NCBI GenBank assembly: GCA_030278955.1
Contig: JAOANR010000002.1
Span: 25,902,057 to 25,966,056 of the forward strand
Length of the DNA: 64,000 nucleotides
Reading direction: 5' to 3'
Source of the DNA: Hygrophila difformis
Lineage: Eukaryota; Streptophyta; Magnoliopsida; Lamiales; Acanthaceae
The notes under the pieces were generated by a model that ran no database searches, was not told the DNA's origin, and worked only from the letters and a program-made list of their open reading frames with translations. Positions 1 to 64,000 of this stretch are shown in pieces (the stretch's first letter is position 1; each line of letters opens with the position of its first letter). The translations under genes and the position numbers were made by a program.

Positions 1-1074
1 CGATTAAAAATTCATTTTATAACCAATTGATCCGAAATTTTTACGGGATGTACATAACACCTTAATGAACAACTTTCATGTTTTAAGATTTTGGAAATAA
101 TGAATTTTAGACGTTCAAAAATCGACACCAAAACGCTGCTTACGCGCGGGTTCTAAAATTGGGTTAGAACAGGTTCTGTAATCGTCCATTTTTACATATT
201 AAATGAACTCCAAAATTCATGAAATTTTATATGCATAATCTAGACACAATTATCTACAACTTTTGTCTAGAAATGCAAAGTTGAATCGATCTAAAAACGG
301 GTGAAAAATATGCATGAAGTCGAGTCAATAAATCTGTCCAGATTTCAAACGTTCGGTTTTATTATAGAAATTTTACGGCACATTTTGGGATATCAAATCT
401 TTATGTCAATTGCTGAAATTTGGACACAAGGTAGATTAGAGTCTTATGAAAAAAATCTATGTTGAAAAGTTTTTGGTTTGAATTCCCGAAGGTCGGGTTT
501 TAGGCGACTTTCTAAAATTTGTTGGAAATAGGGTTTTTGAAAACCGATTTTAGCTACGTGTCTAGATCTTAAGTTTTAAACGACAATAAACCACAAAAAT
601 TGAGGAGTAAGGTCTTAACTTACTTAGTTAGAGAATAGGGTCGAAGTGAGGGCTTTCCGGTCGTCCTAAGGTTGCGACGAACGGACAACTTCTCCGATCG
701 CTTTTTGTTCGTCCCCCAACGTGAAATCGTAGCAAAGAAAAGGGTGTTAGATTTTGAGATTTTAAGATTTATGGACAAACTAAACACTATACCATAACTT
801 ACAAAGGGTCTAGAAGGCAGAGGCTTCGTCCCTTTTGCCTCGTCGTCGCGGAATACTCGCCGGAAAGTGGAGTCGAAGAGATTTTGGCTTGGGGAGGAAG
901 AATGAAGGGAAAGTCCTGTGGAATCTGTGAGAAGGTGGATTGGACGCCCCCAATACCCTCTTTTAGCTTTTCCTAAGGCTGGGATCCGACTGCCATTGAT
1001 AGGGATCGGATATTTGGCAAGAAAATCGCCATGGAAGGAAAGTTTTACACCTCCTGCACCTCTGGCGCGGTGGT
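1..1074 (-). mobile_element. LTR B1, left fragment (Ty3/gypsy LTR, split by element A)
   Basis: Aligns by eye with solo LTR B2 from about 25268 onward, so roughly the first 1.1 kb of this LTR lies before the window. The match stops at 1074, where element A begins, and resumes at 9080. The text around the break (cctctggcgcg...gtggtgacgcgcac) is continuous in B2 near 26331-26350. Orientation (sense on the - strand) is by analogy with B2. No coding capacity is seen; the short ORFs here are chance frames. Only the right end is in view, so solo LTR or element end cannot be decided. Confidence 0.85.
1070..1074. repeat. Target-site duplication GTGGT, left side of element A
   Basis: The five bases before TGTAACACCCC are GTGGT and the five bases after the last LTR base are also GTGGT (9075-9079). 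A 5 bp duplication is standard for Ty3/gypsy integration and fixes the element borders. Confidence 0.93.
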
Positions 1075-1429
1075 TGTAACACCCCGGATTTGATAACCCA
1101 GGCCGGGATGCCACCGCCACACCTCCCAAGCAAGACACGAGTACATTCGAGCTCGCTTGAGAGATGCAAGGCTAAAGGTATTTCAAAATAAATTAAAAGC
1201 AAGCCCAAAAGATTTATTTTAAAGTTACATAGTATAATCCACACAAAATAAAATAAGTCGCAGCGGAATATTTAAATAAGGGCCGACATGGCCAAAACGC
1301 AGCGGGTAATTTAAGTCTAACAAGATATAACATTCAGAACTATTAATTTAATTCCCGAGCCCCCAATATGCGTGCATGCTCATGCCATTTCTGCACACTC
1401 TGTAAAAAAAAATGAAACAACGGTTTTAT

Positions 1430-1446
1430 CAGTATATAAAATACTG
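1430..1446 (-). other. Conserved small hairpin in the A-family LTR
   Basis: CAGTAT-ATAAA-ATACTG, a perfect 6 bp stem, directly followed by AGTAAGTTAA. The same position in LTRs of families B, C, D and F holds a different sequence that still pairs. The second A LTR has it at 6416-6432. Function unknown; in sense the loop side reads TTTATA, so a promoter role is possible. Confidence 0.6.
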
Positions 1447-1738
1447 AGTAAGTTAATTCTTAACATAACAATAATGGGTTTTAAAATATACTTAATAAAA
1501 ATTCTCCTTTTTACTCATGCACATTTTATAATACAAAAAAAATGTATTTTGTCAACATTAATAATAAGAATTTAACTGCATGATTCTAAACGTAAAGAGA
1601 CGTACACAAATACCAAGTATATAAATTTTTAGAAATTTAACAAAAGGAATTTACTATAAGTCAAAGGGTTTCATAATTCATGGGATAGATTATATGTTCT
1701 CGCATAGCTAATATTTCATTCTTCTACTTTTGTTTCCA

Positions 1739-2156
1739 CTTGGGCACTTATGTCCACAAGTCTTACAAATCACCATTCGCTAGGGCTCTTATGTCCACAA
1801 GCCTCATGGTCGATATTTCACTAGGGCTCTTATGTCCTCTAGTCGAACGCTTGGGCTCTTATGTCCACAAGCCTCAAATCAATATTCCACTAGGGCTCTT
1901 ATGTCCGCTAGTCGTACGCTTGGGCTCTTATGTCCACATGCCTCAAATCAATATTCCACTAAGGCTCTTATGTCCGCTAGTCGTACGCTTGGGCTCTTAT
2001 GTCCACAAGCCTCATAATTAATGTTTCACTAGGGCTCTTATGTCCGCTAGTCGTACGCTTGGGCTCTTATGTCCACAAGCCTCATAATTAATGTTTCACT
2101 AGGGCTCTTATGTCCGCTAGTCGTACGCTTGGGCTCTTATGTCCACAAGCCTCATA
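1739..2156. repeat. Tandem repeat in A 3' LTR (about 70-75 bp unit)
   Basis: Repeated units alternate 'gggctcttatgtccacaag' with 'cttatgtccgctagtcgtac'. About six to seven copies are present; the last ones are nearly perfect. Open frames over this array encode repetitive LGLLCPL/GSYVHKP-type peptides and are repeat artefacts. Confidence 0.9.
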
Positions 2157-4136
2157 ATCAAGATTTCATAGTTTCCAATTCGATCATAAATCATAAAGTT
2201 TTCAAAATAGTTGAAAGTGTCGCAAGGAGGGTTTCCATAATTCTCAAAGTTTACTGCGTACACACGTCGCAAATTACACCTTTTTACTCTAAAAATTCAT
2301 TCCTCAGGCGAACGACTTGAAATTTTTACAGTGCACCAATGACACCCTAACGAACAACTTTTGTCTTTTAGGTTTCTCGAAATCGAGTAAGGAAACAAGT
2401 CAAAGTTTACGATCTTCTTAAAAAGTATAATCTGCCACTTTCCGGTAACAGCGCACTGTTTTTAAAACATGTGTCCGTCCTAGTAAACGGACTCCGAAAA
2501 TTATGAAATTTTACAGGCATGTAAATGACACAAAAATGAACAAGTTCTATTAGAGGTATTTTGTCCGGAAACACTCCGGATCAGATCAGATCCGCGCATC
2601 AATTTCGGATAAAAATCTGTCTAGTTTTCTTTTCAAAAACACAGGCTGTTCGGATCAATTTTGAAGATTCAAATGTTAACGAAAGTTCACGAAATTTTAC
2701 GGGCATAATCTTGAGACAAATATCTACAACTTTTATGTTCACATCAAAGATTGGTTTTGATCGAAGGTGAGAGAAAAATCCACATGAAGTCCGCATATGA
2801 AAGCTGTCAGGATTTTCGAAAGTATTTAAAAACGCAGAATCTTCTCGGTGAAATTTCGAGTATCAAAACTTAATGAAAACGCGTGAAATTTTACGGACAC
2901 AATATTTAGACAGTTAGCTACAACTTTCATTTTTACACAAAAGTTTAGTTTTGATGGGATCCATTAGAAAAACGTCAAGGGAGTCGAACACGCAAAACTG
3001 TCACAGGTTGGGTTTTAAACAAAAACGCAGAATATACCAGATTCGATTTGACGGACCAAAAATCGACGAAAATTTCTGAAAATTTAACACAGTATACTAT
3101 AAGTCCTTAGGAACAATTTTGTAGTTTTAAGTTTCTCCGCTTGAAAGCTCGAAAAGGGTCTAAAAATTGGATTTCAGAAACTGCGCATAGGGAGGGTGTT
3201 TGGGACAGATTTTCGTGTGTTGATTAAAACTTGCATTCCATTCGATTTTAGGGCACCAAAACGGTTATGAGAAGAATCAACTTACTGTGGACGAGTTCTA
3301 GGATGATTTGGACGGTTGGCTCCGCCTGGATTGCTACGGATAGATCAATTCACCACGTTCTCGTCCTCTTTTGGCCATGAAACGAAACGCAGGAATAAAA
3401 CTCATAGTTAGATCGTAAGATTGACTTAAACATTCGAAGGCTAAATCTAAATTACTTCTTACCAACAGTCTATACTCAGCACCTTGCTCAACTCGTCTCC
3501 CTTGCTCGGATTTTCCTCGTCGGGCAGTCTACAAGTTCAAATCTTTAGGGTTTTCGGGTTGATAAAGGTGGGAAGAAAGTGTGAAATGGTAAGGGAGGAT
3601 TCTTGGGGCTGTAATGGGGGATTTAGAGGATTGACATGGTGTAAATATGGCAAGGACATCATCTCCATGATCAGGAAATCGGTTTCCCTTGTTTATGCCC
3701 GAAAATTCACGGATTTAATGGCTTGACAGCAGCTTCCTCGCAGGCTGCTCCTCCGGCGCGCCCACGGCGCGCTTGCGCGCGGGCAGCGCGTGGCCTGGCC
3801 TGGCCTTGCGCCGGGCTGGGCCGTTTCATCTCCGTCGGCCCTTTTCTGCTCTCTGTTTGGGTTTCTTTCCTCCTACGTTCTCGGTTCGATTTTTCGGGTC
3901 ATTCTCGGATTAAAATTCATGTCTTAAATTTATTTCGACTTGAAATTGATTTCGTTTTTGAAATCTTAAGTCCGTCGGTTTTGGATTTGTCGGCTTCTAG
4001 TTTGTCGTCTTTTGACTTCCGTGTAATAATTTATTCATTTAAATTGTTTCCGACCTCGTGGGTTCTTGGAATTAAAATTCTTTTCTTTCTTGAATTTAAT
4101 TCCATTTCTTTTTATAAAAAAATCTCGGGTATTACA

Positions 4137-4525
4137 GTCTACCCCCTTAAGAATCAACTTCGTCCTCGAAGTTGTGTTTCGGCTCTTCTTGCGCTAAGAG
4201 TTAGGGTCCTTTTGTTTATTTTATTATTTTGTGATATTGTGTTATTGAATTATTGTTTGATTGTTGATTGTTTGTTGTTTGATTATTGTTTGACTAAACC
4301 CAGAATTGAAATTTCCAAGTTGCCTACGTACCCTGTGAAGGGATCAAGTCATTACGTAGTTCAAAACAATTCGAATTTGTTTATTTTATTGATTTGGAAT
4401 ACATAATATTCGGGTGGTTACATCCTCCCCCCTTTAAGATTACAGTTATGTCCCCATAACTGCCTATGCATTATTCTCAAGGATGTTCGAGTTTTGACCT
4501 TGTTCCCTTTTTCAGCTTCTCCCTG
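4137..4525 (-). other. 3' non-coding region of A with two polypurine tracts and a hairpin
   Basis: In the sense strand, PPT1 (AAAGGGGGGAGGA, complement of 4423-4435) is followed by TGTAACCACCC, which looks like an LTR start. About 286 bp later comes a perfect 8 bp hairpin (4155-4174, CAACTTCG-TCCT-CGAAGTTG), then PPT2 (AAGGGGGTAGAC, complement of 4137-4148), which abuts the real 3' LTR. The stretch 4316-4380 is homologous to sequence inside the end of B-family LTRs. Confidence 0.8.
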
Positions 4526-5569
4526 CTAGAGGTTCACCAGATCCATTCTCCTTTCGATCGCCTCCTCCGGCGTTCGACATCCCCTAGCCATGTGACCAAA
4601 CTTGCCACACTTATAGCAGGCTCCAGGCTTCGGGCACCGGCGCACCAAATGCGGTCGATTGCACCGCGGGCATTTTGGTATGAGTGCACCACAGTTATCA
4701 TTCCCTCTAGACCCATCGAATCTAGCTTGGTCATTGCCCCTCCTAAAGTTATTATTCTTGTTCTTATTACGATTCTTCTTCTCAAATCCTTGCGAGTTTT
4801 TGCTCGATTCGTCATTGTCCTTTCGGTTTAATTGTTGGACACGAGCGACTGTTACTGCCCGGTCATATACCGCCTGCAAAGTCGTGCATTGTCCTCCCAC
4901 CAATATCTCTCGAATATAAAGATTCAAACCCATCTCGAACTTCTGCGCCTTGTCGAAGTCAGTTGGCACCATTGCAGGAGCAAATCTAATCAGCTCCTTA
5001 AACTTGGCATAGTACTCTTGTACCGTTTGCCCACCTTGTTTTAAATGGACGAATTCTTCATACTTTGCGGCCTTAATGCTCATTGGGTAAAACCTTTCCC
5101 TCAAGACTTCCTTAAATTCTTCCCATAGGAAGGCTTTAGTTAAATTTCCTTGGAGGTTATGCCACCACTCGTCTGCCCCTCCGCCAAGATAGTAGGTCGC
5201 CACTTGGACCTTCTCGTCCTCGGGACATTTGACAGCGCTAAGGAGCTTATCAAATGTGCGGATCCAATCTTCCAGTTTGGCCGGATCTTCTTGGCCATCA
5301 TAGTGGGTTGGCTGGTAAGGGTTCACTAATGCTAGGTAATTGAGTCGGGCTGCCGGCGGTGGTACACCCACTGGTGTCCTTCGTACCTCAGCGTTTCCCA
5401 AAGCTATGAGGACTTCTTCCATAGTTCTTAGGTGTTCGTCCAAATTATTGGAAATAGGAGGCGCTTGCCTTCCTACGTTATGAGCAATCTCGGTATTGTT
5501 GGGTGCGTTGGGGATGTCAACGTTGGTATTGTTTGGGATTTCCTTCCTCGATTTTCCCTTAGGTGCCAT
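4526..5569 (-). CDS. gag: Gag polyprotein of element A (intact)
   Basis: Structural capsid/nucleocapsid protein of a Ty3/gypsy element, 347 codons. A basic, disordered N-terminus (starts MAPKGKSRKE) is followed by a capsid-type retrotransposon gag domain at about residues 85-220, with the familiar stretches DPAKLEDWIRTFDKLL and FYPMSIKAAKYEEF. A basic Asn/Lys-rich linker leads to a CCHC zinc knuckle near the C-terminus (CYKCGKFGHMARGC), with an extra upstream CPRC pair. The start chosen is the first ATG after the leader. The TAG stop follows DLVNL; in element F the homologous codon is CAG and reading continues, so the A stop may be new. No pol follows. The protein could package A RNA, using pol from a relative. 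Confidence 0.93.
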   Translation of the reverse strand: MAPKGKSRKEIPNNTNVDIPNAPNNTEIAHNVGRQAPPISNNLDEHLRTMEEVLIALGNAEVRRTPVGVPPPAARLNYLALVNPYQPTHYDGQEDPAKLEDWIRTFDKLLSAVKCPEDEKVQVATYYLGGGADEWWHNLQGNLTKAFLWEEFKEVLRERFYPMSIKAAKYEEFVHLKQGGQTVQEYYAKFKELIRFAPAMVPTDFDKAQKFEMGLNLYIREILVGGQCTTLQAVYDRAVTVARVQQLNRKDNDESSKNSQGFEKKNRNKNKNNNFRRGNDQARFDGSRGNDNCGALIPKCPRCNRPHLVRRCPKPGACYKCGKFGHMARGCRTPEEAIERRMDLVNL

Positions 5570-6061
5570 TTTCTGTTATCAACGCACATGAAGATGAGTT
5601 TCTAATCTAAGGCAAGTTAGCGTTCAAGAAAACCTATCCGGTTGGCAAGAGGAGATAATGTATGGGCACGCCACGCTTAGGTGATCAAGTTCTAGGACTA
5701 ATGCAAAATTAGTATTAAGCAAACGCTCCTAAGTCAAGGTCATGTCGAATTCTAAGATAAGAGTAATATTTAATACTGATAATTCACATAAAAAAAAAAT
5801 AGCGCAAATATTCGTGGATGTATGCAATGCAATGCAATGTTATCCCAACCCCGAAAAATTATTTTATGCGTTCATCTAAACTTGTCCGAATAATTTATAT
5901 ATATTTTCCCATGGGTTTTTAAAATAAGACTTGAACCATAGAAATAATACTTTGAAATTTTAAAATAATAATAATAGTAGTTAAAAATTTCTTTGGGCCC
6001 CTATATTGGGCTAAAAATAAAAATAATATTTTTAAAATATTTCCGGGCTCTGATACCACTT
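5570..6061 (-). other. Leader of element A with primer-binding site at 6045-6058
   Basis: In the sense strand the 5' LTR end is followed by AAG and TGGTATCAGAGCCC (complement of 6045-6058), the classic initiator-Met tRNA primer-binding site. The leader has the conserved motif around 5994-6009 (CCTATATTGGGC on +) and a CCATGGG near 5910. Unlike D, F and H, no ORF0 is present in this shorter leader. Confidence 0.9.
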
Positions 6062-9000
6062 TGTAACACCCCGGATTTGATAACCCAGGCTGGATGCCAC
6101 CGCCACACCTCCCAAGCAAGACACGAGTTCATTCGAACTCGCTTGAGAGATGCAAGGCTAAAGGTATTTCAAAATAAATTAAAAGCAAGCCCAAAAAGAT
6201 TTATTTTAAAGTTACATAGTATAATCCACACAAAATAAAATAAGTCGCAGCGGAATATTTAAATAAGGGCCGACATGGCCAAAACGCAGCGGGTAATTTA
6301 AGTCTAACAAGATATAACATTCAGAACTATTAATTTAATTCCCAAGCCCCCAATATGCGTGCATGCTCATGCCATTTCTGCACACTCTGTAAAAAAAATG
6401 AAACAACGGTTTTATCAGTATATAAAATACTGAGTAAGTTAATTCTTAACATAACAATAATGGGTTTTAAAATATACTTAATAAAAATTCTCCTTTTTAC
6501 TCATGCACATTTTATAATATAAAAAAAATGTATTTTGTCAACATTAATAATAAGAATTTAACTGCATGATTCTAAACGTAAAGAGACGTACACAAATACT
6601 AAGTATATAAATTTTTAGAAATTTAACAAAAGGAATTTACTATAAGTCAAAGGGTTTCATAATTCATGGGATAGATTATATGTTCTCGCATAGCTAATAT
6701 TTCATTCTTCTACTTTTGTTTCCACTTGGGCACTTATGTCCACAAGTCTTACAAATCACCATTCGCTAGGGCTCTTATGTCCACAAGCCTCATGGTCGAT
6801 ATTTCACTAGGGCTCTTATGTCCTCTAGTCGAACGCTTGGCCTCTTATGTCCATAAGCCTCAAATCAATATTCCACTAGGGCTCTTATGTCCGCTAGTCG
6901 TACGCTTGGGCTCCTCTAGTCGAACGCTTGGGCTCTTATGTCCACAAGCCTCAAATCAATATTCCACTAGGGCTCTTATGTCCGCTAGTCGTACGCTTGG
7001 GCTCTTATGTCCACAAGCCTCATAATTAATGTTTCACTAGGGCTCTTATGTCCGCTAGTCGTACGCTTGGGCACTTATGTCCACAAGCCTCATAATCAAG
7101 ATTTCATAGTTTTCAATTCGATCATAAATCATAAAGTTTTCAAAATAGTTGAAAGTGTCGCAAGGAGGGTTTCCATAATTCTCAAAGTTTAATGCGTACA
7201 CACGTCGCAAATTATGCCTTTTTACTCTAAAAATTCATTCCTCAGGCGAACGACTTGAAATTTTTACAGTGCACCAACGACACCCTAACGAACAACTTTT
7301 GTCTTTTAGGTTTCTCGAAATCGGGTAAGAAAACAAGTCAAATTTTACGATCTTCTTAAAAAGTATAATCTGCCACTTTCCGGTAACAGCGCACTGTTTT
7401 TAAAAATGTGTCCGACCTAGTAAACGGACTCCGAAAATTATGAAATTTTACAGGCATGTAAATGACACAAAAATAAACAAGTTCTATTAGAGGTATTTTG
7501 TCCGGAAACACTCCGGATCAGATCAGATCCGCGCATCAAGTTCGGATAAAAATCTGTCTAGTTTTCTTTTCAAAAACATAGGCTGTTCGGATCAATTTTG
7601 AAGATTCAAACGTTAACGAAAGTTCAAGAAATTTTACCGGCATAATCTTGAGACAAATATCTACAACTTTTATGTTCACATCAAAGATTGGTTTTGACCG
7701 AAGGTGAGAGAAAAATCCACATGAAGTCCGCATATGAAAGCTGTCAGGATTTTCGAAAGTATTTAAAAACGCAGAATCTTCTCGGTGAAATTTCGAGTAT
7801 CAAAACTTAATGAAAATGCGTGAAATTTTATGGACACAATATTTAGACAGTTAGCTACAACTTTTGTTTTTACATAAAAGTTTAGTTTTGATGGGATCCA
7901 TTAGAAAAACGTCAAGGGAGTCGAACACGCAAAACTGTCACAGGTTGGGTTTTAAACAAAAACGCAGAATATACCAGATTCGATTTGAAGGACCAAAAAT
8001 CGACGAAAATTTCTGAAAATTTAACACAGTATACTTTAAGTCCTTAGAAACAATTTTGTAATTTTAAGTTTCTCCGTTTGAAAGCTCGAAAAGGGTCTAA
8101 AAATTGGATTTCAGAAACTGCGCATAGGGAGGGTGTTTGGGACAGATTTTCGTGTGTTGATTAAAACTTGCATTCCATTCGATTTTAGGGCACCAAAACG
8201 GTTATGAGAAGAATCAACTTACTGTGGACGAGTTCTGGGATGATTTGGACGGTTGGCTCCGCCTGGATTGCTACGGATAGATCAATTCACCACGTTCTCT
8301 TCCTCTTTTGGCCATGAAACGAAACGCAGGAATAAAACTCATAGTTAGATCGTAAGATTGACTTAAACATTCGAAGGGTGAATCTAAATTACTTCTTACC
8401 AACAGTCTATACTCAGCACCTTGCTCAACTCGTCTCCCTTGCTCGGATTTTCCTCGTCGGGCAGTCTACATGTTCAAATCTTTAGGGTTTTCGGGTTGAT
8501 AAAGGTGGGAAGAAAGTGTGAAATGGTAAGGGAGGATTCTTGGGGCTGTAATGGGGGATTTAGAGGATTGAGATGGTGTAAATATGGCAAGGACATCCTC
8601 TCCATGATCAGGAAATCGGTTTCCCTTGTTTATGCCCGAAAATTCGCGGATTTAATGGCTTGACAGCAACTTCCTCGCAGGCTGCTCCTCCGGCGCGCCC
8701 ACGGCGCGCTTGCGCGCGGGCAGCGCGTGGCCTGGCCTGGCCTTGCGCCGGGCTGGGCCGTTTCATCTCCGTCGGCCCTTTTCTGCTCTCTGTTTGGGTT
8801 TCTTTCCTCCTACGTTCTCGGTTCGATTTTTCGGGTCATTCTCGGATTAAAATTCATGTCTTAAATTTATTTCGACTTGAAATTGATTTCGTTTTTGAAA
8901 TCTTAAGTCCGTCGGTTTTGGATTTGTCGGCTTCTAGTTTGTCGTCTTTTGACTTCCGTGTAATAATTTATTCATTTAAATTGTTTCCGACCTCGTGGGT

Positions 9001-9074
9001 TCTTGGAATTAAAATTCTTTTCTTTCTTGAATTTAATTCCATTTCTTTTTATAAAAAAAATCTCGGGTATTACA
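6062..9074 (-). repeat. 5' LTR of element A
   Basis: Second copy of the 3 kb LTR. It starts TGTAACACCCCGG directly beside the PBS and ends CGGGTATTACA at 9074, next to the GTGGT duplication. Same internal landmarks as the 3' LTR: hairpin 6416-6432, GTAAGTT at 8216-8222, CpG-rich block about 8677-8767. It differs mainly by fewer tandem units. Confidence 0.95.
6725..7095. repeat. Tandem repeat in A 5' LTR, with fewer units
   Basis: Same array as 1739-2156 but shorter, with one unit fused (…cttgggctcctctagtcgaacg…) as expected from slippage or unequal exchange after insertion. Confidence 0.88.
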
Positions 9075-9079
9075 GTGGT
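9075..9079. repeat. Target-site duplication GTGGT, right side of element A
   Basis: Identical to 1070-1074 and directly follows the terminal TTACA of the LTR. Confidence 0.93.
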
Positions 9080-9518
9080 GACGCGCACGTACAGGGATGT
9101 CTGCGCGGAGCACGCGCGACCAGGCCTAGGACGCGTCTCCTTCTTCATCGCGGTGGCGGCGCGCGGCGAGTGCGTGGCGGCCGGACCGGCTGGTTCGGCG
9201 GTCCGCGTGGTCCGTCGGGTCTTTTCTTCTTTTCTCTATCGGTTTTCTGTCCTCTATGTGTTGGCTCAACTCCTCGGTTGTTTCCGGTTTGAAATCTTTA
9301 TCTTAAATTCGTTACGAGCTCGGGTTTAACGCTCGTAACATTTCCGTGCCATAATTAGTCTAGTTAAATCGGTTCCAATTCCTTCTAACGTTTTTGTGAT
9401 TTATTTTGTGACTGAACTTACAATTTAGATTTCCAAGCTGCCTACGTACCCTGTGAAGGGATCAAGTCATGACATAGTTCAAAACAATTTGAATTTGTTT
9501 TTTTTCTTGGGTGTTACA
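9080..9518 (-). mobile_element. LTR B1, right fragment
   Basis: Continuation of LTR B1 after element A. It matches B2 from about 26341 to its terminus, including the CpG-rich block, the GTTACGAG...CTCGTAAC inverted repeat (about 9311-9339), the 'ctgcctacgtaccctgtgaa' segment and the terminus GGGTGTTACA at 9518. Beyond 9518 the sequence switches to the + strand LTR of host element H. Confidence 0.88.
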
Positions 9519-10992
9519 TCAGATATCTGAAATCGACCCCAAACCGAACTGTTCTAAATTTAGACCTTGAAATCTTGACAGAACCTTTGTCCGATCTTGT
9601 AGACATTTTTGACAATAGATCCAGACCGATTCAGAACTTTAATCGAACATAAAAGTTGTAGATATATGTCTTAAGTATACATAAGTATCTCCCTGTAAAA
9701 TTTCATCAAATTTGGAGTTAGTTTGCTATGGTAGATCTCGAAATTTTGAAACTGCTGTGTAGAAAATTCGGACAGATTAATAGCCTGTTGAAAATCGACA
9801 TTTTTGACTTATTTCCGTAACTCGGATCGAAAAACTTAAAACACGAAACTTGTTCGTCTCTGTGTTTTAGAGTCACTGGTCAAATTTCAGAATTTTCGAA
9901 CTTAAAACGTATATTTAATTAATTTTGGAGTAAACAGTGGTTGACAAAGTCAAATCTTGGAAATCTTGTTGAACCGGTGAAATTAGCCTTTAAGGTTTAA
10001 ACGAGTAGAAATCTATTTTTGAAATAAATACATGAAATCAGAATTTTGGAAAAAAAAAAATCCCCTTACAAACTTGATCAATTAAAATTAGGAGGTCAGT
10101 GCTTGAAGGGTGCCCTCCTAACGATTCACTTCGTGCCTTTATGGACGATGGTGACCCCGCACGAAATTTGAGATATGTTGCCAAAACGGCATGAGATATA
10201 TGGCCTACACTCTCGAGAATATCCATATGGGTTTCCCGAGGCTCCGGAGTGGTACTGGGTATGGCAGATACGGCTGCGGCCGCCGCGCTACCGGCTAAAC
10301 TTGACGAGATTGCGATGCAATCGTGAAATACTTGAAATACTAAATCTTGGGTGTAATGGGGATAGTTAAAATATTTATTTATTGTTCATCTAAATTATTT
10401 AATGCTTTATTTAAATTAATTATGGCTTTTATTTAAATTATGATAAATGTGTTATTAACTAGTGCCATGAATTAGTTGTGCAAATTGGTTAGTTAACTAA
10501 ATGAAGTTATTCATTATTTATTCTTATCATGCTTTTATTTAAATATTAATTAATGGCTTTGAAACCTCACGATCATGTATGTATTAACTTACTCAGTAAG
10601 TTGTGCTGACTTCAAACCATTTCCTTCCTTTTCTTACAGAGTATGTGGAATGAGCATGAGCACGTTTATGCATAGGGATTTTTGGGAAACTTTATGTTTT
10701 AAATTCTTGCATTAGACTATAGTATGAGCGGGCCTGTTTAACCCGTGTTTTGGCCGTGTTGGCCCTATTTACATTTTCCGCTGCAATACTTATACTTAGA
10801 TACTATTTTTCCGCTGCATTATAATATTATTTTGAAATTTATATTGTATGAGCTATTTTAATTGTTTTAAATATTTTAAACACTACAATATCTAGCCTTG
10901 CATCTCTTTAGTAAGCTCGGAGAAACCGTGCCTTTCTAGGGAGGTGTGGCGGTGACATCCCGACCTGGGTGACAAAAAATCGGGGTGTTACA
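9519..10992 (+). mobile_element. Host element H: 5' LTR, distal part (C-related family)
   Basis: Reverse-complement match to C-family LTRs C2 and C3 (for example the text around 9650-9740 against 13500-13590). It ends CGGGGTGTTACA at 10992, followed at once by a primer-binding site, so this is the 3' part of a 5' LTR in + orientation. The rest of the LTR lies before B1, outside the window. It contains the family landmarks: GCGGCCGC region at 10275-10290, the TTAACTTACTCAGTA motif near 10586, and the conserved U5 end. Confidence 0.88.
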
Positions 10993-10995
10993 AGT

Positions 10996-11009
10996 TGGTA
11001 TCAGAGCCC
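10996..11009 (+). promoter_or_regulatory. Primer-binding site of H (initiator-Met tRNA)
   Basis: TGGTATCAGAGCCC begins three bases after the LTR terminus. It is complementary to the 3' end of plant initiator-Met tRNA and primes minus-strand DNA synthesis. Confidence 0.93.
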
Positions 11010-11402
11010 GACTTATTTTTAAATTAGTATTATTATTTTTAAACTATTAGATTATTATTTTTAAACTATTATTTTTAAACCATGATTATTTTTAAATTAT
11101 AATTATAGAAGCCCAAATTATTATTTTTATTTTTAAAATTCCTATCCCAAATTATTTTTGACCCAATATAGAGGTCCAAGGATTTTAACTATTATTTTAA
11201 ATTTTTAAGGCATTCATTCCATGGAAATGAATTTTTCCTTTTAAAACCCATGGAAATTCGGAAAAAAAATATATATATACATAGTGCATGAATTATTTTT
11301 GGGGGGGGGGAAATCATCATTTGCATGTGCATACTGCGTTGCCTAAACTTATAGAACTTAGAATCGTGATACATTCTAACTTAGATCTTTTGCTTGCGCT
11401 AG
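11010..11402 (+). other. Leader of H: AT-rich repeats and conserved leader motifs
   Basis: Untranslated leader. It begins with short AT-rich repeats (attatttttaaact), then the conserved CCCAATATAGAGGTCC motif at 11162-11177, then a CCATGG pair at 11219-11254 flanking a T-rich/A-rich middle that could fold. A 10-base G run sits near 11301. The same motif order is seen in the leader of D (22961-23055). Confidence 0.65.
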
Positions 11403-11729
11403 ATGGCTAGTCAAGATATGATGAACTTGATGATCAAAATGATGAACGCTCACTTTGACTCCCAACAAACCATAGAACAAATGAAACATTGCATAGCTCA
11501 ATTGGAGGCAAATCTGCACCACATGGGCAACTTAAGAGAGGCGGACTACCACCGCATAAACCAACTCGAACGCCAAGTCCAAACCCTCACTACGGTAAAC
11601 CTAATACTGAAGGAACACGTCGATGCTCACGGAGAGGACTTGAACAACATCTTTGACGACTTACTGCCGCCAAGCTCGGAGGAGGAAGACCCGAAGGAGG
11701 ACCCCGCTACCCTACCGGAGGATGCTTAG
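11403..11729 (+). CDS. ORF0 of H: small coiled-coil protein upstream of gag
   Basis: Open frame of 108 codons between PBS and gag. It has a heptad-like central region (about residues 20-80, rich in Leu, Ile, Gln and Glu) and an acidic tail (SSEEEDPKEDPATLPEDA). It is clearly related to the ORF at 35338-35736 in element F: both share NLM-K-NA-SQQ near the N-terminus and LRE-D-H-I-QL-QV in the middle. It is more distantly like the ORF at 22384-22839 in D. All three sit at the same place and in sense orientation. I do not recognise a named family; a coiled-coil accessory protein is inferred. The frame is intact although H gag and pol are broken. Confidence 0.7.
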   Translation: MASQDMMNLMIKMMNAHFDSQQTIEQMKHCIAQLEANLHHMGNLREADYHRINQLERQVQTLTTVNLILKEHVDAHGEDLNNIFDDLLPPSSEEEDPKEDPATLPEDA

Positions 11730-11990
11730 AGACGATAGGGATTCTATTTACAGTAGATACTATTTTTGCTAAGAAAACATTGCCATTTTTGTACATCCTC
11801 CTACTTGTATTAAAAGCTTCTTTTAAGGGAATAAAATACAAGATTTATTCATTTAAACAAAATAAAACAAAACCTTGCGTTACTTTTAAGCCCAATCGAG
11901 CATTATGTGTGAAAATACAAGCACATTCATAGAACTTTCCTAGACAATATATTACGATCTCGTGTCCTAATTTACACCATTTGTAACAGA

Positions 11991-12283
11991 ATGGCACCAA
12001 GAGGTAGATCAAGAACCCAACCTGCTCCCCAAACTACTACTTAAGTGCCACCAAATGACACAGAACCTGCTCAACCTGTAGGAGAACAACCCTAAGGTGC
12101 GCAGGACGCCCCCGCACCGAACAATGTGGGCGATCGTCTTCGGACGATAGAGGAGGTCTTGATTGCGCTAGGGAACGCGCAAGTCAATCAGGGTAAACCT
12201 GCGGCGGTACCTCCGCCCCAGGCTCGCCCCAACTATCTGGCAATGGTGAATCCCTACCAGCCACCCCACTACGCTGGTGAGGT
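11991..12283 (+). pseudogene. gag: Gag of host element H, 5' part (two stops, cut by LTR C2)
   Basis: Starts ATGGCACCAAGAGGTAGA (MAPRGRSR), as gag does in D and F. In-frame TAA codons occur at 12042 and 12093. The frame then runs open through LRTIEEVLIALGNAQVNQ and NYLAMVNPYQPPHYAGE, the conserved gag N-terminal region, until LTR C2 begins at 12284. Compared with gag of D, the next segment would be EDPAKLEDWIRTF; the chain resumes at 60700 with ADDWWQ, leaving about 38 codons unaccounted for. The same strand and family suggest the two parts were once one gene. Confidence 0.85.
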
Positions 12284-14640
12284 TGTAACACCCCGGTTTT
12301 TGGTCACCCAGGTCGGGATGTCACCGCCACACCTCCCTAGCAAGACACGGTTTCTCCGAGCTTGCTAAAGAGATGCAAGGCTATGGTTTTTCAGAATTTA
12401 AAACATTCAATCATGCCATGTATATATGATTTAAAAATAATGTATATCAAAGTTGCAGCGGAAAGTAATAATTACATATATATAATGCAGCGGAATTTAA
12501 AATTGGGCCAACACGGCCAAAATACGGGTTAAACAGCCCCTTTCATGATATTCATAACTAAGAATAGAATAATAAATGAAAATAATGTTTTCCCAAATAT
12601 CCCATGCATGCATACGATGATGCATATTCTTCATATTCTGTAGGAAAAGGGAAAAACATGGTTTGGTCAGCAAAACTTGCTGAGTAAGTTAACACATACA
12701 TGATTATGGGGTTTCAAAGCCATTAATTAGATTTAAAGAAAACATGTGCATAACACCCCATAATTTAATTCATTTATCTAATAATAATTTAATTGCATAA
12801 TTTAAAAGACAGGGATTCCATAAGATCATAAATATAACTTGCAAAATAATTGAATAAATTACCATAAATTTAAAAGCACAACTTAATACGGATTTAATTC
12901 GGAATTCTCATAAACTTCTCGTTTCATTTCTTTTAGAGATCACCATCGCTAGGGCTCTTATGTCCGCCAGCCTTACGCTTGGGCTCTTATGTCCACAAGT
13001 ATCATGGTCGATCTTTTAATAGGGTTATCCCGTCCGCTAGCCATACGATCAATATTTCGCTAGGGCTCTTACGTCCACTAGACATACACTTGGGCTCTTA
13101 TGTCCCAAGCCGTAGAGAACATTCACAGTATCCAGCTTAGTCATAACCCACAATGTTTTAATCTTTTCTTTGTTTAGAAAGACCAATTTCCCAAATTTAG
13201 TAAGTTTCTCAAAATATACTATTTCAGGAGGCTATTCGCTCAGATATCATTTAAAATCATTTTCAACAAGATTTTCAAGATTTGACTTGATCAAAACCAC
13301 GGTTTACTCTAAAATTAATTAAAAATCGGTTTCAAGTCCAAAAATTCTGACATTTTACTAGTGACTTGAAAACACAGAGATGAACAAGTTTCATGTTTTA
13401 AGTTTTTCGATCCGAGGTACGGAAGTAAGTCAAAAACGTCGATTTCTAACAGGATGATAATCTGTCCGAATATCCAACAGCAGTTTCAAGATTTCAAGAT
13501 CTACCATAGCAAACTAACTCCAAATTTGATGAAATTTTATAGGAAGATACTTAAGACATATATCTACAAGTTTTATGTTCAACAAAAGATCTAATTCACC
13601 CTATATCTATTGTCAAAAACGCCAAGAAGTTCGGGCCAAGAATCTGTCAAGATTTCAAGATCTAAATTTAGAACAGTTCGGTTTGGAGTTGATTTCTGAT
13701 ATCAAACCTCAACGAAAAATTCCAAAAATTTACGGAGGTGTTTTTAACGTATAGATCTACAACTCTTACGTTTAGCACCAATCCTAAATCGGTCTAGATC
13801 TAAGGTAAAAATCAACCTCAAGTTCAGACTAAGAACCTATCGCCGTTTCAAGATCTAAGTCGAAGGCAGGTTCGTTTGCGGTCATTTTCGGATAACAAAA
13901 CACGATGACAAATTATGAAATTTTTACAGAAGATAGATCCATGTCTTAGGAATGTTTTTTGTGTTTTGAGTTTTTCGTTTGAACAATTTTAAGGGTTCGG
14001 AAAAATCGTGCAAAAACGCTGCGCCGTAGAGATTCTTGTTGTGACAGATTTTAAGATCTTGTTTTAGTTCTTTAGGTTAAACGTATTTTAATTCTCCCAA
14101 ACCATGTAAGTATTAACTTACAGATTCACGGTTGTCCCGGCTCGTTGATTCGGAGGCGTGGCTTCCAGTCCACCGTTTATCTCCTTGATTCCGTCGGGTT
14201 CTTCGCTCTCGATCCGGATCGGGGTGTAGAATGGAAAAAGGATGAGGTTAGGATTCATTTTTGAATCAAGAATGGGAAAAGGAATAGGTCGGATCTTACC
14301 ACGACGATAGAAGACCCCAAATTTCGTCCAAGACAGTCTCCTCTCTTGCCTTCGTGCTTCCGACGGCTCCGGAATTAGGGTTTGATGTGTAGAGAGATTT
14401 CGTAGAGTTTGAAAAGTGTTTGGGATTGATTTAGATGGTTATTTATAGATGGGCAAGACCTAGGGGACGTCCAAAGGCTGCCCCTAAGTGTCTTGAACCG
14501 AAAGGAAAGCAACCGAAGTCGGAAAATCCGGATTCGGGCGAGTAAATCGCGGAACGCCGCTGCTGTCTGATCTGGCGCGGGGTTGGCGCGCCCGTTTTGT
14601 AAACGCCGCGCGGACACCGCGCCATCCTGGCCTGGACTTC
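12284..14640 (-). mobile_element. LTR C2 (C family), inserted in H gag and interrupted by D
   Basis: Starts TGTAACACCCCGGTTTTTGG right after GAGGT, the likely TSD. It matches solo LTR C3 (41538-43851) from its first base to about C3 position 43473, where D begins at 14641. The remaining 0.4 kb should lie right of D but has been lost in the deletion at 27151. It contains the hairpin at 12668-12682 (CAGCAA-AAC-TTGCTG), short tandem 'gggctcttatgtcc' units at 12953-13105, GTAAGTT in sense (14115-14121) and a GC-rich end. Whether it was a solo LTR or one end of an element cannot be told. Confidence 0.85.
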
Positions 14641-17230
14641 TGTAACACTCCGGATTTGATTTCCCAGGCCAGGGCATTACCGCCACACTTTTCTAAACAA
14701 GACCTGAACCAAGTCGAGCTTATCTAGAAAAATGCTAAGGCTAAGTTGTATCAAATTTTAAAATACTTTATAATCCATTCGAATATGCCCGAATTAAAAT
14801 CAGAGTATCACATGCATAACAATAATAAGTAGTGCGGAAGCAAAATAAGGCCAAACAGACGGGAAAAAACCAAATTCAAAGTTCCAAGTCCAAAACGGAA
14901 TTTAAAATAAAAGTAAATGCAACAAGTTCTTTGCTTGAGAAATCCCATCCCGTCGTGCCATGACTTACTCTGCGAAAAATAGAAAACAACAATTTACCAG
15001 TACAAACGGTACTGCGTAAGTTAATGTATAGCATAACAAAATTTAAAGTTTTTAGAAGAGTAATATAAAGATAGGAATTTAATTTTTAAAAATAAGCGAG
15101 TGAAATAATTTACGGGAATTCTTACACTTTACCACATACGTAATTACCAATGTTCCTTTTGATCGAGGACATCCAAAATTACCCGCTTGGGCGCTTATGT
15201 CCACAAGCCGCCGGTATCAACGATCCTGGGCCTAAGCCTTTTAAGATCAAATTACCCGCTTGGGCGCTTACGTCCACAACCCGACGGTATCAACAAATGT
15301 GAAAGTAGCGGACCCTATACAGACACACTCCGGAGCCCTAAATAACCCATACGGATACATCTAGGAGTATAGACTCATATTAACACGCAACATAATTTCC
15401 TTGGCGCCGTTTTGGCCACCAAAAAGAGGGGGCGGCCCAACGAGTTCACGCCAAGTGCACTTACCCTCCAAAGTTGGGCATCTAACTCGATCAAAACTTA
15501 CAAGGTTTCAAAATTCATGTTTTAACAATTACAAAATATTATTACATTTCCAGAGTTCATAATTTTCACAAATGAGTAGCAATTGACTCACAATTCATCA
15601 AAACGCACGAAATCAAATTTACCGATGAAAACCTCACTGTGGCAGATTTCAAAATCGCACTAGGAAATGTAGTAAATCATTTTAGAAATTTCTGAAAATT
15701 TTACAAGTGCTAGGAAACATCAAAATAAGAATTTTTCTTAGAAATAGGCCTTATCAAATTCGGAATCTAAATGGCCTAAAAAAATCATTTCAGAAACACA
15801 TCTTTCAAAGGGTATAGGATTTACTGTTCACTCGACCACAGTTCCTTTAAAAATTCATAACAATTTCAAAAGTGATCTAAAAATTCTGAACATTTACAGG
15901 AATAATCTAGACACATAGGGGAACAACTTTCATGAAGAAACCAACCATTAAAAACGATCATAGATAGGAGTAATACTGACAACAAAACTGACTACACCAT
16001 GATACTAAAACTGTCATCAGAAAACTCAGAAATACCAGATGATTTTTCGATGCCTTAATCATGTCCAAAAATTATGAAAATTTACAGAGATCATATTCAC
16101 GATGTTAGAAACATTTTTCATTTAGAAAGGTTTTCCCAAAAATGAACGGATCTAAGCGAAAAACGCTGAACAATAAAAACTACACGGATGAAACCCTAGA
16201 AGACAGATTTGGCAAGGGATAGTAATCGAATAAGAGCTTGCTGTATGCTCCACCAAAACACCTAAAATTTGGTATACACAACACTAACTTACTTGGTAAG
16301 AGATTAGGATCGAAAACTCCTTTGTTAGTTGCCCCAAACTTGTCCTACAACGTCCACAAAATCACTGCCTCCACCGAAGAACTCCTATTCGAAGAGATTG
16401 GGGAAAAGATCCTAGTGAGAAGGGAAAATCCGAGTTTATGGATTAAAGACTGAGTTGGAAACCTTACCAACAACTTAGGAGATGGATTGGGGTCCTTGAG
16501 TTCAACCAACACTCCTTGGAAAGGTGAAGAATACCCCACAACTATCAACCTCTCCAATAGAAGACTAATTTTTGGAATGGTGGGTGAAGGGTAGTTTTTG
16601 GACTGATAAAGGCTTGATAATGAGAGATTTAGAGTTCCTATGGGTACCATGAAGTCCCTAGGAAAGTGTCAAATGATAATGGTCAGTCAATCTCGGATTT
16701 GGGGCTCACCAAACCCCCCCATTAATCCCCCTTCAATCCATGGTTCAATGAATGACTTAGTTGGTCATGTATCCCTCTCATTCCAATATTGTGGATGCTT
16801 AATACACTTAAAAATCTATCCAAGAGTGTCCAAATACATCCTCAAGGGTCTGGTAACCGAATTTGGATAGATTGGAATTAGAACATCTCGAAAATGGGAG
16901 CAAAAACGCGTTTGGCGTTTTGGAACGCCACCAGCAGCCGCCGGCGCGCAGGTGGCGCGCCGCCGCGTCGCCGCCGCGCGGCCACCTGATGCGCGTTTTT
17001 ATTTTTTATTTTTATTTTTTTTATTTTTTTTTAATATATTATGATTTTTAATCTTAAAAAACTTAATATGAATTATCCATGATTGTTGGATAATCCGATA
17101 ACTCTCTTCGAGTTGCTATCGTCCGAAAATATTTAATTCCGCTCTCTCAGAATTATTTCGGTTGCGATAATTAAATCCAATTCTTTAATTTTCGGATTTA
17201 ATATTCGATGTTGATTTCTCGGGTATTACA
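14641..17230 (-). repeat. 3' LTR of element D (complete)
   Basis: TGTAACACTCCGG to GGGTATTACA, about 2.6 kb, sense on the - strand. It matches 23098-24163 plus 26825-27151. Landmarks: hairpin 14998-15014 (CAGTAC-AAACG-GTACTG), two 'cgcttgggcgcttatgtcc' repeats near 15180-15290, GTAAGTT in sense at 16286-16292, and a CpG-rich GGCGCGC block at 16915-16990. Confidence 0.93.
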
Positions 17231-17392
17231 GTCTACCCTCCTTAGAAATCAACTTCGTCCTCGAAGTTGGGTCGCACTTCGGAAAAATAATTGGCACAAA
17301 GAAATTATTGAGGCTTGCAATTTAAAATTCTTACCTCGGTATGCGACGACTCTTGTGCGGGGTGTCACATCCTCTCCCCCTTAGGATTGCAG
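17231..17392 (-). other. 3' non-coding region of D with two polypurine tracts and hairpin
   Basis: PPT2 (complement of 17231-17245) abuts the 3' LTR. The perfect hairpin CAACTTCG-TCCT-CGAAGTTG is at 17250-17269. PPT1 (complement of 17370-17385) lies just after the pol stop and is followed in sense by TGTGACACCCCGC, an LTR-start-like sequence. The same arrangement is found in A and F. Confidence 0.78.
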
Positions 17393-20300
17393 TTATGCCC
17401 CCATAACTGCTCCTGAGTCGCTTCGGAAAAGGTTGGGATATTTCTGGTTCATATCCGCTTCCAATTCCAACGTCGCTTCCTCAGTGCCATGATTTGAGCC
17501 ATAGGATCTTCACCATCTTCACAGTCTTGTTCCTTGTGACCCTTTCCTTGACATCAAGTATCTCGATCGGATACTCATCGTATGTCAGGTCGTCATCCAA
17601 CTCAATCACGTCGTGTTGCAAAACATGAGTTGGGTCGTGCACATATTTCTTCAATTGAGAAACGTGAAATACGTTGTGCACTCGCGACAATTCTGGTGGA
17701 AGAGCCAAATGATAAGCCAAGGTACCCACGCGATCCAGAATCTCGTACGGACCGATGTAGCGAGGACTCAGCTTTCCTCATTTACCGAATCGCATCACCC
17801 CCTTCATGGGCGACAATTTCAGCATGAGTTTGTCTCCCACCTCAAATTCCAACTCCTTGCCGCCTAATGTCGGCGTAACTCTTCTGCGGTCCTGTGCGGC
17901 CTTCATTTTCTGTTGAACCACCTTGATTTGTCTGCTCATATCTTCAATGAGTTGCGGTCTAACAACTGCCGAATTATCATCTTTCGTCCAGCACAACGGA
18001 CTGCGACACTTTCGTCCGTAAAGCGCTTCAAACGGTGCCATGCCAATGCTAGCGTGATAACTGTTGTTGTACGAGAATTCAATTAATAGCAAGTGGTCTT
18101 CCCAAATTCCCTTGAATTCGAGTACGCACGCTCTTAGCATGTCCTCGAGCGTCTGAATCGTGCGCTCAGTCTGACCGTCCGTCATTGGATGAAATGCTGT
18201 GCTCATCTTGATTTGGGTTCCTAAGGCTTCTTGTAGTTTAGTCCAGAAGTTGGAGACGAATCTACTAACTCGGTCTGAGATAATATCATGCGATACTCCG
18301 TGCCTTCGGACCACGTTCTCGATATATGCCTTAGCTAGTTGATCCATCGACCAATTTTCCTTCATTGGTATAAAGATGGCGGTCTTCGTTAACCGATCAA
18401 CTATTACCCAAATTTTATTCATTCCTCGGGGAGATCTTGGTAACCCCGAAACAAAATCCATGGAGATGTTGTCCCATTTCCAGCTTGGGATCTCCAATGG
18501 CTTTACCAATCCTAACGGCTTTTGCCTCACTGCATTCACCTTCTGGCAAGTTATGCACTTAGCCACAAAGTCGGCAACATCCTTCTTCATCCGCGACCAC
18601 CAGTAGATTTTCTTTAAGTCCTTGTACAACTTATCCCCACCATGGTGGTCCGAATAAGGTGTACTGTGGCCCTCTTCCATGAGTTTTCTCTTCAATTCCT
18701 CGCACTTATGAGGAACGCACCATCTTCCTTTGAAACGGATTCTCTCGTCCTCATGGATTGTGAATCCTACCGCCTTTCCTTCACCAATCTTTTCTTTGAT
18801 TTTCTTGAGATTCTCGTCGTCCGGTTGAGCTGCTCGTATCTCGTCAAATACGGTAGATTCAAGTGTTATGGCGTTCACTGTCTCTACCATGGTCCCATAA
18901 TGGACTAGTTCAGTATCCAACTTGGCTAGGTCCATGTACAGTCCCGAAGGTAAAATAAGTGTGTTCGCCGTATGCCTCGTCTTGCGACTCAGTGCGTCCG
19001 CAACGACGTTCGCCTTGCCCTCATGGTAGGCTATGTCCAGGTCGTAATCCTTGATCAGCTCGAGCCATCTCCTTTGCCTCATATTTAACTCTTTCTGAGT
19101 AAATATATACTTGAGGCTCTTGTGATCTGTAAACATCCGACAAGTTCGTCCATATAAGTAGCGTCGCCAGATCTTAAGAGCGAACACCACCGCCGCTAGT
19201 TCCAGATCGTGTGTCGGATAGTTTTCTTCATGTGGCTTGAGTTGCCGTGATGCATAAGCAATAACCCTTTGGTTTTGCATAAGCATGCATCCAAGACCTT
19301 CTTTCGAGGCGTCGCTGTACACCTCATAGTCTTCAGTTTCTGATGGCAATGCCAAGACCAGTGCTGATGTGAGTCTCTTCTTGAGCTCTCGGAATGACTC
19401 CTCACAATCAGCTGTCCATTCGAATTTCAACCCTTTTTTCAGCAACTGGGTCATTGGTCTCGCAATTATTTAAAAGTCTTTCACAAATCTTCGGTAGTAT
19501 CCGGCTAGTCCTAGGAAACTTCGTACCTCAGTCTGGCTTGTCGGTGCCGACTAATCAGACACTGCCGATATCTTTGCCGGGTCAACCGATACTCCTTTAG
19601 CCGATACTATATGACCTAGAAAGGCGACTTCTTTCATCCAAAACTCGCACTTTGACAGCTTCGCATAGAGTTGATTTTTCCTCAAAAGTCCGAGTACTTG
19701 GTGCAAATGACTCCGATGCTCCTCTTCATTCCTCGAGTAAACTAGGATGTCATCGATGAATACGACAACACATGAGTCTAGTAGCTCTCGGAAAACACTA
19801 TTCATGAGATTCATGAATACTGCGGGAGCATTAGTCAGACCGAAGGACATTACGGTGAATTCGTAGTGCCCATATCTTGTTCGGAAAGCTGTTTTAGGTA
19901 TATCTTGTTCGGCGATACGCAGTTGGTGGTATCCCGATCTCAAGTCAACTTTTGAAAATACTGCCGCTCCTTTCAGCTGATCGAAGAGGTCTTCGATCCT
20001 AGGCAGCGGGTATTTATTCTTGATTGTTACCTGATTAAGGCCTCTATAATCTATGCAAAGTCGAAGTCCGCCGTCTTTCTTCTTGACGAACAGGACTGGT
20101 GCACCCCAAGGTGATTTGCTCGGCCTAATATACCCTTTCGATAACAACTCCTCGAGTTGTTCCTTCAGTTCTTTCATCTCCGCGGGCACCATACGATACG
20201 GTGCCTTCGATACTGGTTCGATTCCGGGCACCAGATCGATTGTGAATTCAACTTCGCGCTCAGGAGGCATTCCTGGGATATCTTCAAGAAAGACGTCGGG

Positions 20301-20888
20301 GTACTCGCTCATGACTGGAATTCTTTCGATCTTATTTCCCTCGTCCTCCAGATTATGTACGTAACAGGCGTACAACTGATATCCCTTCTGCATGAGATTG
20401 CATAACTTCACTGCATTTACTACCTTGGCACCCTTCCTCTGAGGCTGCATGTAGTAAATGGCCTTCTTTCCTCGACTCTTGGCCAGAGAGATTTTCTGTT
20501 TCTGACACTCAATAACCGTCTTGTATTGATTCAGAAAGTCCATCCCTAAGATAATGTCAAAGTCCTTAGGCTCAAATTCGACTAAGTTCGCGAAAAATTC
20601 TATGTTCTTGATCATAATCGGGATTCCATCATATCGGTTTGAACACGATACCACTTTTCCCGACGGTAGTTGAATTCCTAGGTTAATATTCTTAGGCGCT
20701 GGAAGATCTAAGGCAGTTCTAATTCTTGTAGATAGTAAATAACAGCTTGCGCCTGAATCGAATAAAACCTTAACGGATACGTTTATAGCAGTAAACGTAC
20801 CAGTTATTACTTCTCCATGGGCAGCCATATCTGCCTGATTGATGTCACTGAGGCGTCCGACCGGTCGCCCTTGATTTCCTTGCTGGTT
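17393..20888 (-). pseudogene. pol: Pol of element D (PR-RT-RNase H-INT-chromodomain), broken
   Basis: Reads in the same frame as gag after its TAG. Protease has FDSGAS. RT has the conserved [14 protein letters not shown] and the FIDD catalytic box. RNase H has YSDASKEG. Integrase has an HHCC zinc region with CITC, then the catalytic core with SMDF, ISDR and TDGQTER. The C-terminus (LAYHLALPPELSRVHNVFHV and on) is the Tekay-type tail with a chromodomain-like segment. Defects: TAG at 19551-19553, TAA at 19470-19472, TGA at 17778-17780 (an Arg codon in F), and a +1 insertion near 17498 in the chromodomain. The natural end is the TAA at 17393. Confidence 0.93.
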
Positions 20889-22067
20889 CTAATTTTGAGG
20901 CGGCCTCTGTCCCTGAGGGAACCTCTGACCCTGGTTGTCCTGCTGGTTCTGCCCAGCTGGCCTATTCCCTTGAGGACGATTCAGCAAATCCGGCCTCTTA
21001 TCAATACGACCCTCGCTTGTGCGACATTCCTTCCTCATATGGCCTTCTCGGCCGCAACGATAACATTGTCCTGTTTTCGGACACTCTCTTACCAGGTGCG
21101 AAATATTGCACTGCTGACACCTAGGTATGAAAGTGCCCTGATTTTTCGGCTTCCGGTGGCCGTTACCTCCCTGGTTAAACCCTCTGTTTTCTGGCCTCCT
21201 CTGGCCTTCGTTTCTTCCTTGATCGCTTCCTCTCCTGAAGTTGTTGTTGTTGTTGTTGTTGTTTCTGTTCCTCTTGTCAAAGTTGTTCGAGCCTTTGCTC
21301 GATTCTCCATTGTCTTTCCGCTTCAATTGCTGTACCCGGGCAATCGCTACTGCGTGGTCATATGCAGCTTGTAGCGTTGCATGCTTTCCTCCCACCAGAA
21401 TTTCTCGAATGCTCAGGTTCAGCCCCATCTCAAACTTTTGGGCTTTGTCAGCGTCGGTCGGTACAAGTCTAGGAGCAAAACGAATGAGCTCCTTGAACTT
21501 TGTGTAGTACTCCTGAACCGACTGAGTGCCTTGACGAAGATTGATGAACTCTTCGTACTTAGCAGCTTTGGTGCTGAGGGGGTAGAACCTCTCTCTCATC
21601 ATCTCTTTAAATTCCGCCCAGAAGTACTCGTGCTCACCCTCGGCCAGCCCCGCTTGGTGGTTCTGCCACCACTCATCAGCTTCCCCATTCAGATAATATG
21701 TCGCCACCCTCACTTTCTCGTTCTCAGGACAGCGAACGGCACTCAGGAGTTTGTCGAACGTCCGGATCCAGTCTTCCAATTTTGCAGGATCCTCCTGTCC
21801 TTCGTAGTGGGGCGGCAGGTAGGAGTTCACCATCGCCAAGTAGTTAATTCTTGCGGCTGGAGGCGGTACTGCAGCTTGTGCTCGATTAACCTCAGCATTT
21901 CCCAAAGCGATGAGAACTTGTTCGACCGTCCTCAGTCGCTCGTCCATCGCATTAGGGGCAGGATTAGCTTGGCCTCCAGGATTTGGCGGGTTCGCACCAG
22001 CTGGAGCGTTAGCATTCAGTGGGATCTCAGCTCGGGGTCTCCCTCTTGGCGGCATTCTGATGACCAA
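20889..22067 (-). CDS. gag: Gag of element D (open)
   Basis: About 392 codons. A Pro/Ala/Asn-rich N-terminus (MPPRGRPRAE; the first listed Met is four codons earlier and MPPRG may be the true start) precedes the gag capsid domain (about residues 75-230: EDPAKLEDWIRTFDKLL, FYPLSTKAAKYEEF). Then come an Asn-rich linker, a CX2C pair (CQQC) and a CCHC knuckle (CYRCGREGHMRKEC). The Gln/Asn/Pro-rich tail ends at TAG 20889-20891. Pol continues in the same frame after this TAG. Gag-pol was therefore probably one ORF and the TAG is a mutation of a Gln codon, or it is read through; the sequence cannot decide. Confidence 0.9.
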   Translation of the reverse strand: MVIRMPPRGRPRAEIPLNANAPAGANPPNPGGQANPAPNAMDERLRTVEQVLIALGNAEVNRAQAAVPPPAARINYLAMVNSYLPPHYEGQEDPAKLEDWIRTFDKLLSAVRCPENEKVRVATYYLNGEADEWWQNHQAGLAEGEHEYFWAEFKEMMRERFYPLSTKAAKYEEFINLRQGTQSVQEYYTKFKELIRFAPRLVPTDADKAQKFEMGLNLSIREILVGGKHATLQAAYDHAVAIARVQQLKRKDNGESSKGSNNFDKRNRNNNNNNNNFRRGSDQGRNEGQRRPENRGFNQGGNGHRKPKNQGTFIPRCQQCNISHLVRECPKTGQCYRCGREGHMRKECRTSEGRIDKRPDLLNRPQGNRPAGQNQQDNQGQRFPQGQRPPQN

Positions 22068-22383
22068 GCACGCAGAGGTTAGATTCGCAGTTGGATGTAG
22101 GTTAATAGTCGAGTTAGACTATGATCAAAATTCTATCTCAAAAACTCTAAGTGCGAAAGAACACCGAAATGGGCAAGAAAGGAAAAACACTAAGTTCGAA
22201 ATTTCCACTAGATAATAATGATTTAATAACAAGGACTACATCATATAATACTAGGTTACCACTACGTAAAATGTGGTACCACCAAAATAACCAATATGTG
22301 ATAATGCTAGGTACGGGAATGAAAGAAAGCGCTAGTAGTGATAAGCGATAAAAAGTCCATCCAAAGAGATCGCATGATATAGT
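22068..22383 (-). other. Spacer between ORF0 and gag of D
   Basis: About 315 bp, AT-rich, with no coding or repeat structure that I can support. Confidence 0.5.
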
Positions 22384-22839
22384 CTAGAGTAGATAGTCAG
22401 GGGAGTAGCCGAGCATCCTGCGATCGGCCTCTATCTCCTCGTCAGTGTCAAGAGGCAGTGGAGGGTTCTCCACGACCTCCTCGGGATCCTCGTCCACATT
22501 GTTGACAAACTCGTCCGGGTCCTCTTTCTCCTCTTCCTCCATCTCCGGCTCAGGATTGAGCTGATTTTGCAGCCCAACCACAACTTCTCCCAGTGCAAAC
22601 ATACGACCCTGCAACATGTGCACATGATGACGGCAGTCCTCAAACTCAGTTGCCAATGCGTCGTGGCGTGCAGCAACCTGATTAGTCCTAATAGTCAACG
22701 CCTCAATCCTTTCTTCCAATGCCACAATTCTATTCCTATCATTCGCGGCGTCGCTGCTAATGTGGCGATGGTCGTGCGTGATGTCGGACATAGAACATAA
22801 TAAGCGCATGATAGAGTCTTGCAATCTTGGATCGGCCAT
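22384..22839 (-). CDS. ORF0 of D: small acidic coiled-coil protein upstream of gag
   Basis: 151 codons, intact, between PBS and gag in sense orientation. Residues 35-100 have a heptad-like pattern (VALEERIEALTIRTNQV, LQGRMFALGEVVVGLQNQL). The C-terminal third is strongly acidic (EMEEEEKEDPDE and onward). It resembles ORF0 of H and F in position, size, coiled-coil centre and (with H) acidic tail, but direct residue similarity is weak. I recognise no domain. It may be an accessory protein for assembly or RNA handling; this is inference from position and fold type only. Confidence 0.62.
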   Translation of the reverse strand: MADPRLQDSIMRLLCSMSDITHDHRHISSDAANDRNRIVALEERIEALTIRTNQVAARHDALATEFEDCRHHVHMLQGRMFALGEVVVGLQNQLNPEPEMEEEEKEDPDEFVNNVDEDPEEVVENPPLPLDTDEEIEADRRMLGYSPDYLL

Positions 22840-23097
22840 CTAACATACAAATTTTACATTAAGGGATTTTGCACATAATAATAATAATTTTGTTAATGCA
22901 CATGCTTCCCCCCAAAAATAGTGCTAATTTTTAAGACTTGTCGAATTTTCGAGATATACTTTTCCATGGGTTTAAAATAAAATTCATTTTTCCATGGAAA
23001 TAATACTCAAAATGTTTAAAAATAATATTGAATAATTTGGGCCTCTATAGTGGGCCGAAAATAATAGCTTTAAAATTTTCGGGCTCTGATACCACTT
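22840..23097 (-). other. Leader of D with primer-binding site at 23081-23094
   Basis: The complement of 23081-23094 is TGGTATCAGAGCCC (initiator-Met tRNA PBS), three bases from the LTR end. Two CCATGG sites at about 22963 and 22992 and the motif GGGCCTCTATAGTGGGCC at 23039-23056 match the leader of H. Confidence 0.88.
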
Positions 23098-24163
23098 TGT
23101 AACACCCCGGATTTGATTTCCCAGGCCAGGGCATTACCGCCACACTTTTCTAAACAAGACCCGAACCAAGTCGAGCTTATCTAGAAAAATGCTAAGGCTA
23201 AGTTGTATCAAATTTTAAAATACTTTAAAATCCATTCAAATATGCCCGAATTAAAATCAGAGTATCACATGCATAACAATAATAACTATTGCGGAAGCAA
23301 AATAAGGCCAAACAGACGGGAAAAAAACCAAATTCAAAGTTCCAAGTCCAAAACGGAATTTAAAATAAAAGTAAATGCAACAAGTTCTTTGTTTGAGAAA
23401 TCCCATCCCGTCGTGCCATGACTTACTCTGCGAAAAATAGAAAACAACAATTTATCAGTACAAACGGTACTGCGTAAGTTAATGTTAGCATAACAAAATT
23501 TAAAGTTTTTAGAAGAGTAATAAAAAGATAGGAATTTAATTTTTAAAAATAAGCGAGTGAAATAATTTACGGGAATTCTTACACTTTACCACATACGTAA
23601 TTACCAATGTTCATTTTGATCGAGGACATCCAAAATTACCCGCTTGGGCGCTTATGTCCACAAGCCGCCGGTATCAACGATCCTGGGCCTAAGCCTTTTA
23701 AGATCAAATTACCCGCTTGGGCGCTTATGTCCACAACCCGACGGTATCAACAAATGTGAAAGTAGCGGACGACACACTCCGGAGCCCTGGATAACCCATA
23801 CGGATACATCTAGGAGTATAGACTCATACTAACACGCAACATAATTTCCTTGGCGCCGTTTTGGCCACCAAAAAGAGGGTGCGGCCCAACGAGCTCACGC
23901 CAAGTGCACTTACCCTCCAAAGTTGGGCATCTAACTCGATCAAAACTTACAAGGTTTCAAAATTCACGTTTTAACCATTACAAAACATTATTACATTTCC
24001 AGAGTTCATAATTTTCACAAATGAGTAGCAATTGACTCACAATTCATCAAAACGCACGAAATCAAATTTACCGATGAAAACATCACTGTGGCAAATTTCA
24101 AAATCGCACTAGGAAATGTAGTAAATCATTTTAGAAATTTCTGAAAATTTTACAGGTGCTAGG
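23098..24163 (-). repeat. 5' LTR of D, first part
   Basis: Starts TGTAACACCCCGGATTTGATTTCCC beside the PBS and follows the 3' LTR closely (hairpin 23456-23472, 'gcgcttatgtccacaa' repeats 23640-23745) until solo LTR B2 begins at 24164. Confidence 0.93.
24159..24163. repeat. Target-site duplication CTAGG, left of B2
   Basis: CTAGG at 24159-24163 and again at 26825-26829. The unbroken D 3' LTR reads ...tgctaggaaacatc at about 15706-15721, confirming the empty site. Confidence 0.93.
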
Positions 24164-26824
24164 TGTAACACCCCAGATTTGATAACCCAGGTCGGGATGT
24201 CACCGCCACATCTCCCTAGCAAGACACGGCTTCCCGAGCTCACTAAGGAAATGCAAGGCTTATGGGTACGTAAAAGATTTAAAAACATTTCAACATTGAG
24301 TCCGGAATTTAATAATACTTAATTCAAAATACGGAAGTAATAATCATCATGTGCGAAAATAGAGTAAATGCAGCGGAAAGTAATCACGGCCAACACGGCC
24401 AAGTGCATATGCATGCGTTTTATCAGTATAAAAATATACCGAGTAAGTTAATTCCTAACTAAACAATTTAAGGGGGTTACATGTGTTTTAACTAAAGATT
24501 ACACTTTTCATGCATTAATTTAAAAATCCATATTTTATTCGCAGCGGAAAAACATGATTAATTTATTCAAGACGAAAATGCATAATTAAAGGACTTAATT
24601 TAAAAGCGTAATTTAAAGGCATAATTTAAGAACGTAATTTGGAAGCATAATTTAAAAATATGGTAAATAAGATTTAAGCATAATTAAACACTCACACAAG
24701 TCTTTTATATTTTATCCCGCAAACTAAGAAGAGGACACCATACCGGGAGATCACTAACGAGGCAATCTCAAACGTAGGACCACTAATGAGGCAGTCCAAA
24801 TAATGGAAGACCACTAACGAGGCAGTCTCAAAGATAGTAGAACCACTAACGAGGCGATCCAAAACACAGCGCGCGAGATCACTAACGAGGCAATCTCAGA
24901 TAGTAAGGAGACCACTAACGAGGCAGTGTCAAAGATAATGATAGCATGAAGATCAGCTCAGCCTAGTGAGGGATTTTTTGAAAGTTTGTATTTCAATGTT
25001 ATCAAAATATTCGATATCGCGTTTCGTAGTTCGAGTTTTCTCAAGTTCGAAAAATCCGATTCGACGCAGTTTACGCCTTTCTTAATTAAAAATTCATCTT
25101 TACCCCAAAAACTCTGAAATTTACACAGTAGCTCGAAAACACACACACAATCAACTTTTATGTTTTAAGTTTTTGGAAATAAGGTTTCGAAGTGAGTCAA
25201 ATTTCGAGTTCTTTGTAAAAGATGATTTCTGTCCCAAAAACCAATTCTGACACAGTAACGTGCAACGAAGATTAAAAGTTCATTTCAAAGCCAATTGGTC
25301 CGAAACTTTTACAGGATGTGCAGAACACCTTAATGAACAACTTTCATGTTTTAAGATTTTGAAAATAATGAATTTTAGATGTTCAAAAATCGACCACAAC
25401 ACGTTGCATACGCGTGGACTCAAAAGATGGTTTAAAACAGGTTCTGAAAATCGTCCGTTTGACATATCAAATGAAATCCAAAATTCATGAAATTTTATAT
25501 GCATAATTTAGACACAATTATCTACAACTTTTGTTTAGGAATGCAAAGTTGAATCATTCTAGAAATGGGTGAAAAACATGCATCAAGCTGAGTCAAGTAA
25601 TCTGTCAAAAATTCGAATGTTCGGTTTTATCACAGAAAGTTTACGGCGCGATTTGGAATAGCAAATCTTTATGTCAATGGCTGAAATTTGGACACAAGGT
25701 AGATTAAAGTCTTATGAACAAAATCTATGTTGAAAAGTTTTTGGTTTGAATTCCCGAAGGTCGGGTTTTAGGCGAGTTTATGAAATTGGACGAAAATAGG
25801 GTTTTTGAAAACCGATTTTTGTTACAGGTCTAGATCTTAAGTTTCAAACAACAATAAACCACAAAAATTGGTGAGTAAGGTCTTAACTTACTTAGTTAGA
25901 GAATAGGGTCGCTGTAAAGGGTTTCCGGACGTCCTAAGGTTGCGACGAATGGCCAACTTCTCCAATCTCTTTTTGTTCGTCCCCGACGTGAAATCGTAGC
26001 AAAAGGAAAAGGGTCAGATTTTGAGTTCTTAGAACTTATGGACGACTTAAACACTCTAATACTACTTACCAAGGTTCTAGAGGGTAGAGGCTTCGTCCCG
26101 TTTGCCTCGTCGTCGCCGAATACTCGCCGGAAAGTGAAGTCGGAGGAGTTTTGACTTGGAGAGGTAGATTGGGAGTGTTTAGGGTTTAGTTTTCTGAAAA
26201 TTATGGGGAGGGGGCGCCCAAATCTGATCTTATGTCCTTCCCAATTGTTGTGATCGACTTGCCACCAATTGAGGTCGGATTTTTGGCAAGAAAATCGCCA
26301 TAGAAGGAAAGTTTACACCTTCTGCACCTCTGGCGCGCTGGTGACGCGCACCTATGGCTTTGCCCGCGCGGAGCACGCACGACCCACCCTGGGGGCGCGT
26401 CTCCTTCTTCCGCGGCGCGGCGCGCGGCTAGCGCGGGCCGGCCGGACCGGCCGGTTCGGCGGTCCGCGTGGTTCGTCGGGTCTTTTCTTCTTTTCTCTAT
26501 CGGTTTTCTACCCTCTACGTGTTAGCTCGACTCCTCGGGTCGTTTCCGGTTCGAAATCTTTACCTTAAATTTGTTACGAGTTCGGGCTTAACGCTCGTAA
26601 CATTCCCGTGCCCTAATTAGTCTAGTTAAATTAGTTCCAATTCCTCCTATCGTTTTGGTGATTGATCTTGTGGTTTATTTTTTTATTTATTTTGTGATTT
26701 AATTTGTGATTTATTTTGTGATTGAACTTAGAATTTATTTCCAAGCTGCCTACGTACCCTGTGAAGGGATCAAGTCATGACGTAGTTCAAAACAATTTGA
26801 ATTTTTTTTTTCACGGGTGTTACA
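24164..26824 (-). mobile_element. Solo LTR B2 (B family)
   Basis: A 2.66 kb sequence from TGTAACACCCCAGATTTGATAACCC to CACGGGTGTTACA, flanked by CTAGG duplications and with no internal region. This is the product of LTR-LTR recombination. It carries the hairpin at 24424-24441, a tandem array at 24745-24935, GTAAGTT in sense at 25885-25891, a CpG-rich block at 26328-26480 and a GTTACGAG/CTCGTAAC inverted repeat near 26571-26600. Its right end (26741-26824) resembles the 3' non-coding region of A and F rather than their LTR ends. Confidence 0.93.
24745..24935. repeat. Tandem repeat in LTR B2 (about 30 bp unit)
   Basis: Six imperfect copies of a unit with core 'ccactaacgaggcagtctc' (variants atcactaacgaggcaatctc and so on). 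The array occupies the same relative LTR position as the 'cttatgtcc' arrays of A, C and D. Confidence 0.85.
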
Positions 26825-27151
26825 CTAGGAAACATCAAAATAAGCATTTTTCTTAGAAATAGGCCTTATCAAATTCGGACTCTAAATAGCCTAAAAAAAA
26901 TCATTTCAGAAACACATCTTTCAAAGGGTATAGGATTTACTGTTCACTCGACCACAGTTCCTTTAAAAATTCATAACAATTCTAAAAGTGATCTAAAAAT
27001 TCTGAAAATTTACAGGGATAATCTAGACACATAGAGGAACAACTTTCATGAAGAAACCAACCATTAAAAACGACCATAGATAGGAGTAATACTGACAACA
27101 AAACTGACTACACCATGATACTAAAACTGTCATCAGAAAACTCACAAATAC
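26825..27151 (-). repeat. 5' LTR of D, second part, truncated
   Basis: Begins with the right CTAGG duplication and continues the D LTR (compare 15711-16036) up to '...actcacaaatac'. The remaining ~1.2 kb of the LTR, including its GTAAGTT and CpG-rich parts, is absent. Confidence 0.9.
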
Positions 27152-27157
27152 TAAAAT
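27146..27157. other. Deletion junction between D LTR and Athila LTR
   Basis: Left of 27151 the sequence matches D LTR position 16036. Right of it, the sequence matches Athila 5' LTR position 56500. Neither side is at a natural element end and there is no TSD, so this is a deletion or rearrangement joint with at most one or two bases of shared sequence. Confidence 0.85.
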
Positions 27158-27764
27158 GTGACAGAAGGGACAGGGAGAAAGTAATAAAGATTGGACAAGA
27201 TTCAGATGAAACATAATTAAACTTCCATTTTAATACACAGATCTTTGTTTGGTATAATCCATTAGTTAGCTAACTCTCATGATTTCTAGACTATGTTCCC
27301 TTTAACAGACAGGTACTTACAGTCAGAATTTACATGCTCTTAAGACCCCAACCTCTAAGATACCACATATTAATAACTGCCCCTGCCGAGGTATGTTATT
27401 CCTCCATGGTGGATAAGCAACACCTAACACATCATTAGTTGACATGCCAAGTACTCCTATCATCCCCCTTGTCACACCCAAAGTCCAAATTAATTCCCGA
27501 GCTAATCCATAACTCTTAAACCTTACAACCGGCAGCCAACCTCTAATTCTCTCGAGTGACCTCTATGAAAGCATTTTAAAGAAAGCGGTAAAGAAAGCAG
27601 TAAAGAAAGCATTTAAAAACCTATCACTCGGAAGTCTTAAAAGCTATCTCATTCCGTTAGTATAAAAGAGCCCCTGGTCTTGGTGACCAGATGCAGATTT
27701 ACAACTTCCCAAATATCCATAAGCCACAGGGCTTATAACATCCGGTTAGTTATGAGATACAAAC
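27152..27764 (-). repeat. Athila 3' LTR, piece 1
   Basis: Matches 56500-57112 base for base except scattered differences, ending with CAAAC where element F inserted. Non-coding. Confidence 0.92.
27760..27764. repeat. Target-site duplication CAAAC, left of element F
   Basis: CAAAC occurs here and at 38617-38621. The undisturbed LTR copy has a single CAAAC at 57108-57112. Confidence 0.95.
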
Positions 27765-30239
27765 TGTAACACCCCGGATTTGATAACCCAGGCCGGGATG
27801 TCACCGCCACATCTCTCTAGCAAGACACGGATTCTCCGAGCTTGCCAAAGAGATGCAAGGCTATTGGTATTGCAAAAAGATTTAAAAACAAGTCCGGAAT
27901 CTATTTAAAAATAATAATAAGTGGCATCCACACATATAGTAGTAGTAATAATATATCGCAGCGGAAAAATGTAAAGTGGGCCGACATGGCCAAAACTCGG
28001 GATTTACATGCCCGTTATGCAAGTATCGTAAAAGCAATAAAAACAATGTTTAAGTTTTTCCATCCCCCAATGCATATGCTCATGCATTATCTTCATACTC
28101 TGAAAGGAAAAGAGAAAACAACAATTTTATCAGTATATAAAATACTGAGTAAGTCGATCCTAACATAGCAATAAAGGGATTTAATTAGATAATTTAAAAT
28201 TTCACTCCTAACATGCATTCACAAAATTTAAAGGAAATAATAATTTTAATTGTGTACTTGAACATGCATCTAATCCACAATAACAATTTAGTCATGATAT
28301 GAAATTTAAAGACATAATTTAAATGCATAATTTAAAGGCATGCATAAATAAATAAATACTCAAAAATATTAAATCTTTTATTTTCCCCGTTACGTAACCA
28401 TTTCTCAGTGTTTTGTATAGCCGGTGATCCGGCGGCCGCAGCCGTTTCGTAAGTATCTCGTTTAGCCGGTGATCCGGCGGCCGCAGCCGTATCTGCCATA
28501 CCCAGTACCACTCCGGAGCCTCGGGAAATCCATACGGACAACCCGAGAGAGTAGGCCATGTATCTCCCGCCGATTGGCGTAATATCTCATCAAATTCTCT
28601 CGTCCATTATAGGCCCGAAGAGAAAGGCTAGAGGGGCACCCTGCAGAGCACTCACCCTCCACCAAGTATCTCATGTATCGGGGTTTTTCAAAAGTATAGA
28701 TGTATCGTATTTCAAATCTTTGATCGTTCGTTTGGGAATATTCAAAATCCTTCGATTTGAAAGTATCTTGGCGTCACAGTTTACGCCTTTTCAATTTAAA
28801 AATTCGGCTTAAGTCTGAAAAATCTGAAAATTTCACAGTTTATGCAAAACACCCTAACGAACAACTTTCGTGTTTTAACGTTTTCGAAATAAGTTGAGGA
28901 AACATGTCAAAAATCGATTTTATTATGCAAACAGGAATCTGTCCGGACTCAGGTTTGACACAGTTCTAAGTTTCGACTTTTTCGCATATCAAATGGACTT
29001 CAAAAATTCTGAAATTTTATATGCACATACTAGACATGATTATCTACAACTTTCATTTAGATTGCAAGGATCAAATCGGACTAGAAAATATAGAAACATG
29101 CTCATCAAGTTCGAATATGAACACTGTCAGGTTTTTCGAAAAGTCCTAGTAAACAGTTTATGTTCGGCGCGATTTGAAATAGCAAACCTTAACGAAAATG
29201 TCTGAAATTTTTACACAACCTAGATTTATGTGTTAGGATTAAAAGTCTAGTTTTGAGTTTCTCGGATTGAATCCTCGAAATAGGAGTTTTAGGCCGATTT
29301 CAGAAACTGTGCACGTTGGGGTTTTTAATTTCGATTTTTACGTTTCGTTACATTACGCCTATACCGGACGCCCCTAAATCACCCGTATTGATATGGAAGG
29401 CTCAACTTACAGTGGTTGTGTTCTTGAGTAGTCCTAGGGTCGCTCGGCTCGTCCAAAATCCTACGAACGGATCTACGAAACGCAAAGTTCCCGACTTTGG
29501 CCACGATCGTATTTGCAACCAACGATTCGAGAGTTAGATTGGGGATTTGAGAGGAAAAACGAGAATGGAAATCTGTTTGAAGGCTTACCAATGAATCTAT
29601 CACTGAAATCCTTGTTCCACTCCCTTGCTTGGTCGTTGTAGGTTGCCGGAAAGTCGCCGGAAGTCCGTCAGAAGTTCGTCGGGAGAGTGTTTTGGCTTGG
29701 GAGAGTTTGAGAGAGCTCTAGGAGGTTGTTGTGACTGCTTATGGCGTGGGGAGACAACCCTAGGTCGACCTTATTCACCTTCCCCCGTCCAAAATCCACT
29801 TTCCAAAGTCGGGGGGTCGAATTATGGTAAGAAATCGCCGAAAACGCGCAAGTTGCCAAAACCTGTAGAGCCACGCGGGGTTGGCGCGCCTTTTGGCCAA
29901 ACCCCGCCCGGCCAGCGCGCGGTCCCCGCCTGGACTGCGGTCCGGGCGGGTCCGTGCGATCCGATCCGTCGGGTCTTTTTCTCCTCTCTTTCGGACTTCT
30001 ATCCTTCCACGTTTTCGCGCTCGATTTTCCGGGTCATTTTCGGATTATGCTTCTCATCAAAAATTTATTCCGACTTAATTCGATTTCATGTCTGAAATCT
30101 TAGGTTTAGGTCCGTCGGGTTCTAAATCGTCGTCTTTTGATTTCCGAGCATTTCCGAGTTTATGGGTTCTCGGAAACAAAACTTTCTTTCCTATTGGATT
30201 AATTCCTATTTTTATATTCTAAAATTTACGGGTATTACA
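27765..30239 (-). repeat. 3' LTR of element F
   Basis: TGTAACACCCCGG to CGGGTATTACA. Landmarks: hairpin 28131-28147 (CAGTAT-ATAAA-ATACTG, identical to A), a duplicated 'tagccggtgatccggcggcc' unit at 28419-28490, GTAAGTT in sense at 29404-29410, and a CpG-rich block with GGCGCGCC at 29870-29975. Non-coding. Confidence 0.94.
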
Positions 30240-30523
30240 GTCTACCCCCCTTAAGAACCAACTTCGTCCTCGAAGTTGCACTTCATCCTCTCGCGAGTTC
30301 GGGCATTGTTTGATTAGGCGATTGTATTATTGTGTGTCGTTGTTTGTTATTATTTGACTGAACCCAGAATTGAAATTTCCGAGTTGCCTACATACCCCGT
30401 GAAGGGATCAAGTCATTACGTAGTTCAAAACAATTTGAATTTGTTTCTTTGGGGTACAAAGTATTCGTATAAAATATCCGGAAATATTCGGGTCGTCACA
30501 TCCTCCCCCTCTTAAGATTACAG
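30240..30523 (-). other. 3' non-coding region of F with two polypurine tracts and hairpin
   Basis: PPT2 (complement of 30240-30254) abuts the 3' LTR. The hairpin CAACTTCG-TCCT-CGAAGTTG is at 30259-30278. PPT1 (complement of 30501-30516) lies just after the pol stop, followed in sense by TGTGACGACCCG. The segment 30378-30442 is shared with A and with the ends of B-family LTRs. Confidence 0.78.
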
Positions 30524-33500
30524 TTATGCCCCCATAACTGTTGTTGCATTGTCTTGGAATAGGGTTGGGTAACGATCCTTCATGTCTGCCTCTAGCTCCC
30601 ACGTTGCCGTCTCGGCTTCGTGGTTAGACCAAAGAACCTTAACCATCCTCACGGTCTTATTCCTTGTTACCCTCTCCTTCTTGTCGAGTATTCGCATCGG
30701 AATTTCTTTGTAGCTTAAGTCATCGTCCAGCTGAATTTCCTCCGGTTGGAGTACGTGGGTCGGATCATGGACGTATTTCTTCAGTTGCGAGACGTGGAAC
30801 ACGTCGTGGACACGAGCAAATTGTGACGGTAATGCTAGTCGGTATGCAAGATTCCCCACTCTTTCTAGGATCTCGTATGGTCCTATGTACCGTGGGCTTA
30901 ATTTTCCCCGCTTGCCAAAGCGCATCACACCCTTCATCGGTGATACCTTTAACATGACCTTATCGCCTATTTGGAATTCCAAATCTTGCCGTCTCACGTC
31001 GGCATAGCTCTTTTGCCGGTCTTGCGCGGCTCTCATCTTTCCTTGGATTATTTTGACTTGTTGAGCCATGTCCTCAACAAGTTGCGGTCCAATTACCATA
31101 GTCCTCTCGCCCTCTTCCCAGCTCAGTGGGCTTCGGCATTTGCGTCCATACAGTGCCTCGAAAGGTGCCATGCCAATGCTAGCATGGTAGCTGTTGTTGT
31201 AGGAAAATTCGATCAGGGGTAAGTGATTTTCCCAACTTCCTTTAAACTCTAATACGCATGCCCTCAGCATGTCTTCCAAAGTTTGGATCGTCCTTTCCGT
31301 TTGTCCATCCGTCATGGGATGGAACGCGGTACTCATCTTTATCTTCGTACCGAGGGCTTCTTGTAGTTTTGTCCAAAAATGTGAGACGAATCTACTGTCT
31401 CTGTCCGAGATGATGTCATGCGGTACTCCATGTCGTCGTACCACGTTGTCGACATATGCCCTTGCCAATTGGTCCATGGACCAGGTATCCTTCATAGGGA
31501 TAAATATGGCAACTTTTGTCAACCTATCCACGATCACCCAGATTTTGTTCATCCCCTTCGGTGAACGTGGTAGTCCCGAAACGAAATCCATTGAAATGCT
31601 ATCCCATTTCCAACTTGGGATTTCCAATGGTTGCATCAATCCTAAGGGTTTCTGTCGTACGGCCTTGACCTTCTGCCAGGTGAGGCATCTTGCCACAAAC
31701 TCGGCTATTTCTCTCTTCATGTTCGGCCACCAATAGTTCTTCTTTATGTCCTTGTATAGCTTCTCGCCTCCGGGATGGACCGAGTGTGGGGTATTATGGC
31801 CTTCCTCCATCACTCTTTGCTTCAGGTCCTCGCATTTTCGCGGTATGCACCACCTTCCCTTGAAGCGGATGCTTCCGTCCTCATGGATTTTAAAATCCAT
31901 TGCCTTTCCTTCAGCAATGCTCTTCCTAATTTCCTCCAGCTTTTCATCACCCTGTTGTGCCAGTCGTATCTCATCGAGTATGGTAGATTCTACTACCATC
32001 GTGTTGACGACCTCACTTACTTCGCCAGAGTGTACCAACTCCAGACTTAATTTTGCCAAGTCTCTGTACAACTCGGCCGGTACCACAAGTGAATTCACCA
32101 CGTGTTGAGTCTTTCGACTCAAGGCATCGGCCACGACGTTGGCTTTTCCTTCGTGGTACGCGGTTTCCAGGTCGTAATCCTTAATCAGTTCCAACCATCT
32201 TCTTTGCCTCAAATTTAGCTCTTTTTGCGTGAATATATACTTGAGGCTCTTATGGTCGGTGAACATCCGACACTTTCGCCCATAGAGGTAATGCCTCCAT
32301 ATCTTTAGAGCGAACACGACTGCGGCTAGCTCCAAGTCGTGCATCGGATAGTTCTCTTCGTGTGGCTTTAGTTGACGTGATGCGTATGCTATAACCCTTT
32401 GATCTTGCATTAGCACGCATCCCAATCCTTCATTCGAGGCGTCGCTGTACACCTCGAAGTCTCCATCCTCCGATGGTAATGCCAACACCGGCGCTGTAGT
32501 AAGCCGTTTCTTCAATTATTGGAATGCGGAATCACACTCAATGGTCCAGTCGTATTTCACCCCTTTCTTTAACAGCTGTGTCAATGGGCGAGCGATCCTT
32601 GAGAAATCCTTTACAAACCTTCGGTAGTACCCCGCCAATCCGAGAAAACTTCTTATCTCGGTTGGATTCTTCGGTGGCGCCCATTCGGTTACTGCCGAGA
32701 TCTTTGCTGGGTCTACTGCCACTCCGTTGGCGGATACGATATGTCCCTGAAATGCCACTTCTTTTAGCCAGAAGTCGCATTTGGACAGCTTGCCATACAG
32801 CTGATTTGCTCGTAAGATCCCTAGCACTTTGCGTAAGTGTTCGGAATGCTCTTCTTCGCTTTTCGAGTAGATCAGGATGTCATCTATGAACACCACTACG
32901 CATTGATCTAATAATTCCCGAAACACGTTGTTCATGAGATTCATGAACATCGCTGGGGCGTTCGTCAGCCCGAATGATAGCACCGTGAATTCGTAGTGCC
33001 CGTAGCGAGTTCTGAATGCCGTCTTTGGGATATCCTTTTCGGCGATCCTTAATTGGTGATACCCTGATCGCAAGTCGATCTTTGAAAATACTGAAGCTCC
33101 CTTCAGTTGGTCGAACAAATCCTCGATTCTGGGCAACGGGTACTTGTTCTTGACCGTGACTTGGTTAAGCCCTCTATAATCGATGCATAGTCGTAGACCT
33201 CCATCTTTCTTCTTCACGAATAAGACCGGGGCTCCCCATGGGGACGTGCTCGGCCTTATGTAACCCTTCTCTAGCAACTCCTCGAGTTGTTCTTTTAGTT
33301 CCTTCATTTCCAGCGGCGCCATACGGTAAGGAGCCTTTGAGACAGGCTCCGTTCCCGGGATAAGATCTATGGTGAACTCCAGATCTCTCTCAGGCGGCAT
33401 ACCGGGAACGTCTTCCGGGAATACATCCGGGTATTCTCTCACCACTGGAATGTTACCCACCGTGACCTCTTCGGCCTCAAGGTTATGAATGTAGCATGCA

Positions 33501-33937
33501 TATAACGCGTAGCCTTTACGCATTAAGCTACATAGCTTCATGGCGTTAATTATCTTGGTAGACTTCTTAGGGGGTTGGGAGTAAAAGATGACTCTCCTTC
33601 CCCTACTCTTTGACAACGTGATCTTTTGTTTTTGGCAATCGATCACGGCTTTATATTGGGTTAGCCAATCCATCCCTAGTATGACGTCAAAATCCTGTAG
33701 TTCGAATTCTACCAAGTTCGCGAAAAACTCTACGTTCTTTATAACTATCGGAATCCCGTTATATCGCTTAGAGCATGATACTACCTCTCCCGATGGAAGT
33801 TGAATCCCTAAGTTAATCAATTCGCACTTAGGTAGATCTAGTTCAGGTAAGACTCTAGATGATATTATCGAACAACTAGCTCCTGAGTCAAACAGAACTC
33901 TAAGGGGTGTACTTAAGACATGGAACGTACCTCCCAT
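30524..33937 (-). pseudogene. pol: Pol of element F: PR-RT-RNase H-INT-chromodomain, one in-frame stop
   Basis: Two open segments in one frame, separated by TAA at 32516-32518 where relatives have Glu (FQ-E-LKKRL). First segment (33937-32516): protease FDSGAS near residue 15, RT with [14 protein letters not shown] and FIDD. Second segment (663 codons): RNase H YSDAS (Asp about 25), integrase zinc region (His 240/247, Cys 277), catalytic Asp about 310, Asp about 371 and Glu about 407, and a chromodomain at about 601-653 that assigns it to the Tekay/Del chromoviruses. Odd point: the second Cys of the zinc pair is Trp (CLTW at 277-280; D and H keep CLTC or CITC), which should weaken the integrase zinc finger. 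Confidence 0.95.
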
Positions 33938-34031
33938 TACGTCTCCATTACTGCCTACACATTATTCTCAAGAAGGTTCGGTTTTTGACCTTGTTCCTTG
34001 TCGGCCTCTCCTTGCTGAAGGTTCACCATAT

Positions 34032-34667
34032 CTATTCTCCTTTCGATTGCCTCCTCCGACGTTCGACATCCCCTAGTCTTGTGACCAAACTTGCCGCACT
34101 TATAGCAGGTGCATGGTTGCATCGTGGGCAGCGTGGTATGAACGCACCACGATTGTCATCTCGACTGTCCGGGTTCTGTGGCTGGTCAGGTTCGGCGACT
34201 AGGTCCTCCCTCTTGGTAATATTATGAATCCGGGTCCGACACTCTTTCATCCGATGTCCCTGTCGACCACACCGAAAACATGTGCCAGGTTGAGGGCATC
34301 CCCTCACCAGATGAGGTTGGTTACACCTTGGACATCGGGGCACGTAGCCACTACGTTTGAAGATTATCACGTTGCTCCTCCCTTTGCTGCCTCGGGGCGG
34401 TCTATTCGGGCCTGCACGAAGATGGTTCCTATCATCTTTGTGGTTGCTATTAACCTTGTCTTGCCCCTGGTTGACTAGCGCGTTCCCTAAGACAACCAGA
34501 GCTTCCCCTATGGTCCTTAGGCGTCCGTCTACATTACTAGGACTAAGGGCTGCTTGCCCTCCTTGATTGGATGCACCAACGATTTGTATTGGTACGTTGC
34601 GTTGTCGTGGCCCTTCGTTGGTGTTGGGTGGGATGGGTGGATTGCAAGGTCTTCCTCTCGGTGCCAT
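34032..34667 (-). pseudogene. gag: Gag of element F: capsid domain deleted, chimeric C-terminus
   Basis: Open for 211 codons but not normal. The N-terminus (MAPRGRPCNPP...LRTIGEALVVLGNALVNQ) jumps straight to the basic linker, so the ~150-residue capsid domain (the DWIRTFDKLL region) is missing. A CX2C pair and CCHC knuckle (CFRCGRQGHRMKEC) follow, then REDLVAEPDQPQNPDSRDDNRGAFIPRCPRC. After that the reading frame is wrong. In another frame the next DNA encodes a second knuckle, CYKCGKFGHKTRGC, closely matching the end of gag in element A. The DNA from there to about 33955 also follows A, so the gag/pol border looks like a recombination product. It is unlikely to form a capsid. Confidence 0.85.
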
Positions 34668-34861
34668 GCTGTTGCAAGAACGAGAGAGTTTAGATTCCTT
34701 TTGTTGAAGTATTATATAATGCTTATAAAATAATTTAATTAAATAAATGACGATATTAACAGGTATTAGTCTACTGCAACCTGTTAGTATAGGTTGTTGG
34801 GATTTAGCGTATCGTTTGTTGTTATTTGGGGTTGGTCCTACTTGCTGTTTTGTTTTTGTTT

Positions 34862-34868
34862 CGTTTTG

Positions 34869-34899
<31 letters not shown>

Positions 34900-34907
34900 T
34901 TTTTTGA
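34862..34907. repeat. (TTTTG)n microsatellite
   Basis: About seven to eight GTTTT units running into a T tract at 34897-34905, directly before the telomere-like repeat. Confidence 0.92.
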
Positions 34908-34930
34908 GACCCTAGGGTCCAGGGTGTTGG

Positions 34931-34976
34931 GGTTTAGGGTTTTAGGGTTTAGGGTTTAGGGTTTAGGGTTTAGGGT
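34931..34976. repeat. Interstitial telomere-type repeat (TTTAGGG)n
   Basis: About six copies of TTTAGGG, one with an extra T, preceded by degenerate gggtccagggtg. TTTAGGG is the usual plant telomere unit. It lies inside element F, in sense orientation CCCTAAA, so it is not a chromosome end. Confidence 0.93.
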
Positions 34977-35337
34977 TGGAGATACCCTTGTTCGATATTC
35001 ATCTCCACATAATGTTTATATATATATATTTACATATTTAGGTTATTTATTACTACTTGTATTTTTGTTTAGTTGTTATCTATAGGTCATTGATTATTAT
35101 TACCTTGTTCATTTGTTTGATCGGGTTTTAGCAGGGTATTCGAAAAGAAATATTTAATTAAAGTGTAAGGAATACTTTAAATATACTTGTATAAAATAAA
35201 TGCTTGTAGATTTATTACTCAAGAGAAAATTTTTCAGCTGATTACAAGCATTCGTAAACGGAATGAAATAGTAGTGCTAGTACTAGTTTTGAAAAAAAAG
35301 AAACATAGATAGTAGTGCATCTGTATGGGCTCCAAGT

Positions 35338-35736
35338 CTAGAGGGCATGGGTAGGTGCATCCTCGATGGGATCGTCTCCGTCGCTGGGTATGTCAATTGG
35401 TGCTGCAGCATTAGGGTGAGGTCCCGGGTTCTGAAGGACCCCTCCGTCAATCTCGTTGGCTAAGGTAGTCAACTCCCAGGCTACGTTCCCTATTTGTTCC
35501 TCCAAGTCATCACCCTTGTCTTGGAGTTGGGCCACTTGGGCTTGGAGTTCGGCGACTTGATTTTGCAGCTGGGTTATGTTATGATGATCGGTCTCCCTAA
35601 GATGCCCCAGATGGGCCACTTGGCCCTCTAGTTGTCCTACTCGAGTCTTGAAATAGTTGATATGTTGTTGGGACTCTAAATATGCGTTAGTCAGTTTCAC
35701 CATCAAGTTGACCATGTTCGTGTTGGGTTCGGCCAT
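35338..35736 (-). CDS. ORF0 of F: small coiled-coil protein upstream of gag
   Basis: 132 codons, intact. It shares with ORF0 of H the N-terminal NLM-K-NA-SQQ-I pattern and the LRETDHHNITQLQNQV segment (H has LREADYHRINQLERQV). Residues 25-85 form a clear heptad pattern (VAELQAQVAQLQDKGDDLEEQI). The tail is Pro/Asp-rich. The frame is kept while gag has lost its capsid domain. I know no named family; a self-associating accessory protein is a reasonable guess from the coiled coil. Confidence 0.7.
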   Translation of the reverse strand: MAEPNTNMVNLMVKLTNAYLESQQHINYFKTRVGQLEGQVAHLGHLRETDHHNITQLQNQVAELQAQVAQLQDKGDDLEEQIGNVAWELTTLANEIDGGVLQNPGPHPNAAAPIDIPSDGDDPIEDAPTHAL

Positions 35737-36209
35737 CTAATGTCAACAAGGAGGTTAGAGTTAGAGTATGTTTCGAATATAAGTCATGATATGCAGGAAT
35801 TTAAATCTATATGGATATGCACATGCAATCCCCCCAAAAGTTAATTTAATTTAATTTAAATTTAATCATGGATAAAAAAAAAAAAAACTGGGCCTCTATA
35901 TTGGCCAAAAATAATAATTTGGACTTAAGAAATAAAAACATGGGTATTTGGGCCAAAATGGTTGGGCTTATAATAAATAATTATTGGGTCAATAGTTTGA
36001 CCCCCTTTTTGGGCTCAAAATATTACACTAATTGGTTAGGAAAATTTTTTTTTTTTTTTTTTTGGGCTCAAAATTTGGGCTAAAATAATAATACTAGTAG
36101 TCTTAAAAATAATAATGATAATAATAAATTTAAAAATAATACTTAGTTAAAAATATTTTAAAATAATAATAATAGTAGCTTTAAAATATTCCGGGCTCTG
36201 ATACCAACT
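35737..36209 (-). other. Leader of F with primer-binding site at 36193-36206
   Basis: The complement of 36193-36206 is TGGTATCAGAGCCC (initiator-Met tRNA PBS). The leader holds the GGGCCTCTATATTGG motif (35890-35904), repeated 'ttgggc(c/t)' text, a poly-T run at 36046-36063 and AT-rich ataata repeats. No gene. Confidence 0.88.
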
Positions 36210-38616
36210 TGTAACACCCCGGATTTGATAACCCAGGCCGGGATGTCACCGCCACATCTCTCTAGCAAGACACGGATTCTCCGAGCTTGCCAAAGAGATG
36301 CAAGGTTATAGGTATTGCAAAAAGATTTAAAAACAAGTCCGGAATCTATTTAAAAATAATAATAAGTGGCATCCACACATATAGTAGTAGTAATAATATA
36401 TCGCAGCGGAAAAATGTAAAGTGGGCCGACATGGCCAAAACTCGGGATTTACATGTCCGTTATGCAAGTATCGTAAAAGCAATAAAAACAATGTTTAAGT
36501 TTTTCCATCCCCCAATGCATATGCTCATGCATTATCTTCATACTCTGAAAGGAAAAGAGAAAACAACAATTTTATCAGTATATAAACTACTGAGTAAGTC
36601 GATCCTAACATAGCAATAAAGGGATTTAATTAGATAATTTAAAATTTCACTCCTAACATGCATTCACAAAATTTAAAGGAAATAATAATTTTAATTGTGT
36701 ACTTGAACATGCATCTAATCCACAATAACAATTTAGTCATGATATGAAATTTAAAGACATAATTTAAATGCATAATTTAAAGGCATGCATAAATAAATAA
36801 ATACTCAAAAATATTAAATCTTTTATTTTCCCCGTTATGTAACCATTTCTCAGTGTTTTGTATAGCCGGTGATCCGGCGGCCGCAGCCGTTTCGTAAATA
36901 TCTCGTTTAGCCGGTGATCCGGCGGCCGCAGCCGTATCTGTCATACCCAGTACCACTCCGGAGCCTCGGGAAATCCATACGGACAACCCGAGAGAGTAGG
37001 CCATGTATCTCCCGCCGATTGGCGTAATATCTCATCAAATTCTCTCGTCCATTATAGGCCCGAAGAGAAAGGCTAGAGGGGCACCCTGCAGAGCACTCAC
37101 CCTCCACCAAGTATCTCATGTATCGTTTAGATTTAATGTATCGGGGTTTTTCACAGTTTACGCCTTTTCAATTTAAAAATTCGGTTTAAGTCCGAAAAAT
37201 CTGAAAATTTCACAGTTTATGCAAAACACCCTAACGAACAACTTTCGTGTTTTAACTTTTTCGAAATAAGTTGAGGAAACATGTCAAAAATCAATTTTAT
37301 TATGCAAACAGGAATCTGTCCGGACTCAGGTTTAACACAGTTCTAAGTTTCGACTTTTTAACATATCAAATGGACTTCAAAAATTCTGAAATTTTATATG
37401 CACATACTAGACATGATTATCTACAACTTTTATTTAGATTTCAAGGATCAAATCGGACTAGAAAATATAGAAACATGCTCATCAAGTTCGAATATGAACA
37501 CTGTCAGGTTTTTCGAAAAGTCCTAGTAAACAGTTTATGTTCGGCGTGATTTGAAATAGCAAACGTTAACGAAAATGTCTGAAGTTTTTACACAACCTAG
37601 ATTTATGTGTTAGAATTAAAAGTATAGTTTTGAGTTTCTCGGATTGAATCCTCAAAATAGGAGTTTTAGGCCGATTTCAGAAACTGCGCACGTTGGGGTT
37701 TTTAATTTCGATTTTTACGTTTCGTTACATTACGCCTATACCGGACGCCCCTAAATCACCCGTATTGATATGGAAGGCTCATCTTACAGTGGTTGTGTTC
37801 TTGAGTAGTCCTAGGGTCGCTCGGCTCGTCCAAAATCCTACGAATGGATCTACGAAACGCAAAGTTCCCGACTTTGGCCACGATCGTATTTGCAACCAAC
37901 GATTCGAGAGTTAGATTGGGGATTTGAGAGGAAAAACGAGAATGGAAATCTGTTTGAAGGCTTACCAATGAATCTATCACTGAAATCCTTGTTCCACTCC
38001 CTTGCTTGGTCGTTGTAGGTTGCCGGAAAGTCGCCGGAAGTCCGTCGGAAGTTCGTCGGGAGAGTGTTTTGGCTTGGGAGAGTTTGAGAGAGCTCTAGGA
38101 GGTTGTTGTGACTGCTTATGGGGTGGGGAGACAACCCTAGGTCGACCTTATTCACCTTCCCCCGTCCAAAATCCACTTTCCAAAGTCGGGGGTTCGAATT
38201 ATGGTAAGAAATCGCCGAAAACGCGCAAGTTGCCAAAACCTGTAGAGCCACGCGGGGTTGGCGCGCCTTTTGGCCAAACCCCGCCCGGCCAGCACGCGGT
38301 CCCCGCCTGGACTGCGGTCCGGGCGGGTCCGTGCGATCCGATCCGTCGGGTCTTTTTCTCCTCTCTTTCGGACTTCTATCCTTCCACGTTTTCGCGCTCG
38401 ATTTTCCGGGTCATTTTCGGATTATGCTTCTCATCATAAATTTATTCCGACTTAATTCGATTTCACGTCTGAAATCTTAGGTTTAGGTCTGTCGGGTTCT
38501 AAATCGTCGTCTTTTGATTTCCGAGCATTTCCGAGTTTATGGGTTCTCGGAAACAAAACTTTCTTTCCTATTGGATTAATTCCTATTTTTATATTCTAAA
38601 ATTTACGGGTATTACA
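36210..38616 (-). repeat. 5' LTR of element F
   Basis: Near-identical to 27765-30239. It differs by scattered bases and by replacement of about 80 bp near 37130-37150, a deletion next to a short 'gtttagatttaatgtatc' insert. The hairpin (36576-36592) keeps five pairs, and the sense donor-like motif reads GTAAGAT (37781-37787). It abuts the PBS on the left and the CAAAC TSD on the right. Confidence 0.95.
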
Positions 38617-38621
38617 CAAAC
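38617..38621. repeat. Target-site duplication CAAAC, right of element F
   Basis: Identical to 27760-27764, and the Athila LTR continues with TGAGTGG as at 57113. Confidence 0.95.
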
Positions 38622-41532
38622 TGAGTGGAACAGACCTGTGAAGATCTATCCCGAATGTACTCACTCAAGACTCAATTTTAGGCTTTGGTGGGAGAAGATA
38701 ATAGTTGAAAGAATACTCAACCCTACCTTAGAAATTAACCAAGGCCTACATGTTGTTCCTCTAGTATTATTCATCATGTCTTATCCGAATCCAAGTGGAC
38801 ACTGATTCGATGCAATACGTAATAGAAGATTTCCAACACACAGTAATTTTGAGAAAACAATAGATGTTGAAAATTATTCCCTAAACAGGTACGAAACTCT
38901 CAATTAAAACACAGATCCTTTCAGTCTAGGTGAGACCTAATCGCTGACTCTGCTTCTAAGTTCTCAAAATCAACCCCCAGTAGAATATGAGTTAGTCATA
39001 ACTGTCGAATTTATCCCTTACTCAGATCCGGATTTTATAAAGTGATTTTTGTGGAAATTTATTATGCAGCATCTGATTTAAATTAAGACTTCTATGTCCA
39101 ATGAGAAGGATCTCCAAAATATTATAGACCACAATATTTACATAATAATATCATGCATACATGTATATGAGATGTAAAATAAAATACCCCAAAATATATG
39201 GTGGGGTTAGACAGAATTTGATACACAAAGATGGATTAGCCTGAGATAAGAAGAATTTGGCTAACAAGAGTGCCAGAAATAATTGGGGTTATCCGGATTG
39301 CAAACATCTCCTATCCGGTTCCCAAGTATTCCAGATGGAAAGATTTTTAGACAGTAGGGATCCCTTAATGACAGTGATCGCTATCATCGAGAGTCCTACT
39401 GTCTATGAGTGAGGAAAAACCTATACGTTTTCTTACTACAGTAATGCTATAACAGTGTTGATCGACACTATCTAACAGTACTGTAGCTCGAAATTCAGGT
39501 TTGAAATTAAGATAAAGAAAAGAAAACTGTATCTAATTAGGAGTTGGCTGAGTGGCTAATCGTTATCCCCATGAAGGAACCTTTTCGCCGTAGCTTCCAC
39601 CAACCACTAATCAGATCATGCAAAATAACGAGTAATAATTAACACACAGAAGACGAACTAATCATTATCCCGGTGAAGGGACCTTTTCGCCAACATTGAT
39701 CTGTGATGTTCCTTATTACCCATTCATACACACAATAAACAGAAAAGATGAAATTAACAAAATATTTTTGGTACTGTGTGGGTGTTAATCACACAATAAT
39801 TTAGACACTAATGGGTTGAGATGTGTAATGGATAATAATGGGCCTAAGCCCAATACACCCATGCAACTTACACAAATCAAGGAATAAAATATTTTTAACA
39901 TTTTAAAATAGAAGGAAGAAATCAATTCGGTCTACTAGGTAAGGTGCAAAATAGACCGAATTGAGGATGCATGAGGGATGAAGTATGGCCTTACCCAATT
40001 AATCCTTGCAAAGATATGAAACATCATCTAATTCGAATTGTCGAAGCAATTCGGTCTAAACCAAATTGGACTATTCGAATTGATGAAGTCATTCCTTTAC
40101 TCAAATTTGGACAAGGCTTTTACCCCAAAATGAGGGTGATTCGAATTGCCAGGTTAATTCGGTCTAAACCGAATTGGCAATTCGAATTGGTAAGACAAAG
40201 AAAATAAACTAAGGCATGAGGGGATGGAATGCATAGAATATGGTGTACAAGGTCAATTCGGTCTATGGGAGCAATTCGGTCTAAACCGAATTCGCACAGA
40301 CCGAATTTGCCTGTGCACCATATGAGAAGAATTTTTGCTATGCACTTCCATTTTTTGCCATGCACTTCCATTTTCATGGGCAATTCGGTTTAGACCGAAT
40401 TGCCTCAAATCGAATTGCATGTCTTTTTCCACATAAGTGTATTTTTGTGCTCACAAGTACCGGTTCGGTTTACACTGTGTGGTCTATGATGGATGAGATT
40501 TACCAAATCCTTCATTTCACATCAGTGTCACCTCACAGCCACACTAGTGAGCATTTTAAGGAAATAGCATAGTAGAGTACGTGTCCAGTGGGCAGTGGTA
40601 AGAATCAAACCCTAATTCTACAAACAAGAAATCAAAGATTAAAGAACATAAAACACTTAAACATCTAAGAACTACATGCATAAAAATAAGAACACTTACA
40701 TTATCTAAGGCAACAATAAACTAAAGTAAAGAGAACAAGAACAGTAACATAAGACATTAAATAAATTCTAACAACCCTAAAAGTGTCTAAAACCTAAGAA
40801 CACTTATTTGAAGCTCTAAGGCATGAAAACAAACCAAAAACCCACTAAACATGCATTTATTGAGAATGCAAGTCAACTAGGACATAATAAATGTAACCTA
40901 GTTGAAACAAACAAACATTCTAACATTTATTGCTAAGGAAAGAATTAAAGGGGTGTCGAACACATGAAATAAAACCCATTTCTGGAATTTCTTCTTGAAT
41001 TGGCACTTGAAAGCAAATAAAGAACCCAAAACCATCATTAACTTGAAGGTAGGGTTTATTCTAACTACAAAGCATGTAAAATGTATGGAAATGGCTACTC
41101 TAAAGGTAGTAACAAGCTTCTATAAAAATAAACTGAGATCAAGATATTAAAACTAAGCTACAAGCATGAAAAATAAACTAACTAAACTAAACTACCTATC
41201 TAACCCTTAAGGGGTGAAGAACTGCTTCTGCTACTTCTTTTTGTCCCCAGCCGAATCTCTTGTAAAGTGTGTAGTGTCTTTTTCTTGTGAATCTCTTGTA
41301 AAGTGTGTAGTGTCTTTTTCTTGTGTTGAGGAAGGTCAGCTTTTATACTTCTTCTCGAAACCCTAGGCCCATCAGGGCCCATCAACAGTGTCATGCATTT
41401 CTCACGTGCTCACAGTTTCAATTGGATGCAATTTTGAATGTAATTCGGTCTCCTCAAGCAATTCGGTTTAAGCCGAATTGGTGCAATTCGAATTGCATGA
41501 GGTCTTCCTTCTTGATCTTGAGCATGGAATGT

Positions 41533-41537
41533 GGTAT
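41533..41537. repeat. Target-site duplication GGTAT, left of C3
   Basis: GGTAT here and at 43852-43856; single GGTAT at the empty site 60056-60060. Confidence 0.95.
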
Positions 41538-43851
41538 TGTAACACCCCGGTTTTTGGTCACCCAGGTCGGGATGTCACCGCCACACCTCCCTAGTAAGAC
41601 ACGGTTTCTCCGGCTTACTAAAGAGATGTAAGGCTAGGTATTTCAGTATTTAAAAGCTTCGAAAACATTTGCAAACAGCCCCTACAATATAATCTCGAAA
41701 ATAATAATATCATAGCGCAGCGGAAAAAGTATTTAAGTATAATATTGCAGCGGAAAATGTAAATAGGGCCGACATGGCCAAAACACGGGTTAAACAGGCC
41801 CGTTCATAATATAGTCTAATGTACGAATTTAAAACGATAAGTTTTCCAAAAAGAATGTAATATCCCCCATGCATGAATATGGTCACGCTCATTCCACATA
41901 CTCTGTAAGAAAAGGAAAAAAAATAAAAATGGTTTGGTCCGCACAACTTGCTGAGTAAGTTAACACATGCATGATCGTAGGGTTTAAAAGCCATTAATTT
42001 AATATTTAAATAACACATGATAATAACATAAATAATTTCAGTTTAATTTAATCAACTATTCAATTTGCATAATTCAATTCAGGGCTTCCTTTAACAATAC
42101 ATTTCACATAATCCAAAATAAAAGCCATAATTTAAATAAGCATTTAAATAATTTAATGGGACAACAAAACATAATTTAATTTAATTTAAATTGCCCCCTT
42201 ACATCCCAGATTTAGTATTTCAAGTATTTCACGATTGCATCGCAATCTCAACAAGTTTAGCCGGTAGCCCGGCGGCCGCAACCGTATCAGCCATACCCAG
42301 TGCCACTCCGGAGCCTCGGGAAACCCATGTGGATATTCTCGAGAGTGTAGGCTCTATATCTCATGCCGTTTTGGCAATATCATATCTCAATTTCGCGCGG
42401 GGTCACCATCGTCCATTAAGGCACGAAGTGAATCGTTAGGGGGCACACTGCAGAGCACTCACCCCTAATTTTAATTTATCAAGTTTGTAAGGGGATTTAA
42501 TTTCAAAAATCTGATTTCAATTTAATTTATTTGAAAATCATATTTGAACTCATTTCAACCCTAAAGGTTAATTTCATGTTTCAACAAGATTTCAAGGTTT
42601 GACTTTCAGTAAACCACTGTTTACTCTAAAATTCGTCTAAAATCAGATTAAACTCCAAAAATTCCGAAATATCACTACTGACTCAGAAACGTCAAGATGA
42701 ACAACTTTCGTGTTTTAACTTTTTCAATCCGAGATACCGAAACATGTCAAAAACGTCAATCTTCGCAGAAACACAAATCTGTCCGAATTTCGCAGACCAC
42801 AGTTTAAAGATATTGAAATCTACCATAGCAAAACAACTCCAAATTTGATGAAATTTTACAGAGACCATCTTAAGACATTTATCTACAACTTTCATATTCG
42901 GCCAAAGATCTAAATCGGTCTAGAACTAATGTCAAAAACGTGATCAAGATTGGACCTAATGTAAGTATTAACTTACAGAGTTGTGAACGTCCGGGATCAT
43001 CTATTTCGAAGGCGTGGCTTCCAGTCCACCGTTTCTCCTCTCGGTTCGTCGGGTTCTACGCTCTAGATCCAATTCGAGGTGTAGAAGGGAAAAGGAGAAG
43101 ATTGGGATTCGTTTTCGAATCGTATATTGAACAAGGATTGGATCGAAACTTACCACGATGCTGGAGATCTCAGAATTTCCGTCCAACCAGTATTCGCCTT
43201 GGTTTCGTGCCTCCGACGACTCCGGAATTAGGGTTTCGAATGTATAGAGAGAGTTGTAGGTTTTGTAAAAGTGTTCGGGGCTTCCAAGGGGGTTTATTTA
43301 TAGATAGCTAAGACCTAGGGCGTCCAAGATCTGACCCTAAGGGTCTTGAGTCGAAAGATGTTCAACCGAAGTCGAAAAATCCGCGTTCGGGCGAGAGATT
43401 CACGCAACGGGCGAATCGGTCCGACGGCGCGCCCATCCTTATTCGACCGTGTGGACACCGCGCCGAACTCGCCCGGACTTCGGTCCGGGCGGGTCGTGCG
43501 ATCCGTCGTGCTTTTCCTCCTCTCTTTCGGACTTCTATCCTTCTATGCTCCCGTTTTATGATCTTCGGGGTATCTTCGGGTTTCTACTTTCTCTCTACGT
43601 TTTTACTCGGGTCTAATTGGATGTTTGGACTCGAATTCTTGAGTTCATTGGTGTCGTGTTCCGGTGTACAATTTATTTACCTTTAATCAATCTTTTTTAT
43701 TTAATTAAATTCCTTTAATTCCTTTTTAAGTAAAATCTCATTTCTCATTTCCTTATCTTTATTATTTATTTATTTATGGTATTTATTGTATTTATTGTTT
43801 ATTTATTTAATTATTGTTTTATTTTATGTTGAAAAATTCTCGGGTATTACA
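41538..43851 (-). mobile_element. Solo LTR C3 (C family)
   Basis: 2.31 kb from TGTAACACCCCGGTTTTTGG to TCTCGGGTATTACA with GGTAT duplications and no internal region. Related to C2 and to the LTR of host element H. It contains a 'ccggcggccgcaaccg' block at 42268-42285 related to the duplicated unit in F, GTAAGTT in sense at 42970-42976 and a CpG-rich region at 43380-43510. Short ORFs in it show no gene features. Confidence 0.94.
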
Positions 43852-44478
43852 GGTATTCATTCATCAATTCGGTCTATGTGTAGACCGAATTGGCCTTTTC
43901 GAATTGATGATGGCTCCTGTTTGGCTTCCTTGCTTTGAGGCAATTCGGTCTATGCAATAAATTTGGTCTTAGAACGAATTGCATAGATCGAATCGCGTCT
44001 CTCCTTTATGTTCAGGGTCTTCTTCTTTCCATAGTGCAATTCGGTCTAGGAGTCAATTCGGTTTAGACCGAATTGCCACAGACCGAATTGGTTGCTCTGC
44101 TTCTCTTCTTCAACACTTGTCTATTTTTCTTCTTCTTTTCCTCAGCAATTCGGTTTAGACCGAATTTGCATATACCGAATTGATCTTCAACACTTAACCA
44201 AAAATTTCAGTTTGTGGGATTTTCATTCTTTTTCCCATCTTTTTGATTCCTTTTTCTTTTCTTTTTCCTTTTTTCATGTTTTTGGATTTTTCTAACACAA
44301 ATACTATTAAAATTTCATATTTTTGTGTCTTTCATTACCAGCTTATTTTTCTTACAAACTTGCATTAATCTGTCGAATTCAACTGCTTTCTTATTAAAAT
44401 AAGATGGGATTACGATCAAAATGTCCGTCTCAGACACGGAAATGGATTGGAAATAATGGACAATTTTGGCCATTATCA
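43852..44478 (-). repeat. Athila 3' LTR, piece 3 (LTR start in sense)
   Basis: Begins with the right GGTAT and matches 60056-60699. It ends CCATTATCA on the + strand, i.e. TGATAATGG in sense. Contains four or more AATTCGGTYTAGACCGAATT-type palindromes (43868-44185). Confidence 0.92.
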
Positions 44479-44492
44479 ACATCCTCACATTT
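44475..44492 (-). promoter_or_regulatory. Athila polypurine tract at the 3' LTR border
   Basis: In sense AAATGTGAGGATGT immediately precedes the LTR start TGATAATGG. The last four bases of the motif AAATGTGAGGATGTTGAT are the LTR's first bases. It primes plus-strand synthesis. Two more copies of the same 18 bases lie inside the element (46977-46994, 49559-49576). Confidence 0.82.
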
Positions 44493-46245
44493 AATACTGA
44501 TCGTCCCCGAGCAGTCAGAGTCCGAGCTCCTAAGAGCATGGACTCTGCACATTCAATCTATTTGCGTGGCTTCAAAAATTTCATTCTTGTTATATTGGGA
44601 TAAGACAATCAAAATTACAACTATTAAACTCTCTTGATTGCAGTGTTTAATGAAATGATACTTCTCACTTGAATAGGTATACAAACCAATCATTATTGTT
44701 AATTCATCTTGAATATATGTATAGAAAATTTCATTGGTTTAATTTTTGAATTCAAGCATGACATGAACATTAATCAATCAAAGCAGAGCCTCACATATAG
44801 TAGAATTGGAAATTTCACTCGCTCTTGAAGTTGGCTTTTAGACAATACTCTCATAATCAAATTCAAATAAATTCTCCCATAAGCTTGCAATTAGACCAAC
44901 TCGCCACCTACTCATTTCCTCAAATCGCGATTCCGAGGTCTTATTTAAGGTTATAACGGGGCATACGGTTGTAACATTTGGTAGGGAAAGGACATTATTG
45001 GGCTAAAAAGTGACACGAATCCATTCCACCATGACATGGCATATTTTTATTTAAAATTTATGATCATCAATACTTCTTTCTTTCTCTTGTTTTTCTTTTC
45101 TATTGCATGACATTAGACTTTGTCTAATTTGCTTTGTCAATTGCAATTTATTTCTGTTGAACAAATCTCAACATTTTTTTTCTTTTCTTTTCTCTTTCTT
45201 TCTTTTTTTTTTGATCGGTTTATGGATACCGATTGATATATTTTTGATGATCATAAACTATAATGCCTTGATGGAATTGGTGCATGTACACTTGGGTTTG
45301 ATTTTCTTGGTCTTTTTATAAGGCTAGGAAAATATAGTGGTTTCAAAGAAAAATTAGGCTTAAAGGCTCAGATTGGTTAATCCTAAAGGGAAAATATTTT
45401 TGGGTTTGGATTTCAAACGAAGGCCAAAAATTTGGGTTTTTCTAAGTGCCTCGATCATATGCTCGATTTCGGGAATATGGCATGGTCTTGAATCGGTCCC
45501 AATTGCAAGTTCTAGTGTCCTTTAATCGAATTGATTTTCACACAACAAAGAAATAATGAGTAAAAATGACTCGGCTCAGATCTCACATGGTATGGTTTGA
45601 TCATGTCATACATTTATTCTTAAATTTAGCCTTTGAAAAATTCTTGCATTTTATTCAATCAAATTCTCAATATGAAAATTTCGTTTTCTTCCAAGTGATC
45701 ATATCATTGGATTTTATAGCTCAAAACCTCGAAAATTTATATCATGCATATTTTTAACTGTTTTATCCAAATTTAATAGTTTGAAAATTTCATCCTTAGT
45801 CTAAATTCAACATGTGAATTTAGGTGACCGATTTTATGCTCGTTTTATGCCAGTTATTTAATTGAAAACAGTAAAGAGATACTGTGAACATGCAAGCATG
45901 TCACAGTTTTGTTTTTGGCATGACAGTCACTTATTCATCTTGGACTGTCACACATCTTTTTCAATTTTTTTTTTTTGAGAATTCAAGACGAAATTCTCTT
46001 GCGGAAAGCATGAAGGATTAATTCCAAATTACTTCTAACAACCATATCAGGTGGTTCCAAGGTTCGGCTTATAGCTACGACCTTACTTACAGAAACCCAT
46101 TAATGTATTAGTTACAGGAGATGCTGTACACTTGGATCAAGTTTTCACAAGAAGCAATTCAAAAGATCTCCTAAATGAAGTTTCAGTTTAATTACTCAAA
46201 AGTGACTCCTTACAAGATAAGTCTGTCTTCCGCATCCTTCTTCTC
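44493..46245 (-). other. Post-F-box region of the Athila element, non-coding
   Basis: About 1.75 kb between the F-box stop and the polypurine tract. AT-rich, with T/C-rich tracts near 45070-45215. No frame on either strand shows a recognisable protein; the small ORFs are hydrophobic low-complexity frames. I see no env-like gene. Confidence 0.55.
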
Positions 46246-48408
46246 CTATCCTTGGAAGAAGATCCTGCTCCAATGGACGGAATTTGTCAGGCTGCAGGGC
46301 AAGCAGTAATCACCCAAGTCGTCTTGGTTCTCCAGCACTTTTTGACAGTAGACTCTGGGTCCTTGGTCAATGAACATATCAGGGGTCTCCAGGCTTTCCG
46401 ACAACCATGCAAAGACGTTGTTCCCCACATATGCCATGATTGATTCGTCCGTCACCATTTTGTCTATCATTGCTATCCCCTGACGGACCTGTTCATTATC
46501 CAGCTTGCTGAGTAGCATGAATCCCCTGACAAAGATTGATGCTTTGTGATTATCATCAATCCCTGGTTTTAGCAACTCACAGGCTCCTTCCTCATCACCT
46601 GCTCCGAATGCTTGTAGGGCTGGTACGAACTGGAGGTAATAGTTGCCTGCGTCGACACACTTTTGCATGAGTTCCTCCTTCTGCCCTTGGATTCCCAATT
46701 TCCACATCTTTACGATTGTGGTCTCCAGTTCACATCTCTTGTAGACTATTGGGAGATCACCTGCTGCCCTAAACTTCTTGCATACCTCTTTGACAGCGAA
46801 AACCTTTTTGATGTCATCCTCTCCTATACGGGAGAGGATTTCTCCTAGAAGTTCTACTGGCAGGTCCAGTAGTTCAGTCCTTTCCTGTTCTGGGGCTGGA
46901 TCTGGAAGGATGATGTCCCTGCGAAAATGGGGAAAGTGTTTTTAACGGTTTTCTGATAATAATATTCAAGTGGAAAATCAACATCCTCACATTTTGAGCT
47001 AAGCTCTAAATGTGAGTTAATTAGTTTTACTTGAATTTATTGAGCTATACTACATATTATAGGACAAGAGGTTAGATTATTGAATCTAACAATTATTACA
47101 ACTAAAAAGTAAGAAAAATAAGGGAAATAAGGGTCTTGGACCCTTACATTTTTTCTTAGACTAAAAATAGTCTTAAGATTTTTTTGAATGGTCAAGGGAC
47201 CAACAGATAGAATTTTTATAGGCTATTGAGCCTACAAAAGAAAAGTTTATTTTGATAACTATAAAAGTGATTAAAATCATATGAAATGGGAAGATGGATA
47301 TTCAATAATGAAGAATCAATACACATGAAGAGCTATGCAATTACTAGCACAAGGTGATGGACTAAGGAAAATAAAAATAAGAAATAAGCACACACACACA
47401 CAAAGGCTATTTTTGGATTTTATGGAAAGTGTTGACTTGTTTATTTAATAAAGTTGGGGGTGTGAGTGGTCCCCCATTTGGATTTTTGTTTTGGGAAATG
47501 GGTATTAATGAGTGAGCAAAGTTGCTTCACTTGTTTATTCCCCACATATCCCAATAATGAACATGTCAAACACTTAAATAACAACAAAATTCTATCAGCT
47601 TTTTGTCTTTTTAAACATAAGTGCCATGCCAATAGTGTTTGAAAAACACTTGTCAGGAAAAATTTTGGCATGGTTTCGTCTGTAATACCATGTTTCCAGT
47701 GTATACAAACATCAACTTTTCAGTTGGGTTTGCACGTTGTGGTAAACAGGTACCCACAAAAACATTTATTAAAAAGGTTTTACAATACAGTAGCATGCAC
47801 ATACTAAAACAAACACACAACAGTCCATTCACACCAATATCATGCAAGATTTGCCAATAAATCATGCTTCAAAATTCAAATTATGCAGCATTATCAACAT
47901 GCATATTCAATCAACATCAACAAGTATCCAATAAACAAAATAACACAGTGGTTGAGGGGAAAATAACCTCTGTGTTTACTCCATTTCCACAGTGTTCACA
48001 AAACAAACAAAAGCAACACAGTTTATGCACAAACAGTAACAATGGCAAAAAGTATTCACATAATGGAACAAAAACGGATTTTTGAGGGTTTTGAAACCCA
48101 ATTTTTCAAAATAGATATCCCCCAACACCACAGAGAACTCAAAACATCAACAATGGCAGTTCGAACCAAAGCAAGAAAAAGCCCTAGTTCGCACTACTCT
48201 GTTTTATCCTATTTCCGATCATGCCCAACCTTTTCCGACCATATTCCGACCATCCCTAACTCGAAAACAGTCCTCATTCCCCTCCCCATTACTGAGTTCG
48301 CGAAAAACAATCAAAATCAAAAACTGGAACTCGCGAAACAGGGGTGCGAAACCGAAAATAGAGAACTTACCCTTGACTCCCACTTGGATTAGACGAAGAA
48401 GACGCCAT
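46246..48408 (-). CDS. F-box protein gene carried by the Athila element (two exons)
   Basis: Predicted spliced product of 236 residues: exon 1 is 48408-48371 (ATG plus 12 codons and 2 bases), exon 2 is 46918-46246. The joint restores a Gly codon and the frame is open to TAG. After a Ser-rich N-terminus, an F-box spans about residues 30-68 (LPVELLGEILSRIGEDDIKK, then VCKKF). F-boxes bind Skp1 and place a target on an SCF ubiquitin ligase. The rest (residues 90-165) is helical with Sel1-like features (AGNYYLQFVPALQAFGAGDE, IFVRGFMLL). The tail has C218, C221, H228 and ends SRIFFQG. Overall it recalls plant At2g35280/At1g67623-type F-box proteins, from memory, not searched. It lies in sense where Athila elements usually have an env-like ORF. 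It is open while gag-pol is broken, suggesting recent capture or retained function. Confidence 0.75.
46919..48370 (-). other. Predicted intron of the F-box gene
   Basis: 1452 bp. The donor is G|GTAAGTTC at 48370-48363, a near-perfect plant donor. The acceptor is TTTTCGCAG (AG at 46920-46919) after a moderately T-rich stretch. It contains one internal PPT-plus-hairpin module (46977-47016), about 60-100 nt before the acceptor. The rest is AT-rich with no genes. The presence of an intron argues against capture by reverse transcription of a fully spliced host mRNA. Confidence 0.7.
46977..47016 (-). other. Internal copy of the PPT/LTR-start motif with hairpin
   Basis: In sense, a near-perfect inverted repeat (arms CTCACATTT and AAATGTGAG, one mismatch, then 4 bp GAGC/GCTC, 3-base loop; 46986-47016) runs into AAATGTGAGGATGTTGAT (46977-46994). 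This equals the true PPT plus the first four LTR bases. Confidence 0.8.
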
Positions 48409-48550
48409 TTTAGAAAGCTTTGGAAAGATTTGAACGGGGTAAGGTACTGGTTCGAGCTCTGGTTTCGCGAGGAAGAAGGGTTCGCGAATGGAGGGAATCG
48501 GGGAATGTTCTAAGTGTGGGAAAGTGAAAGTGAGGGAAAAGAGGGGGGAA

Positions 48551-48564
48551 AAGAAATATATAGG
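48551..48564 (-). promoter_or_regulatory. Candidate TATA box of the F-box gene
   Basis: In sense CCCTATATATTTCT, about 145-155 nt upstream of the ATG at 48408, in an otherwise C/T-rich stretch typical of plant 5' untranslated leaders. The palindrome array starts just upstream. A promoter is inferred only from motif and position. An in-frame upstream Met (48582) would lie before this box. Confidence 0.5.
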
Positions 48565-48577
48565 GTGAGGGATAGGG

Positions 48578-49232
48578 GGCAATTCGGTCTATTGGAGACC
48601 GAACCATCAGTTCGGTCTAGACCGAATTGATGTGGTCTCCAAGTGCTTGTGAGAGATTCGGTCTCTTAGGCCAATTCGGTCTAGACCGAATTGGCATGGA
48701 GACCGAATTGAGGGGAAAGATAAACAAACAAGCAACTTACTGCAATGCGGTCTTTTAAAATCAATTCGGTCTAGACCGAATTGATCTAGAGACCGAATTG
48801 CAGCAAGAAGACCGAATTGGGTACTTAGGAAAAATAGTGGGGGTTGCTTTTATGAGGGGATTCGGTCTATATGGGCAATTCGGTTTAGACCGAATTGCCA
48901 ATTCGGTCTAAACCGAATTGCCTTATAGATCGAATTGCTCACTTGCGAAAATAAGAATGATGCAATGCCTTTTGTAGATCAATTCGGTCTATTCAAAATC
49001 AATTCGGTCTAGACCGAATTGCTATAGACCGAATTGCTACTTGGCCATATTTACGCAAGGATGGAACATGTGCCTTGGAAGCTCAATTCGGTCTCTTAGG
49101 CCAATTCGGTCTAGACCGAATTGGATTGGAGACCGAATTGGTAAAAATTACCAAGGCAACACCTCCGATGCGGTCTGTTTCAAACAATTCGATTTAGACC
49201 GAATTGAATTGAAGTGCAAATTAGACCGCATT
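48578..49232. repeat. Array of nested palindromes, core AATTCGGTCTAGACCGAATT
   Basis: About seven units in 650 bp, spaced roughly 80-110 bp. Each has a perfect or near-perfect 20 bp palindromic core (near 48615, 48680, 48770, 48890, 49005, 49105, 49195). Most are flanked on one side by a half-site AATTCGGTCT and on the other by AGACCGAATT, giving an inverted repeat inside an inverted repeat. Spacers between units are unrelated. The same core occurs many times in both Athila LTRs but not in the Tekay-type elements. Confidence 0.9.
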
Positions 49233-49558
49233 CAACACTTAGAAAAATTTTGGAATTTCCAAATTTTTACCATTTTTGAAATTATGCATTTTTTTTTAAA
49301 ATTAACATACTAAATAAACCTATTTAAACAGAAATAATTCTCTCTAATAAATTGCTTGCATAAATTAGGTTGGATTGACACCCTTATTTTATGGATTTAT
49401 TCCGGATTTTAAATTCCTCTAAATTCTGAAATTAATTTCCATTAAATTTAGTATTAATCCAACCGGGAACCTGGTTTTTGAAGCTTTATCTTTCTTTTTG
49501 TTGGTTCCATCAATTCCTGCAAGGCAAACACAAGAAAATTATTAGATTTTCTCCAAAT
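49233..49558 (-). other. AT-rich spacer downstream of the Athila integrase region
   Basis: No gene or repeat beyond the palindrome array and the internal PPT module that flank it. Confidence 0.45.
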
Positions 49559-49597
49559 ATCAACATCCTCACATTTAGAGTCTTAGTACTCTAAATG
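49559..49597 (-). other. Internal copy of the PPT/LTR-start motif with perfect hairpin
   Basis: A perfect 10 bp stem (CATTTAGAGT / ACTCTAAATG, loop of six, 49572-49597) leads in sense into AAATGTGAGGATGTTGAT (49559-49576). It lies about 85 bp after the integrase stop. It is the second internal copy of the 3' PPT border. Confidence 0.82.
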
Positions 49598-49681
49598 TTT
49601 AGTTGATTTTTGGATACTTATTGTCCGAGAAAAATGAATATGTTATGTAATAAATAATTATATAAGTATATATATATATTT

Positions 49682-51003
49682 TTATTGAGCATAGGCCGGC
49701 TCTGATATCGTTTGAACTTCTTTTTTGGGGTCGAACTGTCCTAGGTATTCCTTCAGTCTCTGTCCATTCACCACCAGCTCTCCCTTGTCAGTTCGAATCC
49801 TGACAGCTCCACTTTCAAACACGTGCACCACTTCGTATGGCCCTTCCCATCTGGATCTAAGCTTTCCGGGGAACAGCTTCAACCTAGAATTGAATAACAA
49901 GACATTTTGGCCAACGTAGAAGTGTTTAGATTTTATACGACGATCGTGTAACTTCTGGGTCCGCTCTTTGTAAATCCTCGAGCTTTCATAAGCTTGCGCA
50001 CGTATTTCCTCAATTTCATTGAGGTCCAACTTGCGCTTACTCTGAGCAACTCGTGGGTCAAAATTAAGCGTTTTTACGGCCCAGTAAGCCTTGTGCTCTA
50101 GTTCTACGGGCAAATGACAGGCTTTTCCAAAGACAAGCTTGTATGGAGACATCCCGATGGGAGTCTTGAATGCAGTGCGGTATGCCCATAGAGCATCATT
50201 GAGCTTACGTGACCAGTGTTTGCGGGTTATTCCCACAGTGGCCTCGAGTATATGTTTGATTTCGCGGTTTGATACCTCGACTTGGCCACTAGTTTGGGGA
50301 TGATAAGGCGTGCCGATCTTGTGGAGAATCCCACTTTTGCTCATAAGATTTGCAAAAGCTTTGTTAACAAAGTGGGTTCCTCCATCAGATATGATTACCC
50401 TAGGTACACCAAATCTATTGAAAATGTTATTTTTCAAAAATTTGATAACTTGGTTACCATCATTGGTTGGCAGCGCAACCGCCTCAACCCACTTGGACAC
50501 GTAATCGACAGCTACCAAGATGTAGTGATTCCCATCAGATGTCGGGAATGGTCCCATGAAGTCAATACCCCATACATCGAAAATCTCAAGGGTGAGAATT
50601 CCTTTTTGAGGCATTTCATCCCTCTTGGAGATATTCCCTAATCTTTGGCATCTGTCGCAAGCCTTAACAAACGCCCTGCAATCCTCGTAAATGGTAGGCC
50701 AATAGAAGCCACACTCGAGCACCTTGTGAGCTGTTCGAGTGGGGCCATGGTGACCTCCAGATTCCGATTCATGACATTTTTTTAGCGATTTGATAAGCCT
50801 CGTGCTCAGTTACACATCATCTAATAATCGAATCTGCACAATGCTTGAAGAGATAAGGATCTTCCCAGAAGTAGTCAACTACATCTCGGTTGAACCTTGC
50901 TTTTTGGTTCTTTTGCTGGAATGGTGGGATTATTCCACATGCTAAAAAGTTAGCAATGTCGGAAAACCATGGACAAGCTTGATCATGAAGGTGCAAGGCA
51001 AAC
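49682..51003 (-). pseudogene. Athila integrase (broken)
   Basis: Continues pol after a +1 shift near 51003. Segment 51014-50820 encodes the linker to integrase ([15 protein letters not shown]) and ends at a TGA (50817-50819, Arg-type position). An extra A in a seven-A run (50777-50783) then shifts the frame inside the His pair of the HHCC zinc finger. From 50722 the frame is open for 346 codons: the Cys pair (ACDRC), catalytic core with [16 protein letters not shown] and GQVEVSNRE (D, D, E), and the C-terminal domain ([20 protein letters not shown]). It ends with TAA/TAG-bounded stop at 49682. Three lesions make it non-functional. Confidence 0.93.
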
Positions 51004-54000
51004 AGTTTGCTCATCCGGAAAATTTTCGTTGACGGCTATCTCATTTTTATCATTTTCTATTCGAGACAAATGGTCAGCAGCACCATTGTCTCTGCCTTTT
51101 CTATCTTTTATTATGATATCAAATTCCTGCAACAAAAGTACCCACCTGATTAATCGAGGTTTGGCATCTTGTTTACTGAACAAGTATCTCAGTGCAGAGT
51201 GATCTGTGTATACTATGGTTTTCGTACCAATGAGGTATTGTCTGAACTTATCAAACGCGAAAACCACAGCATACATCTCTTTCTCCGTGGTGGTGTAATT
51301 GACTTGGGCTTCAGTCAGGGCATGACTTGCGTAATGAATCACGCAGTGTCTCCCTTCCTTATGTTGCCCAAGAACTGCACCCACGGCGAGATCACTTGCA
51401 TCGCACATTACCTCGAAAGGTATTGACCAATCGGGTGATTGCACTATTGGGGCAGAAATCAACATCTTCTTGAGCGTGTCAAAGGCTTGAACACACGCTT
51501 CATTTATTAAGAAAGAATTTTCTTTACAAAGCAAATTAGTGAGCGGCTTGGCAATTTTAGAAAAATCTTTAATGAATCTCCGGTAAAAACCGGCATGCCC
51601 TAAGAAGCTCCTAACTGCTTTTATTGAGTTTGGTAATGGAAGGTTGGATATGACTGAGACTTTGGCCCTATCGACTTTGATGCCTGCGCGCGAGATGCGG
51701 TGACCCAACACTATTCCTTCGGTGACCATGAAATGGCACTTCTCCCAGTTCAAAACTAGGTTAGTGTCCTCGCATCTTTTTAAAATTTTTGCAAGATTAG
51801 TCAAACATTCGTCAAAAGTATCTCCATACACAGAGAAGTCATCCATGAAAACTTCAATGCATTTTTCGATAAATTCTGAGAAGATAGACATCATGCATCG
51901 CTGAAAAGTGGCAGGCGCATTGCAAAGTCCAAAAGGCATGCGCCTGTACGCAAAAGTTCCATATGGGCACGTGAAAGTGGTCTTATCGTGATCTTCACTA
52001 GCTATTACAATTTGATTGTAACCAAAGTACCCATCCAAAAAGCAGTAATACTCCATCCCGGCCAACCTCTCCAGCATCTGATCAATGAACGGCAAGGGAA
52101 AGTGATCCTTCCGCGTAGCGGTGTTAAGCTTCCGGTAATCGATGCAAACTCTCCAACCGGTCACTGGACGTGTCGCCACTTCTTCTCCTTGCTCATTAGT
52201 CGTTATGCACATCCCCCCACGCTTAGGTACTACCTGCACTGGGCTAACCCATTTGCTGTCAGATATAGGATAGATGATACCAGCATCTAAGAGCTTAATA
52301 ACTTCTTTCCTTACCACTTTTTGCATGTGGGGGTTCAGACGCCTTTGTGGTTGCCTAGAGGGCTTGTACTCCTCTTCCATTAAAATTCTGTGCATGCAAA
52401 CAGAGGGGCTTATTCCATTTATATCAGAAATGGTCCATCCAATTGCATGTACATATTTCTTTAGAATGTCTACCAGAGCTTTTTCTTGTTCTTGTGTCAG
52501 CTTGGCTGACACAATTACCGGTAATCTTTTATGTTCAGCGAGAAAAACGTACTTAAGATGATCCGGGAGTATTTTAAGTTCAAGCTCTGGCGGACATTCA
52601 ACGGAAGGCAGTAATTTGTGAGAAATGGATGGGGGTGAAAGATCAGATTTACCTTCAGGACCCTGTGTTAGTACAGGGTCCACTTCCTCTTCCGTGGTGC
52701 TCTCCTCCTCCTCCGGAGTGAATTCAACACCGTCGAATTCTTCAAGATCCCCAGTGATAGGGTCCTCGAAGTGGACAGCGTTGCAGCTTCTTTCTTGCTC
52801 GGCACCTTCAGGCGTCAGTACCTGTTTTGAAACTTTGTCCTTCATCACAGTCATAGAGTCTATGCTCTCATCCTCACACCTACTTTCTATTACATCAAAC
52901 ATGGAACAAGATCCCTCATTCGGGAACTTCTGCAGCTGCTCCATGTCAAAGGAGATTTCTTTGTCGTCGACCCTCAATGTGACTCTTCCAGATGTAGCAT
53001 CAATCAATGCACCGCCAGTGGCCAGAAACGGGCGTCCCAAGATAAGTGGCATTTCAGAGTCCTCTTCAATGTCAAGGATAATGAAGTCAACCGGGAAAAG
53101 AATTTGGCCGGTTTTGACTACCACATCCTTGAGGATTCCTACGGGTTTGGTGATTGATCTTTCTGCCAGTTGCAGTTTCATCTTGACTGGTTCAATCTCT
53201 CCGAGCCTTAGGCGGATTGCCATGGCTAGAGGCATCACGTTGATGCTGGATCCTAGATCACATAACCCCATGCTCACTTTGGCCTTTCCAATTTGTACTG
53301 GCAGCGTGCAACATCCAGGGTCCTCTTTCTTTTCGGGCAGTTTCCTCTGAACTATGGCACTGCATGTGCTGTTGAGAATAATCACCTCCTCCTGCTCTAC
53401 CTGCCTTTTCCCTGAAATCAATTCTTTCAAGAACTTAGCATAGGTGGGCATTTCTGAAATCATTTCCACGAGAGGAATGGTTATCTCTACAGACTTTAGC
53501 CGTTCTAGAAATTTCTTGAATTTAAGGTCATGTTCCTTATTTTTAAAGCGTGCAGGGTATGGCACCCTTGGCATGTACTTATTATTATCAATTTTTGGTG
53601 GTAAAGAGAAGGAAGTTGTACCTTCACCCATACCCTTTTCAGCTTCAATTGCAGCTTCAGCCTGCGGATTAGCTGCCTCTGATTTGTCCTTTACCAGCTC
53701 AACACTTTCATTTCCTTCAATCTTTTCCTTTCCCTTTTCTACCTCCAATGAAACCTTTACTTTCATAGCTTTCTTCTTCCCGGATCCAACGTTTCCTTTC
53801 AGAGTCTTGCCTCCCCGCAATGTGATTGTTTTGCACTGTGGGTTGGCTTCAGTGCTGCTTGGTAGTGTTCCCTTCCCCCTGTTCTGCAATTTTTTAGCCA
53901 ACTGGGTGACCTGCGTCTCCATATTTTTGATCGATGACTGCAACTGCTGGTTTATCTCCCTTTGATTGGAAATGAACTCGGTCATCAAATTCTCCAGGCG

Positions 54001-55683
54001 GGATGGTGGCTTTTGGTTGTATTGCTGATTCTGGTCAGGTTGGGCTTGGAAATTTTGGAAATTCTGGCCTTGGTTTTGGTTAGGCCTCTGTTGGATATGG
54101 GGTTGAAAGTTCTGATTCTGATTCTGGAAGTTCTGTACTCTCTGCTGAACGAATCCTTGGTTCTGAGGTCTGAAGTTCTGCTGAGGATTTTGGTTTGCAA
54201 ACTGGTTAGGCTGATTTGGCTGTGTCAACAAATGCGCATTAAGTGCATTGTTGTTGGAATAGGAGAGGTTGGGGTGGCGATTCTGATAGCTCCCTGCGTA
54301 ATTGCAGCTTTCGGTAGCTATTTGTTGGCATGTGTCAGTTGGATGTGGTCCCTGACATAGCCCACAAATTGCTCCCGATTGCTGTGTTTGCACTTGGCTA
54401 GATGAGGCTCCTGCCTGAGAAGTACCTGCTCCCTTTCCTTTCTCCTGACCTAGCTGTATCGCAGCCACCTGTTCCTGCAATTTTTCGAAATCTGTCTTTC
54501 CTTCACTTACAGCAAAAACTTTTCTAGGAGGTTCCACTTTCTTCTCATTAGTGTTCAATACATATCTATTGACAGACATTGTCTCGATCTTTTCCCAGGC
54601 TTGGTCCATGGGCAAATGGAGTAAATGTCGTCCGCCTGCAGCGTCCAACATCGTTCTCCATGGATGGGTGAGCCCTCCATAGAATTTCCTCAGTTGCTCC
54701 CATGGTTGATATCCGTGTTGGGGGCATCGCCTCAAGAGGCTGGAGAACCTCTCCTTTGCGTCATACAATGACTCGTCCGGCTTCATCTTGAACTCTCCAA
54801 TCTTGGCTAGTCCTTCCTCTATCTTTGATTCAGGAAAATACTTCAACAGAAAACTCCTTACCAAATCTGCCCAGGTGCTCCTCTGATTTATAGGCAATAA
54901 TTTATACCAATCCCTGGCACCACTAAACAAAGAAAAGGGAAACAACATCAGTCTTATAGCATCAGGTGAGACTCCCTGATTTTTTATTGTATCGCAGAGC
55001 TCCAGGAAGGTTTGGAGATGATCATGGGGATCCTCGTGATTTGCACCGCATAATTGATTGTTTTGCACCAAGTTAATGAGTGTCGGTTTGAGCTCAAAAT
55101 TGCGTGCAGGAAATTGTGCTCTCCCAGGCCTATCCAGATAAGGCTCCACGATGGGCTGCATAAAATCAGCTGCTGCCTGCTGCTATTGATTTCCTTGTTC
55201 TGCTTGGTTTTGATACTGCTGGTGGTAATTGGGATTCTGTTGGAACAGATTTTCAGGATCATGATGGTTGTTCTGAAACTGGTCTTGATTGAAGGCTTGA
55301 TTCTGGTATTGCTGGTTTTGTATATTTTGGTTTTGGTTGTTATATTGGTTAAGAGGTGGTGGCGGTTGTTGGTGGAATTGCTGATACTGTTGCTGATTTG
55401 GATTAGGTAGATTTTCCTCCTCGTTGACACGATTCGGGTGTTCTACCACACTCCCATCAGCTCCATTACCAGGGTTATTGGGTGGTTGGTCTATTGGTAA
55501 GATCGGGGGAACGTCCTGGTTTTCTGCCATGTCAGATATTTCACTGCTTGTAGTTTCGGGTGAGGTACGAGTCTGTGCTTCTTGCTCTTTCCTTCGTCTG
55601 GCTTGCGCCCTCAGTTGGCGAGCGGTCCTTTCTATTTCTAGATCGAACGGTAGCTCAGGCAATGTGTCCTTTCTCCGTTGCAT
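51004..55683 (-). pseudogene. gag-pol: Athila gag-pol: gag, protease, RT, RNase H (one internal stop)
   Basis: Starts at ATG 55683 (MQRRKDTLPELPFDLEIERT, typical Athila gag N-terminus). A Gln/Asn-rich region follows, then TAG at 55183-55185 in a poly-Gln context, most likely from CAG. The frame is then open for 1392 codons from 55161. Counting from there: gag with NFELKPTLINLVQNNQLCG and LFSGARDWYKLLP (about 20-200), a CCHC knuckle CGLCQGPHPTDTC (about 267-279), a Gln/Asn-rich linker, a protease with CDLGSSINVMP (about 635; the active site is DLGS), RT with WRVCIDYRKLN and FMDD (about 1105), and RNase H with CDAS (about 1254) and AADHLSRIEN. A frameshift near 51003 ends it. Confidence 0.94.
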
Positions 55684-55811
55684 AAGCAGTTTGTATCGTG
55701 ATGTGACAGCACCTGCACAACCCCCAGGTTAGTAATGGTTCAAGAATATATACAAAAACTATCTATGAGTAAATCAGAAGTGTAATTCTCTTAATAAACG
55801 GCGCTGCATCC
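55684..55811 (-). other. Short Athila leader between PBS and gag
   Basis: Only about 130 bp separate the PBS from the gag ATG. No other signal recognised. Confidence 0.5.
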
Positions 55812-55829
55812 TCCCCGGCAACGGCGCCT
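55812..55829 (-). promoter_or_regulatory. Athila primer-binding site (Asp tRNA)
   Basis: In sense AGGCGCCGTTGCCGGGGA, matching the complement of the plant Asp-tRNA 3' end (TGGCGCCGTTGCCGGGGA) at 17 of 18 positions. Asp-tRNA priming is typical for Athila elements. It sits directly beside the LTR end. Confidence 0.9.
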
Positions 55830-55969
55830 TGAAACTTTTGACAATTTCCGCACACGAGTATTTTAAAAAATATCAAGTTTGAATTTATTAAATGAAAAGA
55901 GTTATGATTTATGGGAAGGGATTTAAGGATATATTTCACTTTTTATTACTCATGTGGGAAACTTTGATT

Positions 55970-56065
55970 TCAAATGGCGCCATGAAACTCCCCGGCATGA
56001 AACTTTTGACAATTTTCCTGCAATGAAGATTCTCGCCATGAAACTTTTGACAATTTCCCACTATA
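55970..56065 (-). repeat. Repeated LTR-end text and split PBS halves inside the Athila LTR
   Basis: 'tggcgccatgaaac', 'ctccccggcatgaaac' and 'cgccatgaaacttttgac' occur within 100 bp. In sense the two halves of the Asp-tRNA PBS (GCCGGGGA and GGCGCCA) appear separately, each next to GTTTCAT, the terminal text of the LTR. They look like remnants of old PBS/LTR borders. Confidence 0.6.
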
Positions 56066-57107
56066 TGAGTATTTTCTGAAGAATAATAATCCCGGTTTAA
56101 TTTTATTTAATGAAACCAATTTATGAAGATGGAGTTGGGATTAGGGATATGTTTATAGGTTGTCACGTTTTTATTACTCGTGTTAAGAAACTGTGCCCCC
56201 GAAAGCGCACGGTGTCAAAAATTGCACTAATTTATAGTAAGACCGGATCGTTCACTGGAGGATGTGCGATAGAAGCAGGGCCCACGTCGTTTACTAAGAT
56301 TTTCCACTCGGTTACTCGATTCAAGTTTTGCAATGGTTTCTAACAACTACTTGACAATAATTTAAACTAGACTATGAAAGCAGTAAAATTATTCTACAAA
56401 GCATGATAAAATTAGTCTAAAAAGTAAGTAAACCTAATCTAAGAAAGCAATAAGAATTATGCTAAGAAAGCGGATAAAGTTATTCTATGAAAACAGATTT
56501 AAAATGTGACAGAAGAGACAGGAAGGAAATAATAAAGATTGGACAAGATTCAGATGAAACACAATTAAACTTCCATTTTAATACACAGATCTTTGTTTGG
56601 GACAATCCATCAGTTAGCTAACTCTCATGCTTTCTAGACTATGTTCCCTTTAACAGACAGGTACTTACAGTCAGAATTTACATGCTCTTAAGACCCCAAC
56701 CTCTAAGATACCACAGATTAATAACTGCCCCTGCCGAGGTATGTTATTCCTCCATGGTGGATAAGCAACACCTAACACATCATTAGTTGACATGCCAAGT
56801 ACTCCTATCATCCCCCTTGTCACACCCAAAGTCCAAATTAATTCCCGAACTAATCCATAACTCTTAAACCTTACAACCGGCGGCCAACCTCTAATTCATC
56901 CGAGTGACCTCTATGAAAGTATTTTAAAGAAAGCGGTAAAGAAAGCAGTAAAGAAAGCATTTAAAAACCTATCACTCGGAAGTCTTAAAAGCTATCTCAT
57001 TCCGTTAGTATAAAAGAGCCCCTGGTCTTGGTGACCAGATGCAGATTTAGAACTTCCCAAATATCAATAAGCCACAGGGCTTATAACATCCGGTTAGTTA
57101 TGAGATA

Positions 57108-57112
57108 CAAAC
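57108..57112. other. Empty site for element F
   Basis: Single CAAAC in uninterrupted LTR text, corresponding to the duplicated CAAAC around element F in the 3' LTR. Confidence 0.93.
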
Positions 57113-60055
57113 TGAGTGGAACAGACCTGTGAAGATCTATCCCGAATGTACTCACTCAAGACTCAATTTTAGGCTTTGGTGGGAGAAGATAGTAGTTGAA
57201 AGAATACTCAACCCTACCTTAGAAATTAACCAAGGCCTACATGTTGTTCCTCTAATATTATTCATCACATCTTATCCGAATCCAAGTGGACACTGATTCG
57301 ATGCAATACGTAATAGAAGATTTCCAACACACAGTAATTTTGAGAAAACAATAGATGTTGAAAATTATTCCCTAAACAGGTACTAAACTCTCAATTAAAA
57401 CACAGATCCTTTCAGTCTAGGTGAGACCTAATCGCTGACTCTGCTTCTAAGTTCTCAAAATCAACCCCCAGTAGAATATGAGTTAGTCATAACTGTCGAA
57501 TTTATCCCTTACTCAGATCCGGATTTTATAAAGTGATTTTTGTGGAAATTTATTATGCAGCATCTGATTTAAATTAAGACTTCTATGTCCAAGGAGAAGG
57601 ATCTCCAAAAATATTATAGACCACAATATTTACATAATAATATCATGCATACATGTATATGAGAAGTAAAATAAAATACCCCAAAATATATGGTGGGGTT
57701 AGACAGAATTTGATACACAAAGATGGATTAGCCTGAGATAAGAAGAATTTGGCTAACAAGATTGCCAGAAATAATTGGGGTTATCCGGACTGCAAACATC
57801 TGCTATCCGATTCCCAAGTATTCCAGATGGAAAAGTTTTTAGACAATAGGGATCCCTTAATGACAATGATCGCTATCATCGAGAGTCCTACTGTCTATGA
57901 GTGAGGAACCTACACGTTTTCTTACTACAGTAATGCTATAACAGTGTTGATCGACACTATCTAACAGTACTGTAGCTCGAAATTCAGGTTTGAAATTAAG
58001 ATAAAGAAAAGAAAACTGTATCTAATTAGGAGTTGGCTGAGTGGCTAATCGTTATCCCCGTGAAGGGACCTTTTCGCCGTAGCTTCCACCAACCACTAAT
58101 CAGATCATGCAAAATAACGAGTAATAATTAACACACAGAAGACGAGCTAATCGTTATCCCGATGAAGGGACCTTTTCGCCAACATTGATCTGTGATGTTC
58201 CTTATTACCCATTCATACACACAATAAACAGAAAAGATGAAATTAACAAAATATTTTTGGTACTGTGTGGGTGTTAATCACACAATAATTTAGACACTAA
58301 TGGGTTGAGATGTGTAATGGATAAAATTAGATGTAATGGGCCTAAGCCCAATACACCCATGCAACTTACACAAATCAAGGAATAAAATATTTTTCACATT
58401 TAAAATAGAAGGAAGAAATCAATTCGGTCTACTAGGTAAGGTGCAAAATAGACCGAATTGAGGATGCATGAGGGATGAAGTATGGCCTTACCCAATTAAT
58501 CCTTGCAAAGATATGAAACATCATCTAATTTGAATTGTCGAAGCAATTCGGTCTAAACTGAATTGGACTATTCGAATTGATGAAGTCATTCCCTTACTCA
58601 AATTTGGACAAGGCTTTTACCCCAAAATGAGGGTGATTCGAATTGCCAGGTCAATTCGGTCTAAACCGAATTGGCAATTCGAATTGGTAAGACAAAGAAA
58701 ATAAACTAAGGCATGAGGGGATGGAATGCATAGAATATGGTGTACAAAGTCAATTCGGTCTAAACCGAATTCGCACAGACCGAATTTGCCTTTGCACCAT
58801 ATGAGGAGAATTTTTGCTATGTAATTCGGTCTCATGGGTAATTTGGTTTAGACCGAATTGCCTAGACCGAATTGCATATAGATTTTCATATAAGGCATTC
58901 AACAAACATTTTTTGCCATGCACTTCCATTTTCATGGGCAATTCGGTCTAGACCGAATTGCCACAAATCGAATTGCATGCCTTTTTCCACATAAGTGTAT
59001 TTTTGTGTTCACAAGTACAGGTTCGTTTTACACTGTGTGGTCTATGATGGATGAGATTTACCAAATCCTTCATTTCACATCAGTGTCACCTCACAGCCAC
59101 ACTAGTGAGCATTTTAAGGAAATAGCATAGTAGAGTACGTGTCCAGTGGGCAGTGGTAAGAATCAAACCCTAATTCTACAAACAAGAAATCAAAGATTAA
59201 AGAACCTAAAACACTTAAACATCTAAGAACTACATGCATAAAAATAAGAACACTTACATTATCTAAGGCAACAATAAACTGTAATAAAGAGAACAAGAAC
59301 AGTAACATAAGACATTAAATAAATTCTAACAACCCTAAAAGTGTCTAAAACCTAAGAACACTTATTTGAAGCTCTAAGGCATGAAAACAAACCAAAAACC
59401 CACTAAACATGCATTTGTTTGAGAATGCAAGTCAACTACGACATAATAAATGTAACCTAGTTGAAACAAACAAACATTCTAACATTTATTGCTAAGGAAA
59501 GCATTAAAGGGGTGTCGAACACATGAAATAAACCCCATTTCTGGAATTTCTTCTTGTATTGGCACTTGAAAGCAAATAAATAACCCAAAACCATCATTAA
59601 CTTGAAGGTAGGGTTTATTCTAACTACAAAGCATGTAAAATGTATGGAAATGGCTACTCTAAAGCTAGTAACAAGCTTCTACAAAAATAAACTGAGATCA
59701 AGATATCAAAACTAAGCTACAAGCATGAAAAATAAACTAACTAAACTAAACAACCTACCTAACCCTTAAGGGGTGAAGAACTGCTCCTGCTACTTCTTTT
59801 TGTCCCCAGCCGAATCTCTTGTAAAGTGTGTAGTGTCTTTTTCTTGTGTTGAGGAAGGTTAGCTTTTATACTTCTTCTCGAAACCCTAAGCCCATCAGGG
59901 CCCATCAACAGTGCCATGCATTTCTCACGTGCTCACAGCTTCAATTGGATGCAATTTTGAATGTAATTCGGTCTCCTCAAGCAATTCGGTTTAAGCCGAA
60001 TTGGTGCAATTCGAATTGCATGAGGTCTTCCTTCTTGATCTTGAGCATGGAATGT

Positions 60056-60060
60056 GGTAT
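60056..60060. other. Empty site for solo LTR C3
   Basis: Single GGTAT in uninterrupted LTR text (aatgtGGTATtcattc), corresponding to the GGTAT duplication around C3. Confidence 0.93.
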
Positions 60061-60699
60061 TCATTCATCTATTCGGTCTATGTGTAGACCGAATTGGCCT
60101 TTTCGAATTGATGATGGCTCCTGTTTGGCTTCCTTGCTTTGAGGCAATTCGGTCTATGCAATCAATTTGGTCTTAGACCGAATTGCATAGATCGAATCGC
60201 ATCTCTCCTTTATTTTTAGGGTCTTCTTCTTTCCATAGTGCAATTCGGTCTAGGGGTCAATTCGGTTTAGACCGAATTGCCACAAGCCGAATTGGTTGCT
60301 CTGCTTCTCTTCTTCAACACTTGTCTATTTTTCTTCTTCTTTTCCTCAGCAATTCGGTCTATTGAGCAATTCGGTTTAGACCGAATTTGCATAGACCGAA
60401 TTGATCTTCAACACTTAACCAAAAATTTCAGTTTGTGGGATTTTCATTCTTTTTCCCATCTTTTTGATTCCTTTTTCTTTTCTTTTTCCTTTTTTCATGT
60501 TTTTGGATTTTTCTAACACAAATACAATTAAAATTGTATATTTTTGTGTCTTTCATTACCAGCTTATTTTTCTTACAAACTTGCATTAATCTGTCGAATT
60601 CAACTGCTTTCTTATTAAAATAAGATGGGATTACGATCAAAATTTCCGTCTTAGACACGGAAATGGATTGGAAATAATGGACAATTTTGGCCATTATCA

Positions 60700-61590
60700 G
60701 CGGACGACTGGTGGCAGGCGACTCAAGCAAAACTGACTGAAGATGACGAACCCTATTCTTGGGCGGAAATGATGGAGCTACTCAGGGATAGATTCTATCC
60801 CCTGAGTACTAAAGCAGTGATGTATGAGGAATTTTTGTCGCTGAAGCAGGGAGGCCAGACCGTACAAAAGTACTATACTCGGTTCAAGGAGCTGGTGAGG
60901 TTCGCACCAAGACTAGTACCCACAGATGCGGAGAAAGCTCAAAAATTCGAGATGGGCTTGAACCTGGCAGTGCGCGAGGTGATCGCAGGGGTGCACTACC
61001 CCGACCTGCAAGCCGTGTACGATCGCGCTGTGGCAGTGGCACGAGTACAACAACTGAAAAGGAGAGTGAGTGGGGAGTCCAGCCGGGGTCCCCAAGACAA
61101 GAGGAACCGGGACGCGAGAGGCGAGAACAATACGGGAAGGAATGAGCAGCGAGGAGGGCCGAATAGGCCACAACAATCGAACAATGGAAGAAGATTTAAC
61201 CAAGAGGGTCCGGTACCACCTTGCCCCAGATGTGGACGACCCCATCTGGCGAGGGGATGCACTCAGCAGGGCCCCTGCTTTCGGTGTGGTCGAATGGGCC
61301 ACATGCGTCGAGAGTGACGAACGAGGATGGAGAACATAACAAAGAGGGAAGATTTGGTTACGCGGCCGGAACAGCCTCAGAACCAAAACAGGCGGAACAA
61401 CAACAACCAGGGGTATAGACCACCTCAAAATCAGTATAGGCCGCCAAATCAGAACCAGAACCAACGTCCTCCACCACCTCAGAATCAAAATCAGCAGCCA
61501 AACCAGCAGCCGAATCAGAATCAGCAGGGCAATCCAGGACGCCCTATGGGGAGGCTTAATGTGGTTAACCAAGCGGATGTGGCCGCACAA
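60700..61590 (+). pseudogene. gag: Gag of host element H, 3' part (starts inside the gene, one stop)
   Basis: Begins in mid-domain (ADDWWQATQAKL) exactly where the Athila LTR ends and runs through the gag capsid domain (MMELLRDRFYPLSTKAVMYEEF, RFKELVRFAPRLVPTDAEKAQKFEMGLN). A basic linker, a CPRC pair and the CCHC knuckle CFRCGRMGHMRREC follow. The last Cys codon is mutated to TGA (61315-61317), so translation would stop within the zinc knuckle. Downstream a Pro/Asn/Gln-rich tail (QNQNQRPPPPQNQN) continues in the same frame into pol. It is the likely continuation of 11991-12283. Confidence 0.9.
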
Positions 61591-64000
61591 GGAGAAGTGA
61601 TGGCAGGTACATTTCATGTCTTGAATACACCCCTTAGAGTCTTATTTGATTCTGGAGCTAGTTGCTCAATCATAGCATCAAGAATAGTGCCTGAGTTAGA
61701 TCTACCTAAGTGTGAGATAATTAGCTTAGGAATTCAATTGCCTTCAGGAGAAGTAGTAGCTTGCTCTAAACTATACGACAGAATTCCTATAGTGATCAAG
61801 AACGTAGAATTCTTCGCAAACTTAGTCTAATTTAACTTAAGGGACTTTGACATTATACTGGGGATGGACTGGTTGTCCCAATATAAAGCGGTGATCGAAT
61901 GCCAGAAACAAAAGATCACCCTGTCGAAAAGTAGGGGAAAGAGATTTCTTTTTTACTCTCAGCCCCCTAAGAGGAGCAACAAATTTGTTAGTGCCCTCAA
62001 ACTAAGTAACTTGATGCGTAAGGGGTATGAACTATATTCGTGCTACTGTGCACAACTTTGAGGCGGAAGAAAACAAGGTTGACAGCATACCAGTGGTAAG
62101 AGAATACTGGATGTGTTTCCCGAGGACATTCCGGGCATGCCACCTGAGCGAGATCTTGAATTCACGATAGATCTCATTCCGGGAACCGAGCCTTTCTCAA
62201 AAGCTCCGTACCTGATGGCACCACTGGAAATGAAGGAGTTAAAGGAACAACTCGAGGAGTTACTGCAGAAAGGATACATAAGACCGAGTACTTCCCCATG
62301 GGGAGCACCGGTTTTATTTGTTGAGAAGAAAGACGGAGGATTACGTCTTTGTATAGATTATTGGGGGTTAAACCAAGTGACCATCAAGAATAAGTACCCT
62401 CTGCCGAGAATTGAGGATCTGTTTGATCAACTGAAGGGAGCTTCAGTATTCTCGAAGATCGACTTACGATCTGGGTATCACCAGTTGAGAATCGCCGAGA
62501 AAGACATTCCGAAGACGGCGTTTCGAACTCGATATGGCCACTACGAGTTCACAGTGTTATCCTTCGGGTTAACAAATGCTCCAGCAATGTTCATGAACCT
62601 CATGAACAATGTATTTCGAGAGATGTTAGATCAGTGCGTAGTGGTGTTCATTGATGACATCCTGATCTACTCGAAGAGCGAGGAAGAGCATGCCCAACAC
62701 TTGCACCAAGTGTTAGGGACCTTGCGAAAGAATCAGCTGTACGGAAAATTGTCCAAATGCGATTTTTGGTTGAAGGAGGTAGCATTTCTTCGACACATAG
62801 ATCCGCTGATGGAGTTTCAGTGGATCCGGCAAAAGTTTCTGAAGTGACAGAGTGGGCAGCGCCAAAGAGCCCAACTGAGATAAGGAGTTTCCTTGGATTA
62901 GCCGGGTACTATAGACGGTTCGTGAAGGATTTTTAGAAAATTCCACGTCCTTTAACCCAGCTACTGAAGAAGGGAGTAAAATACGTGTGGACAGAAGCGT
63001 GTGAGGCTGTGTTTCAAGAGCTAAAGAAACGACTCACAACCACACCCGTATTGACGCTACCATCAGAGAATGGTGACTTCGAAGTTTACAACGATGCTTC
63101 GAAGGAAGGTTTAGGTTGTGTCATGATGCAAGACTCGAGGGTCGTTGCATATGCATCACGCCAACTGAAACCTCACGAGAAAAATTATCCGACACACGAC
63201 CTGGAGTTGGCAGCAGTCTTTTGCTCTAAAATATGGAGACATTATCTTTACGGGCGAAAGTGTCGAATGTTCACCGACCACAAGAGCTTGAAGTATATAT
63301 TCACTCAAAAGGAGTTGAATCTGAGACAGCGAACGTGGTTGGAACTTATTAAAGATTATGATATGCAGATATCCTACCACGAAGGGAAGGCGAATGTGGT
63401 AGCCGATGCCCTAAGCCGGAAAACCCAACACGTGACAAACTCGTTGGCAATTCCGCCGGCATTGTACATGGATTTGGCAAGATTGGATGTGGAACTTTTG
63501 CACCCGGGCACAGTGAGTGTAACGATCAACGCGATGGTTGTAAAAACTCCAATATTGGACGAGATTCGACTCGCCCAACCGGGCGACGTGAAATTGGAGA
63601 GGATAAATGAGTAAATTGCCGAGGGAAAGGCAATAAGATGCAATCCATGAGGATGGAAGCATTCGCTTCAAAGGAGATGGTGTGTGCCTCAAAAGTGTGC
63701 CGAGCTGAAGCTAAGGTTGATGAGTGAAGGGCACAACACACCATATTCAGTGCATCCCGGAGGTGACAAACTTTATAAGGATCTGAAGAAGATCTACTGG
63801 TGGCCGGGAATGAAGAAGGAAGTGGCAGACTTCGTGGCGAAATGCCTCACCTGCCAAAGGGTTAAGGCAGTGCGACATAAAGCCTTAGGACTGATGCAAC
63901 CACTGGAGAATCCAAGTTGGAAGTGGGATAGCATCTCGATGGACTTTGTCTCGGGATTACCACGATCACCTAAGGGCATGAACAAGATTTGTGTGATTGT
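61591..64000 (+). pseudogene. pol: Pol of host element H (PR-RT-RNase H-integrase), truncated by window end
   Basis: Protease with FDSGAS at about 61650. TAA at 61828-61830 (Glu in relatives). A +1 and a compensating -1 shift near 62046 and 62107. RT with the CIDY box (Trp replaces Arg in [10 protein letters not shown]) and FIDD at about 62655. A frameshift near 62800 and TAG near 62935. RNase H with YNDASKEG from about 63090, TAA at 63612-63614 and two further shifts near 63635 and 63680. The integrase zinc region has CLTC near 63850; the window stops inside the catalytic core after [11 protein letters not shown]. Clearly dead and the most decayed pol here, in keeping with H being the oldest layer. 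Confidence 0.92.

Follow-up and report, generated by a model that had tools for sequence, protein, structure and literature searches.

An apparently intact F-box gene with a predicted intron in the env position of an Athila-like retrotransposon

How does a gene of plant-host type come to lie within a retrotransposon, and could it serve the element that carries it? This question is raised by an F-box gene, of the type whose products tag other proteins for degradation, in a 64-kb window (the whole stretch of DNA analyzed, 64,000 nucleotides) of Hygrophila difformis. A previous sequence-only reading of the window had proposed that an Athila element took up the gene together with its intron and that its open frame hinted at a function. 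Our analysis of the gene and of the enclosing element rests on the one copy in this window. The arrangement, a host-type gene within an LTR element, is real and unusual. The features discussed below are listed in Table 1.

Table 1. Coordinates of the F-box gene and of the element that encloses it
Feature	Position in window	Strand	Remarks
5' LTR	55830..60699	-	TGATAATGG...TTTCA
PBS-like site	55812..55829	-	AGGCGCCGTTGCCGGGGA; directly after 5' LTR
gag - reverse transcriptase - RNase H frame	50983..55161	-	Pfam
Integrase (rve, H2C2)	49682..50722	-	Pfam
Polypurine/LTR-start copy 1, in hairpin	49559..49576	-	about 100 nt after integrase stop; z -4.07, 0/200 shuffles
Array of palindromic AATTCGGTCT/AGACCGAATT units	48581..49207	.	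upstream of candidate F-box promoter
Candidate TATA box	48554..48562	-	TATATATTT; about 150 nt 5' of ATG; putative function
F-box gene, exon 1	48371..48408	-	MASSSSNPSGSQ plus 2 bases; ends at GTAAGT donor
F-box gene, predicted intron	46919..48370	-	1452 nt; GTAAGT...CAG; T-rich
Polypurine/LTR-start copy 2, in hairpin	46977..46994	-	in F-box intron, 58 nt before acceptor; z -4.64, 0/200 shuffles
F-box gene, exon 2	46246..46918	-	F-box residues 29-72, TPR_27 residues 90-177
Polypurine/LTR-start copy 3	44475..44492	-	true polypurine tract plus 3' LTR start (LTR begins 44478)
3' LTR, first part	38617..44478	-	interrupted by apparent solo LTR 41538-43851
3' LTR, second part	27152..27764	-	beyond nested chromodomain Gypsy element 27765-38616

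An Athila-like element encloses the gene

Two matching LTRs enclose gag-pol. They start with TG, and the CA end is visible in the 5' LTR only, the 3' LTR being truncated. Both LTRs match across all three segments compared, with a K2P divergence of 0.023 (2.3%) over 4104 sites and 10 gap events. The 3' LTR ends at about 27152 and lacks its last 0.67 kb, of which there is no second copy in the window save two short matches inside the 5' LTR's own end. Two insertions interrupt the 3' LTR. One is the apparent solo LTR, flanked by the target duplication GGTAT, and the other is a minus-strand chromodomain Gypsy element with LTRs of about 2.4 kb and the target duplication CAAAC. The LTR pair of this Gypsy element differs by a K2P of 0.0136 over 2380 sites, which, set against 0.023 for the Athila-like pair, is in keeping with a later insertion.

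The domains follow one another in the gypsy order (gag, reverse transcriptase, RNase H, integrase), and no protease family was matched by Pfam at E 0.1. Just after the 5' LTR lies a PBS-like site that we take to be of the tRNA-Asp type, as in Athila. A second, archaeal-type RNase H is a marker of Tat, the sister lineage of Athila; Pfam gave no match to this domain (RVT_3) in the two pol frames scanned, which is weak negative evidence. By these markers, namely the PBS-like site, the domain order, the missing second RNase H match, and the long region after integrase, the element is classed as Athila-like.

Athila elements often, though not always, harbor an env-like frame between integrase and the 3' LTR. 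The integrase-LTR interval holds 92 open pieces, and among the 30 that were scanned with Pfam at E up to 0.1 no env-like family was matched; the matches in these pieces were to F-box, F-box-like, and TPR_27, plus one to Myc_target_1 at E 0.019. The F-box gene was indeed found where it had first been placed, after integrase and ahead of the polypurine tract in the sense orientation, and it lies between both LTRs.

The surroundings of the element are complex. At its truncated end, the 3' LTR is abutted by a Gypsy element (14641-27153) for which no matching target duplication was seen by eye, suggesting deletion or recombination at the junction near 27152. At the opposite edge, a plus-strand Gypsy gag-pol (60700-64000) begins close to the outer border of the Athila-like 5' LTR, and the Athila-like element was probably inserted into this plus-strand Gypsy element. 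Across the 5' LTR end and the PBS-like region (55825-56183), two segments of about 150 nt (55825-55955 and 56034-56183) repeat each other imperfectly at 71%. More GGCGCC and CCGGGGA pieces lie near 55980, and the pattern looks like a duplication of the LTR/PBS junction.

A predicted two-exon F-box gene

Joining the two exons at the GTAAGT donor (48370) and the CAG acceptor (ending at 46919) restores the frame reported earlier and gives 236 residues followed by a stop codon at 46246-46248. Within 46900-48420, GTAAGT occurs only once and YYYYNCAG twice, as the acceptor of the intron and at one site inside exon 2. Plant introns are typically T-rich, and the predicted intron holds 37.6% T and 34.0% GC, compared to 47.6% GC in exon 2. 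Without splicing, no in-frame ATG precedes the F-box: the open frame extends no further upstream than 46941, and the first ATG in it (46707) lies 3' of the F-box. The ATG of exon 1 stands in the context AAAATGGCG, and the TATA-like box pointed out in the sequence-only reading is present upstream of it.

We then consider the domains. The F-box that had been called clear was recovered by Pfam in the 236-residue protein with an E value of 4.7e-4, just under its cut-off (20.4 versus 20.5 bits, 0.1 bit short), and TPR_27 (PF23310), a tetratricopeptide-repeat family of plants, lies just above its own (27.2 versus 27 bits, E 3.1e-6). When the stop-to-stop frame of exon 2 was scanned, the F-box scored 20.5 against the cut-off of 20.5 and TPR_27 was again above its cut-off. 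Neither domain appeared in any of the three protein shuffles scanned (four were made). When the 5.07-kb interval was shuffled 300 times, the longest open run in any of the six frames averaged 117 codons, with a maximum of 241. The 231 open codons alone are therefore within chance, and it is the domain hits, not the length of the frame, that carry the case for the gene. An AlphaFold model of exon 2 alone was helical, with a mean pLDDT of 37, too low for use. Overall, as judged from these features, the env position is occupied by an apparently intact, two-exon F-box gene with a plausible predicted intron and a candidate promoter.

Searches for relatives were made in several collections. Pattern matches to exon 2 (5 in viral contigs and 41 in prokaryote genomes) and to integrase (14 and 98, respectively) yielded no relatives; these collections hold no plants, so the negative results say little. 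A sequence search of PDB gave no match at E up to 1, NCBIfam gave one chance-level match only (E 0.12), and Rfam gave none at gathering scores over 44000-61000.

The sequence-only reading had also contrasted the open F-box frame with the broken gag-pol as a hint of function. This contrast turned out to be uninformative. In simulations that used the LTR pair's own substitution and indel rates and the time since insertion, a neutral frame of 711 bases stayed open in 39% of the runs (38.8% in a repeat), which rules out the intact frame as a sign of selection since insertion. Lowering or removing the indels raised this share to 59% and 69%, respectively, and doubling the rates brought it down to 14%. 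The gag-pol span is 7.7 times longer, that is, about eightfold, and at these rates it would be expected to carry about 6.7 indels and 2.8 nonsense changes. Its pieces 55728-55186 and 55182-50986 share one frame with a single stop between them, while 50809-49685 is in a different frame. We thus count one in-frame stop and one frame change in the pieces examined, where four faults had been tallied earlier. The LTR rates may therefore overstate the decay of gag-pol, and with slower decay an open F-box frame would be even less surprising.

Element-type sequences around and within the gene

The sequence AAATGTGAGGATGTTGAT runs from the last bases of the polypurine tract into the first of the LTR, and it is found in three sense copies. 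A search with its last 17 bases gave three exact matches; allowing up to 3 mismatches, the chance expectation is a mean of 0.26 matches, and three or more were found in 1 of 100 shuffles. The first two copies resemble each other along a 53-nt stretch (83%) that includes the arm preceding the motif, and both lie in hairpins. The true tract, copy 3, adjoins different hairpins that are less exceptional (z -2.36, 3 of 200 shuffles as good). The copies stand out less when 75-nt windows are simply aligned. Their local scores are 56 (copies 1 and 2), 40 (1 and 3), and 36 (2 and 3), and 23 of 4600 random 75-nt pairs of the interval scored at least 36, the highest score being 76; the six best pairs listed all fall in the palindrome array.

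Within 49419-49559, a pyrimidine-rich stretch and a CAG lie 42 nt after copy 1, much as the F-box acceptor lies after copy 2. A short open stretch, GTNKKKDKASKTRFPV, follows this CAG and is perhaps a remnant of an older gene in the env position; the piece that contains it was one of the 30 scanned with Pfam, and no env-like family is listed for it.

The palindromic array upstream of the candidate promoter is of the LTR type. Exact AATTCGGTCT/AGACCGAATT units number 56 in the 64-kb window, 20 in the array, 20 in the 5' LTR, and 16 in the 3' LTR, and none elsewhere in the window. When one mismatch was allowed, 6 of 87 units fell outside the array and the LTRs, one of these six being at the array edge. 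Reading the promoter, exon 1, or the intron as a diverged piece of LTR was rejected: with the array left out, 0 of 5 and 3 of 30 comparisons beat shuffles. These three are two A-rich stretches of the 3' region, one of them matched to the LTR, and one short AT-rich match of the intron elsewhere. Beyond the array and the polypurine motif, the promoter, exon 1, the intron, and the 3' region bear no convincing similarity that would point to an LTR origin.

Origin of the gene and its possible role

The proposal that the element took up a host gene with its intron is right in that an F-box gene lies inside the element, but simple capture of the whole gene fits poorly. The gene is interwoven with polypurine copies and the LTR-type array, and the proposal is too simple for this reason. 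Insertion of a whole gene is likewise doubtful, because it would be expected to bring neither the polypurine copy in the intron nor the array. As far as the sequence allows us to judge, a straightforward transfer of the complete F-box gene out of the host is improbable.

We favor, with a probability of about 0.5, the reading that an Athila-like element acquired a plant-host-type F-box/TPR_27 exon downstream of its polypurine tract, the added 5.1 kb being bracketed and interrupted by copies of the tract. Copy 1 would then mark the probable end of an original env-less element, and all sequence from there to 44478 would be the added segment. Capture would most likely have started with a read-through chimeric transcript, after which reverse transcriptase would have switched templates at the repeated polypurine/hairpin site in one or two rounds; recombination at the repeated polypurine sites could have built the added segment instead. 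In the resulting gene, a promoter beside the LTR-type palindrome array would precede a short exon 1. If the gene is expressed, splicing over the intron that holds copy 2 would give the 236-residue F-box protein. The F-box of such a protein would be expected to dock on SKP1, a subunit of an SCF ubiquitin ligase, and its TPR-like part would select targets. The two exons may come from one gene or from two, and the polypurine copy between them allows for a chimeric gene. Against a route through RNA, an intron in sense orientation should tend to be lost in that passage.

Capture at the DNA level explains the intact sense intron more easily, and this is the strength of the next reading, which we consider less probable though still a serious competitor. 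A single event of nested insertion or recombination, in this copy or in a small clade, would have brought in a host F-box gene or fragment that plays no part in the element. The open frame is what 39% of the neutral simulations lead one to expect for such a passenger. However, polypurine copies that flank the gene and sit in its intron, together with an LTR-type array upstream, are unexpected for a recent whole-gene insertion. A MULE-like carrier would have long terminal inverted repeats, and none were found: inverted matches within 44301-50000 (E up to 1e-3) are confined to the array and one polypurine hairpin.

Alternatively, the F-box protein could be a standing, selected part of this particular Athila family that replaced env, with cis-elements common to the LTR and the internal promoter for coexpression. 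The common palindrome array, the integration of polypurine copies, the intact frame, the gene-like promoter, the start context, and the splice sites would all suit this reading, but the intact frame is uninformative at the element's age, and we regard this reading as unlikely. An extended version, argued by analogy and to our mind more doubtful still, is that this Athila family replaced its env-like gene with a spliced F-box gene of its own, which is coregulated with the LTR by way of the array and was put in place through recurrent template switching at the duplicated hairpin-polypurine sites, and that the protein redirects the host SCF ligase, perhaps against silencing factors in the manner of viral F-box proteins. 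Finally, an ordinary resident host gene outside the element, surrounded by the LTRs of other insertions, is rejected as very improbable despite its promoter-like sequence and intron. The LTRs match over three segments at 2.3% divergence (4104 sites), they enclose a gag-pol-integrase region of the same orientation, and element-type repeats flank and enter the gene.

If the favored acquisition downstream of the polypurine tract is true, it describes a route by which retroelements could add genes downstream of integrase, and the gene would be a concrete candidate for an element-encoded ubiquitin adaptor that counters silencing or regulates the element itself. Its interest lies in an apparently complete F-box gene, with a promoter-like region and an intron, that is bracketed and split by copies of the element's plus-strand primer site. 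The duplicated polypurine sites make the history of the capture testable in related copies.

The locus can be compared with several known systems. The element shares with the Athila lineage of plant Ty3/gypsy LTR retrotransposons the order of gag-pol, the PBS-like GGCGCCGTTGCCGGGGA, the long LTRs, and a long spacer between integrase and LTR with an extra gene, but it has an F-box gene in place of the env-like frame and three polypurine/LTR-start copies. Plant F-box proteins with TPR_27 (PF23310), such as the At1g67623-like proteins of Arabidopsis, similarly carry TPR_27 C-terminal to an F-box that lies near the N terminus; unlike them, the gene described here lies within an LTR element, and its short first exon is joined across an intron that contains element-type sequence. 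Viruses also encode F-box proteins, such as polerovirus P0 and nanovirus Clink. By analogy, and with no sequence relation implied, an F-box protein encoded by a mobile genome could take control of SCF. Captured host genes are known from LTR elements as well, for example, from maize Bs1. Both Bs1 and the element described here carry a host-type gene within their LTRs, but in the present case the gene has an intron and its own promoter-like region, and the element largely retains gag-pol.
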